Source: a virus. Taken from it: a stretch of 38,911 nt of DNA. Of the stretch, positions 1 to 38,911 are shown piece by piece. Within the stretch, counting starts at the first letter, position 1, and the number at the start of each line of letters is the position of its first letter. The notes beneath the pieces were generated by a model. The model saw only the letters and a list, made by a program, of their open reading frames with translations. It was not told where the DNA came from and did not search any database. Location of the stretch: the IMG/VR virus record IMGVR_UViG_3300029953_000080, positions 1 to 38,911 of that record. The stretch is one strand, 5' to 3'. The position numbers and the translations under genes were made by a program.

Positions 1-339
1 ATTACGTATTAGGTCATCGGGGAGGAACACTTTATCCACTGCATCAAGGACCAAGTTCATCTGGACCGAAGGGACGTCTTCGCTGTTTGTGGTGCTCACG
101 TAAATGATAGCAGCCGTCCGCATAAGCAACTTGGAGGGCAATCCCTGAGGGGGTTGTTGGGTTCGGGTTTCATGAGTGTCAACCAAGAACATCGCAGGTT
201 GCTGGTCGTGTGGCACTTCTCCCCATAACTTTAGTTTTCTGCTAACAGAATTAAAAACCGGACTGGTGCCATCGCTATAAACTGCATTTGAGAGTGCAGT
301 AAACAACGCAGCCATTACCTGTTCACGAGCGACAGTCAT
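1..339 (-). CDS. Partial CDS, tail-terminator-position neck/tail protein
   Basis: An open frame begins at the ATG at 339 and runs off the left edge of the window, giving 113 codons without a stop. The protein starts MTVAREQVMAALF and then has a hydrophobic strand-rich region (AMFLVDTHE, LLMRTAAIIYVS). Its start overlaps the stop of the upstream gene as TAATG, so it is translationally coupled to it. In HK97-like gene orders the gene after the gp10-type protein is usually a tail terminator or minor tail protein of about 130-150 residues. The length and the alternating strand pattern fit that, but no diagnostic motif is visible, so the role rests on position. The C-terminus is outside the window. 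Confidence 0.65.
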   Translation of the reverse strand, partial: MTVAREQVMAALFTALSNAVYSDGTSPVFNSVSRKLKLWGEVPHDQQPAMFLVDTHETRTQQPPQGLPSKLLMRTAAIIYVSTTNSEDVPSVQMNLVLDAVDKVFLPDDLIRN

Positions 340-824
340 TAAAATCCAAGCCCCTGGTTTACAGCGTTGGCAATGGTATTTCTGATGTATGCTTGGTTCT
401 CGGTCAAAGTATCACGCATATATCCTGTGGCCTTGATGCGAGAACCTGGATGGTTTACTACCTTAAAGAATACCTCTTTTCCACCCCAAAAAAAGTGGAG
501 AGCGCTTACTTTATTTGGTAGTATTTCGTGAGCAGATGTTGTACCACCACGTTCTTGAATGGCGGCGTATGGTACGCCCTTTGGACCTATATTAAGAACA
601 GCACCACTTCCAGTGTCCTGGACATCAAATGTAATACTGTCGGCCAACTCACCTGTACCGCGGTTTAATGATTGGCCAGACAATTTTTGTTCTTGCACGT
701 AATTCTGCAGGTACTGACCAAGTTCCTGAAACCTTAAGTTTATTAGCTCGTTTACAGAGGACGGGGCTGACATAAACTTAGCAGCAATGTCGGTATCCCC
801 AACAACCGAAATCGAGAACCTCAT
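339..824 (-). CDS. HK97 gp10-like tail completion / neck protein
   Basis: This 161-residue protein resembles the HK97 gp10-type tail-completion family, which sits at the head-tail interface. The middle has the family-like segment YAAIQERGG (about residues 86-94), and the C-terminal third has HPGSRIKATGYMRDTL, matching the conserved H-P-G...K/R...R-L pattern before a final helix. The length is normal for the family. It overlaps the upstream connector gene by ATGA (821-824) and the downstream gene by TAATG, so the three are one translational unit. Family membership is inferred from motif and gene order; the exact virion position is not proven. Confidence 0.7.
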   Translation of the reverse strand: MRFSISVVGDTDIAAKFMSAPSSVNELINLRFQELGQYLQNYVQEQKLSGQSLNRGTGELADSITFDVQDTGSGAVLNIGPKGVPYAAIQERGGTTSAHEILPNKVSALHFFWGGKEVFFKVVNHPGSRIKATGYMRDTLTENQAYIRNTIANAVNQGLGF

Positions 825-1627
825 AAAGGTATCACCGACTTAAAGTTCTGGAGCATCATTTGTGTCAGGCTGTCCATTGGAAGTTGAGAAAATGAAATAG
901 TTTCCTGACCGCCAAGAGACTTAGAATTTATTCCAACACGTTCCTTCTGCTTCCACTGCCAAGCAATAATGCCGAGGGTAGCTTGTTGAAGGTCTTCTGG
1001 TACGTAGCTGTATGTAATGCCCACTTGAGCACCCACATCAGCCGCAGCAAAGCCATATATGCCGGTGGTAGGATCAACAGTATACTGGCCCTGAGCAGGG
1101 TTGGACGCCACATGGATCAACGCTTGACCGTTTGCATAAGCCACACCCTGGTCCGATTGCCATGGACGAGCAGTGGAAATGACAGCTAGCGAACCAACCG
1201 TGTAAGCCTCACCCTGGATTTGGTATCCAGCCGTATATGAAATGCTTATATTTTGAATGTTGCGATAAAACCGCGAACCCATGCAGCCAACATATTGATG
1301 GCCTTGTGTATCGTCACCCGTCCAAGCTTCCCAATAAAAACCGGGGCCGAAGGGAGGCTGAGCCTGTTGCTCATATGGGGTGCCATTGATCGACAAAGCA
1401 GACACCAACAGCACCGGCCAGTACCGAAGAGGCAGAGTCAAGCCTCCATTTCCGTCGCGGATCTCAGTAACAGCCCTAAAGCCTAAGTTTGAGCCTCTAC
1501 CAAGTTCATTCATGACCGCGCGGGAAGCCCTGGTGATCCAGCTAGCCAAAAGCAGGTCGCTCGGGGCATCAGTGCTACCCAACCAAGCCTTAGCGTCTGC
1601 CAGCTTTACTAGATCACCAGATGCCAT
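821..1627 (-). CDS. Phage gp6-like head-tail connector protein
   Basis: This 268-residue protein begins with the pattern of gp6-like head-tail connectors: an acidic N-terminal helix (LVKLADAKAWLG, then LLASWITRASRAVMNELGR) followed by a beta region (LTLPLRYWPVLLVSALSING). Such proteins form a ring beneath the portal. At 268 residues it is longer than minimal connectors of about 100-200 residues. The extra length is a strand-rich segment around residues 85-210 rich in G, T, A and Y, which may be an inserted surface domain. The C-terminal helix QQATLGIIAWQWKQKERVG restores the usual helical end. It starts at ATG 1627, just after the upstream stop, and overlaps the next gene by ATGA. Confidence 0.7.
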   Translation of the reverse strand: MASGDLVKLADAKAWLGSTDAPSDLLLASWITRASRAVMNELGRGSNLGFRAVTEIRDGNGGLTLPLRYWPVLLVSALSINGTPYEQQAQPPFGPGFYWEAWTGDDTQGHQYVGCMGSRFYRNIQNISISYTAGYQIQGEAYTVGSLAVISTARPWQSDQGVAYANGQALIHVASNPAQGQYTVDPTTGIYGFAAADVGAQVGITYSYVPEDLQQATLGIIAWQWKQKERVGINSKSLGGQETISFSQLPMDSLTQMMLQNFKSVIPL

Positions 1628-1629
1628 GA

Positions 1630-2043
1630 TTATACAGCCCCTGTGGTCGCGTCGGTCTTGACGGGTTCACCCTTGTGAGCAGCCAACTGGGCTGCATAGG
1701 TATCTTCCACCAGGGTCCGCAACTGGCCGACCATGATGCCCTTTGGGATGCCGATGCCCTCGGACCGAAGATAACTCTTCATGTCCTGCTGCGTCATCGG
1801 TCGGGAAAAGTCGGACGGCGATGGAGCATCATTGTCATCGTCATCGACGAGATCACTGTCTTTGGCAACTTTTGCAGTAATCACTCGGGTCTTTTCGAGC
1901 GAAAGCGCAAAACCATGGCTGCCAAGGAGCACTTGTGCCGCAGACTCGGGCACCATCACGGTGCCATCTTCGGCCACAACATACGTTTCACCACCAAAAG
2001 AAACTTCGGTGGTGCCGGGGGGAGCGAAAATCTGCTTAGCCAT
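1630..2043 (-). CDS. Small HeH/LEM-like protein downstream of the capsid gene
   Basis: This 137-residue protein has an N-terminal strand region (residues 1-55, TTEVSFGGETYVVAEDGTV), an acidic linker (DLVDDDDND, about 66-74) and a C-terminal helix pair, MTQQDMKSYLRSEGIGIPKG then VGQLRTLVEDT. The last part looks like a HeH/LEM-type helix-extended-helix fold, common in small phage head proteins encoded just after the major capsid gene. The start ATG at 2043 has an AAGG ribosome site. The product could be a head-completion or decoration-associated protein. No catalytic motif is seen and the function is not known. Confidence 0.6.
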   Translation of the reverse strand: MAKQIFAPPGTTEVSFGGETYVVAEDGTVMVPESAAQVLLGSHGFALSLEKTRVITAKVAKDSDLVDDDDNDAPSPSDFSRPMTQQDMKSYLRSEGIGIPKGIMVGQLRTLVEDTYAAQLAAHKGEPVKTDATTGAV

Positions 2044-2073
2044 TTCTGTGAGCCTTTCTTGTTTAACGAAGCT

Positions 2074-2099
2074 AAGGCCCCCCGGAGATGGGGGGCCTT
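2074..2099 (-). terminator. Strong hairpin after major capsid gene
   Basis: A perfect 10-bp inverted repeat (arms 2074-2083 and 2090-2099, AAGGCCCCCC with its complement) has a 6-nt loop. It lies between the capsid gene and the next gene. Read leftward, the right half ends in CCTTAGCTTCGTT, with only a weak T-run, so it may be a partial terminator or an mRNA stabiliser that lets capsid mRNA accumulate above the downstream genes. Confidence 0.6.
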
Positions 2100-2113
2100 G
2101 CTATCGTTGGGGC

Positions 2114-3637
2114 TTAGCCGTTGCCGATGTTGGTGACTACACCCATCGAAGGCGGGTAGTAGTGCTGCAGCACTTCGTCTGCATACACGCCGTATTCGTA
2201 TTTACGGCTGTGGAGCGGCCACTCAATCTGGTAGTAATCCTGGCGAGTGCGGATCTGCGCCACATTCGCGACGTTCGACAACGGATACGGCAAACGCTCC
2301 GTGTAGAACAGGATCGTACCGGCAGGCATGTTCGGATGGATTTTGATCGGGATCAACTGACCGCCAGCCATTGAGAACCGGTTAAGGTACTCTTTGATCA
2401 TGACGCCGCCAGCGATCATGCCATCCTTCACATCGACGTTGAAGCGCAGATTGGAGGTACCCGACCCACCAACAAGAACCTTCTTGCTGATGTTGAGTGC
2501 TTCTTGCGAGTTGACGTAGATCACAGTCGGAGACAAGCGATAGACATCCCAGAACCGCTTCAGAGCAACGTCGATTTCGACGATGCCGCCTTCACTGTCC
2601 GCCGTGAGCGGGGTGCCGGTACCAGCCGTGCCAGTCGGCTGAGCGGCGTAGTACGAGTTGGAACCCGATTTGATGATCTGCGTGAGCAAACCGTCAAACA
2701 CAAGGCCGTTCACAGAGTTGTCGTTGGTACCGAGGGAAGCAGCAGTCTGCGTGCCGCCCATGCCGGTGCCGTTGGCCGTGGTGATGACAAGGCTGTTAAT
2801 GGTGGTGATCGCACCAAGAACCTCAGAGCCAGCAGGCCCCCATAACCAAGCATAACCAACCGCGCCAGTCAGGGCGGGGGTGGTGGCCGCAACAGAACCA
2901 GTGCCACTGGTCACGCTTACGGTCGCATTGGAGGACAGCTTCGCCACGCCACCACCGAAGGTATCCGAAGAACCGTCAGCGTTGGTACGAACGATCTGGC
3001 CCTGCACGCCACCGACGACGCTGCCATTGATCAAGCCTTCGAGGGTCAAAGCCGCCACAATCACCGAAACGGTGACGGTACCGACGATCGAACCCGCAGA
3101 ACCGGCAGTGAGCGTGGGCTGGGTGCATTGGCCAAGCGCAGTGGACCCGTTGCCGCCGAGGATCAGAAGCTCTTCACCGATCATGGTTGCTTCGAGCAAC
3201 GTTTTCGCCGCGATGGCGCGAACGTCGTCGAAACCCATGCCAGCATACTGGGCTTCGAAATCCACGTTGTCTTCGAGGCCGATGCCCTTGTAGGACGCAG
3301 TATAGTCCTGGGTCGCCACGGCGATGACGCCGCCGCGATTGCCACCAGACACGCCGAGGCGGACGCCGCCCGTGTTGATGGCAGTGACCGCACGCCAGTT
3401 CGCCTGGATGCCGCCTTTGCCGGAAACGCGGGGCAGGGTGTTGCGGAGCGGGGTGAGGACCGGATAAAGGAACTTTGCGCCAAGTTCCAGGTCATAGAAC
3501 GTAATGCCCGAAGTGGCAGAACCCGCCTGAGTGAAGGTGGACTTCTGCAGCATTTCACCAATACGCGGATCGGAGATGGGCGACGAATACGCACTTTTGA
3601 ATGCGTTAAGCGTCTCGGCAATCATATTTGGGTTCAC
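2114..3637 (-). CDS. Major capsid protein with inserted surface domain
   Basis: This 507-residue protein reads as a HK97-fold major capsid protein. Residues 1-165 carry an N-arm and a loop rich in glycine (VSGKGGIQANWRAV), then IGEELLILGGNGS at the start of the A-domain region. The C-terminal part (about 330-507) has VYRLSPTVIYVNSQEAL and FYTERLPYPL followed by LHSRKYEYGVYADEVLQ, typical of capsid core strands. Between about 168 and 325 lies a strand-rich T/S/G/V segment (SGTGSVAATTPALTG, WLWGPAGSEVLGAI) that looks like an inserted Ig-like surface domain. The start is GTG 3637, with AAGGAG 7 bases upstream; ATG 3625 is the alternative. A strong hairpin follows the gene. Confidence 0.88.
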   Translation of the reverse strand: MNPNMIAETLNAFKSAYSSPISDPRIGEMLQKSTFTQAGSATSGITFYDLELGAKFLYPVLTPLRNTLPRVSGKGGIQANWRAVTAINTGGVRLGVSGGNRGGVIAVATQDYTASYKGIGLEDNVDFEAQYAGMGFDDVRAIAAKTLLEATMIGEELLILGGNGSTALGQCTQPTLTAGSAGSIVGTVTVSVIVAALTLEGLINGSVVGGVQGQIVRTNADGSSDTFGGGVAKLSSNATVSVTSGTGSVAATTPALTGAVGYAWLWGPAGSEVLGAITTINSLVITTANGTGMGGTQTAASLGTNDNSVNGLVFDGLLTQIIKSGSNSYYAAQPTGTAGTGTPLTADSEGGIVEIDVALKRFWDVYRLSPTVIYVNSQEALNISKKVLVGGSGTSNLRFNVDVKDGMIAGGVMIKEYLNRFSMAGGQLIPIKIHPNMPAGTILFYTERLPYPLSNVANVAQIRTRQDYYQIEWPLHSRKYEYGVYADEVLQHYYPPSMGVVTNIGNG

Positions 3638-3715
3638 GTCATTTCTCCTTGTGGTGAACCAGTTTTGCCTTGCTCAAGGGCGTTGAAGTGAGCATCGGTT
3701 CCGTCTCCGGGTCCG

Positions 3716-5872
3716 TTAGGTTTTATTGAAAACGCGGTGTCCACCTGCTGAATGGGTCAGGCGGATAGCGGCTGCAGCAAGCGCATCAGGCGAGAAATTC
3801 TTAAGAAGCTCGTTGGCAGGTTGACCGCCCGTTGCTTCTCCAGAGACATCAGAGCCTTTGGCTACCACACTCAACCTTGATGGTGCTTGCACCACCGGTT
3901 GTTCTTGAATGGCCTTAACTTGTTCGGCCATTTTATTGATTGCATCGATTGCCTCAGTGAGGCCGGTGCGCAATTCTTCGTTTTCGGCGGCAAGGATTTC
4001 CATACCTTTCGCCAAACGATTGTCATCCGGCACGATGCCAGCGCCCTTACCTATGTTGCCATCATCACACTTGGCACCCATGGCGCAACAATGATCATGA
4101 ATGGCCTGGATCTTGACGGCGTTGCCCTTCGGCACGGCCTCTTTTGCAATCGACTTGAGGACCGAGAGGCCCTTACCAACCCCACTCGACTTTTCAAGAG
4201 TCTGGCCCTCAACATAACCGATGTACTTCACAAGCTGCTGACCAGGGATACCTGTTGCGGCCATCTCCATCATCTCAGCAAAGTCAACATGCTCTGCGAC
4301 GCTGAACAACTCGGCGGTTTCTTCGTTCATCATCATCTTGAGCGTGCCGACCAGAGACGCAATATCACCCTTCAGCTGAGCAGGCACTGCAGAGCCATCT
4401 TGCTCAATTTCTGCTTCACGCTCGATGGAGTCGTGCAACCAGTCAAGCTCCTCAATGATGGTCGCAAGGCGGGAAACACTGTACATACCCTTCTTAAGGG
4501 TGCCAGTAACCATCGACTTCGAAGCAGCCTCGGGGGGTTCGCCGCCGATGATGCTCTTCCAAGCAGCCACGATCTTGCTCTTCACAGCACTAACCTGTTC
4601 GGGGGTGTACCCCTTCTGGTTCTTCGGCATGTGGACGTACGACCAAGCAGCCCGAACGTGCTTTTCAGTGTCCACCGGATACCGCTTTTTCTTGTCAGCC
4701 TTGTACCCTGGGTCGGCGTAGTGGACATCCTCAGCCTCTCCGCTGGCCTTCTCGGTATGGGCGGGCTTCTCGGCGGTGGGAGCATCCGCCGTAGCGGCAG
4801 CGTCCTTCCCGAGGGCAGCGGTCAAGCCACCGAGGGCCTTCCCGAGGGCCGAGAGAGGACTGTCCAGCTTGGCGTTGTGCTTAACCGCGTCAGCCTTGGA
4901 AATGTGAAACGAGCCGTCTTTCGCCTGCCAGCCCTGCTGCACGTCGTTGCGCGGGTCGGCGGATTTACCCATATCCTTGAGATCAGTAGCCACTTCAACA
5001 CCAGACGGCACCTTGACGGCAGCAGTGTTGCCGGGTTCAGAGGGTTTCGGACCCTGGAGATCTTTATCAAATTCCGGGTCGTCGGCCATCGTACCGTGGG
5101 TGGTGTCTTCGTTCTGAGCCACGCTGTTTTTATCCGTGATCACCGCCACAGGGTCCACGACGACCTTGGTGCCCTCTCCGCCAAGCGCCACGGACTGCGC
5201 ATGTCCATCATAGATCGAAGCTGCCTCTTTCTCAAGTTCTTCACGGGCTGCTGTGATGAAGCTGGCAAAGCTAGTCGAGTTTGCTGCTTTTGCCAACTTT
5301 TCAGCGCGCGTAGCCACTGCGTCGTTCGTAATCATTACGCTGTTCTCCTTCGGTGCCACATATTTCATGAATGAGCGTTGCTCAATGCCACCATCCGCTT
5401 TAATCATGGAAAAATGAGCACCAAACATAGCAGGGTTATCCACCAAACTAATCTCGCTTGGGCGCGCGGTATAGAACTTGGTACCACCCTCACTCCAGCG
5501 CTTCACATAGTCACCACCAATAGAAAACCCGGTGTATACGCCCTCTTCGACTTTATTCCAAGCCGCGTCATCTACAACTTTCGCGCAGACCTCAATTTGT
5601 TTGTCATCATCATTAAACTCAATCTGGGTAAGTTTACCAGCTGCTGATTTGCCATGCATCTCGCGCACGTTGCCGAGCGACCGAGTTCCAATTTGCTGCG
5701 CAGCCTTGTTGGCCTCTTCAGACCATGTTTTGAAGTGAGGCACCGAAGTGTCGTAGTGAAAAGTTTCACCGGACTTGTCCTCCTCCTGTAATGCAGCGAC
5801 ACCATATACCAAACGCTTGGCGCTGTCTACTTTGGCAATAGGAAGATGGATACTAAATCCTGGCATTAACAT
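3716..5872 (-). CDS. Prohead protease (XkdF-like) fused to scaffold-like tail
   Basis: Residues of about 1-165 match the XkdF-type phage prohead serine protease. Visible landmarks are VREMHGKSAAGKL, with the His expected for catalysis, and VYTGFSIGGDYV, with the Ser of the G-x-S motif. A segment near the middle (YPVDTEKHVRAAWSYVHMPK, then YTPEQVSAVKSKIVAAWKSI) looks like the DUF6582 module often found in such fusions. The remaining Ala/Lys/Glu-rich helical sequence could serve as an internal scaffold cleaved during maturation. The product is 718 residues, much longer than a stand-alone protease. ATG 5872 is chosen because it makes a TAATG overlap with the portal stop, as at other junctions; the open frame extends to 5905. 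Confidence 0.8.
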   Translation of the reverse strand: MLMPGFSIHLPIAKVDSAKRLVYGVAALQEEDKSGETFHYDTSVPHFKTWSEEANKAAQQIGTRSLGNVREMHGKSAAGKLTQIEFNDDDKQIEVCAKVVDDAAWNKVEEGVYTGFSIGGDYVKRWSEGGTKFYTARPSEISLVDNPAMFGAHFSMIKADGGIEQRSFMKYVAPKENSVMITNDAVATRAEKLAKAANSTSFASFITAAREELEKEAASIYDGHAQSVALGGEGTKVVVDPVAVITDKNSVAQNEDTTHGTMADDPEFDKDLQGPKPSEPGNTAAVKVPSGVEVATDLKDMGKSADPRNDVQQGWQAKDGSFHISKADAVKHNAKLDSPLSALGKALGGLTAALGKDAAATADAPTAEKPAHTEKASGEAEDVHYADPGYKADKKKRYPVDTEKHVRAAWSYVHMPKNQKGYTPEQVSAVKSKIVAAWKSIIGGEPPEAASKSMVTGTLKKGMYSVSRLATIIEELDWLHDSIEREAEIEQDGSAVPAQLKGDIASLVGTLKMMMNEETAELFSVAEHVDFAEMMEMAATGIPGQQLVKYIGYVEGQTLEKSSGVGKGLSVLKSIAKEAVPKGNAVKIQAIHDHCCAMGAKCDDGNIGKGAGIVPDDNRLAKGMEILAAENEELRTGLTEAIDAINKMAEQVKAIQEQPVVQAPSRLSVVAKGSDVSGEATGGQPANELLKNFSPDALAAAAIRLTHSAGGHRVFNKT

Positions 5873-8310
5873 TATCCAATCTGAAGTGAAAGGCCACAGC
5901 GACACTTAGGATGGCCCGGTGTCATTAAATCACCGCTGGTAAAGTGCTCGTCTATTGATATCCATCCATCCATTTCATTAAGCTGGCAGATGTCGGCGCA
6001 AACCTTTGAGTCGTTTTCTGTTATCCAGGACTTACGCGAAGTGTAACCTACTGATCCTAAAAGCTGAGCCGCAATAGACAAACCCAAAGAATTTGCCCTA
6101 GTTGCCTCTGCTCCAGCTATCAGAGCGGCACGAGCACCACCAAATACCGTACTCTCTATTCCACCAGATACAGCATCGACTGTCAATCCCTCTTCAATTC
6201 CTTGAATTATAGCTCGTTCTATCATATTGACTGTGGTGCCGTCAATAGATATATCAGCAGTGGCATTTGCTACAAGTTCCCCTTGAGCGTTATACTGCAT
6301 ACCAACAAGCTCTGCAGCCCTGGCCGTGGCTTGGCTTTCTACCGCAGCAGCCGCATCTGAGACAGAAACGTCTCCCTCAGGAAAGTTTGATAACACTTCA
6401 TTGGCAGAGCTTTGTGCTATATCTACCAACCCACCTTGAATGCCTGCAGGTATTTGAGAAAATCCTGAGAGATCAACCGACTCAGCAATACTTCTAGCGG
6501 AGGAAACTTCAAACATTGACGCTTTACCCAAACGGTGAAGCGACTGCTTTACATGATATGCTGCCTTAGAGCCTACCTTAAGGAACACATCATGTAAAGC
6601 ATTCTCAATTTGATCACGTGAAGCCACCAGCGATGGTCGCTCTACCTTAACTGAGATCAGTTTCGGATTGAAGGACTTTTTCAACCCTATTCCAAAAGGG
6701 ACGCTAGCAACTTTGCCTACCCCCTTTGAATTAGCCGCCGGTTTGTCCTTTGGCTTAGGAGTGGGTGGCGGTACGTCTTTTGGATCTTTGCCGGTTGATT
6801 GGCGCGTGGTGCCTTGTGCTTTTACATCATCGTGCACTTCACCAGCGCCCTGCGCACCACCCGCAGCACCAAACTGGTTAGTGGGAGCGATAGGAACCCA
6901 GCCTGTTGGTAGTAGGGCTAAATGTTGATCACCACCATTGATAGGGTCCTCACCCAACTTATCCAGCGCCATATTTACTGAATAAATACCAACTTTTACG
7001 TAGTCGGTGATAATGGTTGCCTGCTTCCCCGCATCGACGTCATCAGGAAGCTCCCAGGTAAACTCTACGTCGCGGCGCTTCCACTCTTTCCAAATAATAT
7101 AGTTAATAAGAGACTTAATCCACATTTGAATGGGAGCAAGACCCTCTTCCTGTGCCTGTTCTTTCTGACTATCTGCGTTGGCGCGGCTTACCTGTTTGAT
7201 AAATGGAGTTGGGGATACCGAGAAAGCGAAGCAACATACCCGAGCCAACCACTCTTCAGTCTCGTTAGTGAGCGCACCCTCTTTCGTGTTCATGACGTTC
7301 TTGGCACCACCTGGGATGAAACGGGCACGGCGACGTGTACCAGTCTCTCCAGCAAGAACGCTATCAAACCAATTTTGAAAATCTTTGATCTGGTTCATCG
7401 ACCAGTTTTCTGGTGCCCCAATCAAAGCTTCTGGCACATTGCCCTCAGTGTAATACTGGAGCAAGTACATCTGACGGCGCAGCGCGATGTTTACTGTCAT
7501 CACGATCTGCTCTACCGGACTATACCCATACACTTTATGTGCACGTGTATTGCGAGGGCGATAAATCAGATCATTTGTGGTATAGTTAACAGCAGGCATA
7601 CCATGAAGGTCCTGCTGATAAGCTGGCAGAGGGGCCTGAGGCGTGCGGCCATGGTTGTCGATGATACGCTTTACGGTTGACCCATCAATGGGATCTAACC
7701 CAATCATTTTACCTGCACGGTTACGGCGAACATATAGAGTCGGCGCGTCGAGAACGAACAGGTCCTCAAGAATTTCACGAAGCCACGCATCCCAAAACTG
7801 GTCGCCATCGGGCATCGTAAAAAAGTCTCTGATCTCGGTTAACACCGGATCGTTGGGCTTGGTAAGGTTCTTTCCATTCGCATCTTGGCGCGGCTTGATA
7901 TTCCAGGTAAGACGAACTACCTGATCCTTGCGCGTCTCAATAATAGTGCGCAGAACGTCGTAGCTTTCAGCCAAGGCCCGAAGGTCAGCGAACTTGATTG
8001 GCTCATAGGCACGTGGCTCAATATTTAAGTTGTATCCCGAAGGAAAATCAAATTGACGCCCCGCGACTTCAGGAGGGGCGGTGGGGGCCATCGGATTAAG
8101 AGGGCCAAACCAATCAGCAGGCGAACCCGTTACAATGCCTGGGCTATATCCACCTGGAGTAGTATACCCATATCCGGCGTATTGAAGGGTGTATGGGTTG
8201 CCCGACGCGCCTGGGTCTTGACCCGGCACAGCCGTGGGATTAGGAATAGCTGGTTTCGGCGGATTGGCCTGGGGCAACGGCTTCACGGTTCCCTTTGATC
8301 GGTCAACCAT
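5872..8310 (-). CDS. Portal protein fused to Mu gpF-like head morphogenesis domain
   Basis: This 812-residue protein appears to be a fusion. Residues of about 60-470 resemble a phage portal protein (RALAESYDVLRTIIETRKDQ, then LYVRRNRAGKMIGLDPIDGS and LLQYYTEGNVPEALIG). A proline/lysine linker at about 480-530 is followed by a C-terminal half ending in EATRANSLG, then SRKSWITENDSKVCADICQ and MTPGHPKCRCGLSLQIG. This is the signature of Mu gpF-like minor head proteins, including the C-x3-C and HPxCRC cysteines. The portal forms the DNA-entry dodecamer at one vertex; gpF-type proteins are minor head components. Most phages encode them separately. The start at ATG 8310 overlaps the upstream stop (TAATG). 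Confidence 0.87.
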   Translation of the reverse strand: MVDRSKGTVKPLPQANPPKPAIPNPTAVPGQDPGASGNPYTLQYAGYGYTTPGGYSPGIVTGSPADWFGPLNPMAPTAPPEVAGRQFDFPSGYNLNIEPRAYEPIKFADLRALAESYDVLRTIIETRKDQVVRLTWNIKPRQDANGKNLTKPNDPVLTEIRDFFTMPDGDQFWDAWLREILEDLFVLDAPTLYVRRNRAGKMIGLDPIDGSTVKRIIDNHGRTPQAPLPAYQQDLHGMPAVNYTTNDLIYRPRNTRAHKVYGYSPVEQIVMTVNIALRRQMYLLQYYTEGNVPEALIGAPENWSMNQIKDFQNWFDSVLAGETGTRRRARFIPGGAKNVMNTKEGALTNETEEWLARVCCFAFSVSPTPFIKQVSRANADSQKEQAQEEGLAPIQMWIKSLINYIIWKEWKRRDVEFTWELPDDVDAGKQATIITDYVKVGIYSVNMALDKLGEDPINGGDQHLALLPTGWVPIAPTNQFGAAGGAQGAGEVHDDVKAQGTTRQSTGKDPKDVPPPTPKPKDKPAANSKGVGKVASVPFGIGLKKSFNPKLISVKVERPSLVASRDQIENALHDVFLKVGSKAAYHVKQSLHRLGKASMFEVSSARSIAESVDLSGFSQIPAGIQGGLVDIAQSSANEVLSNFPEGDVSVSDAAAAVESQATARAAELVGMQYNAQGELVANATADISIDGTTVNMIERAIIQGIEEGLTVDAVSGGIESTVFGGARAALIAGAEATRANSLGLSIAAQLLGSVGYTSRKSWITENDSKVCADICQLNEMDGWISIDEHFTSGDLMTPGHPKCRCGLSLQIG

Positions 8311-8528
8311 TAGTATACCCCTTGCTCGGTTGACATAGGGGGTAAGTTTGCCACCATATGTGCATCTGTTTTTATGATTTTGTAAAAAACGTTGTCAACG
8401 TTGCGTTCTTTCAATAGAAGGTCCATTACCTCTAAAGCGCTATGTTTAGCGGACGCAAACATTAAAGCTGCCCGTATCTTGGGTGGAAGTAAATCAAATG
8501 CTTCCATGTCTGATACGGGCAGCAACAT
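8310..8528 (-). CDS. Small hypothetical protein before portal
   Basis: This 72-residue mostly helical protein (SDMEAFDLLPPKIRAALMFA, HSALEVMDLLLKER) has no signal peptide or membrane segment. It starts 5 bases after the stop of the upstream virion gene and its stop overlaps the portal start (TAATG), so it lies in the head operon and is probably made with portal. No family is recognised. A small head-assembly accessory role is possible from position only. Confidence 0.55.
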   Translation of the reverse strand: MLLPVSDMEAFDLLPPKIRAALMFASAKHSALEVMDLLLKERNVDNVFYKIIKTDAHMVANLPPMSTEQGVY

Positions 8529-8532
8529 ACAC

Positions 8533-9081
8533 TTAACTCAGAACCGTACCGAACACGTAGATATCAGCAGTGGCCGCAGCACCCTCAGCAGTGGTGAGTG
8601 ACAAGTACAGTGCCAGCGTGGACTGAACCAAGCTCACCGCAATCGGCACCGAAAACGCATGAGTCGGGATCACAACTGACGTATATCCCTGATTGGCAGC
8701 AACAATCGGCGTACCACCCTTGGAAGATGCCGAATAGAAACCACCGACTGCAGAAGCAAGCGTGTGGCTCGCATTAACAATCAGGATCTTCTCGATGATG
8801 ACGGTGCCGCCGACCGGATCGAACCCGGCTACGGAAAGCGGGATTTGCTGATCAGTGGTGATATTGAAGTTCGCACCGATCAACTTGCCGAGGAAGACAC
8901 CATCACGCTGCGTGGCTGGCAGAACTGTGAAACCAGCCTGCTGAAGATCATTGATGTCGACGGACTGAACGCCAGAAATAAATCCATTGGCATCAATGAT
9001 GTAGTGACTTCCAGACTTGGCATGAATAACAGCGGACATGTAACCCGCTGGTGCCATCATATTCACTACAGCACTAGTCAT
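8533..9081 (-). CDS. Conserved phage virion protein, probable head surface component
   Basis: This 182-residue protein has a short N-terminal module (HAKSGSHYIIDANGFISGV, then DINDLQQAGFTVLP) of the type found at the start of small phage structural proteins. A beta-rich C-terminal domain follows (VIIEKILIVNASHTLASAVG, then LALYLSLTTAEGAAATADIY). It is likely a decoration or minor head protein; no enzymatic motif is present. The start ATG 9081 has AAGGAG at ideal distance, and a leftward promoter candidate lies at 9108-9135, so it is the first gene of a head transcript. Function beyond virion component is not established. Confidence 0.62.
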   Translation of the reverse strand: MTSAVVNMMAPAGYMSAVIHAKSGSHYIIDANGFISGVQSVDINDLQQAGFTVLPATQRDGVFLGKLIGANFNITTDQQIPLSVAGFDPVGGTVIIEKILIVNASHTLASAVGGFYSASSKGGTPIVAANQGYTSVVIPTHAFSVPIAVSLVQSTLALYLSLTTAEGAAATADIYVFGTVLS

Positions 9082-9107
9082 TGTTATTCTCCTTATATAG
9101 GGTGCAT

Positions 9108-9135
9108 TTTATATGAATGAGGATAGCACCGTCAA
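9108..9135 (-). promoter_or_regulatory. Leftward promoter for head genes
   Basis: On the minus strand, TTGACG (9135-9130) and TATAAA (9113-9108) are separated by 16 bp. They lie between the large terminase stop and the gene starting at 9081, which would give a separate transcript for the head module. It lacks the TGn extension seen in the early promoters. Confidence 0.55.
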
Positions 9136-9151
9136 TCCCCTAGGCCATTCC

Positions 9152-10726
9152 TTAGTTAGATTGCTCCATTTCACGAAACCCAAGCCTTTTAAATGCAGCA
9201 GCGTCTTCTATATTTACTCGTACAGTGCCGTTGGTAGCGACTACATATTTGATACCATTTTTACCAAATATAGTAGGAACTTCTGGATTGTTGCTGCCCA
9301 TAAGCACGGTTTTGATTTCTACTTTCTCAGCCTTGATATCCACTCCACCGTTAGCAGCCAAGCGGCGATAATACTCAAATATACCCTGGCTATCCATGTC
9401 ACCAAGAAGAACTTCAGTAACCAGCCACACCATAGCATCCATTCGGTCTGGAGAGTATCCGGCTTTGGTTCTGTTAAAACCAGTCGTAAAAGCTGTCATC
9501 TGGTCTTCAAGTTTATTAAACACTCCGCGATGGTGGACCTTATTTTGATCATATAATGCGGACACAGGCTCAGCCCGCGCAACTTTACCTCGCGAAGCCC
9601 GAACACCCTTAAATGGTATGCTAGAATTAATACCAGTAATAGTGTTCTCCACCATATCACCGCCGTTGTTTACCTCCCCAATAATAAGATCAGCTTGATA
9701 TTTATGATAGAGTTTAATAGCAAGCTCACCCCATTCATTTGGAGTATACTTACCTGAGGCATCTTCAAGGATATGAGCATGACCCTCAGCATCACACCCA
9801 CCAACAATAACTCCAGTTTCGTCACTGCCTTCTTCAGTAGAAGCAGCAGGATCAATAGATACAACAATACGTTCAAGTTGAAGTTCCTCAATTCTCGCCA
9901 CAGATGGCAAACGGTTGCGGTCTATAACCTCATTGGACCATAGCGCACCTTGGATGTCCTCAAGAATTTCTGCTTCAAGTTCCTGTCTTCCCAAACGTGT
10001 ACCAGTGTACTGACTGATAAGAATTTGAAAGTTACGAGAAAGGTTGGAAAAATTCTCAGACGTGCTACCACGGGTAACAATAACCCGCAGATCCTTTAGG
10101 GTTTGATTGCGTTCGGTAATCTTGCCTACAGACAAGTCAACCAGATTGCGAATAAGCTGAATTGGCTTAGGAGTAGTAGTGAGCAAAGCATATGAATGGT
10201 TACCTAATCGCAAACCAAACATTGCTTGGTCAAACATTTCCCTGGCACCACCCTTAACCTGATCCCAAGCGGCCAACTCGTCTCCCCATAACCTATGACA
10301 CTGAGGACCACGGGCACGCTCTGGTGCTTCAGCCGAGAACCCACGGATAATGCTGCCGTTAGTCAGGTATATTTCACCGAGGGAACGGTTGTAACCATGG
10401 GGTTTAATGCACTCGGGGGGTATGATACCAATCAAACCAGACTCACCCTCATAACAAACCGACCGTAAATCACCATGGGTACTAGCTACAACGTGAGTAA
10501 TAGTATTCTTTTCATTCCAAGTATCCCATGCCACTTTCTCTGCAGCCAAACGAGTCTTACCGTTCCCTCGGCCAGCCAAATATAACCAAATATCCCAATC
10601 CTGGCCGGGGGGTGGTAGTTGGTTCGGTCGCGCAGTGTCAATCCATGACTTCCGGTGCGCAAGCATTTTGATGCGCGCCGTCTGGCTGGTAAGATTGCGC
10701 ATGGTATATTCAGGAAGTTCGTTCAT
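9152..10726 (-). CDS. terL: Terminase large subunit
   Basis: The large terminase is the ATPase-nuclease motor that pumps DNA into the prohead and cuts genome ends. In this 524-residue protein the Walker A is GRGNGKT (residues 52-58), the Walker B is LWGDE (146-150), and the coupling motif LLTTTPKP is at about 181-188. The RNase H-like nuclease carries VVSIDPAAS with Asp 292, followed by LIIGEVNNGGDMV and later PDRMDAMVW, consistent with the further acidic metal ligands. Length and motif order are normal. It overlaps the upstream membrane-protein gene by ATGA (10723-10726). The small subunit is six or seven genes upstream rather than adjacent, which is unusual. Confidence 0.95.
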   Translation of the reverse strand: MNELPEYTMRNLTSQTARIKMLAHRKSWIDTARPNQLPPPGQDWDIWLYLAGRGNGKTRLAAEKVAWDTWNEKNTITHVVASTHGDLRSVCYEGESGLIGIIPPECIKPHGYNRSLGEIYLTNGSIIRGFSAEAPERARGPQCHRLWGDELAAWDQVKGGAREMFDQAMFGLRLGNHSYALLTTTPKPIQLIRNLVDLSVGKITERNQTLKDLRVIVTRGSTSENFSNLSRNFQILISQYTGTRLGRQELEAEILEDIQGALWSNEVIDRNRLPSVARIEELQLERIVVSIDPAASTEEGSDETGVIVGGCDAEGHAHILEDASGKYTPNEWGELAIKLYHKYQADLIIGEVNNGGDMVENTITGINSSIPFKGVRASRGKVARAEPVSALYDQNKVHHRGVFNKLEDQMTAFTTGFNRTKAGYSPDRMDAMVWLVTEVLLGDMDSQGIFEYYRRLAANGGVDIKAEKVEIKTVLMGSNNPEVPTIFGKNGIKYVVATNGTVRVNIEDAAAFKRLGFREMEQSN

Positions 10727-11031
10727 GATCCGTGTCTAAATGAGGAATAGAGGGTGCCTAAAGCCGTCAAGGCGCTTAGAAACAGGGCACCAGCAGACAT
10801 TATGGTTGTGCTATGGCTTTTTTCTTCTCTGTCTTCGGTTTCCTGCGCTGTCGAATGTCGAGTTTGATTAAGCTCGATGCGATTAACCGTAGCAAGAACA
10901 ACCTGCATAGTTGAATTTAAAGCACGTATATCTTCTTTAGCGCGGCCAAGCTCATTAATGGCAACAGCCAGCCTTACCTGATCGGAACCCTCTGGCATAC
11001 CATCAATCTCCTCTTTATCTTGATTAGACAT
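10723..11031 (-). CDS. Coiled-coil single-pass membrane protein, holin candidate
   Basis: This 102-residue protein has a helical N-terminal region with a heptad-like pattern (NELGRAKEDIRALNSTMQVV, then ATVNRIELNQ), a charged stretch (TEDREEKSHST) and one C-terminal membrane segment (IMSAGALFLSALTALGTLY) ending in a short basic tail. This architecture resembles XhlA-type phage membrane proteins involved in lysis. Its position beside large terminase, away from any visible lysin, makes holin only one option; a virion-associated membrane anchor is another. It overlaps terL by ATGA. Confidence 0.55.
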   Translation of the reverse strand: MSNQDKEEIDGMPEGSDQVRLAVAINELGRAKEDIRALNSTMQVVLATVNRIELNQTRHSTAQETEDREEKSHSTTIMSAGALFLSALTALGTLYSSFRHGS

Positions 11032-11042
11032 ACAAATGATCC

Positions 11043-11336
11043 TTATGAAGGAACATTTGGCACAACAGGCACTATTCCAGAGCGTGTGGCCAAGTACCCA
11101 TCAACCGTTACCACGCTGCATGACAACTCTGGATAAGCAAGGCTGGAGCCAGCCATTATTTTAAAAATTACTTTGCCACCCACCACCTGGAGTGTATTGA
11201 CAACAATGGAAATACCCGCTCCAACGGTTACCATTGGAGTACCAGAAATGGCATCACCTGTTGTAAGCCAACCAGTAAAGTCAAAGCTAAACCAGGCATT
11301 GTCTCCAAACGCCATGGCACCAAACTTATATGGCAT
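11043..11336 (-). CDS. Small Ig-like protein, fibre-tail adaptor candidate
   Basis: This 97-residue all-beta protein begins MPYKFGAMAFGDNAWFSFDF and continues with alternating strands (ISIVVNTLQVVGGKVIFKIM, then LSCSVVTVDGYL) that look like a single Ig-like domain. Small proteins of this kind in fibre modules are commonly described as fibre-tail adaptors. It sits between a 262-residue fibre-region protein and the membrane protein, 11 bases from each. The adaptor role is inferred from fold pattern and place. Confidence 0.55.
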   Translation of the reverse strand: MPYKFGAMAFGDNAWFSFDFTGWLTTGDAISGTPMVTVGAGISIVVNTLQVVGGKVIFKIMAGSSLAYPELSCSVVTVDGYLATRSGIVPVVPNVPS

Positions 11337-11347
11337 CTCGATACACC

Positions 11348-12136
11348 TTACTTGGTTATTGTCAGAGTACGCAGATCAGTAGGCACTACAAAAGATCTAA
11401 GGTCAGGTTGCACCACAAAAATTTGATCTGGTACAATATAAATGTTAATTGGTGCTGAAGTTCCGCCATTATATGACATCTGCAACGGTTGCGAGAATAT
11501 AAATGAAATGCTATATGCCCACTCAGCAGGAGAAATCAGGGTACGAAACATTCCCGCCGATGTATAGTTTTGAACTTTTTGATCCACATAAATACTGGCA
11601 ACAGTCGAAACGGGCTGAATGGCATCTAACTTAACACCGGATTTAAGCGAAGCCGGAACAACGGTGTCTGCTACAAACTTAGTGTTACCATATAACGGCA
11701 AATTCTGATCTTTACGCGTTACTACGCCAAAGCTAATTGGTATATTAGTATCCCAAGACGTTACAAGGGCCGAGGACAACCAAGAAACAGAGGAGTTAAT
11801 ACTACCATATGACAGTTTAAGCATGAATGCTGGTGAGTTATAGTTTACCTGCAAACTAATAAACCATGCAATTGTGCTATTATAATTGATCTGTGTATTT
11901 CCAATTGTAAATTTTGGAACGATCAAATCCATTTTAGTATTGAGTGTATATTGAAATGGAGCATTATTGTTCGTTTGTATATTAGACAGTGTTGCATTTT
12001 TAGCATAAATATTGTTTAATATAGAACCCTGTATATATACACCGGAATTATAATCAATAGATATAGTAAATCCACTAATGATATATGGTTGACCAGCAAA
12101 AGGTAACTCACCAAATGATGATATACCAAAACTCAT
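11348..12136 (-). CDS. AT-rich fibre-region protein of unknown function
   Basis: This 262-residue protein starts MSFGISSFGELPFAGQP, an N-terminus often seen in phage tail-fibre-region proteins. The rest is strand-rich and full of Asn, Ser, Tyr and Ile (IQTNNNAPFQYTLNTKM, SFIFSQPLQMSYNGG). Its DNA is visibly more AT-rich than the fibre gene upstream, so it probably has a different origin. No enzymatic motif is seen. It could be a baseplate or fibre accessory protein binding host surface structures. Its start overlaps a possible 21-codon ORF by ATGA. Confidence 0.55.
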   Translation of the reverse strand: MSFGISSFGELPFAGQPYIISGFTISIDYNSGVYIQGSILNNIYAKNATLSNIQTNNNAPFQYTLNTKMDLIVPKFTIGNTQINYNSTIAWFISLQVNYNSPAFMLKLSYGSINSSVSWLSSALVTSWDTNIPISFGVVTRKDQNLPLYGNTKFVADTVVPASLKSGVKLDAIQPVSTVASIYVDQKVQNYTSAGMFRTLISPAEWAYSISFIFSQPLQMSYNGGTSAPINIYIVPDQIFVVQPDLRSFVVPTDLRTLTITK

Positions 12137-12198
12137 GTGGACGCGACTGACAGATTAAGAATTTGCGTCATTCGCGCCTGAGTGAGTTTGCAGGCCAT
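12133..12198 (-). CDS. Possible 21-residue peptide between fibre genes
   Basis: An ATG at 12198, one base after the upstream stop, opens a 21-codon frame (MACKLTQARM...) whose TGA overlaps the ATG of the next gene. The tight spacing on both sides is what one expects of a real coupled gene or of a coupling leader. No good Shine-Dalgarno is seen and length gives no statistical support. Confidence 0.25.
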   Translation of the reverse strand: MACKLTQARMTQILNLSVAST

Positions 12199-12199
12199 C

Positions 12200-12676
12200 T
12201 CATATTTCCACGGTTGAGGCGGCGAGATAGAGCGCGTCGATTTCAGCCCCCCCGAGGCCAAGCGCTCCGGCGATGCCCGCGAGTGTCGGGCTGCTGCGCG
12301 TCACGTCGGGGTTGCCTGTCCACGCGATTTGCAGCTCGATGTCCGACGACTGCGCAGCGATCACGGCGCTTGCGGCTGCGAGCATCGTTTGCGACGGGTT
12401 GGCCGGGTTTGGCGTGCGGTTGAGCGCGATTTTGATTTTCCAGAGGGGCACGCTTGTAACCTGGGCGACCATCTGCGCGGTGGTCGGGACCAGCGGCGTG
12501 GGAGGCGTGTCGCCCTCCAGCGTGTGCATGGCAAAATACCCCGCCGCGCTGGCCTCGGCACACGGCCCGCATGTCAGGCCGCCCCCCGTCCAAGTGCCGT
12601 CCGGTGCCTGCATGACAGTTACCATCTGGCCGGTGGATGAGTTGGTTGCGAAAGTCGCTGTGATCGTTTCGGACAT
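12200..12676 (-). CDS. Hypothetical protein downstream of tail fibre
   Basis: This 158-residue GC-rich gene follows the tail fibre with no gap. The N-terminal third has strands and a GGGLTCGPCAEA stretch with a C-x2-C pair. The rest is Ala/Thr-rich with helices (TMLAAASAVIAAQSSDIELQ). The gene position fits a fibre chaperone or cap, but the sequence shows no recognisable chaperone motif. GC content and codon use match the fibre gene, so the two probably moved as one cassette. Confidence 0.5.
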   Translation of the reverse strand: MSETITATFATNSSTGQMVTVMQAPDGTWTGGGLTCGPCAEASAAGYFAMHTLEGDTPPTPLVPTTAQMVAQVTSVPLWKIKIALNRTPNPANPSQTMLAAASAVIAAQSSDIELQIAWTGNPDVTRSSPTLAGIAGALGLGGAEIDALYLAASTVEI

Positions 12677-15592
12677 TTATAGACCCACCTGCATTGTTAG
12701 CCCTGCGGTCCCTGCGCCACCAGCAGTTGTCGATGGGGTAGATGGCGTGGTCGCGCTCGCCGCCGAGCCGAACGTGGTGGCGTTGAAACCAGCCGACGAT
12801 ACCGAGCTACCCGAGGCGATGCCGGTCGTGCTGCCGGTCTGCGTCAGGACCAGCACCTCAACGTGCCCGTGCTGCCCGCCCTGCCCGCCCTGCCCGCCTT
12901 TTCCGGTGCCGGTGCCAGTGCCGCCCGCCCCGCCCGCCCCGCCGGAGACATCGATAGCGTTGGCAATCGGGGAGCCGGTCAGGCTCTCTGTGACAACATA
13001 GATGTCACCACCACCGCCGCCACCACCGGCTGCGCCACCTGCCGAGTTACCCGTGGCGGACGCATTGCCGCCCGCACCACCAACTGCGCCTTTGCTCTGG
13101 ATGATCGCGGTGTTGGTGTTGGTGCCGCGTGCAATGGTGCGGCAATTTAATTGGATGCCACCCGGCGAACCGCCGCCACCGCCGCCAGCGCCCGACAGAT
13201 TGGTGCCATCGCCGCCGCCCGCGCCACCACCTGACCCGCCGTTGGATGCAAATGTCTGCCCGGCCGTGCCGTTGCTATTGCCTCCGGACTGGAGATTTAT
13301 TTGCGGGGTGTTGCGCCACGCGGTTTGGTTGGGATTGGTGCTTGTGCCGCCCGCGCCACCAGCGTTGGTGCTCGCGCCGCCCGTGCCACCAACCCCACCG
13401 TAACCGCCACTGGATGCAGCGCTCCCGATATTCGCCGACGCACCACCTACCCCGGTCGATCCCGCCGCGCCATTCGAGCCGCCGTTCGCAGCACGCATAG
13501 CTGTGCCGCCGTAGCTGTTGATCCCACCGCCCGTCCCGGCAGTTGCACCAGATGCAGCGCCCCCGGCGTTGGCGACGATATAAATTGCCCCCGTCTGGGC
13601 CGCAGATAGATCACATACGCCTTGAGAAAAAATACGATAGGCTTGCGTGTTGATCGCCCCCGTCCCATTTATGGTCAGGGCGGCAGCGTGCAAGTCACGC
13701 GAGAGCGTCGTGGTGCCCGACGATATCACTACGATGCCATCGGCACCCGTCCCCCACAGCGGGGTGCCTGTGTATGGCGACTGTGAGACGCCGTTGTTTT
13801 GCAAAACCGGGATATTAACGGTGCCCCCGATGATCGACAGCGAGGTGGTTGACGCGTTGGTGGTCAGCCGTATTGCGCCCGAGGTATTGCGATACACAAG
13901 GTCGCCCGCCGCAGCATCGTTAACCCAGTTCCCAGCCGCGAACGCATAGCCGATCCAGGGGTTGGTACCCGGACCACCCGATCCGATGGCCGACGGCCCA
14001 GATGTGTCAAGGTTGAGCCACGTCCCGGTGTAGCCGGACCCTGAAAACCAACTCGGTGTGACCGTGAGACCCGACGTTCCCGATGCTACCGAGAAGACGC
14101 CGCCGGTCGTCACGCTACCGCCGTTTGCCCCTGCTAGCCCCAGATTAACAGCGCCGGTCCCGCTCGCCGTGATTGTCGGGGTGCCACCAGATGCGGCCTG
14201 GACGATGTTGATGCCGTTTATGCCCGAGGTGACAGACACCACGTTGATGATGGCGTGGGCCGCCCCATCCTCAAACATATAGGCGGTGCCGACGCCCTTG
14301 GCCTGGAAGATTTGTCCAATATTTGCGTCGGAACCCGCCACGCCGCGCAGCACGAAGCCACTGCCGGACGCACTGCCATAGTCGTTGCCGTGGTTGGCTA
14401 CTGCGGCGTTGTTTCCGGGGCCAAAGGACCAATCAACCCCGCGCAAGGTGCTTCCAAGCTGGACGCTCCCGCTTCCGTTGCCCTTCAGGGCCAGCGATCC
14501 GTTGGTAGTCTGAGCTGTGACTGTGTTGGTGGTGAGCGACAAAACAGTGGTGTTGCCGGTCGGATCAATCGTTGCCCCCGGCGACAGCCAAGCCGCGTTT
14601 GTGAACGTGCCATGAGAGAAATCCACGCCGTTTGCAACCGTCCCCGCCGATCCGGTGCCTGCGTGGGGATACCAGACGATCAACGTGCCGGTGGATGATA
14701 CGGGGTTGTAGCCCTGGTAAAGCCCAAAGCTCAGGCCGTATTGCAGCGTGTCGGTGCCGTCTGCGCCCCCGCTGGACGCCCCAAAATAAGTTGAGAACCG
14801 GCCCGACGGCGCGGTATTCCCCGACTGGTTGACGATCTGCAACCCGATGAGGTCGTTGAAGGACGACCCGGTTTTTGCTGCGATGTCAATCTCGCCACCA
14901 ACGACTTGGTCGATGTAGGTCGCGCCGGACAGTATGCGGGCGACAGCGTTGAACCCGTAATAGTGCCCGCTGTATGCGCCGGATGTGCCGTTGTCATTAT
15001 AAGCATTCTGCGTCAGGAACGTGGCAGCCGTGTAATACCCCGTATCCAACAGATTTGCTGTGGTGCCAACCTGGTTGTTGACAACATAAAGGCCTTGGTA
15101 TCCACCGGTTCCTGTGGAAAAATTGTGGTTTATGTAGCAGGCGTTATTTAGGCCGCTGCCGCCTGTGTTGCTGGACGTGTTTGTTACTGAAACAATGTTC
15201 CAGTCCTTCTCACCCGAGAAGGTTCCCGTCGCGGTCTCAGTGATGTTCAAGGACGTTCCGATGATCGCCCCACCCGGACCCGCCAGATACCGTTCGGCCG
15301 TCAGTGTGTTCGACACCAGAGTAGACCCGGTGAAATTCACCGCAGTCGTGCCACCGCTGGAGTTGTGTAGCACGGTCGTGCGTGTCAGCGTTCCGCTTGT
15401 CCATGTGCCGGTGCCCACTTCCCAGGGCACGCCGCTGGCATCGATGGCGAGGTAATCTACGGTATCGCCACTTGTGATGGACGGGATCGTGGAAAACGCG
15501 ACGAAGCCCGTTGACGGCGTGCCGAGCGTGAATGCAGCGGTGCCGGGTGCAGATATAGTCTCTTTAACCATGTCGCCATAGCGTTGTGCCAT
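12677..15592 (-). CDS. Glycine-rich tail fibre protein
   Basis: At 971 residues this is the largest gene of the window and a probable receptor-binding fibre. The first 110 residues (KETISAPGTAAFTLGTPSTG, then DYLAIDASGVPWEVGTGTWT and LTRTTVLHNSSGG) match the module that attaches fibres to phage tails. A long Thr/Ser/Gly repeat-like shaft follows. From about residue 670 to 900 the chain becomes collagen-like in composition (runs such as GGYGGVGGTGGASTNAGGAG), ending with a short beta tail. Very high GC and Gly codons mark it as mosaic compared with its AT-rich neighbour at 11,348. The host receptor cannot be told from sequence. Confidence 0.8.
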   Translation of the reverse strand: MAQRYGDMVKETISAPGTAAFTLGTPSTGFVAFSTIPSITSGDTVDYLAIDASGVPWEVGTGTWTSGTLTRTTVLHNSSGGTTAVNFTGSTLVSNTLTAERYLAGPGGAIIGTSLNITETATGTFSGEKDWNIVSVTNTSSNTGGSGLNNACYINHNFSTGTGGYQGLYVVNNQVGTTANLLDTGYYTAATFLTQNAYNDNGTSGAYSGHYYGFNAVARILSGATYIDQVVGGEIDIAAKTGSSFNDLIGLQIVNQSGNTAPSGRFSTYFGASSGGADGTDTLQYGLSFGLYQGYNPVSSTGTLIVWYPHAGTGSAGTVANGVDFSHGTFTNAAWLSPGATIDPTGNTTVLSLTTNTVTAQTTNGSLALKGNGSGSVQLGSTLRGVDWSFGPGNNAAVANHGNDYGSASGSGFVLRGVAGSDANIGQIFQAKGVGTAYMFEDGAAHAIINVVSVTSGINGINIVQAASGGTPTITASGTGAVNLGLAGANGGSVTTGGVFSVASGTSGLTVTPSWFSGSGYTGTWLNLDTSGPSAIGSGGPGTNPWIGYAFAAGNWVNDAAAGDLVYRNTSGAIRLTTNASTTSLSIIGGTVNIPVLQNNGVSQSPYTGTPLWGTGADGIVVISSGTTTLSRDLHAAALTINGTGAINTQAYRIFSQGVCDLSAAQTGAIYIVANAGGAASGATAGTGGGINSYGGTAMRAANGGSNGAAGSTGVGGASANIGSAASSGGYGGVGGTGGASTNAGGAGGTSTNPNQTAWRNTPQINLQSGGNSNGTAGQTFASNGGSGGGAGGGDGTNLSGAGGGGGGSPGGIQLNCRTIARGTNTNTAIIQSKGAVGGAGGNASATGNSAGGAAGGGGGGGDIYVVTESLTGSPIANAIDVSGGAGGAGGTGTGTGKGGQGGQGGQHGHVEVLVLTQTGSTTGIASGSSVSSAGFNATTFGSAASATTPSTPSTTAGGAGTAGLTMQVGL

Positions 15593-15606
15593 TTATTAGA
15601 GTCCTA

Positions 15607-16701
15607 TTAAACAGTCAGACCGCTGGGCCGGTAATCAACAAAGGTGTTGGCTGGTGCCTGACCAGGGGCCAGGGTCAAACGCGCCCAAAAGCACTGCGCC
15701 TGTGCAGCGGAATTCAATGCCGCCGTCTGTGCAGCCAGCATAATGGTCTGTGGTGCGGCACCAGTTGACCACGACCCAATACCAGATGCCGGGACCGTCT
15801 GGCGGTTTGTGGCGGTGATGGTGTCGTTCAGTGCAGAACACGGAACGATGTCAAACGCCCCACCGCCTGCATAAAGACCAGCCGGGTCGATTTGTTTGAT
15901 CAAGGTGGCCGAAGTCCAGGCGGTAGCACTATCGGTGTTCAGGATCGCGAATTTCTCGTAGTAATAACGGATCGAGCCGCCCGCCACATCTGCCGACGCT
16001 CCGCTGAATGGGCGCACCACTGAAGTGATTGGGTTGGGCAGGATCGGGAATACCATACCCGTCGCGATTTCATAAGTGGTGGTGGCATCCGGAATAGTGG
16101 TCCAATCCCGGTTTACCGCAATGACATCGGTGCCGTACTGGCCCGACCCGGTGCCAGAAGTAGAGCAGGCGTACCGGACCTGGTTGGCACCGGTACCACC
16201 CGTGGTGCGGATAACCATCCCGAGGGTCACGGAGGCCCCGTCCCCGGCCTGTAGCTTTATGACCGCTGGGGTAATACCGGTATGGTTGGCGGACCCGGCC
16301 TGACACGTGTGGGCGGCGATCGTGAGGGTATGTGCCATCACGGCCACGTCACCCACTGCAGCAGTGCTACCTGGGTTGGCCAAAGGACCGTTGACCGATG
16401 CCCCGGAAGTCGCAGCAAAGAGCAGACGGTTAAAAGTCTGAGTGCCAGCAACCTTGGTGGTGCCAGTCAGCGTAACCGCAGCAGGCGATTGCTGAATGCC
16501 ATAGCCATCAAGACCAACAATAACGCCTTTAGTGGCGGTATCCGAGGCCGAAGAACTGACCCAATCAATAAGCCCGTTCGCGGCCATGTCGGAAAACGAA
16601 ATCATGCGGGTCAGGTCTGCCGCCCCACCAACGGTAGAGCCATCAGCCTCTGGCATGTACGAAGTGCCGTAAATCTGGATTTCGGTGGGATAGACACTCA
16701 T
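15607..16701 (-). CDS. Probable virion structural protein
   Basis: This 364-residue protein has a Gly/Ala/Thr-rich beta composition typical of phage virion proteins (AATSGASVNGPLANPGST, then IRTTGGTGANQVRYACS), with no signal peptide or membrane segment. It sits between small terminase and the tail fibre, so it may be a fibre base, a head-fibre or a tail-surface protein. ATG 16701 is just downstream of the small terminase stop, with AAGGA nearby. No family is recognised with certainty. Confidence 0.55.
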   Translation of the reverse strand: MSVYPTEIQIYGTSYMPEADGSTVGGAADLTRMISFSDMAANGLIDWVSSSASDTATKGVIVGLDGYGIQQSPAAVTLTGTTKVAGTQTFNRLLFAATSGASVNGPLANPGSTAAVGDVAVMAHTLTIAAHTCQAGSANHTGITPAVIKLQAGDGASVTLGMVIRTTGGTGANQVRYACSTSGTGSGQYGTDVIAVNRDWTTIPDATTTYEIATGMVFPILPNPITSVVRPFSGASADVAGGSIRYYYEKFAILNTDSATAWTSATLIKQIDPAGLYAGGGAFDIVPCSALNDTITATNRQTVPASGIGSWSTGAAPQTIMLAAQTAALNSAAQAQCFWARLTLAPGQAPANTFVDYRPSGLTV

Positions 16702-16713
16702 TGTAGAAATTCC

Positions 16714-17268
16714 TTACTTTTGGAGGGCTTTTTCTTTTGCGATGCGCTCGACGTCCTCGGTCAGCTTATCCAGTTCTGCGGCCAACTCGGCATCCGTAGC
16801 GGTCTGCTCAGGATTGAACGCCTTAAGGCCATAAGCCTGACGCTCGATTTCGGTGGTGCGAACCATAACGCGGGACAGCTTCTCCAAAAGATCTGCAGGA
16901 GACTCCCGAGAACCAAGGCACGCCATCTGATTGCCTTCTGCATCCTTAAGCTCTTTGCCTGCGAGGATGATACCAAGACGATCAACCAGGGTGCTGGAAA
17001 TCGTGCGAAGGCGAGCGACATCCTTGCGGTGCATCGCAACTACTTGGGCTGCAGACATCGCCGCCTGTTCATTGGGATCAAAAGAAAACAGATGAACCAG
17101 TGGCTGTACTTTGTCTTCGGTCGGAGGAACTCGACGCACCCACCCATTCCTCTGAACCAGAGTGGACAAACGGGACCGAGAGACGTAGTACTTCTCGCAA
17201 AGCTCCTCGTTGGTAAGGATACCTGCTTGAAATTCTGATGCAAGTGCTGCTAGACGATCAGGTTCCAT
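16714..17268 (-). CDS. terS: Terminase small subunit candidate
   Basis: This 184-residue protein begins with a helix-turn-helix region, LTNEELCEKYYVSRSRLSTL (about residues 18-37), followed by QRNGWVRR, as in small terminases that recognise the packaging site. The C-terminal half is helical and acidic, suited to oligomer assembly and large-subunit contact. It is the first leftward gene after the divergent promoter region. A transcription regulator is the alternative reading, but the N-x-x-G-W-R-R end of the helix-turn-helix and the position at the head of the virion operon favour terminase. Confidence 0.68.
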   Translation of the reverse strand: MEPDRLAALASEFQAGILTNEELCEKYYVSRSRLSTLVQRNGWVRRVPPTEDKVQPLVHLFSFDPNEQAAMSAAQVVAMHRKDVARLRTISSTLVDRLGIILAGKELKDAEGNQMACLGSRESPADLLEKLSRVMVRTTEIERQAYGLKAFNPEQTATDAELAAELDKLTEDVERIAKEKALQK

Positions 17269-17296
17269 GAGAATACAAGTTTCCTAGGTTGAAGAG

Positions 17297-17325
17297 AGTG
17301 TAGCACGTGAGAAGTTATATGGGAA
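17297..17325 (-). promoter_or_regulatory. Leftward extended -10 promoter for the late operon
   Basis: On the minus strand TTCCCA (17325-17320) and TACACT (17302-17297) are 17 bp apart, and TGC precedes the -10 (a TGn extension). The predicted start lies about 20 bases before the small terminase ATG at 17268. This is the most likely entry point for the leftward arm. Confidence 0.5.
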
Positions 17326-17364
17326 TATATGGAGAATTACCTAGTTCATGGAAGCTGCATAATA

Positions 17365-17394
17365 TTGTATATGTGGGGGCATATGTGGTATACT
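17365..17394 (+). promoter_or_regulatory. Rightward extended -10 promoter of the early arm
   Basis: TGGTATACT (-10 at 17389-17394, TG extension included) stands 18 bp after a weak -35, TTGTAT (17365-17370). It lies 23 bases upstream of a perfect AGGAGG (17408-17413). It is back to back with the leftward promoter, so 17,269-17,417 is the divergent control region between the arms. Confidence 0.55.
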
Positions 17395-17417
17395 ATATAT
17401 ATCTTTAGGAGGGTAAA

Positions 17418-17474
17418 ATGGACTATAATACATATACTGAAAATGGCAAGCCCATGCGGGAGCGTTTTCAATGA
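17418..17474 (+). CDS. 18-residue coupled leader peptide
   Basis: The small frame MDYNTYTENGKPMRERFQ begins 4 bases after a perfect AGGAGG and ends in TGA overlapping the ATG of the next gene (ATGA at 17471-17474). The downstream gene lacks a good ribosome site of its own, so this peptide probably sets its translation by coupling. A regulatory leader is more likely than a functional protein, although a tiny early protein cannot be excluded. Confidence 0.5.
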   Translation: MDYNTYTENGKPMRERFQ

Positions 17475-17938
17475 CCACATACGGCAATCTGGTATCACTC
17501 CTGCGTCAATGGCGCACAGAAACACCCGATGCTTGGATACTACAGGCGGCAGATAGCATCGAGGACCTGGAACGCGAGGTGATGAAACTACGCGCAACCA
17601 TATCAGCCGCGCCTCCCGTTCTTAGCGACCAAGAAACCGAGGACGCACTGATACTCTCCGTGCCGGACGCTGGATTTGGCCGCGATAGGGCACAAGTAAC
17701 CATCGAAAATCTATCGAAGATTGGGTGTGTGATCGGTAGGCGCCACCTCGATCTTGAGCACTACAAAATCCGCGCCGCCGCTCTTGCCCATCAATGCGAC
17801 GAAAAAGACGCCCGCATTGAGGCGATGGAGGTCGAAATCGAGTGCAACAATGATCTGATCCGGCAGCTTGAAGGGAAGTATGCTGATCCCGACCGCCTCC
17901 GCGATGACCGAGACGAGCGGCGCCGGGGAGATTTTTAG
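17471..17938 (+). CDS. Early coiled-coil hypothetical protein
   Basis: This 155-residue hydrophilic protein has two helical regions with heptad-like spacing (ADSIEDLEREVMKLRATIS near 27-45 and ARIEAMEVEIECNNDLIRQL near 115-134), separated by a more compact middle. The C-terminus is strongly charged (DRLRDDRDERRRGDF). No family is recognised. As the first full gene of the early arm it is a candidate host-takeover protein, but this rests on position alone. Confidence 0.6.
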   Translation: MTTYGNLVSLLRQWRTETPDAWILQAADSIEDLEREVMKLRATISAAPPVLSDQETEDALILSVPDAGFGRDRAQVTIENLSKIGCVIGRRHLDLEHYKIRAAALAHQCDEKDARIEAMEVEIECNNDLIRQLEGKYADPDRLRDDRDERRRGDF

Positions 17939-17988
17939 TTATTCGAGTCAAGACCCGGCATCATCAATAGAGCGTTGCTACGACTGCG

Positions 17989-18099
17989 ATGGAACAGGAG
18001 AGCAGGGATTATTTGCCGATATACAGGGATAACATGACGTTAGAGGAGGCAAAGGAAGCGATAATGGAGGGAAAAGGATGGGTGATGAATAAAGCGTGA
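17989..18099 (+). CDS. Possible 36-residue peptide
   Basis: An ATG at 17989 opens a 36-codon frame (MEQESRDYLPIYRDNMTLEE...) in purine-rich DNA. No convincing Shine-Dalgarno precedes it; an internal ATG at 18034 also lacks one. A 16-base stretch near its end is repeated about 48 bases later, outside the frame. It may be a gene remnant. Confidence 0.25.
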   Translation: MEQESRDYLPIYRDNMTLEEAKEAIMEGKGWVMNKA

Positions 18100-18376
18100 G
18101 AGTGGGAAAAACGGAAGGAAAAGGATGGGTGACAAATATTAAAGGTGTCGGAAATTTTCGAGAGAGACAAGGGATGATTACGTGTGTCCCGCCCCCCGTG
18201 GCTCCCGACCCATGCCACCCGGACTCCGCGCCACCACCACCACCGCGCGGCCCCGTCCTTGCCTTCCCGTGCCCCTCTGGTCCGACCTCGGCACCACCCC
18301 ACCGACCTCCACCACGCACCCGTCCCGACCTCGCATCGCATTGTGCTCCGCGCATAACGACCATGCGTTCGCGGCA
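18100..18376 (+). other. Non-coding stretch with abrupt strand-composition switch
   Basis: No supported gene is seen here. The top strand is purine-rich up to about 18,178 and then becomes extremely C-rich with CCA/CCG tracts to about 18,330. Long open frames on both strands through the C-rich part have Pro/Arg/Gly-type low-complexity translations and look like composition artefacts. Confidence 0.5.
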
Positions 18377-18405
18377 TTGTGCGCCGCGCCGCGCCGTGGT
18401 ATTGT
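18377..18405 (+). promoter_or_regulatory. Early extended -10 promoter
   Basis: TTGTGC (18377-18382), a 17-bp spacer ending in TGG, and TATTGT (18400-18405) form an extended -10 promoter. The expected start near 18,411 coincides with the first base of the leader hairpin at 18411, so the transcript would begin with that hairpin. Confidence 0.55.
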
Positions 18406-18410
18406 GTGTG

Positions 18411-18438
18411 GGTCGGGCAGTCCCGACCAGCCCGGTCG
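18411..18438 (+). promoter_or_regulatory. Two mutually exclusive leader hairpins
   Basis: GGTCGGG (18411-18417) can pair with CCCGACC (18422-18428) over a CAGT loop. The same CGACC can instead pair with GGTCG at 18434-18438. The second hairpin sits just before the AGGAG at 18449. Similar CGACC/GGTCG hairpins precede other early genes, suggesting a shared RNA-level control. Confidence 0.45.
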
Positions 18439-18460
18439 AACACGAATAGGAGCCACGCTG

Positions 18461-18712
18461 ATGCCCGACATCGCCTCCCTGATTGCCGACGCCGACGCAG
18501 CGCAGGAGCGCGCCGCAGAAGCCGAGGCCAACATGCGAGCCAAAATGGGCACGCGCCGCGCGGCCTCCCGTGCCAACGCCGAAGCCGACGAAGCCATCCT
18601 TGCCGCATGGCGCGCAGCCACGGCACAAGCCGAGCAGATCGATGACTGGGATATCGTGAGCACGCTCGAAGAGCGTATGCGCGCACGCGGTCTCGATCCG
18701 GCAGAATGCTGA
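18461..18712 (+). CDS. Small Ala-rich early protein
   Basis: This 83-residue, mostly helical protein is rich in Ala, Glu and Arg (DADAAQERAAEAEANMRAKM, then ADEAILAAWRAATAQAEQI). ATG 18461 is chosen because AGGAG lies 8 bases upstream, inside the leader motif shared with other early genes; the open frame itself extends much further upstream through C-rich non-coding DNA. No family is recognised. A coiled-coil DNA-mimic or host-interaction protein is conceivable but unsupported. Confidence 0.6.
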   Translation: MPDIASLIADADAAQERAAEAEANMRAKMGTRRAASRANAEADEAILAAWRAATAQAEQIDDWDIVSTLEERMRARGLDPAEC

Positions 18713-18750
18713 GCCACCCCACACACACACACGAACAGGAGCCAACCCCG

Positions 18751-18942
18751 ATGCCGCACCCGACCCAAGCCCCCGACCCAAGCCTCGTGCAAGCCGCCGT
18801 GGCCGATCTGTTCCGACGCCAGCAACGCCCGCTGGCGTGGAAAATCGCCCAAGACTGGGCGAACTCTTGGACCACGGCAGGAAACCCCCTGCTCGCCCAC
18901 GCGGCACGCGAGGAAGCCACGCGGCTTCTGAACGCGGAATAG
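18751..18942 (+). CDS. Small early protein
   Basis: This 63-residue protein has a proline-rich start (MPHPTQAPDPS) and two helices (QAAVADLFRRQQRPLAWKIA, HAAREEATRLLNAE). ATG 18751 follows an ACAGGAGCC leader like that of its neighbours; ATG 18706 in the same frame overlaps the upstream gene and has no ribosome site. The upstream spacer holds a short CA repeat. A terminator-like hairpin follows. The function is unknown. Confidence 0.58.
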   Translation: MPHPTQAPDPSLVQAAVADLFRRQQRPLAWKIAQDWANSWTTAGNPLLAHAAREEATRLLNAE

Positions 18943-18950
18943 TCCGGCTT

Positions 18951-18973
18951 CCCACCCTTGCGGGGGTGGGTTT
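18951..18973 (+). terminator. Terminator-like hairpin
   Basis: CCCACCC (18951-18957) pairs with GGGTGGG (18964-18970) over a 6-nt loop and is followed by TTT. It lies 8 bases after the stop of the gene ending at 18942. The U-run is short, so termination may be partial. A second hairpin, CGACC/GGTCG (18976-18990), follows at once. Confidence 0.5.
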
Positions 18974-19052
18974 CCCGACCAGTCCGGTCGATTTGCAAGA
19001 CGCACAATGCGACCCTGCAAAAGCTGCACTTCCACCGGCAAGCGCCGCGTGG

Positions 19053-19058
19053 TTTACT
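19053..19058 (+). promoter_or_regulatory. Possible TGn -10 element
   Basis: TGGTTTACT (-10 hexamer TTTACT at 19053-19058) is identical to the -10 of the promoter at 20968, but the -35 position (TTCCAC at 19030-19035) is poor. It would start a transcript about 40 bases before the ATG at 19106. Confidence 0.3.
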
Positions 19059-19105
19059 TAATGGGTCGAGGCGATCCCGCCGAGGTCACAATACAGGAGC
19101 CGACC

Positions 19106-19663
19106 ATGCTGATCCACCATTCGAGTGTCAAGAAAGCCGCGAAGCTGGGCTTCACCTTCATCGAGACGGATGCGGGTTTCGTACTCAACCGCACCGTGGA
19201 CGGGCTGAACTCCACTGAGACGTTCGACAGCACCGCCGAGGCTTTCGAAGCCTGGGACGCAGGCGAGGTTGAATTCGAAGCCCCCGAAGACGCCAGCGCG
19301 TTCGCCAAGTGCGGCGTGATGGCCAAGGACTACCACGACCAATACAGCCACAATCCGCATGGTCCAGGTTGCGGCGACACTGTGGACATCGAGATGCGGA
19401 ACGCGATCCAGGTGCTGGATGGCAAGGTCGTCAAGGTCGATGTCATGGCACTCAAGCAGATCGGCATCGACTCCGGACTCTGGAAGCAATCATGGGAGGG
19501 CCTGAACGTCGGAATGCAGCGCATGAACCTCGCTAACCGCATCCGGGGCCTGCTGCGGAATGACCCGGATGCCAAGGTCCGGATCGGGTCGATCACAGGG
19601 CGCTTCGGGGTGGCGTTCACCCCGGCCAAGGGCAAGGCCAAGAAATCGAAGGTAGCAGCTTGA
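19106..19663 (+). CDS. Early protein with a domain shared with the KVE-repeat protein
   Basis: This 185-residue protein starts at ATG 19106, 5 bases after AGGAGCC. The open frame reaches back to ATG 19007, adding a CKSC-containing stretch without a ribosome site. The N-terminal half (AKLGFTFIETDAGFVLNR, STAEAFEAWDAGE) is compact alpha/beta. The C-terminal part (SWEGLNVGMQRMNLANRIRG) closely matches the gene at 33586 (KWNDLNQGLARMSAGNVLRK), so the two share a domain. A basic tail (KGKAKKSKVAA) suggests nucleic-acid contact. The function is unknown. Confidence 0.65.
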   Translation: MLIHHSSVKKAAKLGFTFIETDAGFVLNRTVDGLNSTETFDSTAEAFEAWDAGEVEFEAPEDASAFAKCGVMAKDYHDQYSHNPHGPGCGDTVDIEMRNAIQVLDGKVVKVDVMALKQIGIDSGLWKQSWEGLNVGMQRMNLANRIRGLLRNDPDAKVRIGSITGRFGVAFTPAKGKAKKSKVAA

Positions 19664-19806
19664 GCCACCACCGCAGGTGGGGGGCGCAATCCCCCCGCAA
19701 GCCCACTGGGAACTGGGTTTGGATCGCCTGGGGCTTCATTATCTTGGTGATTGTGATCGAGATCGTGGTTTACGCTGTAGTGTCTAGTCCGGGTAGCCGA
19801 TCTTAA
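19660..19806 (+). CDS. Possible 48-residue single-pass membrane protein
   Basis: A TTG start overlapping the upstream TGA (TTGA at 19660-19663) opens a 48-codon frame. It has a basic N-terminus (MSHHRRWGAQSPRKPTGN) and one strong membrane helix (WIAWGFIILVIVIEIVVYAV). AAGG lies upstream. Charge distribution and a clean membrane segment argue for a real small inner-membrane protein; the rare start codon lowers confidence. Superinfection exclusion is one possible role but is speculative. Confidence 0.42.
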   Translation: MSHHRRWGAQSPRKPTGNWVWIAWGFIILVIVIEIVVYAVVSSPGSRS

Positions 19807-19836
19807 CGGATCGGCTTCTCCGACCAGATGAGGTCG
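19795..19836 (+). promoter_or_regulatory. Tandem hairpins in leader
   Basis: AGCCGATC (19795-19802) pairs with GATCGGCT (19809-19816) and is followed by TTCTC, a weak terminator shape. Then CGACC (19821-19825) pairs with GGTCG (19832-19836), followed by AATACAGGAGCC and the ATG at 19853. The second hairpin and its sequel match the leader at 18424-18438. Confidence 0.45.
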
Positions 19837-19852
19837 AATACAGGAGCCTACA

Positions 19853-20194
19853 ATGAGCGACGAAGCAATCATCAAAGCCGTCAACGACAAGCTCGACGCG
19901 ATGTGGGTGACCGTTCGCACGCGGTGCGAAGACCCGGATATGCTGGAAAATGCGCGTAAAGCAACCTGCAAGCATATGGCTGAGTGCGAATTCTCAGAAC
20001 TGAGAGTTCAAGACATGTATGAACTGATATGGAACGGCATCGAAATCAAAGCCTTCAAAGAATGCACGGTTGATTATCTCATTGAATATTGGACTTCAGA
20101 GTCCGACATGGAAGACATGGAAGACATCGTGGATGAGGAAATTGCCGACGAATATAAAACCTATATAATGAAAACCCTGTTTGGAGACAAGTAG
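19853..20194 (+). CDS. Early acidic protein, paralogue A
   Basis: This 113-residue acidic helical protein contains RCEDPDMLENARKATCKHMA near residues 24-43. The gene at 20618 contains RCRDPEQLAQARRCTARHI at the same place and has a matching helical C-terminus, so the two are paralogues. The acidic run DMEDMEDIVDEEIADE near the C-terminus is prominent. AGGAGCC precedes the ATG. The family is not recognised; duplicated early acidic proteins often target host enzymes, which is only an inference here. Confidence 0.62.
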   Translation: MSDEAIIKAVNDKLDAMWVTVRTRCEDPDMLENARKATCKHMAECEFSELRVQDMYELIWNGIEIKAFKECTVDYLIEYWTSESDMEDMEDIVDEEIADEYKTYIMKTLFGDK

Positions 20195-20203
20195 CAGAAC
20201 GCG

Positions 20204-20240
20204 CGCGAGGGTTGACAAAGCCCTAGCGTTGTGGTTTAAT
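20204..20240 (+). promoter_or_regulatory. Dyad-embedded extended -10 promoter
   Basis: TTGACA (20212-20217), a 17-bp spacer ending TGG, and TTTAAT (20235-20240) make a near-ideal promoter for the gene at 20268. The -35 lies in the 9-base centre of a dyad, CGCGAGGG (20204-20211) with CCCTAGCG (20221-20228), one mismatch. The same core recurs at 20546 and 20938. Confidence 0.68.
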
Positions 20241-20267
20241 GCTTAAGTTAACCAAGGAGCTATTCAC

Positions 20268-20537
20268 ATGGTCAAGGCACGCATCGTCTATTCCGAGACT
20301 GAGACCGGCGAAACCAATGAATTCGACACCGAGCTTGCGGAACTTAACTGCGCTTCAGTGGCTAAGGTGCTGAATGACTATTTCAAGAAAAACTGCGAAG
20401 GCTATTATGAGGAACTGGTGCCTATTAAAATTATGGAACTTCGCAACTATACGGGAATGGCGTTCGCATTCACAGTCAACTTGAGCTACTTCGGAACCGT
20501 GACAGGGTATGGGATGATGTACACAGAATTCGTCTGA
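20268..20537 (+). CDS. Small early protein
   Basis: This 89-residue alpha/beta protein starts MVKARIVYSETETGE, has a central helix (NCASVAKVLNDYFKKN) and ends in beta strands (MAFAFTVNLSYFGTVTGYGM). AAGGAG lies upstream of the ATG at 20268 and a strong promoter lies immediately before that, so it is probably made as its own short transcript. No family is recognised. Confidence 0.6.
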   Translation: MVKARIVYSETETGETNEFDTELAELNCASVAKVLNDYFKKNCEGYYEELVPIKIMELRNYTGMAFAFTVNLSYFGTVTGYGMMYTEFV

Positions 20538-20545
20538 TAAAACCA

Positions 20546-20576
20546 CAACGCGGGGGTTGACAAAGCCCCCGCGTTG
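20546..20576 (+). repeat. Perfect 11-bp dyad around a TTGACAAAG core
   Basis: CAACGCGGGGG (20546-20556) and its exact complement (20566-20576) flank TTGACAAAG. It matches the dyads at 20204 and 20938, but no convincing -10 lies 17 bp after this TTGACA. It may act as an operator, as an mRNA hairpin after the gene at 20268, or as a decayed promoter copy. Confidence 0.6.
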
Positions 20577-20617
20577 ATCACCCCATTCTCCCTCATTGCT
20601 GAATAAAGGAACCGACA

Positions 20618-20929
20618 ATGACCAAGATACAGGACATTCTTCGCAAGTGCCGCGCGGAAATTCGCAAGCGTTGCCGCGACCCAGAACAACTGGCACAGGC
20701 ACGCCGCTGCACCGCGCGGCACATAGTGGAAGATGGCACAATTGATTGGCAGGACCGCTACGAGCAATACGAAATGCTGATGATGGGAATTAAGCCAGTA
20801 GGCACTTATACCGCGAACAATATCATCGAAGAGGCGTTCAGCAGATATATGGTTGAGGAACTGAAGACATTGGAAGAGGCGGAAGACTTTTATACCAACC
20901 TGATTGAGTCGCTGTTCCCCAACCCGTGA
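20618..20929 (+). CDS. Early protein, paralogue B
   Basis: This 103-residue helical protein is a paralogue of the gene at 19853: the N-terminal segment with RCRDPEQLAQARRCTARHI aligns with RCEDPDMLENARKATCKHM, and the distance to the C-terminal helix is similar. It is more basic at the N-terminus and less acidic at the C-terminus than its partner. AAAGGAACC precedes ATG 20618. The copies have diverged widely, so the duplication is not recent. The function is unknown. Confidence 0.62.
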   Translation: MTKIQDILRKCRAEIRKRCRDPEQLAQARRCTARHIVEDGTIDWQDRYEQYEMLMMGIKPVGTYTANNIIEEAFSRYMVEELKTLEEAEDFYTNLIESLFPNP

Positions 20930-20937
20930 CAGAATAT

Positions 20938-20973
20938 GCGGGGGTTGACAAAGCCTTCGCGTTGTGGTTTACT
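20938..20973 (+). promoter_or_regulatory. Third dyad-type extended -10 promoter
   Basis: TTGACA (20945-20950), a 17-bp spacer ending TGG, and TTTACT (20968-20973) precede the gene at 21013. The flanks GCGGGGG (20938-20944) and CCTTCGC (20954-20960) pair with two G-T wobbles, so the hairpin is kept in RNA while the DNA dyad is imperfect. Confidence 0.65.
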
Positions 20974-21012
20974 AGTTTTGCTACCAACGGCACCAATAAA
21001 GGAGCAAGTACC

Positions 21013-21216
21013 ATGTCGATTACCGGATACCAGAAACTAATTGCCGAGAGCCGCCGTCTCGCACGAGAACTTATCGAGGCCGAAGAGGCTGGCAACGAAG
21101 AACGCATCGGCCAGATCGCGTTCCGCCAGATGGACATCAGCGACAACCTTCGCCGCTACAACAAGCGCCTCGCGCAGATCGGCGTGAACCTCCTGGTTAA
21201 GGAACTGGTGGCATGA
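21013..21216 (+). CDS. Small helical early protein
   Basis: This 67-residue basic protein is almost entirely helical (QKLIAESRRLARELIEAEEA, then FRQMDISDNLRRYNKRLAQI), probably a coiled-coil hairpin. ATG 21013 is chosen because AAAGGAG lies at 20999-21005; the frame remains open back to 20926 through promoter DNA, where no gene is expected. It overlaps the next gene by ATGA. The function is unknown. Confidence 0.6.
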   Translation: MSITGYQKLIAESRRLARELIEAEEAGNEERIGQIAFRQMDISDNLRRYNKRLAQIGVNLLVKELVA

Positions 21217-21461
21217 GCACTATGCCAAAGTGGGCCAAATGGCATGTCAGCGCTAAGGACAGTGAGTTCGATGGTCCCGCTGACTATGAGTTCTACGAGT
21301 ATATCTCTGACGTTCGGAACGCGCTGGAAGGCGAACTGGTATTCATACCAATGGTTGCCGTTAATCAGCTGCTGGACCATCTGCCCCCCAAGGTTGGCGA
21401 GAGCAACCACGTTACCGTTGACAATATCACGGTTACCGTGACGCGTTTGAAGGAATATTAA
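21213..21461 (+). CDS. Small early protein
   Basis: This 82-residue mixed alpha/beta protein (KWHVSAKDSEFDG, FIPMVAVNQLLDHLPPKV, NITVTVTRLKEY) overlaps the upstream gene by ATGA, so the two are coupled. Its stop codon overlaps that of the convergent minus-strand gene in TTAA (21458-21461), leaving no room for a terminator between them. No family is recognised. Confidence 0.58.
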   Translation: MSTMPKWAKWHVSAKDSEFDGPADYEFYEYISDVRNALEGELVFIPMVAVNQLLDHLPPKVGESNHVTVDNITVTVTRLKEY

Positions 21462-21970
21462 CGCACCACCCATTTTGATTTCGGGGCCGCAGGGGTAACA
21501 GCCTGCGGCTTTGTTTCAGGTGGAACACTGATGGTGCCACCTTTGCGCACAAAGTGGAGCAGGGTATTCTTGCCACGCATTACGGTTATACCGGCATTTG
21601 TTGGGTGGGGTTCCACCTTAAGACCGAGGGAAGCCAACGTCAATGCAACCTCTGGCCCTTTCATCGAGCGAATACGTGCCTCATCGCCAGCAGGGGAACT
21701 GTCATGGGGTATATGGGCGATAAGTTCCTGGACGCGGGGCTTGGCCATTGCAATCTCGTTGGACAGGCGGCGATACTCCTTCCATACGATGCGTTCCACC
21801 TTGGTCCACAATGGGTCGGTGTAATCTGGAACCTGGGCAACAAGCTTCATGCTAAGACACATGGACTTGGCATCTCGCCAGTTCGGGAACGTCACAGAAA
21901 GGGTGCGGGAAGCGTAATCCGGGTGGTATTGAGCAAGATTTGCGATCTCTTGTGCGAAGTCTAAAGACAT
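21458..21970 (-). CDS. Lone leftward gene beside the origin-like region
   Basis: This is the only minus-strand gene in the rightward arm. The 170-residue protein (from ATG 21970, with GGAG upstream; the frame reaches 22012) has helical N-terminal two thirds (FAQEIANLAQYHPDYA, KVERIVWKEYRRLSNEI) and a beta-rich C-terminal part (LKVEPHPTNAGITVMRGK, FVRKGGTISVPPE) ending basic (KSKWVVR). It is driven by a strong promoter at 22003-22031 and diverges from the primase-helicase across an iteron-like region. A regulator or replication accessory protein is a reasonable guess; no known family is recognised. Confidence 0.6.
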   Translation of the reverse strand: MSLDFAQEIANLAQYHPDYASRTLSVTFPNWRDAKSMCLSMKLVAQVPDYTDPLWTKVERIVWKEYRRLSNEIAMAKPRVQELIAHIPHDSSPAGDEARIRSMKGPEVALTLASLGLKVEPHPTNAGITVMRGKNTLLHFVRKGGTISVPPETKPQAVTPAAPKSKWVVR

Positions 21971-22002
21971 GGGAAGAGTTCTCCGAGGGCCGAAGGAAAA
22001 GC

Positions 22003-22031
22003 AGTAAAACACGTTCGGAGTGGTTTGTCAA
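22003..22031 (-). promoter_or_regulatory. Strong leftward extended -10 promoter
   Basis: On the minus strand TTGACA (22031-22026), a 17-bp spacer ending TGT, and TTTACT (22008-22003) match the early promoter consensus of this phage. It directs transcription of the gene starting at 21970. Confidence 0.65.
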
Positions 22032-22088
22032 GTGGGTTTGAACACAAGTTCGAGGGTGCCGAGAAGTAAAGCGGGCCAGAGGGTGGCC

Positions 22089-22393
22089 GGTAGCCATGGT
22101 AGCCAGTACGACATGGCTACCGGACCAGCTTCTCCTACGATACTTTCTCTCTCCCCCCCCCCCCTACCACTAAAAAAGAAAACCTTGTCAAAAAAAATAC
22201 CCCTTACCACCCCTTACTGTGGCTACCCTCGGCCTCTCTCCCGGGTCTAGCATCCAAATTTTACTGTCTACCGCCTCCCTCTACCGTCCTCTCCTCCCGT
22301 CTACCGCACAACCTCGGTAGCCATGGTAGCCATCGTCTTACTGGCTACCGCCGACCCGCTTCAACCCTCCCTCTTGACAGGTAGGATGGCTAC
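22089..22393. other. Iteron-like array, candidate replication origin
   Basis: The non-coding stretch 21,971-22,432 contains seven copies of GGTAGCC or its complement: 22089, 22098, 22115, 22221, 22316, 22325 and 22343, with a six-base partial copy at 22388. Two pairs share the arrangement GGTAGCCATGGTAGCC. Additional CTACCG half-copies occur near 22268, 22281 and 22301. Between them lie a 12-C tract (22153-22164) and A-runs of 6 and 8. Direct and inverted repeats plus an A-tract beside a primase-helicase gene fit a phage origin; an operator array is the alternative. Confidence 0.5.
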
Positions 22394-22402
22394 TGCTACA
22401 CT
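22374..22402 (+). promoter_or_regulatory. Promoter of the primase-helicase gene
   Basis: TTGACA (22374-22379), a 17-bp spacer ending TGC, and TACACT (22397-22402) lie 30 bases before the ATG at 22433. A partial GGCTAC iteron (22388-22393) lies inside the spacer, so a protein binding the array could also control this promoter. Confidence 0.68.
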
Positions 22403-22432
22403 GTCCTCTCGATGCTTTAGGACCCTCCTCAT

Positions 22433-24757
22433 ATGTCACAGGTGCTGATTTCTGATCGCTCGCTGCCTATTGACCTCGCATGTCGCTATATGTCTCATGG
22501 CTACCAGCCTGTAATTGTCCACCGTAATGCGGAGTGGGTCGCCAAGAATGGTCTGACCCGTCCCATCAATCAGCACGAGGGGTTCTTCTCTGAGGAGCAG
22601 ATGCTTGAAGAGTTCAAGAACCACCCTTATTCCGGCATTGGTGTCCTCGGTGACCATTTCCGAGATGGAACCACTGGTCTTATGATCATCGACGTGGACA
22701 TCGAGGACCAGCTTGATGGTGGCGCAACCATGCAGGTGTTGGCCGACATCATTGGCACTCCAGCCCCGGTCAAGTATGGTTCCAAGGGTGGCACTTTCTT
22801 CGTTCGCTACCACTATCCAGACCGTATTACCGACATCATGGCCGAGCGCAGGCTAGCTGGTCCCAGTTTCATCAAGGCTACCAAGTTTTACATTCCCCAC
22901 ATTCCCTTCGAAAAGCCAACCAAGCCGCCTTGCATCGAGATTTTCGGTGCCGGTGGTGGAATGGGCTACACTGTAGTTCCCCCCTCCAAGCATCAGAAGC
23001 CAAACGACGATGGCACTGACCGTTTTTATCGTTGGATACCGTTTCCAGGAACTGACATCGTTCAAGACCTGTCTGAGGTTCCACCGTCCAATCTCCCTGC
23101 CCTCAAACCCTATCACTTGCTCCTCATTTACCAATACGCAAAAAACCCGACTTCCCCGATTTTTCGGTACATCGGCCAAACTTCCCCTGGCGACCACCAC
23201 CATTCCATGCTGTCCGCCACAACCTACATGTACCATGAGAAGTTCACGGAAGACGAGATCGAGGAAATTTGCGCGCAGGAGGCAGAGCGTTCAGCACCTG
23301 ATGATACCACTCTCAAGGAGCGATTGCAGGAAATCAAGATCGCAGTCAAGGCCCTGGCTAACAAGATCAAGGAGCAGAAGCCAGCTAAGCAGTCTGGCAA
23401 ATCGGGTGGGTCGTCTGCCCTCAAGGTTCCGCTCGATCGCATCATGTACAACTGGTTGCGGGAACGCTACAAGCGGGAAGACTTAGGTTACTTTTCAGGT
23501 GTGGCCTATCACTGGGATGAAGGTTCCTGGCACATCATCAAGGAACTGGGCGCAGACAATCCATGGCACATCATCAGCAACAAGCTGATCGACACTTTCG
23601 ACATCGCGGGTCAAGCGGCGATTTCGGCATCGGTCAAGATGTTTCGTGATAGTATCTCACCACGCGTGGCGTCACCAGACCCCTACTTGATAGCCTTTGC
23701 TAATGAGGTTCTCGATACGCGCGACTTTTCAATGCGGCCCGAAGAACGTGATGACAACATCGTGACCAGGATCGAGCATGGCTTTGACCCTAGCACCAAG
23801 TCCACAGTCTGGCAGCAGTTCCTCAAGAACCTCCTTCGGCCTCCTGCCGAGTATGAGGACTCACCAAACTACGAAACCGACTGGCGCAAGGCATACTGCG
23901 TGGTTGAAGAGTTCCTCGGTTACTGCTTAGTGCGCTCACATCAGTTCGAAAAGATGCTCTTCCTAATCGGGCGTCCTGGCACAGGCAAGTCAACCCTGTT
24001 CAAGGTAATCAACGCCATCCTGCCTCGGGGCTTTGTGTCAAACGTGGGTATGGACCAGTTCGACGATCCCAACTCCATGATCGACATGGCTACGGCCAAT
24101 CTAAATGTAGCGTCGGAAGTGGACAGCCGAAATAAGAACATCGACCGTATGCTGCAGAACGTGTGCTCAGGCGAGTTTGTGAAGCTCAAGGTTCTATACG
24201 AAGACGCCAAGAACGTTATCCTACCCACCCGCCTTCTGTTTCACGGCAACAACACCCCTGATACTTACGACAGCACTGGGGCCATTGAGCGCCGATCCCT
24301 GATTATCCGAACCACTGACGTCACGGTTGCAGGAACCAAGGATCAGGTGATGAACTATGATAGCCTACTCGCAGAGGAGGCACCTGGAATTCTGGCGGCA
24401 CTTGCTAAAGCCTACCGCCGATTAATGGAACGTGGACACTTTGACCCACCAGACTACTCGATGGAAGCGGCGAAGTCGATGACGGTCGAAGCAAATTCCG
24501 TGTCGCGCTGGTTGAGTGAATGCTGCGAGATAGTAGAGAACATCGCGGACGGCACGACCAACAACGACCTTTACTCGCACTACTCTGAGTGGGCCACCAT
24601 GAACGGGTTTAGGCCCGTCTTCAACTCTAGCACCTGGGGTAAGAGGCTCACAGGTATGGGGCTACCAACGCGATCGCGCAAGTTACCGGGTAACAAGGTG
24701 GTAAACTTCAAAGCGATCAAGCTAATCACTAACATTAATACAGGAGCACGCTACTGA
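22433..24757 (+). CDS. Prim-Pol primase fused to superfamily 3-type helicase
   Basis: This 774-residue protein is a probable replicative primase-helicase. The N-terminal 230 residues resemble the bifunctional primase-polymerase fold, with GIGVLGDHF leading into LMIIDVDIED (acidic metal-binding DVD at 87-89) and a later KYGSKGGTFFVRYHYP. The C-terminal half is a D5/DUF5906-type helicase: Walker A GRPGTGKST (residues 513-521), an acidic Walker B-like LNVASEVD, and the sensor LLFHGNNTPD. The C-terminal end has a winged-helix-like region. It would unwind and prime at the adjacent origin-like array. The ATG at 22433 has a weak AGGA upstream. Confidence 0.87.
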   Translation: MSQVLISDRSLPIDLACRYMSHGYQPVIVHRNAEWVAKNGLTRPINQHEGFFSEEQMLEEFKNHPYSGIGVLGDHFRDGTTGLMIIDVDIEDQLDGGATMQVLADIIGTPAPVKYGSKGGTFFVRYHYPDRITDIMAERRLAGPSFIKATKFYIPHIPFEKPTKPPCIEIFGAGGGMGYTVVPPSKHQKPNDDGTDRFYRWIPFPGTDIVQDLSEVPPSNLPALKPYHLLLIYQYAKNPTSPIFRYIGQTSPGDHHHSMLSATTYMYHEKFTEDEIEEICAQEAERSAPDDTTLKERLQEIKIAVKALANKIKEQKPAKQSGKSGGSSALKVPLDRIMYNWLRERYKREDLGYFSGVAYHWDEGSWHIIKELGADNPWHIISNKLIDTFDIAGQAAISASVKMFRDSISPRVASPDPYLIAFANEVLDTRDFSMRPEERDDNIVTRIEHGFDPSTKSTVWQQFLKNLLRPPAEYEDSPNYETDWRKAYCVVEEFLGYCLVRSHQFEKMLFLIGRPGTGKSTLFKVINAILPRGFVSNVGMDQFDDPNSMIDMATANLNVASEVDSRNKNIDRMLQNVCSGEFVKLKVLYEDAKNVILPTRLLFHGNNTPDTYDSTGAIERRSLIIRTTDVTVAGTKDQVMNYDSLLAEEAPGILAALAKAYRRLMERGHFDPPDYSMEAAKSMTVEANSVSRWLSECCEIVENIADGTTNNDLYSHYSEWATMNGFRPVFNSSTWGKRLTGMGLPTRSRKLPGNKVVNFKAIKLITNINTGARY

Positions 24758-25302
24758 TGGCACAGCCCCGTCAGCGCTTGAATGCACCGGCCAGTAAAAC
24801 CGACGACTTCATCGACTACATGATCTACAACTGCCCGGTGCGGCACTGCCAAGCCATTGCAATTGAAGATAAGTATGGCCAATGGTGGTCAGCCCCAGAG
24901 TGGGTGCTGGGTGGCAAAGTGCACTACAATCGCAGCTTAAGCCTTACGCTTATTTTGAGCGACGACCCCAACACTGCAGCCACTCAGATAGCAGAGTTAA
25001 TAACCGACATCAATCATCATCCAGATTTCATTTGCGTGTGGTGGTCTATTTTTGGTGATGGCAGCCCAAGAGAAGATATGGCATGTCTCAATAAAGACAC
25101 CATCAGGGAACCGAAATCGTCTGGGTGGTTCGTGTTTCGCAACAATTGGGAACGAGTATTTGATCTAAGCTACCCTCGACCCGAAGGTTCACCATCCTCG
25201 GCCCACTCTCTGTCAGTTCGCGCCGCAAAGATGCGTCACGCACGGTCCTGCCGCAATAAGCTTCACCGTATCAAGAAAAGAAAGATGAAACAGGATGCAT
25301 GA
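24757..25302 (+). CDS. Hypothetical protein coupled to primase-helicase
   Basis: This 181-residue protein starts in a TGATG overlap with the primase-helicase stop, so it is made in fixed proportion to it. The sequence is rich in Trp, His and Cys (YNCPVRHCQAIAIED, QWWSAPEWVLGG, HHPDFICVWWSIFGDG) and ends in a strongly basic tail (RNKLHRIKKRKMKQDA). The tail suggests nucleic-acid binding. No catalytic motif is certain. Co-translation with the helicase suggests a replication accessory role. Confidence 0.58.
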   Translation: MAQPRQRLNAPASKTDDFIDYMIYNCPVRHCQAIAIEDKYGQWWSAPEWVLGGKVHYNRSLSLTLILSDDPNTAATQIAELITDINHHPDFICVWWSIFGDGSPREDMACLNKDTIREPKSSGWFVFRNNWERVFDLSYPRPEGSPSSAHSLSVRAAKMRHARSCRNKLHRIKKRKMKQDA

Positions 25303-25321
25303 CATCGATCAGAACTGACGA

Positions 25322-25389
25322 TTGACGTACAAAAAGCTAGTGGGTAGAATCTAAATATGGTTGACGGTGCCCGCCCTGCGTGGTAGGCT
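25322..25389 (+). promoter_or_regulatory. Two tandem promoters
   Basis: Promoter 1 is TTGACG (25322-25327), 17 bp, TAGAAT (25345-25350). Promoter 2 is TTGACG (25361-25366), 17 bp, TGG then TAGGCT (25384-25389). They share the same -35 and are 39 bp apart, ahead of the deaminase gene chain. Confidence 0.6.
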
Positions 25390-25411
25390 ACAGCTAGAGA
25401 AGGAAACCAGT

Positions 25412-25648
25412 GTGATTACTCTATTCGTAGGGCGAACCGGTGAGCGCTTGATGCTCCGCAAGGAACAAATAAGAGGCACGGCGTCGAGCCCTCCAGCGCC
25501 GCCGATGCGCCTTGTTGTCAAAGGCTGGTGGGTTCACCGCGAACGCGCAATCAGTTTTGCTGTGTTGGAGCGGTTTGACTTACTGTGCGGGCGGCTGCGT
25601 TCTCGACCTTGGTGGCGCGGTTTCAGCAAAAAATGGACGAAACTATGA
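25412..25648 (+). CDS. Small hypothetical protein
   Basis: This 78-residue basic protein starts at GTG 25412, 6 bases after an AAGGAAA ribosome site and downstream of two promoters; the frame is open further upstream, but there it consists of promoter DNA. The sequence has strands (ITLFVGRTGERLMLRKEQIR, MRLVVKGWW) and an Arg/Trp-rich end. It overlaps the next small gene by ATGA. The function is unknown. Confidence 0.5.
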   Translation: MITLFVGRTGERLMLRKEQIRGTASSPPAPPMRLVVKGWWVHRERAISFAVLERFDLLCGRLRSRPWWRGFSKKWTKL

Positions 25649-25761
25649 GCGCGCTTCGCAAGGGGCGGCATATGAACATCACCATCGACTCCCTTCTCGA
25701 AGTCGAGTGTGCGGAAACTGGCGCGCTAATGATTGAATACTGTGCAAAGGATGACGCGTGA
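25645..25761 (+). CDS. 38-residue peptide coupled to dCMP deaminase
   Basis: The frame MSALRKGRHMNITIDSLLEV... starts in an ATGA overlap and ends in a TGATG overlap with the deaminase start, so it is coupled on both sides. An internal ATG at 25672 could also serve. A short acidic C-terminal part has two Cys residues. It is too small for a fold prediction, but the double coupling supports translation. Confidence 0.5.
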   Translation: MSALRKGRHMNITIDSLLEVECAETGALMIEYCAKDDA

Positions 25762-26282
25762 TGCTGACGTATGACCGTTGGGTTGCTTATTTCTTTGATC
25801 AAGCCATGCTGGCGGCGTCCATGTCAAAGGACCCTTCAGATGGTGTGGGATCGGTGGTAGTCGATGAAACCAATCGTGTGGTATCTTCTGGTTATAATGG
25901 TCTGCCTGCAAGGGTGGACTTTAATCACGTTATTACAACCGACCGAGAAACCAAACTGCAATGCACGCTACATGCTGAAGAGAACGCACTGGCCTTCGCA
26001 TGGCGAGACGTACGAGGAATGTCACTATTTTCTACTCGAAAACCCTGCGCCCACTGTGCAGCGGTAATCGTGCAACGCGGCATACACTGCGTGGCCTACC
26101 TCATCGATCCCAACGACACAATCAACCCGGCTTGGGAGAAAAGCTTTCAGCTTGCCGATGAAATCTTCGAGCAGGCCCAAGTACAGGTGGTGGAGTTTAC
26201 GTACCTTCTAAACCTGGACAACAAGCGGATATACTTCGAAAGATATCCGCTTGAAGTTCCAGATGACGACTGCCCTTTTTAG
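25761..26282 (+). CDS. dCMP deaminase
   Basis: This enzyme converts dCMP to dUMP, the substrate for thymidylate synthase, in the cytoplasm. The 173-residue protein has the zinc site of the cytidine/deoxycytidylate deaminase family: HAEENA (residues 71-76, His ligand and catalytic Glu 73) and PCAHC (95-99, two Cys ligands). The N-terminal YNGLPARVDF matches the family's substrate loop. Length is normal. ATG 25761 is chosen for its TGATG overlap; GTG 25758 is one codon upstream. With ThyX at 38176 it forms a dTMP-supply pathway. Confidence 0.9.
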   Translation: MLTYDRWVAYFFDQAMLAASMSKDPSDGVGSVVVDETNRVVSSGYNGLPARVDFNHVITTDRETKLQCTLHAEENALAFAWRDVRGMSLFSTRKPCAHCAAVIVQRGIHCVAYLIDPNDTINPAWEKSFQLADEIFEQAQVQVVEFTYLLNLDNKRIYFERYPLEVPDDDCPF

Positions 26283-26291
26283 GAGGCGAAG

Positions 26292-26447
26292 ATGCTTAAT
26301 TTTTTGGTTGGACTAGTGGAGTGGTTTTTGATTGGATGCGTAATCTTCTCATTCTTATATATTATAACGGGAACATATTATATATGTATGACCCGGCGCA
26401 GGCACAAGGAGACGGCCGAGTTCATAAAGCACCGGCCTAATCATTAA
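26292..26447 (+). CDS. 51-residue single-pass membrane protein
   Basis: A perfect AGGAGG (26281-26286) lies 5 bases before ATG 26292. The protein has a long hydrophobic segment (VGLVEWFLIGCVIFSFLYII, then TGTYYIC) followed by a basic cytoplasmic-type tail (TRRRHKETAEFIKHR). This predicts one inner-membrane helix with the C-terminus inside. The stop overlaps the next start (TAATG). The local AT-rich DNA contrasts with the flanks. A host-membrane function such as superinfection exclusion is possible but not shown. Confidence 0.62.
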   Translation: MLNFLVGLVEWFLIGCVIFSFLYIITGTYYICMTRRRHKETAEFIKHRPNH

Positions 26448-26782
26448 TGGCACGGAAAGTAGTTAAATGGAACACCGAACCGGTAAACCCATCCACCAGG
26501 CCGTCAATTTCATCTGCCGGGACGCCTGGATTGTCTTCGGTTTCCTCAAGGGTTGTTCCTGCGAAGAGCAAGGTGGCACCAACACCTGTTATTATAAAGC
26601 CCGAAGACGTCATGATGAATGGCTCAAAGCACGGCACCGCTTCACACATGTTGATGATGTTGCGCAACACGTTCAGAAATAGCCTGGGCATTGGACCAGA
26701 AACTGCAATGATGGCAGTCGAGTTCTTCGGTAAGCTGTTAATGGACAACGACCTGCAGGACTGGAAACCCGGCAATGACTAA
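26447..26782 (+). CDS. Hypothetical protein in small-gene chain
   Basis: This 111-residue protein has a Pro/Ser/Thr-rich flexible first half (NTEPVNPSTRPSISSAGTPG) and a helical Met-rich second half (ASHMLMMLRNTFRNSLGI, MAVEFFGKLLMDN). It is coupled upstream by TAATG and overlaps the next gene by 8 bases. The layout suggests a linker plus a small binding domain. No family is recognised. Confidence 0.55.
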   Translation: MARKVVKWNTEPVNPSTRPSISSAGTPGLSSVSSRVVPAKSKVAPTPVIIKPEDVMMNGSKHGTASHMLMMLRNTFRNSLGIGPETAMMAVEFFGKLLMDNDLQDWKPGND

Positions 26783-27098
26783 AGATATGCCCGTGCGGCT
26801 GACGATGGGACAGCGTGCCATCATACGCTCGTTATTACGCGCTACGCTAGTCACTCAAAGGCGTCAGCTAGAAATAGCGCAACTAAGAGTTAATGATATG
26901 GCAGAGCACAACATCAAGCTAGAGATCGCCTCGCTTGAGAACGTGTTGGATGCTATCGGAAGGGAAGTAGAAGTAGAACAACTTTCTGCTGAACAAAGGT
27001 ACGTGCCGCCCAGGGCATCTACTGAGAACAAGCCATTTACTACAGATGGCGTAATCTTTAACTCACGCATCGTTGATGCTGAATGGGAAGAAAGCTAA
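26775..27098 (+). CDS. Hypothetical helical protein
   Basis: This 107-residue protein has two long helices (GQRAIIRSLLRATLVTQRRQ, IKLEIASLENVLDAIGREVE) with coiled-coil spacing, and a polar C-terminal tail. It overlaps the preceding gene by 8 bases and the following one by TAATG. No motif points to a function. Confidence 0.55.
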   Translation: MTKDMPVRLTMGQRAIIRSLLRATLVTQRRQLEIAQLRVNDMAEHNIKLEIASLENVLDAIGREVEVEQLSAEQRYVPPRASTENKPFTTDGVIFNSRIVDAEWEES

Positions 27099-27337
27099 TG
27101 GAAGACATGAAAGCTGTAACCGTATGGGCTGATGTTAAGAATTTGCTAACAAACATCGGCATATCGCCGGATCTCACCGATTGCTGTATCTGCGGCAAGC
27201 CCGTGGCAACGGTAGGAACTTTCTCAACTTATGATGGCGAGTTGGAGGTAAGCCTCTTCTGCCATGGTAAGGTTGATACACACACCTTTATCTCAACCGG
27301 ACCCGGTGTGATGAAGAGGCTTACCAATGGCCGTTGA
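27098..27337 (+). CDS. Small Cys-rich protein, zinc-knuckle-like
   Basis: From ATG 27098 (TAATG with the upstream stop) this is a 79-residue protein; the frame is open back to ATG 27083. The segment DCCICGKPVATVG followed by VSLFCHGKVDTHTF has a C-x2-C pair and a later C-H pair, which could bind one zinc ion. Hydrophobic strands surround it. Small zinc-knuckle proteins in early phage regions often bind nucleic acid or host proteins; this is inference. Confidence 0.55.
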   Translation: MEDMKAVTVWADVKNLLTNIGISPDLTDCCICGKPVATVGTFSTYDGELEVSLFCHGKVDTHTFISTGPGVMKRLTNGR

Positions 27338-27512
27338 TGTTCAATACAACACACTGGTACTGCTTGAACACATGATGGATGCGGTTCGGTCAGGTAAGTA
27401 CACAGTGACTACAGCCACCCTCAACCGTAACGCGGATGGGTCCGTGTACATCGAGGTTAGTGCTACCCCAAAGCCTAGCCTGACGTCTGCGTGGCGTGAA
27501 AGCCCAATCTAA
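27327..27512 (+). CDS. Small hypothetical protein
   Basis: This 61-residue protein overlaps its upstream neighbour by 11 bases. It has a helix (YNTLVLLEHMMDAVRSGK) followed by strands (TVTTATLNRNADGSVYIEV). It is the last of the coupled small genes before ndk. The function is unknown. Confidence 0.5.
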   Translation: MAVDVQYNTLVLLEHMMDAVRSGKYTVTTATLNRNADGSVYIEVSATPKPSLTSAWRESPI

Positions 27513-27526
27513 TAAAGGAGAATAAA

Positions 27527-27958
27527 ATGGAACTGCAACAAGCTACCCTGATCATGATCAAGTCTGCCGCCGTGATGCGCAAGCAGACCATGCCCATCCT
27601 GTCTACGATCCCGCTGCTCGGGTTTACTGTTCACCATACAGACCGATGATTTCGTTGTCTTACCGATGACGAAATCATCGGTCTGTATGGTGAACACAAA
27701 GACAAGCACTTCTGGAATGAACTGTGTAATAGTGTGGATTATGGCGTGGTGACTGCGGTGCTGGTCGGCCCTGGCGCAATCACACGTTGGCGTGAACATA
27801 TCGGCGCGACCGACCCGACCAAGGCATTGCCGGGAACGCTGAGGCACGACTTCGGCATGATTGGTGCGGATAACGCGGTACATGGCTCTGCAACGGTTGA
27901 GGATGCCAACCGGGAAATCTCACTGATGTATCCAGTCACAAAGGTTGAGGCTGTATAA
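27527..27958 (+). pseudogene. ndk: Nucleoside diphosphate kinase with in-frame TGA
   Basis: Read through one TGA, this frame gives 143 residues, the normal size of nucleoside diphosphate kinase, which balances NTP and dNTP pools. Active-site features are in register: Lys 12 in TLIMIK, Tyr 54 in LYGEHK, Arg 88 in TRWRE, GATDP at 93-97, Arg 106 in GTLRHDF, and the phosphorylated His 119 in NAVHGS. Codon 41 (27647-27649) is TGA. It lies in the left arm of a 28-bp perfect inverted repeat, and residues 34-43 there do not look like the family. AAAGGAG precedes ATG 27527. The gene is either inactivated, recoded, or misassembled; no close in-frame ATG restart exists downstream. Confidence 0.8.
27628..27696. 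repeat. 28-bp perfect inverted repeat inside ndk
   Basis: Arms 27628-27655 and 27669-27696 pair at all 28 positions around a 13-base loop. The right arm encodes the conserved kinase segment around IIGLYGE, so it is the ancestral copy. The left arm is its reverse complement and replaces normal coding sequence, creating the TGA. The transcript would form a very stable hairpin. Confidence 0.95.
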
Positions 27959-27971
27959 ACTTCTGCGGCAC

Positions 27972-28000
27972 TTGACTGCATAAGGTAGACATGGTATACT
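27972..28000 (+). promoter_or_regulatory. Promoter of the UvrD-like helicase
   Basis: TTGACT (27972-27977), a 17-bp spacer ending TGG, and TATACT (27995-28000) lie 48 bases before GTG 28049. It fits the extended -10 consensus of the other early promoters, with the same TGGTATACT as at 17389. Confidence 0.7.
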
Positions 28001-28048
28001 CCTGGTAGATGGAGCGGAGTGGCCGCACCCACTATCAGGAGATAGCCA

Positions 28049-29647
28049 GTGTCAGAAGTAAAGCATGAGTATGTCCCTTCGGTCCAGCAGGCAGCATACT
28101 ACGATTTCGTCCAAAATGGGCGTGGCAGCGCGGTGGTGGAAGCCGTTGCAGGTGCTGGCAAAACCGAAACCCTCGCACGCGCAGTAATGATGATGCAGGG
28201 TTACGTGACGGTGATGATGTTCAACAAGAACGCCTCCGAAGAGTTCAAATCCCGCTTGGTGCGCCTGGGTGGCGCTGACCAGCAAGGCACCCGCGTCATG
28301 ACGCGTAAGGGCCTGGTCGTAGGCACCTGCCACTCGATCGGGTTTTCCGCTTTCCGTGGCCTGGAGCGTGACGCCGATATCAACGAACGCAAGGTGGCCA
28401 ACATCATCGAGGCGATGGCTGCAGATCCCGCCGCCAACTTTATGAAAGTGCAGATGCTGGAAGATGGCGGCGACTTCATCAAGCGCACCGTCTCCATCGC
28501 TAAGCAGATGCTCGCGGGCATCACGTTCCAGGTTACAGACCTGGAGAAGTGGCTAAAGATGGTGCAGCACTTCAGCCTTGACAGTGATCTGGCCGATGAT
28601 GCTGACGTGCCGGTGCTGGTGCAGATCGCGATGGAAATCTTCATGATCTCAGCAGAGCGCTGCCGATCAACCACCAACCGCCGCGCAGAGATCGACTTTG
28701 ACGACATGATTTGGGCACCACTCTATTTCAAAGCCCGTTTCTTCACCGTGGACCACGTGGTAATTGATGAGGCACAGGACACCAACCCCGCACGGCGCGA
28801 ACTGGCAGCACGGTGCCTCAAGCCGGGTGGCCGACTGCACGCTTGTGGTGATAGCCGTCAGGCAATTTATGGTTTCACTGGTGCTGACCATAATGCTCTC
28901 GACTTGATCACCAAGCGCTTCAATGCGGTGCGGATGCCGCTGACTGTGACATATCGCTGCCCGAAATCCGTGGTGCGTCATGCCCATCAGTGGGTGAACC
29001 ACATCGAAGCCCATAATAGTGCACCTGAGGGTCAAGTGCGCGCTGTTATCCTGGACAAGGAAGCCAAACCCCGCCCGTGGTTTGTGTCCGATCCCCTCGG
29101 TCCTACCGATGCGGTCATTTGTCGCTACAATAAGCCGCTGGTCAAGCTGGCGTTTACGCTGATCAAGTCAGGCATCGCTTGTAAGGTAGAGGGCCGAGAT
29201 ATCGGCATGGGTCTTATTGTGTTGGTGAACCGCTTGAAAGCGAAGACCCTGGACGGCCTGGAGCCTAAGCTTGAGAAGTGGCGTGCTAAGGAAATCAGCA
29301 AGGCCCGCGCCAAAAAAAGCGAGAGCCTTGAGCAGGCAGTGAGTGATAAGGCTGACTGCATCCTGGTCTTTATTGAGGCATGCCGTGCCGAGGGTGGCGA
29401 TCGCACTGAATGTGTAATCGCCAAGATCAGCGCCCTGTTTGCGGATGACGTGAAGGGCATCCTTACTCTTTGCAGTGGCCACAAGTCTAAGGGCCGCGAG
29501 TGGAAGAACGTGTTTTGGGTGCAGACCGAGCAGCGCGGCTTTCGTGAGTTGCAGCCACACGAGCAACTGCAAGAGGACAACATCAAGTACGTAATCACCA
29601 CGCGCGCGCAGGAAACCTTGGTGCTGGTCCCGGAGAAGCTAGTATGA
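28049..29647 (+). CDS. UvrD/Rep-like superfamily 1 DNA helicase
   Basis: This 532-residue ATP-dependent helicase has the superfamily 1 motifs in order: motif I VAGAGKTET (about residues 33-41), motif II VIDEAQDTN, motif III ACGDSRQAIYGFTGAD, motif IV VTYRCPKS, motif V GHKSKGREWKNV and motif VI YVITTRAQETLVL. It would unwind DNA in replication or recombination. It is shorter than UvrD itself. GTG 28049 has AGGAG upstream and its own promoter. A stretch near 29198-29282 recurs with 27 extra bases at 30468. A 10-codon frame overlaps the stop (ATGA, 29644-29676) but is too short to call. Confidence 0.9.
   Translation: MSEVKHEYVPSVQQAAYYDFVQNGRGSAVVEAVAGAGKTETLARAVMMMQGYVTVMMFNKNASEEFKSRLVRLGGADQQGTRVMTRKGLVVGTCHSIGFSAFRGLERDADINERKVANIIEAMAADPAANFMKVQMLEDGGDFIKRTVSIAKQMLAGITFQVTDLEKWLKMVQHFSLDSDLADDADVPVLVQIAMEIFMISAERCRSTTNRRAEIDFDDMIWAPLYFKARFFTVDHVVIDEAQDTNPARRELAARCLKPGGRLHACGDSRQAIYGFTGADHNALDLITKRFNAVRMPLTVTYRCPKSVVRHAHQWVNHIEAHNSAPEGQVRAVILDKEAKPRPWFVSDPLGPTDAVICRYNKPLVKLAFTLIKSGIACKVEGRDIGMGLIVLVNRLKAKTLDGLEPKLEKWRAKEISKARAKKSESLEQAVSDKADCILVFIEACRAEGGDRTECVIAKISALFADDVKGILTLCSGHKSKGREWKNVFWVQTEQRGFRELQPHEQLQEDNIKYVITTRAQETLVLVPEKLV
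29198..29282 (+). repeat. Helicase segment duplicated at 30468
   Basis: This 85-base piece of the helicase gene (encoding IGMGLIVLVNRLKA and then KTLDGLEPKLEKW) is nearly identical to 30468-30579, apart from 27 bases absent here between the two encoded blocks. Confidence 0.9.
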
Positions 29648-29687
29648 AAGCAGCTGAAGACATTCTCCTTGATTAGCTCTTCCCCTT

Positions 29688-29710
29688 CCCGCGCTTAGCA
29701 GCGCGGGTTT
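29688..29710 (+). terminator. Terminator-like hairpin after helicase
   Basis: CCCGCGC (29688-29694) pairs with GCGCGGG (29701-29707) over a 6-nt loop and is followed by TTT. It lies 41 bases after the helicase stop and before the next gene. Confidence 0.6.
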
Positions 29711-29751
29711 GGCAAGCGTTAATTCCATCGCTTGAACTGGAGTCCCTCACC

Positions 29752-30012
29752 ATGTCAAAACTTGTCGAAATTCACGATCTCAAAACGGCGGTATACATCG
29801 TCAGCACTGCCGCTTGGAAGCGCTGGTATATTGTCGGCGGCCCATTGACAACCGCCGACTATGTGCGCTCGATTACAGACGCCATAGACGCAGCATACAT
29901 GACCTATCGCGAGGGCGTTGACGATGCCAAATGGACTGACGATACCTTTGACCTGCTGAAGATGTGGAGGTCGCCGCGCACCGCTGAAGATGTGGAGGGC
30001 GCCGCGCGATGA
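29752..30012 (+). CDS. Small hypothetical protein
   Basis: This 86-residue protein has strands at the N-terminus (KLVEIHDLKTAVYIVST, WKRWYIVGGPL) then helices (YVRSITDAIDAAYMTYREG, DDTFDLLKMW). GGAG precedes the ATG. Its stop overlaps the next start by ATGA. No family is recognised. Confidence 0.58.
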   Translation: MSKLVEIHDLKTAVYIVSTAAWKRWYIVGGPLTTADYVRSITDAIDAAYMTYREGVDDAKWTDDTFDLLKMWRSPRTAEDVEGAAR

Positions 30013-30155
30013 ATGACCTCCTCTTCGCTTTCCAGTCTGATGATGCTTGCTGCCGTGGTTTCTGGAACGCCCACAAAGATGAGTTTCAACTAGGTCAGGT
30101 GGCTCAGCGCCTGGGTTTGGTTCGGTTTGTAAAGGAGGATACGCTGCGTGAATAA
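30009..30155 (+). CDS. 48-residue coupled protein
   Basis: The frame MNDLLFAFQSDDACCRGF... starts in an ATGA overlap and ends 8 bases past the next gene's GTG start. It is mainly helical (HKDEFQLGQVAQRLGLVRF). The AAAGGAGG inside its 3' end serves the next gene. Coupling on both sides supports translation; the function is unknown. Confidence 0.5.
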   Translation: MNDLLFAFQSDDACCRGFWNAHKDEFQLGQVAQRLGLVRFVKEDTLRE

Positions 30156-30294
30156 GCTTCAGTCAGGTTCAATGGATAAGCTGCAGCAGGGAGAGGACGT
30201 TCCTAAGTGCCCTGTTTGTGGCCTTAAGCCCCTCAAGGGATCGCTTTATTGTGTGTTTCACAAGCCGACCAGTAAGGAGAATAGAAATGTATAG
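30148..30294 (+). CDS. 48-residue zinc-ribbon-like protein
   Basis: GTG 30148 stands 9 bases after AAAGGAGG. The protein contains CPVCGLKPLKGSLYCVFH, a C-x2-C...C-x2-H arrangement that can hold one zinc ion, flanked by polar sequence. It overlaps the following membrane-protein gene by 8 bases. Single zinc-ribbon peptides of this size are common in phage early regions, with unknown targets. Confidence 0.55.
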   Translation: MNKLQSGSMDKLQQGEDVPKCPVCGLKPLKGSLYCVFHKPTSKENRNV

Positions 30295-30565
30295 CAGCGT
30301 CCTGATCGCCAGCATCTGCGTGCCATGGTGCCTCGTGGTGGTACTCGCCGTGGCCTACGCCCTCCGTCCTCGTGTGGTCGTCCATGAGACACGGTATGCT
30401 AGGCCCACCCCAGCCCCCACCGCCACGGAGAGCGCTCCCGTGGCCAGGGAGGCATATACCTCGCTCCGATATCGGTATGGGTCTTATTGTGTTGGTGAAC
30501 CGCTTGAAGGCTTGGCAACAAGCTTCATGCGAAGACACGAAGACCCTGGACGGCCTGGAGCCTAA
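30287..30565 (+). CDS. Membrane-anchored protein with C-terminus made from helicase DNA out of frame
   Basis: AAGGAG precedes ATG 30287 at a good distance. The 92-residue product has an N-terminal membrane segment (LIASICVPWCLVVVLAVAYA), a Pro/Thr/Ala linker, and a C-terminal third from about residue 61 (YRYGSYCVGEPLEG...) encoded by DNA nearly identical to part of the helicase gene but read in another frame. The original C-terminus has therefore probably been replaced by a transferred fragment. The N-terminal layout resembles a small signal-anchor protein. Whether the hybrid is functional is unknown. Confidence 0.55.
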   Translation: MYSSVLIASICVPWCLVVVLAVAYALRPRVVVHETRYARPTPAPTATESAPVAREAYTSLRYRYGSYCVGEPLEGLATSFMRRHEDPGRPGA

Positions 30566-30579
30566 GCTTGAGAAGTGGC
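30468..30579 (+). repeat. Second copy of helicase segment, with 27 extra bases
   Basis: This 112-base copy of 29198-29282 differs by a few substitutions and by 27 additional bases, nine codons in helicase frame (beginning WQQASCEDT). The extra piece contains a near-direct repeat (GCGAAGAC, ACGAAGAC). This copy may preserve an older helicase allele from which the present helicase lost the nine codons. The rest of 30,566-30,709 holds no gene. Confidence 0.88.
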
Positions 30580-30647
30580 AGGTTATACAACTACTATCAA
30601 ATGCGCTATTCATACAGGCACCCGTATGTGGAGTAATTCCTGCTACC

Positions 30648-30676
30648 TTGTGCAGGGCAGGGTCCCAGTGTAGTAT
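30648..30676 (+). promoter_or_regulatory. Promoter before the gene at 30737
   Basis: TTGTGC (30648-30653), a 17-bp spacer, and TAGTAT (30671-30676) lie upstream of a strong GAGGAGAG (30697-30704). The -35 is the same TTGTGC used at 18377 and 31074; no TGn extension is present. Confidence 0.5.
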
Positions 30677-30709
30677 GTCTCAGGTTTAACTAAATAGAGG
30701 AGAGCGTAA

Positions 30710-30736
30710 ATGGCAAAGGGTGATTTGGAGACTTGA
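30710..30736 (+). CDS. 8-residue leader or 5' end interrupted by TGA
   Basis: GAGGAGAG directs ribosomes to ATG 30710, which reads MAKGDLET and stops at TGA (30734-30736). GTG 30737 follows immediately in the same frame. It is either a leader peptide with restart, or the real 5' end of the next gene with an in-frame TGA at codon 9. Confidence 0.45.
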   Translation: MAKGDLET

Positions 30737-31060
30737 GTGAAGACCGCAGAGCAATCGGACAAGGAACGTCGCGCCGCGCATGCCTCGCGTCGGCCCCCGA
30801 CGAAGGCCAAGCCCGAGTTGCCGGGTATCGTGCTGAAAACGCCAAACGGCAGCTTTATCAAGGCCAAGAAAATCGAACCCGACACTAAAACGTTCGACGA
30901 CAAGGGTCGCATTATGATCGATGGTGCGGTTGCCCATGCGGCTGCAGCTAATTTAGACTGTGACCGGTATCTTGTTCACAAGGACAAGCTGTGCGTAGCC
31001 AAGGATGATGGAATGATCATCCTTGGCTACGCAATTGAGGGATCTTTCGTCAAGATTTAA
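30737..31060 (+). CDS. Small basic hypothetical protein
   Basis: This 107-residue protein has a basic, probably unfolded N-terminus (SDKERRAAHASRRPPTKAKP) and a compact C-terminal part with strands (IVLKTPNGSFIKAKKIEPD, DRYLVHKDKLCVAKDDGMI). GTG 30737 directly follows an in-frame TGA; GGAG lies 8 bases upstream. The 3' part of the gene carries an 18-bp perfect inverted repeat (30992-31033). The function is unknown. Confidence 0.55.
   Translation: MKTAEQSDKERRAAHASRRPPTKAKPELPGIVLKTPNGSFIKAKKIEPDTKTFDDKGRIMIDGAVAHAAAANLDCDRYLVHKDKLCVAKDDGMIILGYAIEGSFVKI
30992..31033. repeat. 18-bp perfect inverted repeat inside a coding region
   Basis: Arms 30992-31009 and 31016-31033 are exact complements around the 6-nt loop GGAATG, near the 3' end of the gene at 30737. 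The frame stays open through it. There is no T-run after it, so it is not an ordinary terminator. Confidence 0.92.
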
Positions 31061-31073
31061 TTCAGACTATATC

Positions 31074-31116
31074 TTGTGCGGCTTTGACCCAGGTGCTATA
31101 GTATCTGGGTCAAAGC
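31074..31116 (+). promoter_or_regulatory. Promoter with 12-bp dyad around its -10
   Basis: TTGTGC (31074-31079), 17 bp ending TGC, and TATAGT (31097-31102) form an extended -10 promoter. Perfect 12-bp arms, GCTTTGACCCAG (31081-31092) and its complement (31105-31116), flank a 12-nt centre holding the -10. A dimeric repressor bound here would block polymerase, so this is a good operator candidate for the DUF2786 operon. Confidence 0.62.
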
Positions 31117-31131
31117 ATAAAGGAAAGTGCA

Positions 31132-32193
31132 GTGTCTGACCGTCAAATCCCCGATAACGTGATCAACCGGGTCCGCAAGCTTCTCGCCGTAGCCAATGAT
31201 GGTCGTGGCAATGAAAACGAAGCGGCCAACGCTGCGGCCATGGCTCAATCGATCATCGCTGAGTATGGTCTTGAGATGGCGCAGTTGGCTGATACTCCCA
31301 GCAGCGATCCTTCGGCATCCAGGTCAAAGACCAGCCACAACCGTGCTGCAATGTACTCATATCAGCGCAGCTTGATGGAGGCTGTGGCCAAGGTTTACTT
31401 TTGCCGCCACTTCATTATTGAAGAGCATGCCGAGAGCTTTGGTAAGATGCGTAAGGTGAAGCGTCACGCTTTGTTGGGCCGTAATATCAACATTCAGGTT
31501 GCTACCATGGTTTACGATTACCTGATTGACACTATGGATCGTTTGTTACCCTACCAGGGCATGGAAAAGCGCGGCAAGAACGCTCTGCTATGGCTTGATG
31601 GCTGTTCGTCACGCTTGATTAGCAGGCTGGATCAGAAGCGCCGTCAGATGGAAGAGGACAGCGATCGCAAGCGCAGGGAAGACGAAACCCGCGCTAGGCA
31701 TCCAGGTGCCGCGTCCGCTGGCAACGCGATGGTGCTGGCTGAGCTTTATTCAAACGAAGACGACCTTAATACCGACTTCATTCATGGTCTGAAACCCGGC
31801 ACCACCACTGCTGAGCGTAAGGCTAGTCAAGCGCGTTGGGCTGCTCAAAAGGCTCAGCTTGATGACAAGCGTGCCGCGCTTATTGCAGAGGGCATTGACG
31901 AGGATTTAGCGCGTTATATTGCGAGTTATGGCGGGGTTCTCGGTCGTAAATACTATGCTGACTATCTTGCCGAGAAGGAGAAGTCAGAACGGCAAGTGTC
32001 TAAGCCGGAAACCGAAGCTCAACGCCGCAAGCGCGAAGAACGCCAGGAGCGCGAGAACAACCATTATCGGCAGCAGAGCCAGCGCCGCAATGCCAAGCTT
32101 TATGAGCCAGCATATCAGGCTGGTTTAAATACCGGTGCCCACATTGGCCTTGACGATCAACTGACCGAGGAGCAGAGAAGGAAAATCGGATGA
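31132..32193 (+). CDS. DUF2786-domain protein
   Basis: This 353-residue protein begins with a DUF2786-like domain: VINRVRKLLAVANDGRGN, then ANAAAMAQSIIAEYGLEMAQ (about residues 9-50). The domain occurs in phage and bacterial proteins of unknown activity. A middle region (KVKRHALLGRNINIQVATMV) and a long charged helical C-terminus (AQRRKREERQERENNHYRQQ) follow, the latter suited to coiled-coil or nucleic-acid contacts. The start is GTG 31132 with AAGGAAA upstream, controlled by the dyad promoter at 31074. It overlaps the next gene by ATGA. Confidence 0.75.
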   Translation: MSDRQIPDNVINRVRKLLAVANDGRGNENEAANAAAMAQSIIAEYGLEMAQLADTPSSDPSASRSKTSHNRAAMYSYQRSLMEAVAKVYFCRHFIIEEHAESFGKMRKVKRHALLGRNINIQVATMVYDYLIDTMDRLLPYQGMEKRGKNALLWLDGCSSRLISRLDQKRRQMEEDSDRKRREDETRARHPGAASAGNAMVLAELYSNEDDLNTDFIHGLKPGTTTAERKASQARWAAQKAQLDDKRAALIAEGIDEDLARYIASYGGVLGRKYYADYLAEKEKSERQVSKPETEAQRRKREERQERENNHYRQQSQRRNAKLYEPAYQAGLNTGAHIGLDDQLTEEQRRKIG

Positions 32194-32489
32194 TACAGCT
32201 ATTTCCGCCCCTTGATTTAGGGAGGGTAAGCATTGAAGAGTGCTTTACCCTTACCCGTTGCGTTCTCAAGAAAAAACGGGATTGGCACAAGAAATGGGAA
32301 AAATCAGATCCCGAATGTGGACCGCAACAATGGCGGTGCCGTGACCGAAACGAGGTTATCAACATTTCGGATATGACTGATAGCCATTTAAAGCATGCTA
32401 TACGATTTGCTTCTACCAAGTCTCAGCACTCTTCACGTATGGCAGCGCTGTCGGCTGAGAACGGCAAAAGGAACCACAACCATGAGTAA
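32190..32489 (+). CDS. Hypothetical protein
   Basis: This 99-residue basic protein is coupled to the DUF2786 gene by ATGA. The N-terminal half is hydrophobic then basic (VSIEECFTLTRCVLKKKRDW), and the middle has Cys/Trp (DPECGPQQWRCRDR). A helix with Ser/His-rich tail ends it. It overlaps the next gene by 8 bases. No family is recognised. Confidence 0.52.
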   Translation: MIQLFPPLDLGRVSIEECFTLTRCVLKKKRDWHKKWEKSDPECGPQQWRCRDRNEVINISDMTDSHLKHAIRFASTKSQHSSRMAALSAENGKRNHNHE

Positions 32490-32886
32490 TCCAGCAGTAA
32501 CGCAGAAGGATATCGACTCGGCCATCGAAGGCTGGAGTAAAGACCCTGCTGCGATGCGCAAGAAAATCCTCGATATGGCCACTGACGTTAATAGCCTAAT
32601 TATGGGAATGAGCATAGCCACCCACGAGCAGGCAGCTTTTAATGCTATGATGCGCGGGGAACCATGCGTGGTAACTAGCGCTGATAAACACAACTGCAGA
32701 AACTGTGAAAGCATGATCGTGGGATCTAAAGTTGCGCACCCAACGCCACAGCATCTGCAGATCTTTCGACAAGCAGTGTGGATGGGTGAACCGGTTCGTT
32801 GGGTATGCGAACTTTGCATGTCGCCCATGAACATTAAGATGACCCCCAATATGGAGCAACTACGCCGTGAAAATTACCAGGGATAA
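32482..32886 (+). CDS. Hypothetical protein with two CxxC pairs
   Basis: This 134-residue protein starts at ATG 32482, after AAAAGGA; the open frame extends upstream in a different-frame overlap with the previous gene. The first half is helical (KDIDSAIEGWSKDPAAMRKK). The second half holds CRNCESM and, about 45 residues later, VCELCMSP, a four-cysteine set that could bind zinc. It overlaps the next gene by 20 bases. A small zinc-dependent DNA-binding role is plausible but unproven. Confidence 0.57.
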   Translation: MSNPAVTQKDIDSAIEGWSKDPAAMRKKILDMATDVNSLIMGMSIATHEQAAFNAMMRGEPCVVTSADKHNCRNCESMIVGSKVAHPTPQHLQIFRQAVWMGEPVRWVCELCMSPMNIKMTPNMEQLRRENYQG

Positions 32887-33172
32887 CCTTCTACAAAGTG
32901 CCACGCCTATCGTGCACCAGTCCCCAGTTGGGTTTTCTGGTCCTGTCCCTCGGCTACAGGCCCCACATGTTCGTATGGTTAAGCATGTGGATAAGTTTTA
33001 TTTTGTGGTGTTCAAGGACGAAACTACTGAATATGTAACTGATATCTGGCACAGGGATTTCAAAGCTAAGGATCAGCGTCGATGTGTCTGGAGCCACCTG
33101 TCATCCAAGAAACCAACCCGGATGCACAAAGATATCAGCTTCAAAGCCATGACTGCACCCCTGGGCCAGTAG
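32867..33172 (+). CDS. Hypothetical protein
   Basis: This 101-residue protein starts at GTG 32867, with GGAG 10 bases upstream in the overlapping end of the previous gene. The central part is beta-like (HVRMVKHVDKFYFVVFKDET, then YVTDIWHRDFKAK) and the C-terminus is basic. No family is recognised. The HNH gene that follows appears inserted after it. Confidence 0.52.
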   Translation: MKITRDNLLQSATPIVHQSPVGFSGPVPRLQAPHVRMVKHVDKFYFVVFKDETTEYVTDIWHRDFKAKDQRRCVWSHLSSKKPTRMHKDISFKAMTAPLGQ

Positions 33173-33186
33173 TAAGCTTAGATAAA

Positions 33187-33504
33187 GTGATACCCAGGTT
33201 ACGCAATAAAATAACCGTACTTGACTTTCCACATCCAGTTTTGTTATCCTATTGTTGGATATGGACAGGTCGTAATAACCGAAACGGTTATGGTAGAGTA
33301 AGCTGGGGTGGTAAGGAGCCTGTGGCGCACAGATTAATTTGGGAGTTGCATATAGGCCCCATACCACCAAAGCACCTGCTAGATCACTTGTGCCGAAATA
33401 GAAATTGCGTAAACCCTCACCATATGGAACCGGTTACAGTTCAAGTAAATACCCTGCGAGGTAAGGCGATACTATTCCAACGCCAGCACCAATCAGGGAA
33501 TTAA
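33187..33504 (+). CDS. HNH homing-type endonuclease
   Basis: The protein has the HNH pattern of phage free-standing endonucleases: CWIWTGRNNRNGYGRVSW, then AHRLIWELHIGPIPPKH, LLDHLCRNRNCVNPHHMEPV and VNTLRGKA. The central Asp-His pair and the C-x4-C-x-N-P-x-H element supply metal and zinc sites. The start is uncertain: GTG 33187 puts 23 residues before CWIW, as is usual; ATG 33082 would overlap the previous gene by 90 bases. The sequence is more AT-rich than its flanks and interrupts an otherwise coupled chain, consistent with a mobile gene. Confidence 0.78.
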   Translation: MIPRLRNKITVLDFPHPVLLSYCWIWTGRNNRNGYGRVSWGGKEPVAHRLIWELHIGPIPPKHLLDHLCRNRNCVNPHHMEPVTVQVNTLRGKAILFQRQHQSGN

Positions 33505-33511
33505 TAAGTAC

Positions 33512-33549
33512 TTCACACAGTCTAAGCGCTATGGTTTATTTTGGCTTAG
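33512..33549 (+). promoter_or_regulatory. Promoter with dyad, before KVE-repeat gene
   Basis: TTCACA (33512-33517), 17 bp ending TGG, and TTTATT (33535-33540) fit the extended -10 consensus. CTAAGC (33522-33527) and GCTTAG (33544-33549) flank the -10. An AGGAG follows before ATG 33586. Confidence 0.55.
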
Positions 33550-33585
33550 CACCCCGACTAGAGTTTTTTTCACAGGAGATACGAG

Positions 33586-34059
33586 ATGGCCAAAAAGCAG
33601 CCCGTTGAAGTTAATGAAGAGAAGATTACCAAGCCAGCGCCGGCGTCGAAGGCCAAGGTCGAGAAGGTCGAGAAGGTCGAGAAGGTCGAGAAGGTGAAGG
33701 TCGAGAAGGTCGAGAAGGTCGAGAAAGCCTCGGACCCTGCCGAGAACGATGATGCCCCTGTCGCGTCGAGCGGCGTGGTCGATCGGTCGAAGTACAGCTA
33801 CACGACCAACAAGGAAGTCAAGACGGCTTCGGGCCGTGCCTCGGTGGACAACGACGATCCATTGGCCGCAGCACTGCGTGGCAAGACCAGCGAAGAGGTC
33901 ATCAACCTTGTCGCCGTGAATGGTGGCACCGTCAACCCGAAGTGGAATGATCTGAACCAGGGCCTTGCCCGCATGTCGGCAGGTAACGTGCTGCGCAAAC
34001 TGGCGAAGCGCACCGAAGGCATCAAGATCGACGGCAAGACGCTGGCGATCGCCGCCTAA
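33586..34059 (+). CDS. KVE-repeat protein with conserved C-terminal domain
   Basis: This 157-residue protein has three parts. Residues 1-22 are basic; about 23-46 is a run of KVE tripeptide repeats, encoded by 9-base and 6-base DNA units and likely a charged coil. Residues of about 60-157 form a domain ending KWNDLNQGLARMSAGNVLRK then GIKIDGKTLAIA. This end matches the C-terminal part of the gene at 19106. AGGAG precedes the ATG and a dyad promoter lies upstream. Abundant charged early proteins with such tails can bind DNA, but no function is established. Confidence 0.68.
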   Translation: MAKKQPVEVNEEKITKPAPASKAKVEKVEKVEKVEKVKVEKVEKVEKASDPAENDDAPVASSGVVDRSKYSYTTNKEVKTASGRASVDNDDPLAAALRGKTSEEVINLVAVNGGTVNPKWNDLNQGLARMSAGNVLRKLAKRTEGIKIDGKTLAIAA

Positions 34060-34137
34060 TACAAGAGACGTCGCTGCCTCAAAACGTGGACTTAAGAGCC
34101 ACCCATTAGGCAACGATCTGAAAGCAGGAAGGTCCCC

Positions 34138-34214
34138 GGCCCTCGGCCCTCGGCCCTCGGCCCTCGGCCCTCGGCCCTCGGCCCTCGGCCCTCGGCCCTC
34201 GGCCCTCGGCCCTC
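34138..34214 (+). repeat. Eleven tandem copies of GGCCCTC
   Basis: Exactly 77 bases form eleven perfect 7-base units, 35 bases before the ATG at 34249. The tract is non-coding on the plus strand. Perfect identity points to recent expansion by replication slippage. Copy number may vary between isolates and could alter leader structure or spacing. Confidence 0.93.
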
Positions 34215-34248
34215 GATATACAGTGTCCTGAAAAGAAAGGAAAGTACC

Positions 34249-34566
34249 ATGTCAGTAAAATGTCGTCTTGTTTGTGACAAATACATACCATATGAAGTCG
34301 ACGGCGAAGTCAAATACGTCAGCGTCGGCTTCTCAGCCGTTTACTCCAGCGACCCGACCGACCCGAACTACTCGTTCAGCACCGCAACCCCGAGCGCGCG
34401 TCTCGATCTCACCATCTCCAACCCGGCTGCGTTCAATCAATACGAATTCGGCAAGACCTATAATTTCACGTCCGAACTCTACGAGGCGCCGAAGCCTCTG
34501 ACCGAAGACGAGAAACTCGAAGCAGTCGACAACGCCAATCCTATTCCAGGGAACGGCGGCAGCTAA
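34249..34566 (+). CDS. Small beta-rich protein
   Basis: This 105-residue acidic protein (VKCRLVCDKYIPYEVDGEVK, YVSVGFSAVYSSDPTD, SARLDLTISNPAAFNQYEFG) reads as an all-beta fold with an acidic, Pro-rich tail (EAPKPLTEDEKLEAVD). AGGAAAG precedes the ATG. An acidic flexible tail is found in many phage single-strand binding proteins, but no DNA-binding core is recognised here. The heptamer repeat lies directly upstream and a hairpin directly downstream. Confidence 0.6.
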   Translation: MSVKCRLVCDKYIPYEVDGEVKYVSVGFSAVYSSDPTDPNYSFSTATPSARLDLTISNPAAFNQYEFGKTYNFTSELYEAPKPLTEDEKLEAVDNANPIPGNGGS

Positions 34567-34568
34567 TT

Positions 34569-34593
34569 CAAACTCCTTTAATACGGGAGTTTG
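34569..34593 (+). terminator. Hairpin after the gene ending at 34566
   Basis: CAAACTCC (34569-34576) pairs with GGAGTTTG (34586-34593) over 9 bases, two bases after the stop. There is no T-run, so termination is uncertain; it may protect the 3' end or belong to the structured region that follows. Confidence 0.4.
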
Positions 34594-34607
34594 TGGGTAA
34601 CTCTAGG

Positions 34608-34734
34608 CTGTGTGGTGGTGCCTGAACTACTACATTAGCGACAGCACCGTTCGACCGTAGTGCGAGTTACATTAGGTCCTGGGAGGCTAATAGTTCAGGC
34701 TCTGACCTCCTGGGGCCAACGGTCGTTCACACAG
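34608..34734 (+). ncRNA. Candidate structured RNA
   Basis: This non-coding stretch folds by nested pairings: CTGTGTG (34608-34614) with CACACAG (34728-34734); GCCTGAACTA (34620-34629) with 34691-34700; TTAGC (34635-34639) with GCTAA (34686-34690), stacking directly on the previous helix with a 5-base bulge on the 5' side; and GCAC (34644-34647) with GTGC (34660-34663). CGACC (34652-34656) in the inner loop could pair with GGTCG (34721-34725) as a pseudoknot. No known RNA class is recognised. It may be a cis-acting leader of the gene at 34754. Confidence 0.45.
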
Positions 34735-34753
34735 AGATAAAGGAAACAGTAAA

Positions 34754-34864
34754 ATGCAAGCACTAAGCCTCGCCACCACCTGGAAATGCGCCGCTTGCGG
34801 CAAGACGTCTAGCAACAAAGACGAAATCTGCACCCCTGCCCCGGCATATAAGGGCACCAAATAG
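34754..34864 (+). CDS. 36-residue Cys-containing peptide
   Basis: AAAGGAAA precedes ATG 34754. The product has a C-x2-C pair (WKCAACGKTSSNKDEIC) with a third Cys, resembling half of a zinc ribbon. Its stop overlaps the next gene's GTG start (TAGTG), so it is coupled. It lies directly after the structured RNA candidate. Confidence 0.5.
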   Translation: MQALSLATTWKCAACGKTSSNKDEICTPAPAYKGTK

Positions 34865-35238
34865 TGGAAATTAAGTTTAATAATGCGCCTCTGGGAACCC
34901 CCCATGAGTGCCGGGTATTTATGCCGAGCGACCCGAAGGGCTTCGATCTCTCGGACCTCCGCAGATTTGGATTGAATATTTATCCACTGGTCAAAACCAG
35001 AGTCATCTATCCAGATCAGGCCGAAGAGGAAGAGAACAACCTTCCTCAGTTGATCAACTATTACCTTGATACGATGAACTTTAATCCCCACAAGGATTAC
35101 GTAGTGCTGATAGGCGATCCGCTTATTACAGCAGCGTCCATCTTTGTGTTGGGACAAAAGGTTGACAGCATCACGGTCCTGCGCTACGATAGCCAGTCGA
35201 GGGCATACTGGCCCTTTAAGATTAGCCTTAAACAATAA
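34864..35238 (+). CDS. Hypothetical protein
   Basis: This 124-residue protein starts at GTG 34864 in a TAGTG overlap. It has an alternating strand/helix pattern (YVVLIGDPLITAASIFVLGQ, SITVLRYDSQSRAYWPFKI) and an acidic EEEENN loop. The pattern is that of a small alpha/beta domain. No family is recognised with certainty. Confidence 0.6.
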   Translation: MEIKFNNAPLGTPHECRVFMPSDPKGFDLSDLRRFGLNIYPLVKTRVIYPDQAEEEENNLPQLINYYLDTMNFNPHKDYVVLIGDPLITAASIFVLGQKVDSITVLRYDSQSRAYWPFKISLKQ

Positions 35239-35249
35239 AGGATACCAAC

Positions 35250-35930
35250 ATGGCCAAAGCACCTGTAAAGACCAAGCCCGCTGCGTTCGTCTCGGCCCCG
35301 TCCGTGGCATCTCCACCAGCCCCGGTATCTCAGCCCCCCGAGACACGGCGAGCCAGTCGGGACGCCATGGTGGACGCCGCCGAGGCTGTCCCAGTGGTCC
35401 CAGTGCCGCCCCTCCTCAAGCTAGACGATATCCACAAGATGGGGCTACCCGTCGAGAAGGCCCTGATTAAGCTTAACATCGCTGTCCGTGAAGCGATGGG
35501 CGAGATTAAGGGCCATGGTGATCGTGCTGCCCATCTGGCTCAAATCTACTCCAAACTGCGCACTGCACAGGAGATTTTGACGCTTCAGATCAAGGACTTT
35601 GAGGCCGTTATCTCTGTGGTCCAGGGCGTGTTGATCCCAGAGTCTTTCGAGCGTGAGCAGTTGCAGACACTGACCACCATGAACGGCGACCGTTTGACCG
35701 TTGTCATGAAGCTGTATGCTTCGGTTAACGGAGAGAATAAGGACAAAGCTTACAAGTGGCTGCGCGACAATGGCCATGGCGCTATGATCCAGGAAACCAT
35801 CAACGCAAGTTCGCTTAGCGCGTTTGCGAAGGCTGAGTTGGCCGAGGGCCGTGAACTGCCCGACGAGATCTTCTCGATCTTCACCAAACCCAGCACCACC
35901 CTGACCCGCAAAAAGGTGAAGGCGAAATAA
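35250..35930 (+). CDS. Conserved phage protein, replication-region
   Basis: This 226-residue protein has an Ala/Pro-rich N-terminus (about 1-55), a helical middle (AAHLAQIYSKLRTAQEILTL, FEAVISVVQGVLIPESFERE) and a C-terminal domain with AYKWLRDNGHGAMIQETINA followed by AELAEGRELPDEIFSIF. The WLRDNGHG...NASSL...LP pattern recurs in many phage proteins of unknown role near replication and recombination genes. AAAGGA precedes the ATG. A basic end (RKKVKAK) may contact DNA. The function is unassigned. Confidence 0.65.
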   Translation: MAKAPVKTKPAAFVSAPSVASPPAPVSQPPETRRASRDAMVDAAEAVPVVPVPPLLKLDDIHKMGLPVEKALIKLNIAVREAMGEIKGHGDRAAHLAQIYSKLRTAQEILTLQIKDFEAVISVVQGVLIPESFEREQLQTLTTMNGDRLTVVMKLYASVNGENKDKAYKWLRDNGHGAMIQETINASSLSAFAKAELAEGRELPDEIFSIFTKPSTTLTRKKVKAK

Positions 35931-35931
35931 G

Positions 35932-36180
35932 ATGTCGGAACCTGTTATCCTAAAGCCGCACACTTGCAGCACCTGCTCCCTTAAGGAACGTGATCCTAAT
36001 GGGGGTATCATATGCCGCAGTGGTCCTCCCTCCAGCACGGCGATCGTTGTGCCGGGTCCACAGGGTCAACCCATGATCATTGGTCAGACTACCAGCTTCC
36101 CTCAGCCCAAGGGTGAGGACTGGTGCTGGGACCACCCCGATCTTATTCGGCCCCGCAAGTCAGCAATCATTCAAAATTAG
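35932..36180 (+). CDS. Small Cys-rich protein
   Basis: This 82-residue protein starts one base after the previous stop. It contains HTCSTCSLKERDPNGGIICR, and later WCWDH, a Cys/His set that could coordinate zinc or an iron-sulfur cluster. The remainder is Pro/Gly-rich. No family is recognised. Confidence 0.58.
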   Translation: MSEPVILKPHTCSTCSLKERDPNGGIICRSGPPSSTAIVVPGPQGQPMIIGQTTSFPQPKGEDWCWDHPDLIRPRKSAIIQN

Positions 36181-36190
36181 GGACAAGTCG

Positions 36191-36421
36191 ATGTTGAAAC
36201 AGTATATCCTTGTAATGCGGGACGTTGGCTATCACTTGATTGGTCCCTTTGACAAAGATGAAGATGCGCAGCTTTGGGCTATGCTGCAATGGGACCAAGC
36301 AAAAGGCGATCCGCGTTGGCAGATCCTGGGTATGACAACCCAACCCGCTAAGGATCTGCCTTCGGTCTATGCTCCGCTTCAGGCACAATTGCTTAAGCAG
36401 CAGGGTCAGGACATCATCTAG
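36191..36421 (+). CDS. Small hypothetical protein
   Basis: This 76-residue protein starts at ATG 36191, 10 bases after the previous stop; the frame is open back to 36080 inside the preceding gene. It has strands and helices (QYILVMRDVGYHLIGPFD, EDAQLWAMLQWDQAKG), consistent with a compact alpha/beta fold. It ends just before the dyad promoter at 36424. The function is unknown. Confidence 0.58.
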   Translation: MLKQYILVMRDVGYHLIGPFDKDEDAQLWAMLQWDQAKGDPRWQILGMTTQPAKDLPSVYAPLQAQLLKQQGQDII

Positions 36422-36423
36422 CA

Positions 36424-36463
36424 ATCTGCAGGGCTTGACACCCTGCAGATGCTATGGTACTAT
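36424..36463 (+). promoter_or_regulatory. Promoter with 10-bp dyad around its -35
   Basis: TTGACA (36435-36440), 17 bp ending TGG, and TACTAT (36458-36463) precede the gene at 36495; TATAAT at 36461 is an overlapping alternative with a 20-bp spacer. Perfect 10-bp arms ATCTGCAGGG (36424-36433) and its complement (36441-36450) bracket the -35. The layout repeats that of 20204 and 20546. Confidence 0.65.
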
Positions 36464-36494
36464 AATCGAGCCACTTTCACATATAGGAGCTACA

Positions 36495-37385
36495 ATGGCA
36501 CAGAAACCGACCACCGCTGCACCCGCACGTAAGGCCCCCACTCAGGCCGTCACCGTCAAGGAAACCAAAACCACCGCAGTCGCCGCCCCAATCCCGAGCT
36601 TCATGCAGGGCATGCGGGGCCAAGGGACCGAGAACCTCGGTCAGGGCGACATCGAAACCCCCCGCCTCAAACTCCTGCAAGCGGTTTCCCCCGAGTGCGA
36701 AGAGTTCGACGAGGCCAAGCAAGGCGAGTATTGGCACAGCGTTGCCGAAGTCTCGCTCGGCAAGGAACTTCGCATCGTCCCGCTTTACATCGACATGCGC
36801 GCCATCTTGTGGCGTCCGCGTCATCAAGGCGGCGGCATCCTTGCCCGTGCTGATGATGGCGTGAACTGGACACCGCCGAACGCTGAATTCGAAGTGCAGC
36901 CCTACAAGGACAACAAGAAACTCGTCAAGTGGCGCACCAAGCCCACTGTCGCGGCTTCTGGTCTTCTCGAATGGGGCAGCACCGATCCCGAAGACCCGAA
37001 CAGCCAGCCTGCCGCAACCCGCATGTATAACATGGCGGTGGCTCTGCCGGATCATCCCGAACTGGGCATCGGCGTCGTCACGCTGCAGCGCTCTGGCATC
37101 CGGGTTGCCCGCAAGTTCTTGGGCAAGCTGAAGCTGATGTCGGTGCCGTCTTTCGGCTGCTACTTCACCATGGGCAACGTTCGCGACCAAAACCCATCGG
37201 GTGATACCTTCTACAACTACTCCTTCACCGCTGCAGGCTTCGTGCAGGACGAGGAAGAGTTCATGCAATACAAGGGACTGTATGAGAGCTTCAAGCTGAT
37301 GGGCCTTAACATCAAGGACCTTGAGAGCGCTCAGGAAGAAGGCGTCATCGACGGCACCGTCGATGCTGGCGGGGCCAAGTACTAA
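36495..37385 (+). CDS. Conserved phage protein with own strong promoter
   Basis: This 296-residue protein (ATG 36495 after AGGAG) has an Ala/Thr/Lys-rich N-terminus, then ENLGQGDIETPRLKLLQAVS, a pattern common in phage proteins near replication genes. The core follows: GKELRIVPLYIDMRAILWRP, VALPDHPELGIGVVTLQRSG, PSFGCYFTMGN. It ends with an acidic tail. A beta-rich core plus acidic tail fits a single-strand DNA-binding or recombination mediator protein, but that is inference. A strong dedicated promoter and RBS suggest high expression. Confidence 0.65.
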   Translation: MAQKPTTAAPARKAPTQAVTVKETKTTAVAAPIPSFMQGMRGQGTENLGQGDIETPRLKLLQAVSPECEEFDEAKQGEYWHSVAEVSLGKELRIVPLYIDMRAILWRPRHQGGGILARADDGVNWTPPNAEFEVQPYKDNKKLVKWRTKPTVAASGLLEWGSTDPEDPNSQPAATRMYNMAVALPDHPELGIGVVTLQRSGIRVARKFLGKLKLMSVPSFGCYFTMGNVRDQNPSGDTFYNYSFTAAGFVQDEEEFMQYKGLYESFKLMGLNIKDLESAQEEGVIDGTVDAGGAKY

Positions 37386-37396
37386 CTGACTGCGCA

Positions 37397-37502
37397 GCAC
37401 TGAGCGAGAGCGCGCGCTAGATGTCTCAGGGGTGTTTTATCTAGCGCCAGTGCAGCAGACTGGCAACCCGCCAGGGCCGAAGAGCGTAGAGTCTCTTCGG
37501 CC
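37397..37502 (+). ncRNA. Candidate structured RNA, three hairpins
   Basis: Helix 1 is GCACTG (37397-37402) with CAGTGC (37448-37453). It stacks on helix 2, GCGCTAGAT (37414-37422) with ATCTAGCGC (37439-37447), leaving an 11-base bulge on the 5' side. Next comes CTGGC (37460-37464) with GCCAG (37470-37474). The last is a perfect 10-bp hairpin, GGCCGAAGAG (37475-37484) with 37493-37502. It lies between the genes at 36495 and 37535 and ends 20 bases before the next AAAGGAG. It could be a leader or processed small RNA; no known class is recognised. Confidence 0.45.
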
Positions 37503-37534
37503 AAAGGGACCACCCCACATAAAGGAGATATACT

Positions 37535-37951
37535 ATGACTACCCTATCCCTCAGCCGTGGTAACTCGTTTCAAAACATCCGTCTCGACCCACAGGCCGAT
37601 GGCACCGTTAAGATGGTCGGGTGCCACCCCTGGTCGAAAACGAGCGAGATCATCATTGCCCATCTCACGGCGATCGAAGCACATGCTCTCGCCACCAGTC
37701 TCCGCAAATCGATATCAAAGCGTATCAAGCGTGATGAAGTGTATTCGCCCACTGGCCGGATGCAATCCACTGGTCCAGAATTTCAACATATTCGTCCACT
37801 GGGCATATCAATACTACCCAGTGGACGGCTTGTTGATACCGATTACGCACACGCTGAAGCAAGGATTAGGGCATCAATCGCTCAATCTGAGCCTCAGCAC
37901 GACGCCCGCATCATCCAACATAAATGTCCGGAGCAAGATTATGGCCCTTAA
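37535..37951 (+). CDS. Hypothetical protein
   Basis: This 138-residue protein starts after AAAGGAG. It begins with strands (TLSLSRGNSFQNIRLDPQAD), then has a helix (AIEAHALATSLRKSISKRIK) and a polar C-terminal half. The second half is encoded over an 11-bp inverted repeat (37793-37827) and other CACTGG-containing sequence, and it reads as low-confidence protein. It overlaps the next gene by 11 bases. The function is unknown. Confidence 0.52.
   Translation: MTTLSLSRGNSFQNIRLDPQADGTVKMVGCHPWSKTSEIIIAHLTAIEAHALATSLRKSISKRIKRDEVYSPTGRMQSTGPEFQHIRPLGISILPSGRLVDTDYAHAEARIRASIAQSEPQHDARIIQHKCPEQDYGP
37793..37827. repeat. 11-bp perfect inverted repeat inside a coding region
   Basis: CGTCCACTGGG (37793-37803) and its exact complement (37817-37827) flank a 13-base loop, the same loop length as in the ndk repeat. 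Further CACTGG copies lie 20-50 bases upstream. Confidence 0.88.
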
Positions 37952-38183
37952 TGCCGACGAGGAAGCCTGGGTAGATGGACTACTCGATGCTTTTGCTGCT
38001 AACCGTAATAAAGCCTCAGAATGGGAGCGCGGATTTCTGGATGATCAGGCAGAGCGCTTCGAAGAGCATGCTGCAGAAACCCGGTTCTCACCCAAGCAAT
38101 GGTCTATCCTGGACAGGGTGGCCTACAAGCTTGGTTACGTGAAGCGTCAATTCGATGAGGATAGGGGCTTTCCCGATGAATGA
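37941..38183 (+). CDS. Small acidic helical protein
   Basis: This 80-residue protein from ATG 37941, with GGAG 7 bases upstream, is helical and acidic (DEEAWVDGLLDAFAANRNKA, DDQAERFEEHAAETRFSPKQ). The C-terminal YKLGYVKRQFDEDRG is similar in character to small phage proteins of unknown role. It overlaps the ThyX start by 8 bases. The open frame runs further upstream through the previous gene, but the ribosome site supports this start. Confidence 0.55.
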   Translation: MALNADEEAWVDGLLDAFAANRNKASEWERGFLDDQAERFEEHAAETRFSPKQWSILDRVAYKLGYVKRQFDEDRGFPDE

Positions 38184-38904
38184 TCGTTTCACTCTCTCGG
38201 TCCTTGATCATGGATCGGTGCGCTTGGCCAATCTGGCAGGCCCGGTGCGCCGTCCTAACCGCGACTTTGATGCAGATGATATCGATCCTGCATTAGCAGC
38301 CCGCATGTCATTTGATGGTGGACTGGAGCCGAGGGCAAGAGAACTGGACCTTAAGCTTTGTGATTATCTCATGAAGAACCGGCACACTACGCCATTCGAG
38401 ATGATTGAATGCTGGATCGAGATGGAGATGCCGATTTTTGTGGCCCGTCAGTTTGTGCGCCACCGCACCGCTGCCATTAACGAAGTGTCGGCACGCTACG
38501 TGACCCTGCCCGAGAAATGGTATATACCCGACATTCGCATAATCGGTGCCAAGCCGAAGAGTGTAAAGCAGGGCAGGGTTATTGGTTCAGAGCCTACACT
38601 TGAGCAGAAGCTGTTTGCATGTAATCTCAACAGTCACTGCCAGAATGGTTATGACCAGTACAAGATGGCGATCGCTGATGAAATTCCCAATGAACTGGCA
38701 CGCTGTTTCCTCAGTCTAAATCACTATACTCATTGGCTATGGAAGCAAGATCTCCACAATATCATGGGTTTCTTGTCTCTGCGCGTCCACGGTCACGCAC
38801 AGTACGAAGCGCGAGAGTATGGTGAGGCGGTGCTGCAGCTGCTAACATCATCGCTGCCTGAGAGCATGGAGTTATTTAACAGATACCGCCGCATGTCGGG
38901 CTAA
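38176..38904 (+). CDS. thyX: Flavin-dependent thymidylate synthase
   Basis: ThyX converts dUMP to dTMP using FAD and NADPH with methylenetetrahydrofolate as carbon donor. The 242-residue protein carries the family signature RHRTAAINEVSARY (residues 95-108), which fits the RHRxxSxxxxSxRY class with Ala at the first Ser position. HTTPFE (70-75) is the usual N-terminal folate/FAD motif, and LHNIMGFLSLRVHGHAQYEA is the C-terminal substrate-binding helix with its Arg. Length is normal. ATG 38176 is preferred, with AGGGG upstream; ATG 38155 is in frame without a ribosome site. Together with the dCMP deaminase it supplies dTMP for phage DNA synthesis. Confidence 0.93.
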   Translation: MNDRFTLSVLDHGSVRLANLAGPVRRPNRDFDADDIDPALAARMSFDGGLEPRARELDLKLCDYLMKNRHTTPFEMIECWIEMEMPIFVARQFVRHRTAAINEVSARYVTLPEKWYIPDIRIIGAKPKSVKQGRVIGSEPTLEQKLFACNLNSHCQNGYDQYKMAIADEIPNELARCFLSLNHYTHWLWKQDLHNIMGFLSLRVHGHAQYEAREYGEAVLQLLTSSLPESMELFNRYRRMSG

Positions 38905-38911
38905 GATGATA

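Follow-up and report, generated by a model that had tools for sequence, protein, structure and literature searches.

A phage nucleoside diphosphate kinase gene with a stop codon inside a 28-bp perfect inverted repeat, probably the product of a template-switch mutation

Here, we describe a phage gene (ndk) for nucleoside diphosphate kinase, a common enzyme that keeps nucleotides in balance; the 41st codon of the gene is a TGA situated within one arm of a 28-bp perfect inverted repeat. Comparison with homologous kinases indicates that one arm is native kinase sequence and the other is foreign to the family, and we conclude that this was probably an ordinary phage ndk that has been inactivated by a short-range template-switch mutation.

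Results

The gene lies in an IMG/VR virus record of 38,911 bases, the whole of which was analyzed and is referred to below as the window. Other genes in the window encode a portal protein, terminase, primase, a UvrD-like helicase, a dCMP deaminase and ThyX. The features of the ndk locus, with the basis for each in parentheses, are as follows.

27516..27520, + strand: AGGAG ribosome-binding site before the ndk ATG (sequence)
27527..27958, + strand: ndk frame, interrupted at codon 41 (frame translation, Pfam, homologue alignment)
27628..27655, + strand: left arm of the 28-bp perfect inverted repeat, apparent foreign insert, reverse complement of 27669-27696 (arm comparison, homologue alignment)
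27647..27649, + strand: in-frame TGA, codon 41 (reading-frame analysis)
27656..27668, + strand: loop, 13 nt (repeat geometry, RNA folding)
27662..27682, + strand: short inverted repeat ACCGATGA-CGAAA-TCATCGGT lying in native kinase sequence, which may have seeded fold-back (sequence)
27669..27696, + strand: right arm, native kinase codons within DDEIIGLYGEH, apparent source of the copy (arm comparison, homologue alignment)
27972..28000, + strand: sigma-70-like promoter, TTGACT-17-TATACT, before the downstream helicase gene (promoter-like match)

The ndk frame runs for 143 codons ahead of its own TAA, and the TGA is the only stop within it. Residues 5 to 137, nearly the whole length of the product, match the Pfam NDK family PF00334 (E 3.5e-30), and the catalytic residues K12, R89, T95, R106, N116 and H119, all invariant positions of the alignment described below, are retained. 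The original prediction of a TGA at codon 41 of an otherwise in-register kinase is therefore confirmed. Where the gene differs from the family is in this stop, which deprives it of the uninterrupted frame expected of a functional nucleoside diphosphate kinase, and in two extra codons located between the second strand and the helix after it.

As had been predicted, the two arms of the inverted repeat are complementary at 28 of 28 positions and are separated by a 13-nt loop, and codon 41 falls inside one of them, the left. The chance expectation for 28-bp perfect stems with a loop of 20 nt or less in the window is about 1e-11, and the longest perfect stem (loop of 30 nt or less) among control viral and bacterial loci totaling 1.13 Mb was 19 bp. 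The inverted repeat is genuinely present in the given sequence and lies far beyond chance. In the RNA form four further pairs, including two G-U pairs, form on the inner side of the stem, which then has 32 pairs closed by a 5-nt loop, and the region is predicted to fold to about -60 kcal/mol (z -9.4).

In order to establish which arm is native, the ndk frame was aligned with 93 bacterial and viral NDK homologues, the identity of which to the window gene is 43% or less. The right arm encodes EIIGLYGEH, in agreement with the conserved Y-A-E-H segment of the family, whereas the left arm does not match the family, bearing out the earlier reading of the two arms. All 93 homologues are two codons shorter than the window gene, and the difference falls exactly within the left arm, which is the site of the sole gap in this part of the gene that all of them share relative to the window. 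Because only the right arm fits the family and the homologues are two codons shorter, we take the left arm to be the insert and the right arm its source. The ndk codons are family-like up to about codon 34 and again from codon 44-45, indicating normal locus on either side of the insert. As expected for an antisense insert, codon adaptation dips to 0.61 in codons 34-43, compared with 0.87 before and 0.80 after, although this stretch comprises ten codons only. The net change was probably a gain of 6 nt, as judged from homologues of no more than 43% identity. Hence, of the earlier proposal that length and reading frame are both preserved across the repeat, the part concerning frame holds and that concerning length probably does not.

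A search of IMG/VR with protein patterns and with the arm sequence returned no close relative with an intact ndk, and the best match in the phage collection was about 35% identical across almost the entire frame. Loci with the related helicase led to fifteen records, in none of which ndk was matched. The two extra codons are in none of the homologues found, all of them at or below the same 43% identity.

Over 24-25 kb, the window is 99.996% identical to two contigs of other assemblies, both of which stop short of ndk. IMGVR_UViG_3300030020_000030 has one mismatch in 25,308 bases, ends at window position 25308 and resumes at 34009; IMGVR_UViG_3300029952_000091 has one mismatch in 23,705 bases and ends at 23705. 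Among the contigs found, none provides an independent assembly covering 27.6 kb. The contig that resumes at 34009, contig G016 (50,377 bp), shares both window ends, 1-25308 and 34009-38911, and contains 20,166 bases absent from the window. Overlap at both ends implies that the map, of about 59.1 kb, is circular or circularly permuted.

Additional repeats and rearrangements were observed elsewhere in this phage. Two smaller rearrangement footprints are located within 3.5 kb of the ndk hairpin. Part of the helicase gene (29198-29282) recurs at 30468-30579 as a mosaic, in which helicase pieces of 44 nt (95%) and 42 nt (100%) enclose a 28-nt patch that matches 21833-21860 (93%) and is absent from both the helicase itself and its relatives. 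From its sequence, this mosaic looks like a second template-switch footprint. At 30992-31033, inside the 3' end of ORF 30737-31060, there is a second perfect hairpin of 18 bp with a 6-nt loop, for which the chance expectation is about 1e-5. No relatives of this ORF were found, and a pattern scan gave none for the dCMP deaminase or the DUF2786 gene. The end of ORF 29752-30012 carries, at 29951-30007, a tandem duplication of about 28 nt that is near-perfect. The 7-bp unit CGGCCCT occurs in 11 copies, with 100% matches, at 34137-34215, not far from 34009, where contig G016 starts. Close to small genes, an element containing TTGACA is present three times (20204-20257, 20549-20576 and 20937-20990); these copies are probably repeated promoters. 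In the sister contig L179, a perfect 19-bp hairpin at 11957-12000 is flanked by two convergent ORFs and is probably a two-way terminator.

Discussion

The arrangement at ndk can be accounted for by a single event. In the course of DNA synthesis the polymerase would have come off its template near 27628, taken 28 nt (27669-27696) in reverse orientation from the other strand, and resumed on the original template near 27656. About 22 nt of native sequence would thereby have been replaced by a 28-nt copy, creating at once the perfect hairpin and the TGA at codon 41. The inserted segment is the exact reverse complement (28/28) of sequence located 13 nt away. This is the outcome of the four-point switch model, in which a two-step switch leaves a reverse copy between two normal flanks (PMC8794818); related events include the quasipalindrome-associated mutations of E. 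coli (PMC7202029) and template-switch coding changes in yeast (PMC8604942). The ndk case resembles such short-range template-switch mutations in having a short reverse-complement copy of adjacent sequence, normal flanks and a perfect hairpin attributable to one event. It differs in that the copy is 28 nt long and probably lengthened the gene by a net 6 nt, in that a stop has been created in a phage metabolic gene, and in that the switch points are placed by inference. Fold-back of the strand may have been favored by an 8-bp inverted repeat of the native sequence (27662-27682), which overlaps the region copied. Fold-back priming from this repeat alone was considered and rejected, as it does not yield the observed arms. 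Outside the arms, no clear microhomology was seen at either putative junction. Since the arms are still identical at 28 of 28 positions, the insertion is probably young, and the retained invariant residues suggest that ndk was functional until recently; both point to a recent break in the gene.

Of the three explanations originally put forward, template switching is the best supported, given the foreign left arm, the native right arm, their perfect identity, the normal position of both flanks, and the occurrence close by of a native inverted repeat of 8 bp. An inverted chimera from library amplification was another, and in broader form it holds that the repeat is a fold-back or chimera from amplification, library preparation or assembly, and that the real phage population carries an ordinary ndk. 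Inverted chimeras are common in multiple displacement amplification (MDA), accounting for 85% of 475 junctions (PMC1855051), and inverted-repeat chimeric reads also arise in sonicated libraries (PMC10908179). In addition, the region 25309-34008, which is missing from the larger near-identical contig, also contains the odd patches 30468-30579 and 30992-31033. However, the MDA chimeras reported are mostly inverted joins of two segments made once (PMC1855051), whereas the ndk insert is bounded by two junctions within 30 nt and leads back into its own locus rather than ending at a single inverted junction, which argues against both MDA and library fold-backs. Furthermore, a minority chimera should not reach the consensus, and several differences separate the patch at 30468-30579 from its sources, so that this patch is not a fresh artefact. 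A plain chimera thus fits poorly, and we consider an artefact of any kind unlikely.

The third explanation, that the stop is recoded or bypassed with the help of the hairpin to give a full-length kinase, found no positive support and is highly improbable. In programmed translational bypassing in phage T4 gene 60 and in selenocysteine insertion, too, a stop codon and a hairpin occur together within an open frame. At ndk, the frame stays open before and after the TGA, and the downstream half retains its catalytic residues. Reading TGA as Trp gives a protein that is modeled as a confident full-length chain (mean pLDDT 90.9); as such models are insensitive to point changes, this says only that a full-length product would not be structurally absurd. 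Nevertheless, the left arm is missing from all 93 homologues, distant as they all are, so that neither stop nor hairpin is conserved among them. TGA is also a normal terminator in this phage, ending 13 of the 44 frames examined (two of which were drawn with wrong bounds, leaving the point unaffected), and an alternative genetic code was rejected on this basis. No tRNA gene, and thus no suppressor, was found in the window or in the remainder of the map that contig G016 covers, the window has no Rfam match, and no bypass signal was found. Unlike gene 60, ndk has no in-frame pair of take-off and landing codons compatible with the family: the CGA preceding the TGA recurs downstream only out of frame, again before a TGA, and the matching GAC pair at codons 39 and 48 would delete residues that the family requires. 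Unlike selenocysteine insertion, no Sec machinery or element is seen. Were it true, passage of ribosomes through a TGA in a self-copied stem would be a new form of hairpin-dependent recoding. It is just as improbable that the inverted repeat has been kept by selection for transcription termination or for cutting of the transcript by RNase III. The RNA fold is very stable, and the 19-bp hairpin of the sister contig sits between convergent ORFs in a terminator-like position, but the ndk hairpin is in the middle of a catalytic gene, is not followed by a T-run, and was not called as a terminator. Therefore, the suggestion of a rare hairpin-stop kinase gene is not supported; ndk is most likely just broken, by a known kind of copying accident rather than through a new way of reading genes.

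With the TGA at codon 41, translation would stop after 40 residues, ahead of nearly all of the catalytic residues; every one of those listed above except K12 lies behind the stop. Judged from the sequence, the allele is probably null. The downstream helicase aligns nearly end to end with its relatives, and because a promoter-like site precedes it, loss of ndk is probably not polar, or of little polarity. Presumably, the host supplies its own NDK.

In this uncultured phage a probable template-switch mutation can be seen clearly, with source and copy still perfectly matched. It illustrates how a single slip in copying can both form a long hairpin and inactivate an auxiliary metabolic gene, and it carries a warning for annotation, as a gene of this type may be labeled a kinase though it is probably not expressed as one.
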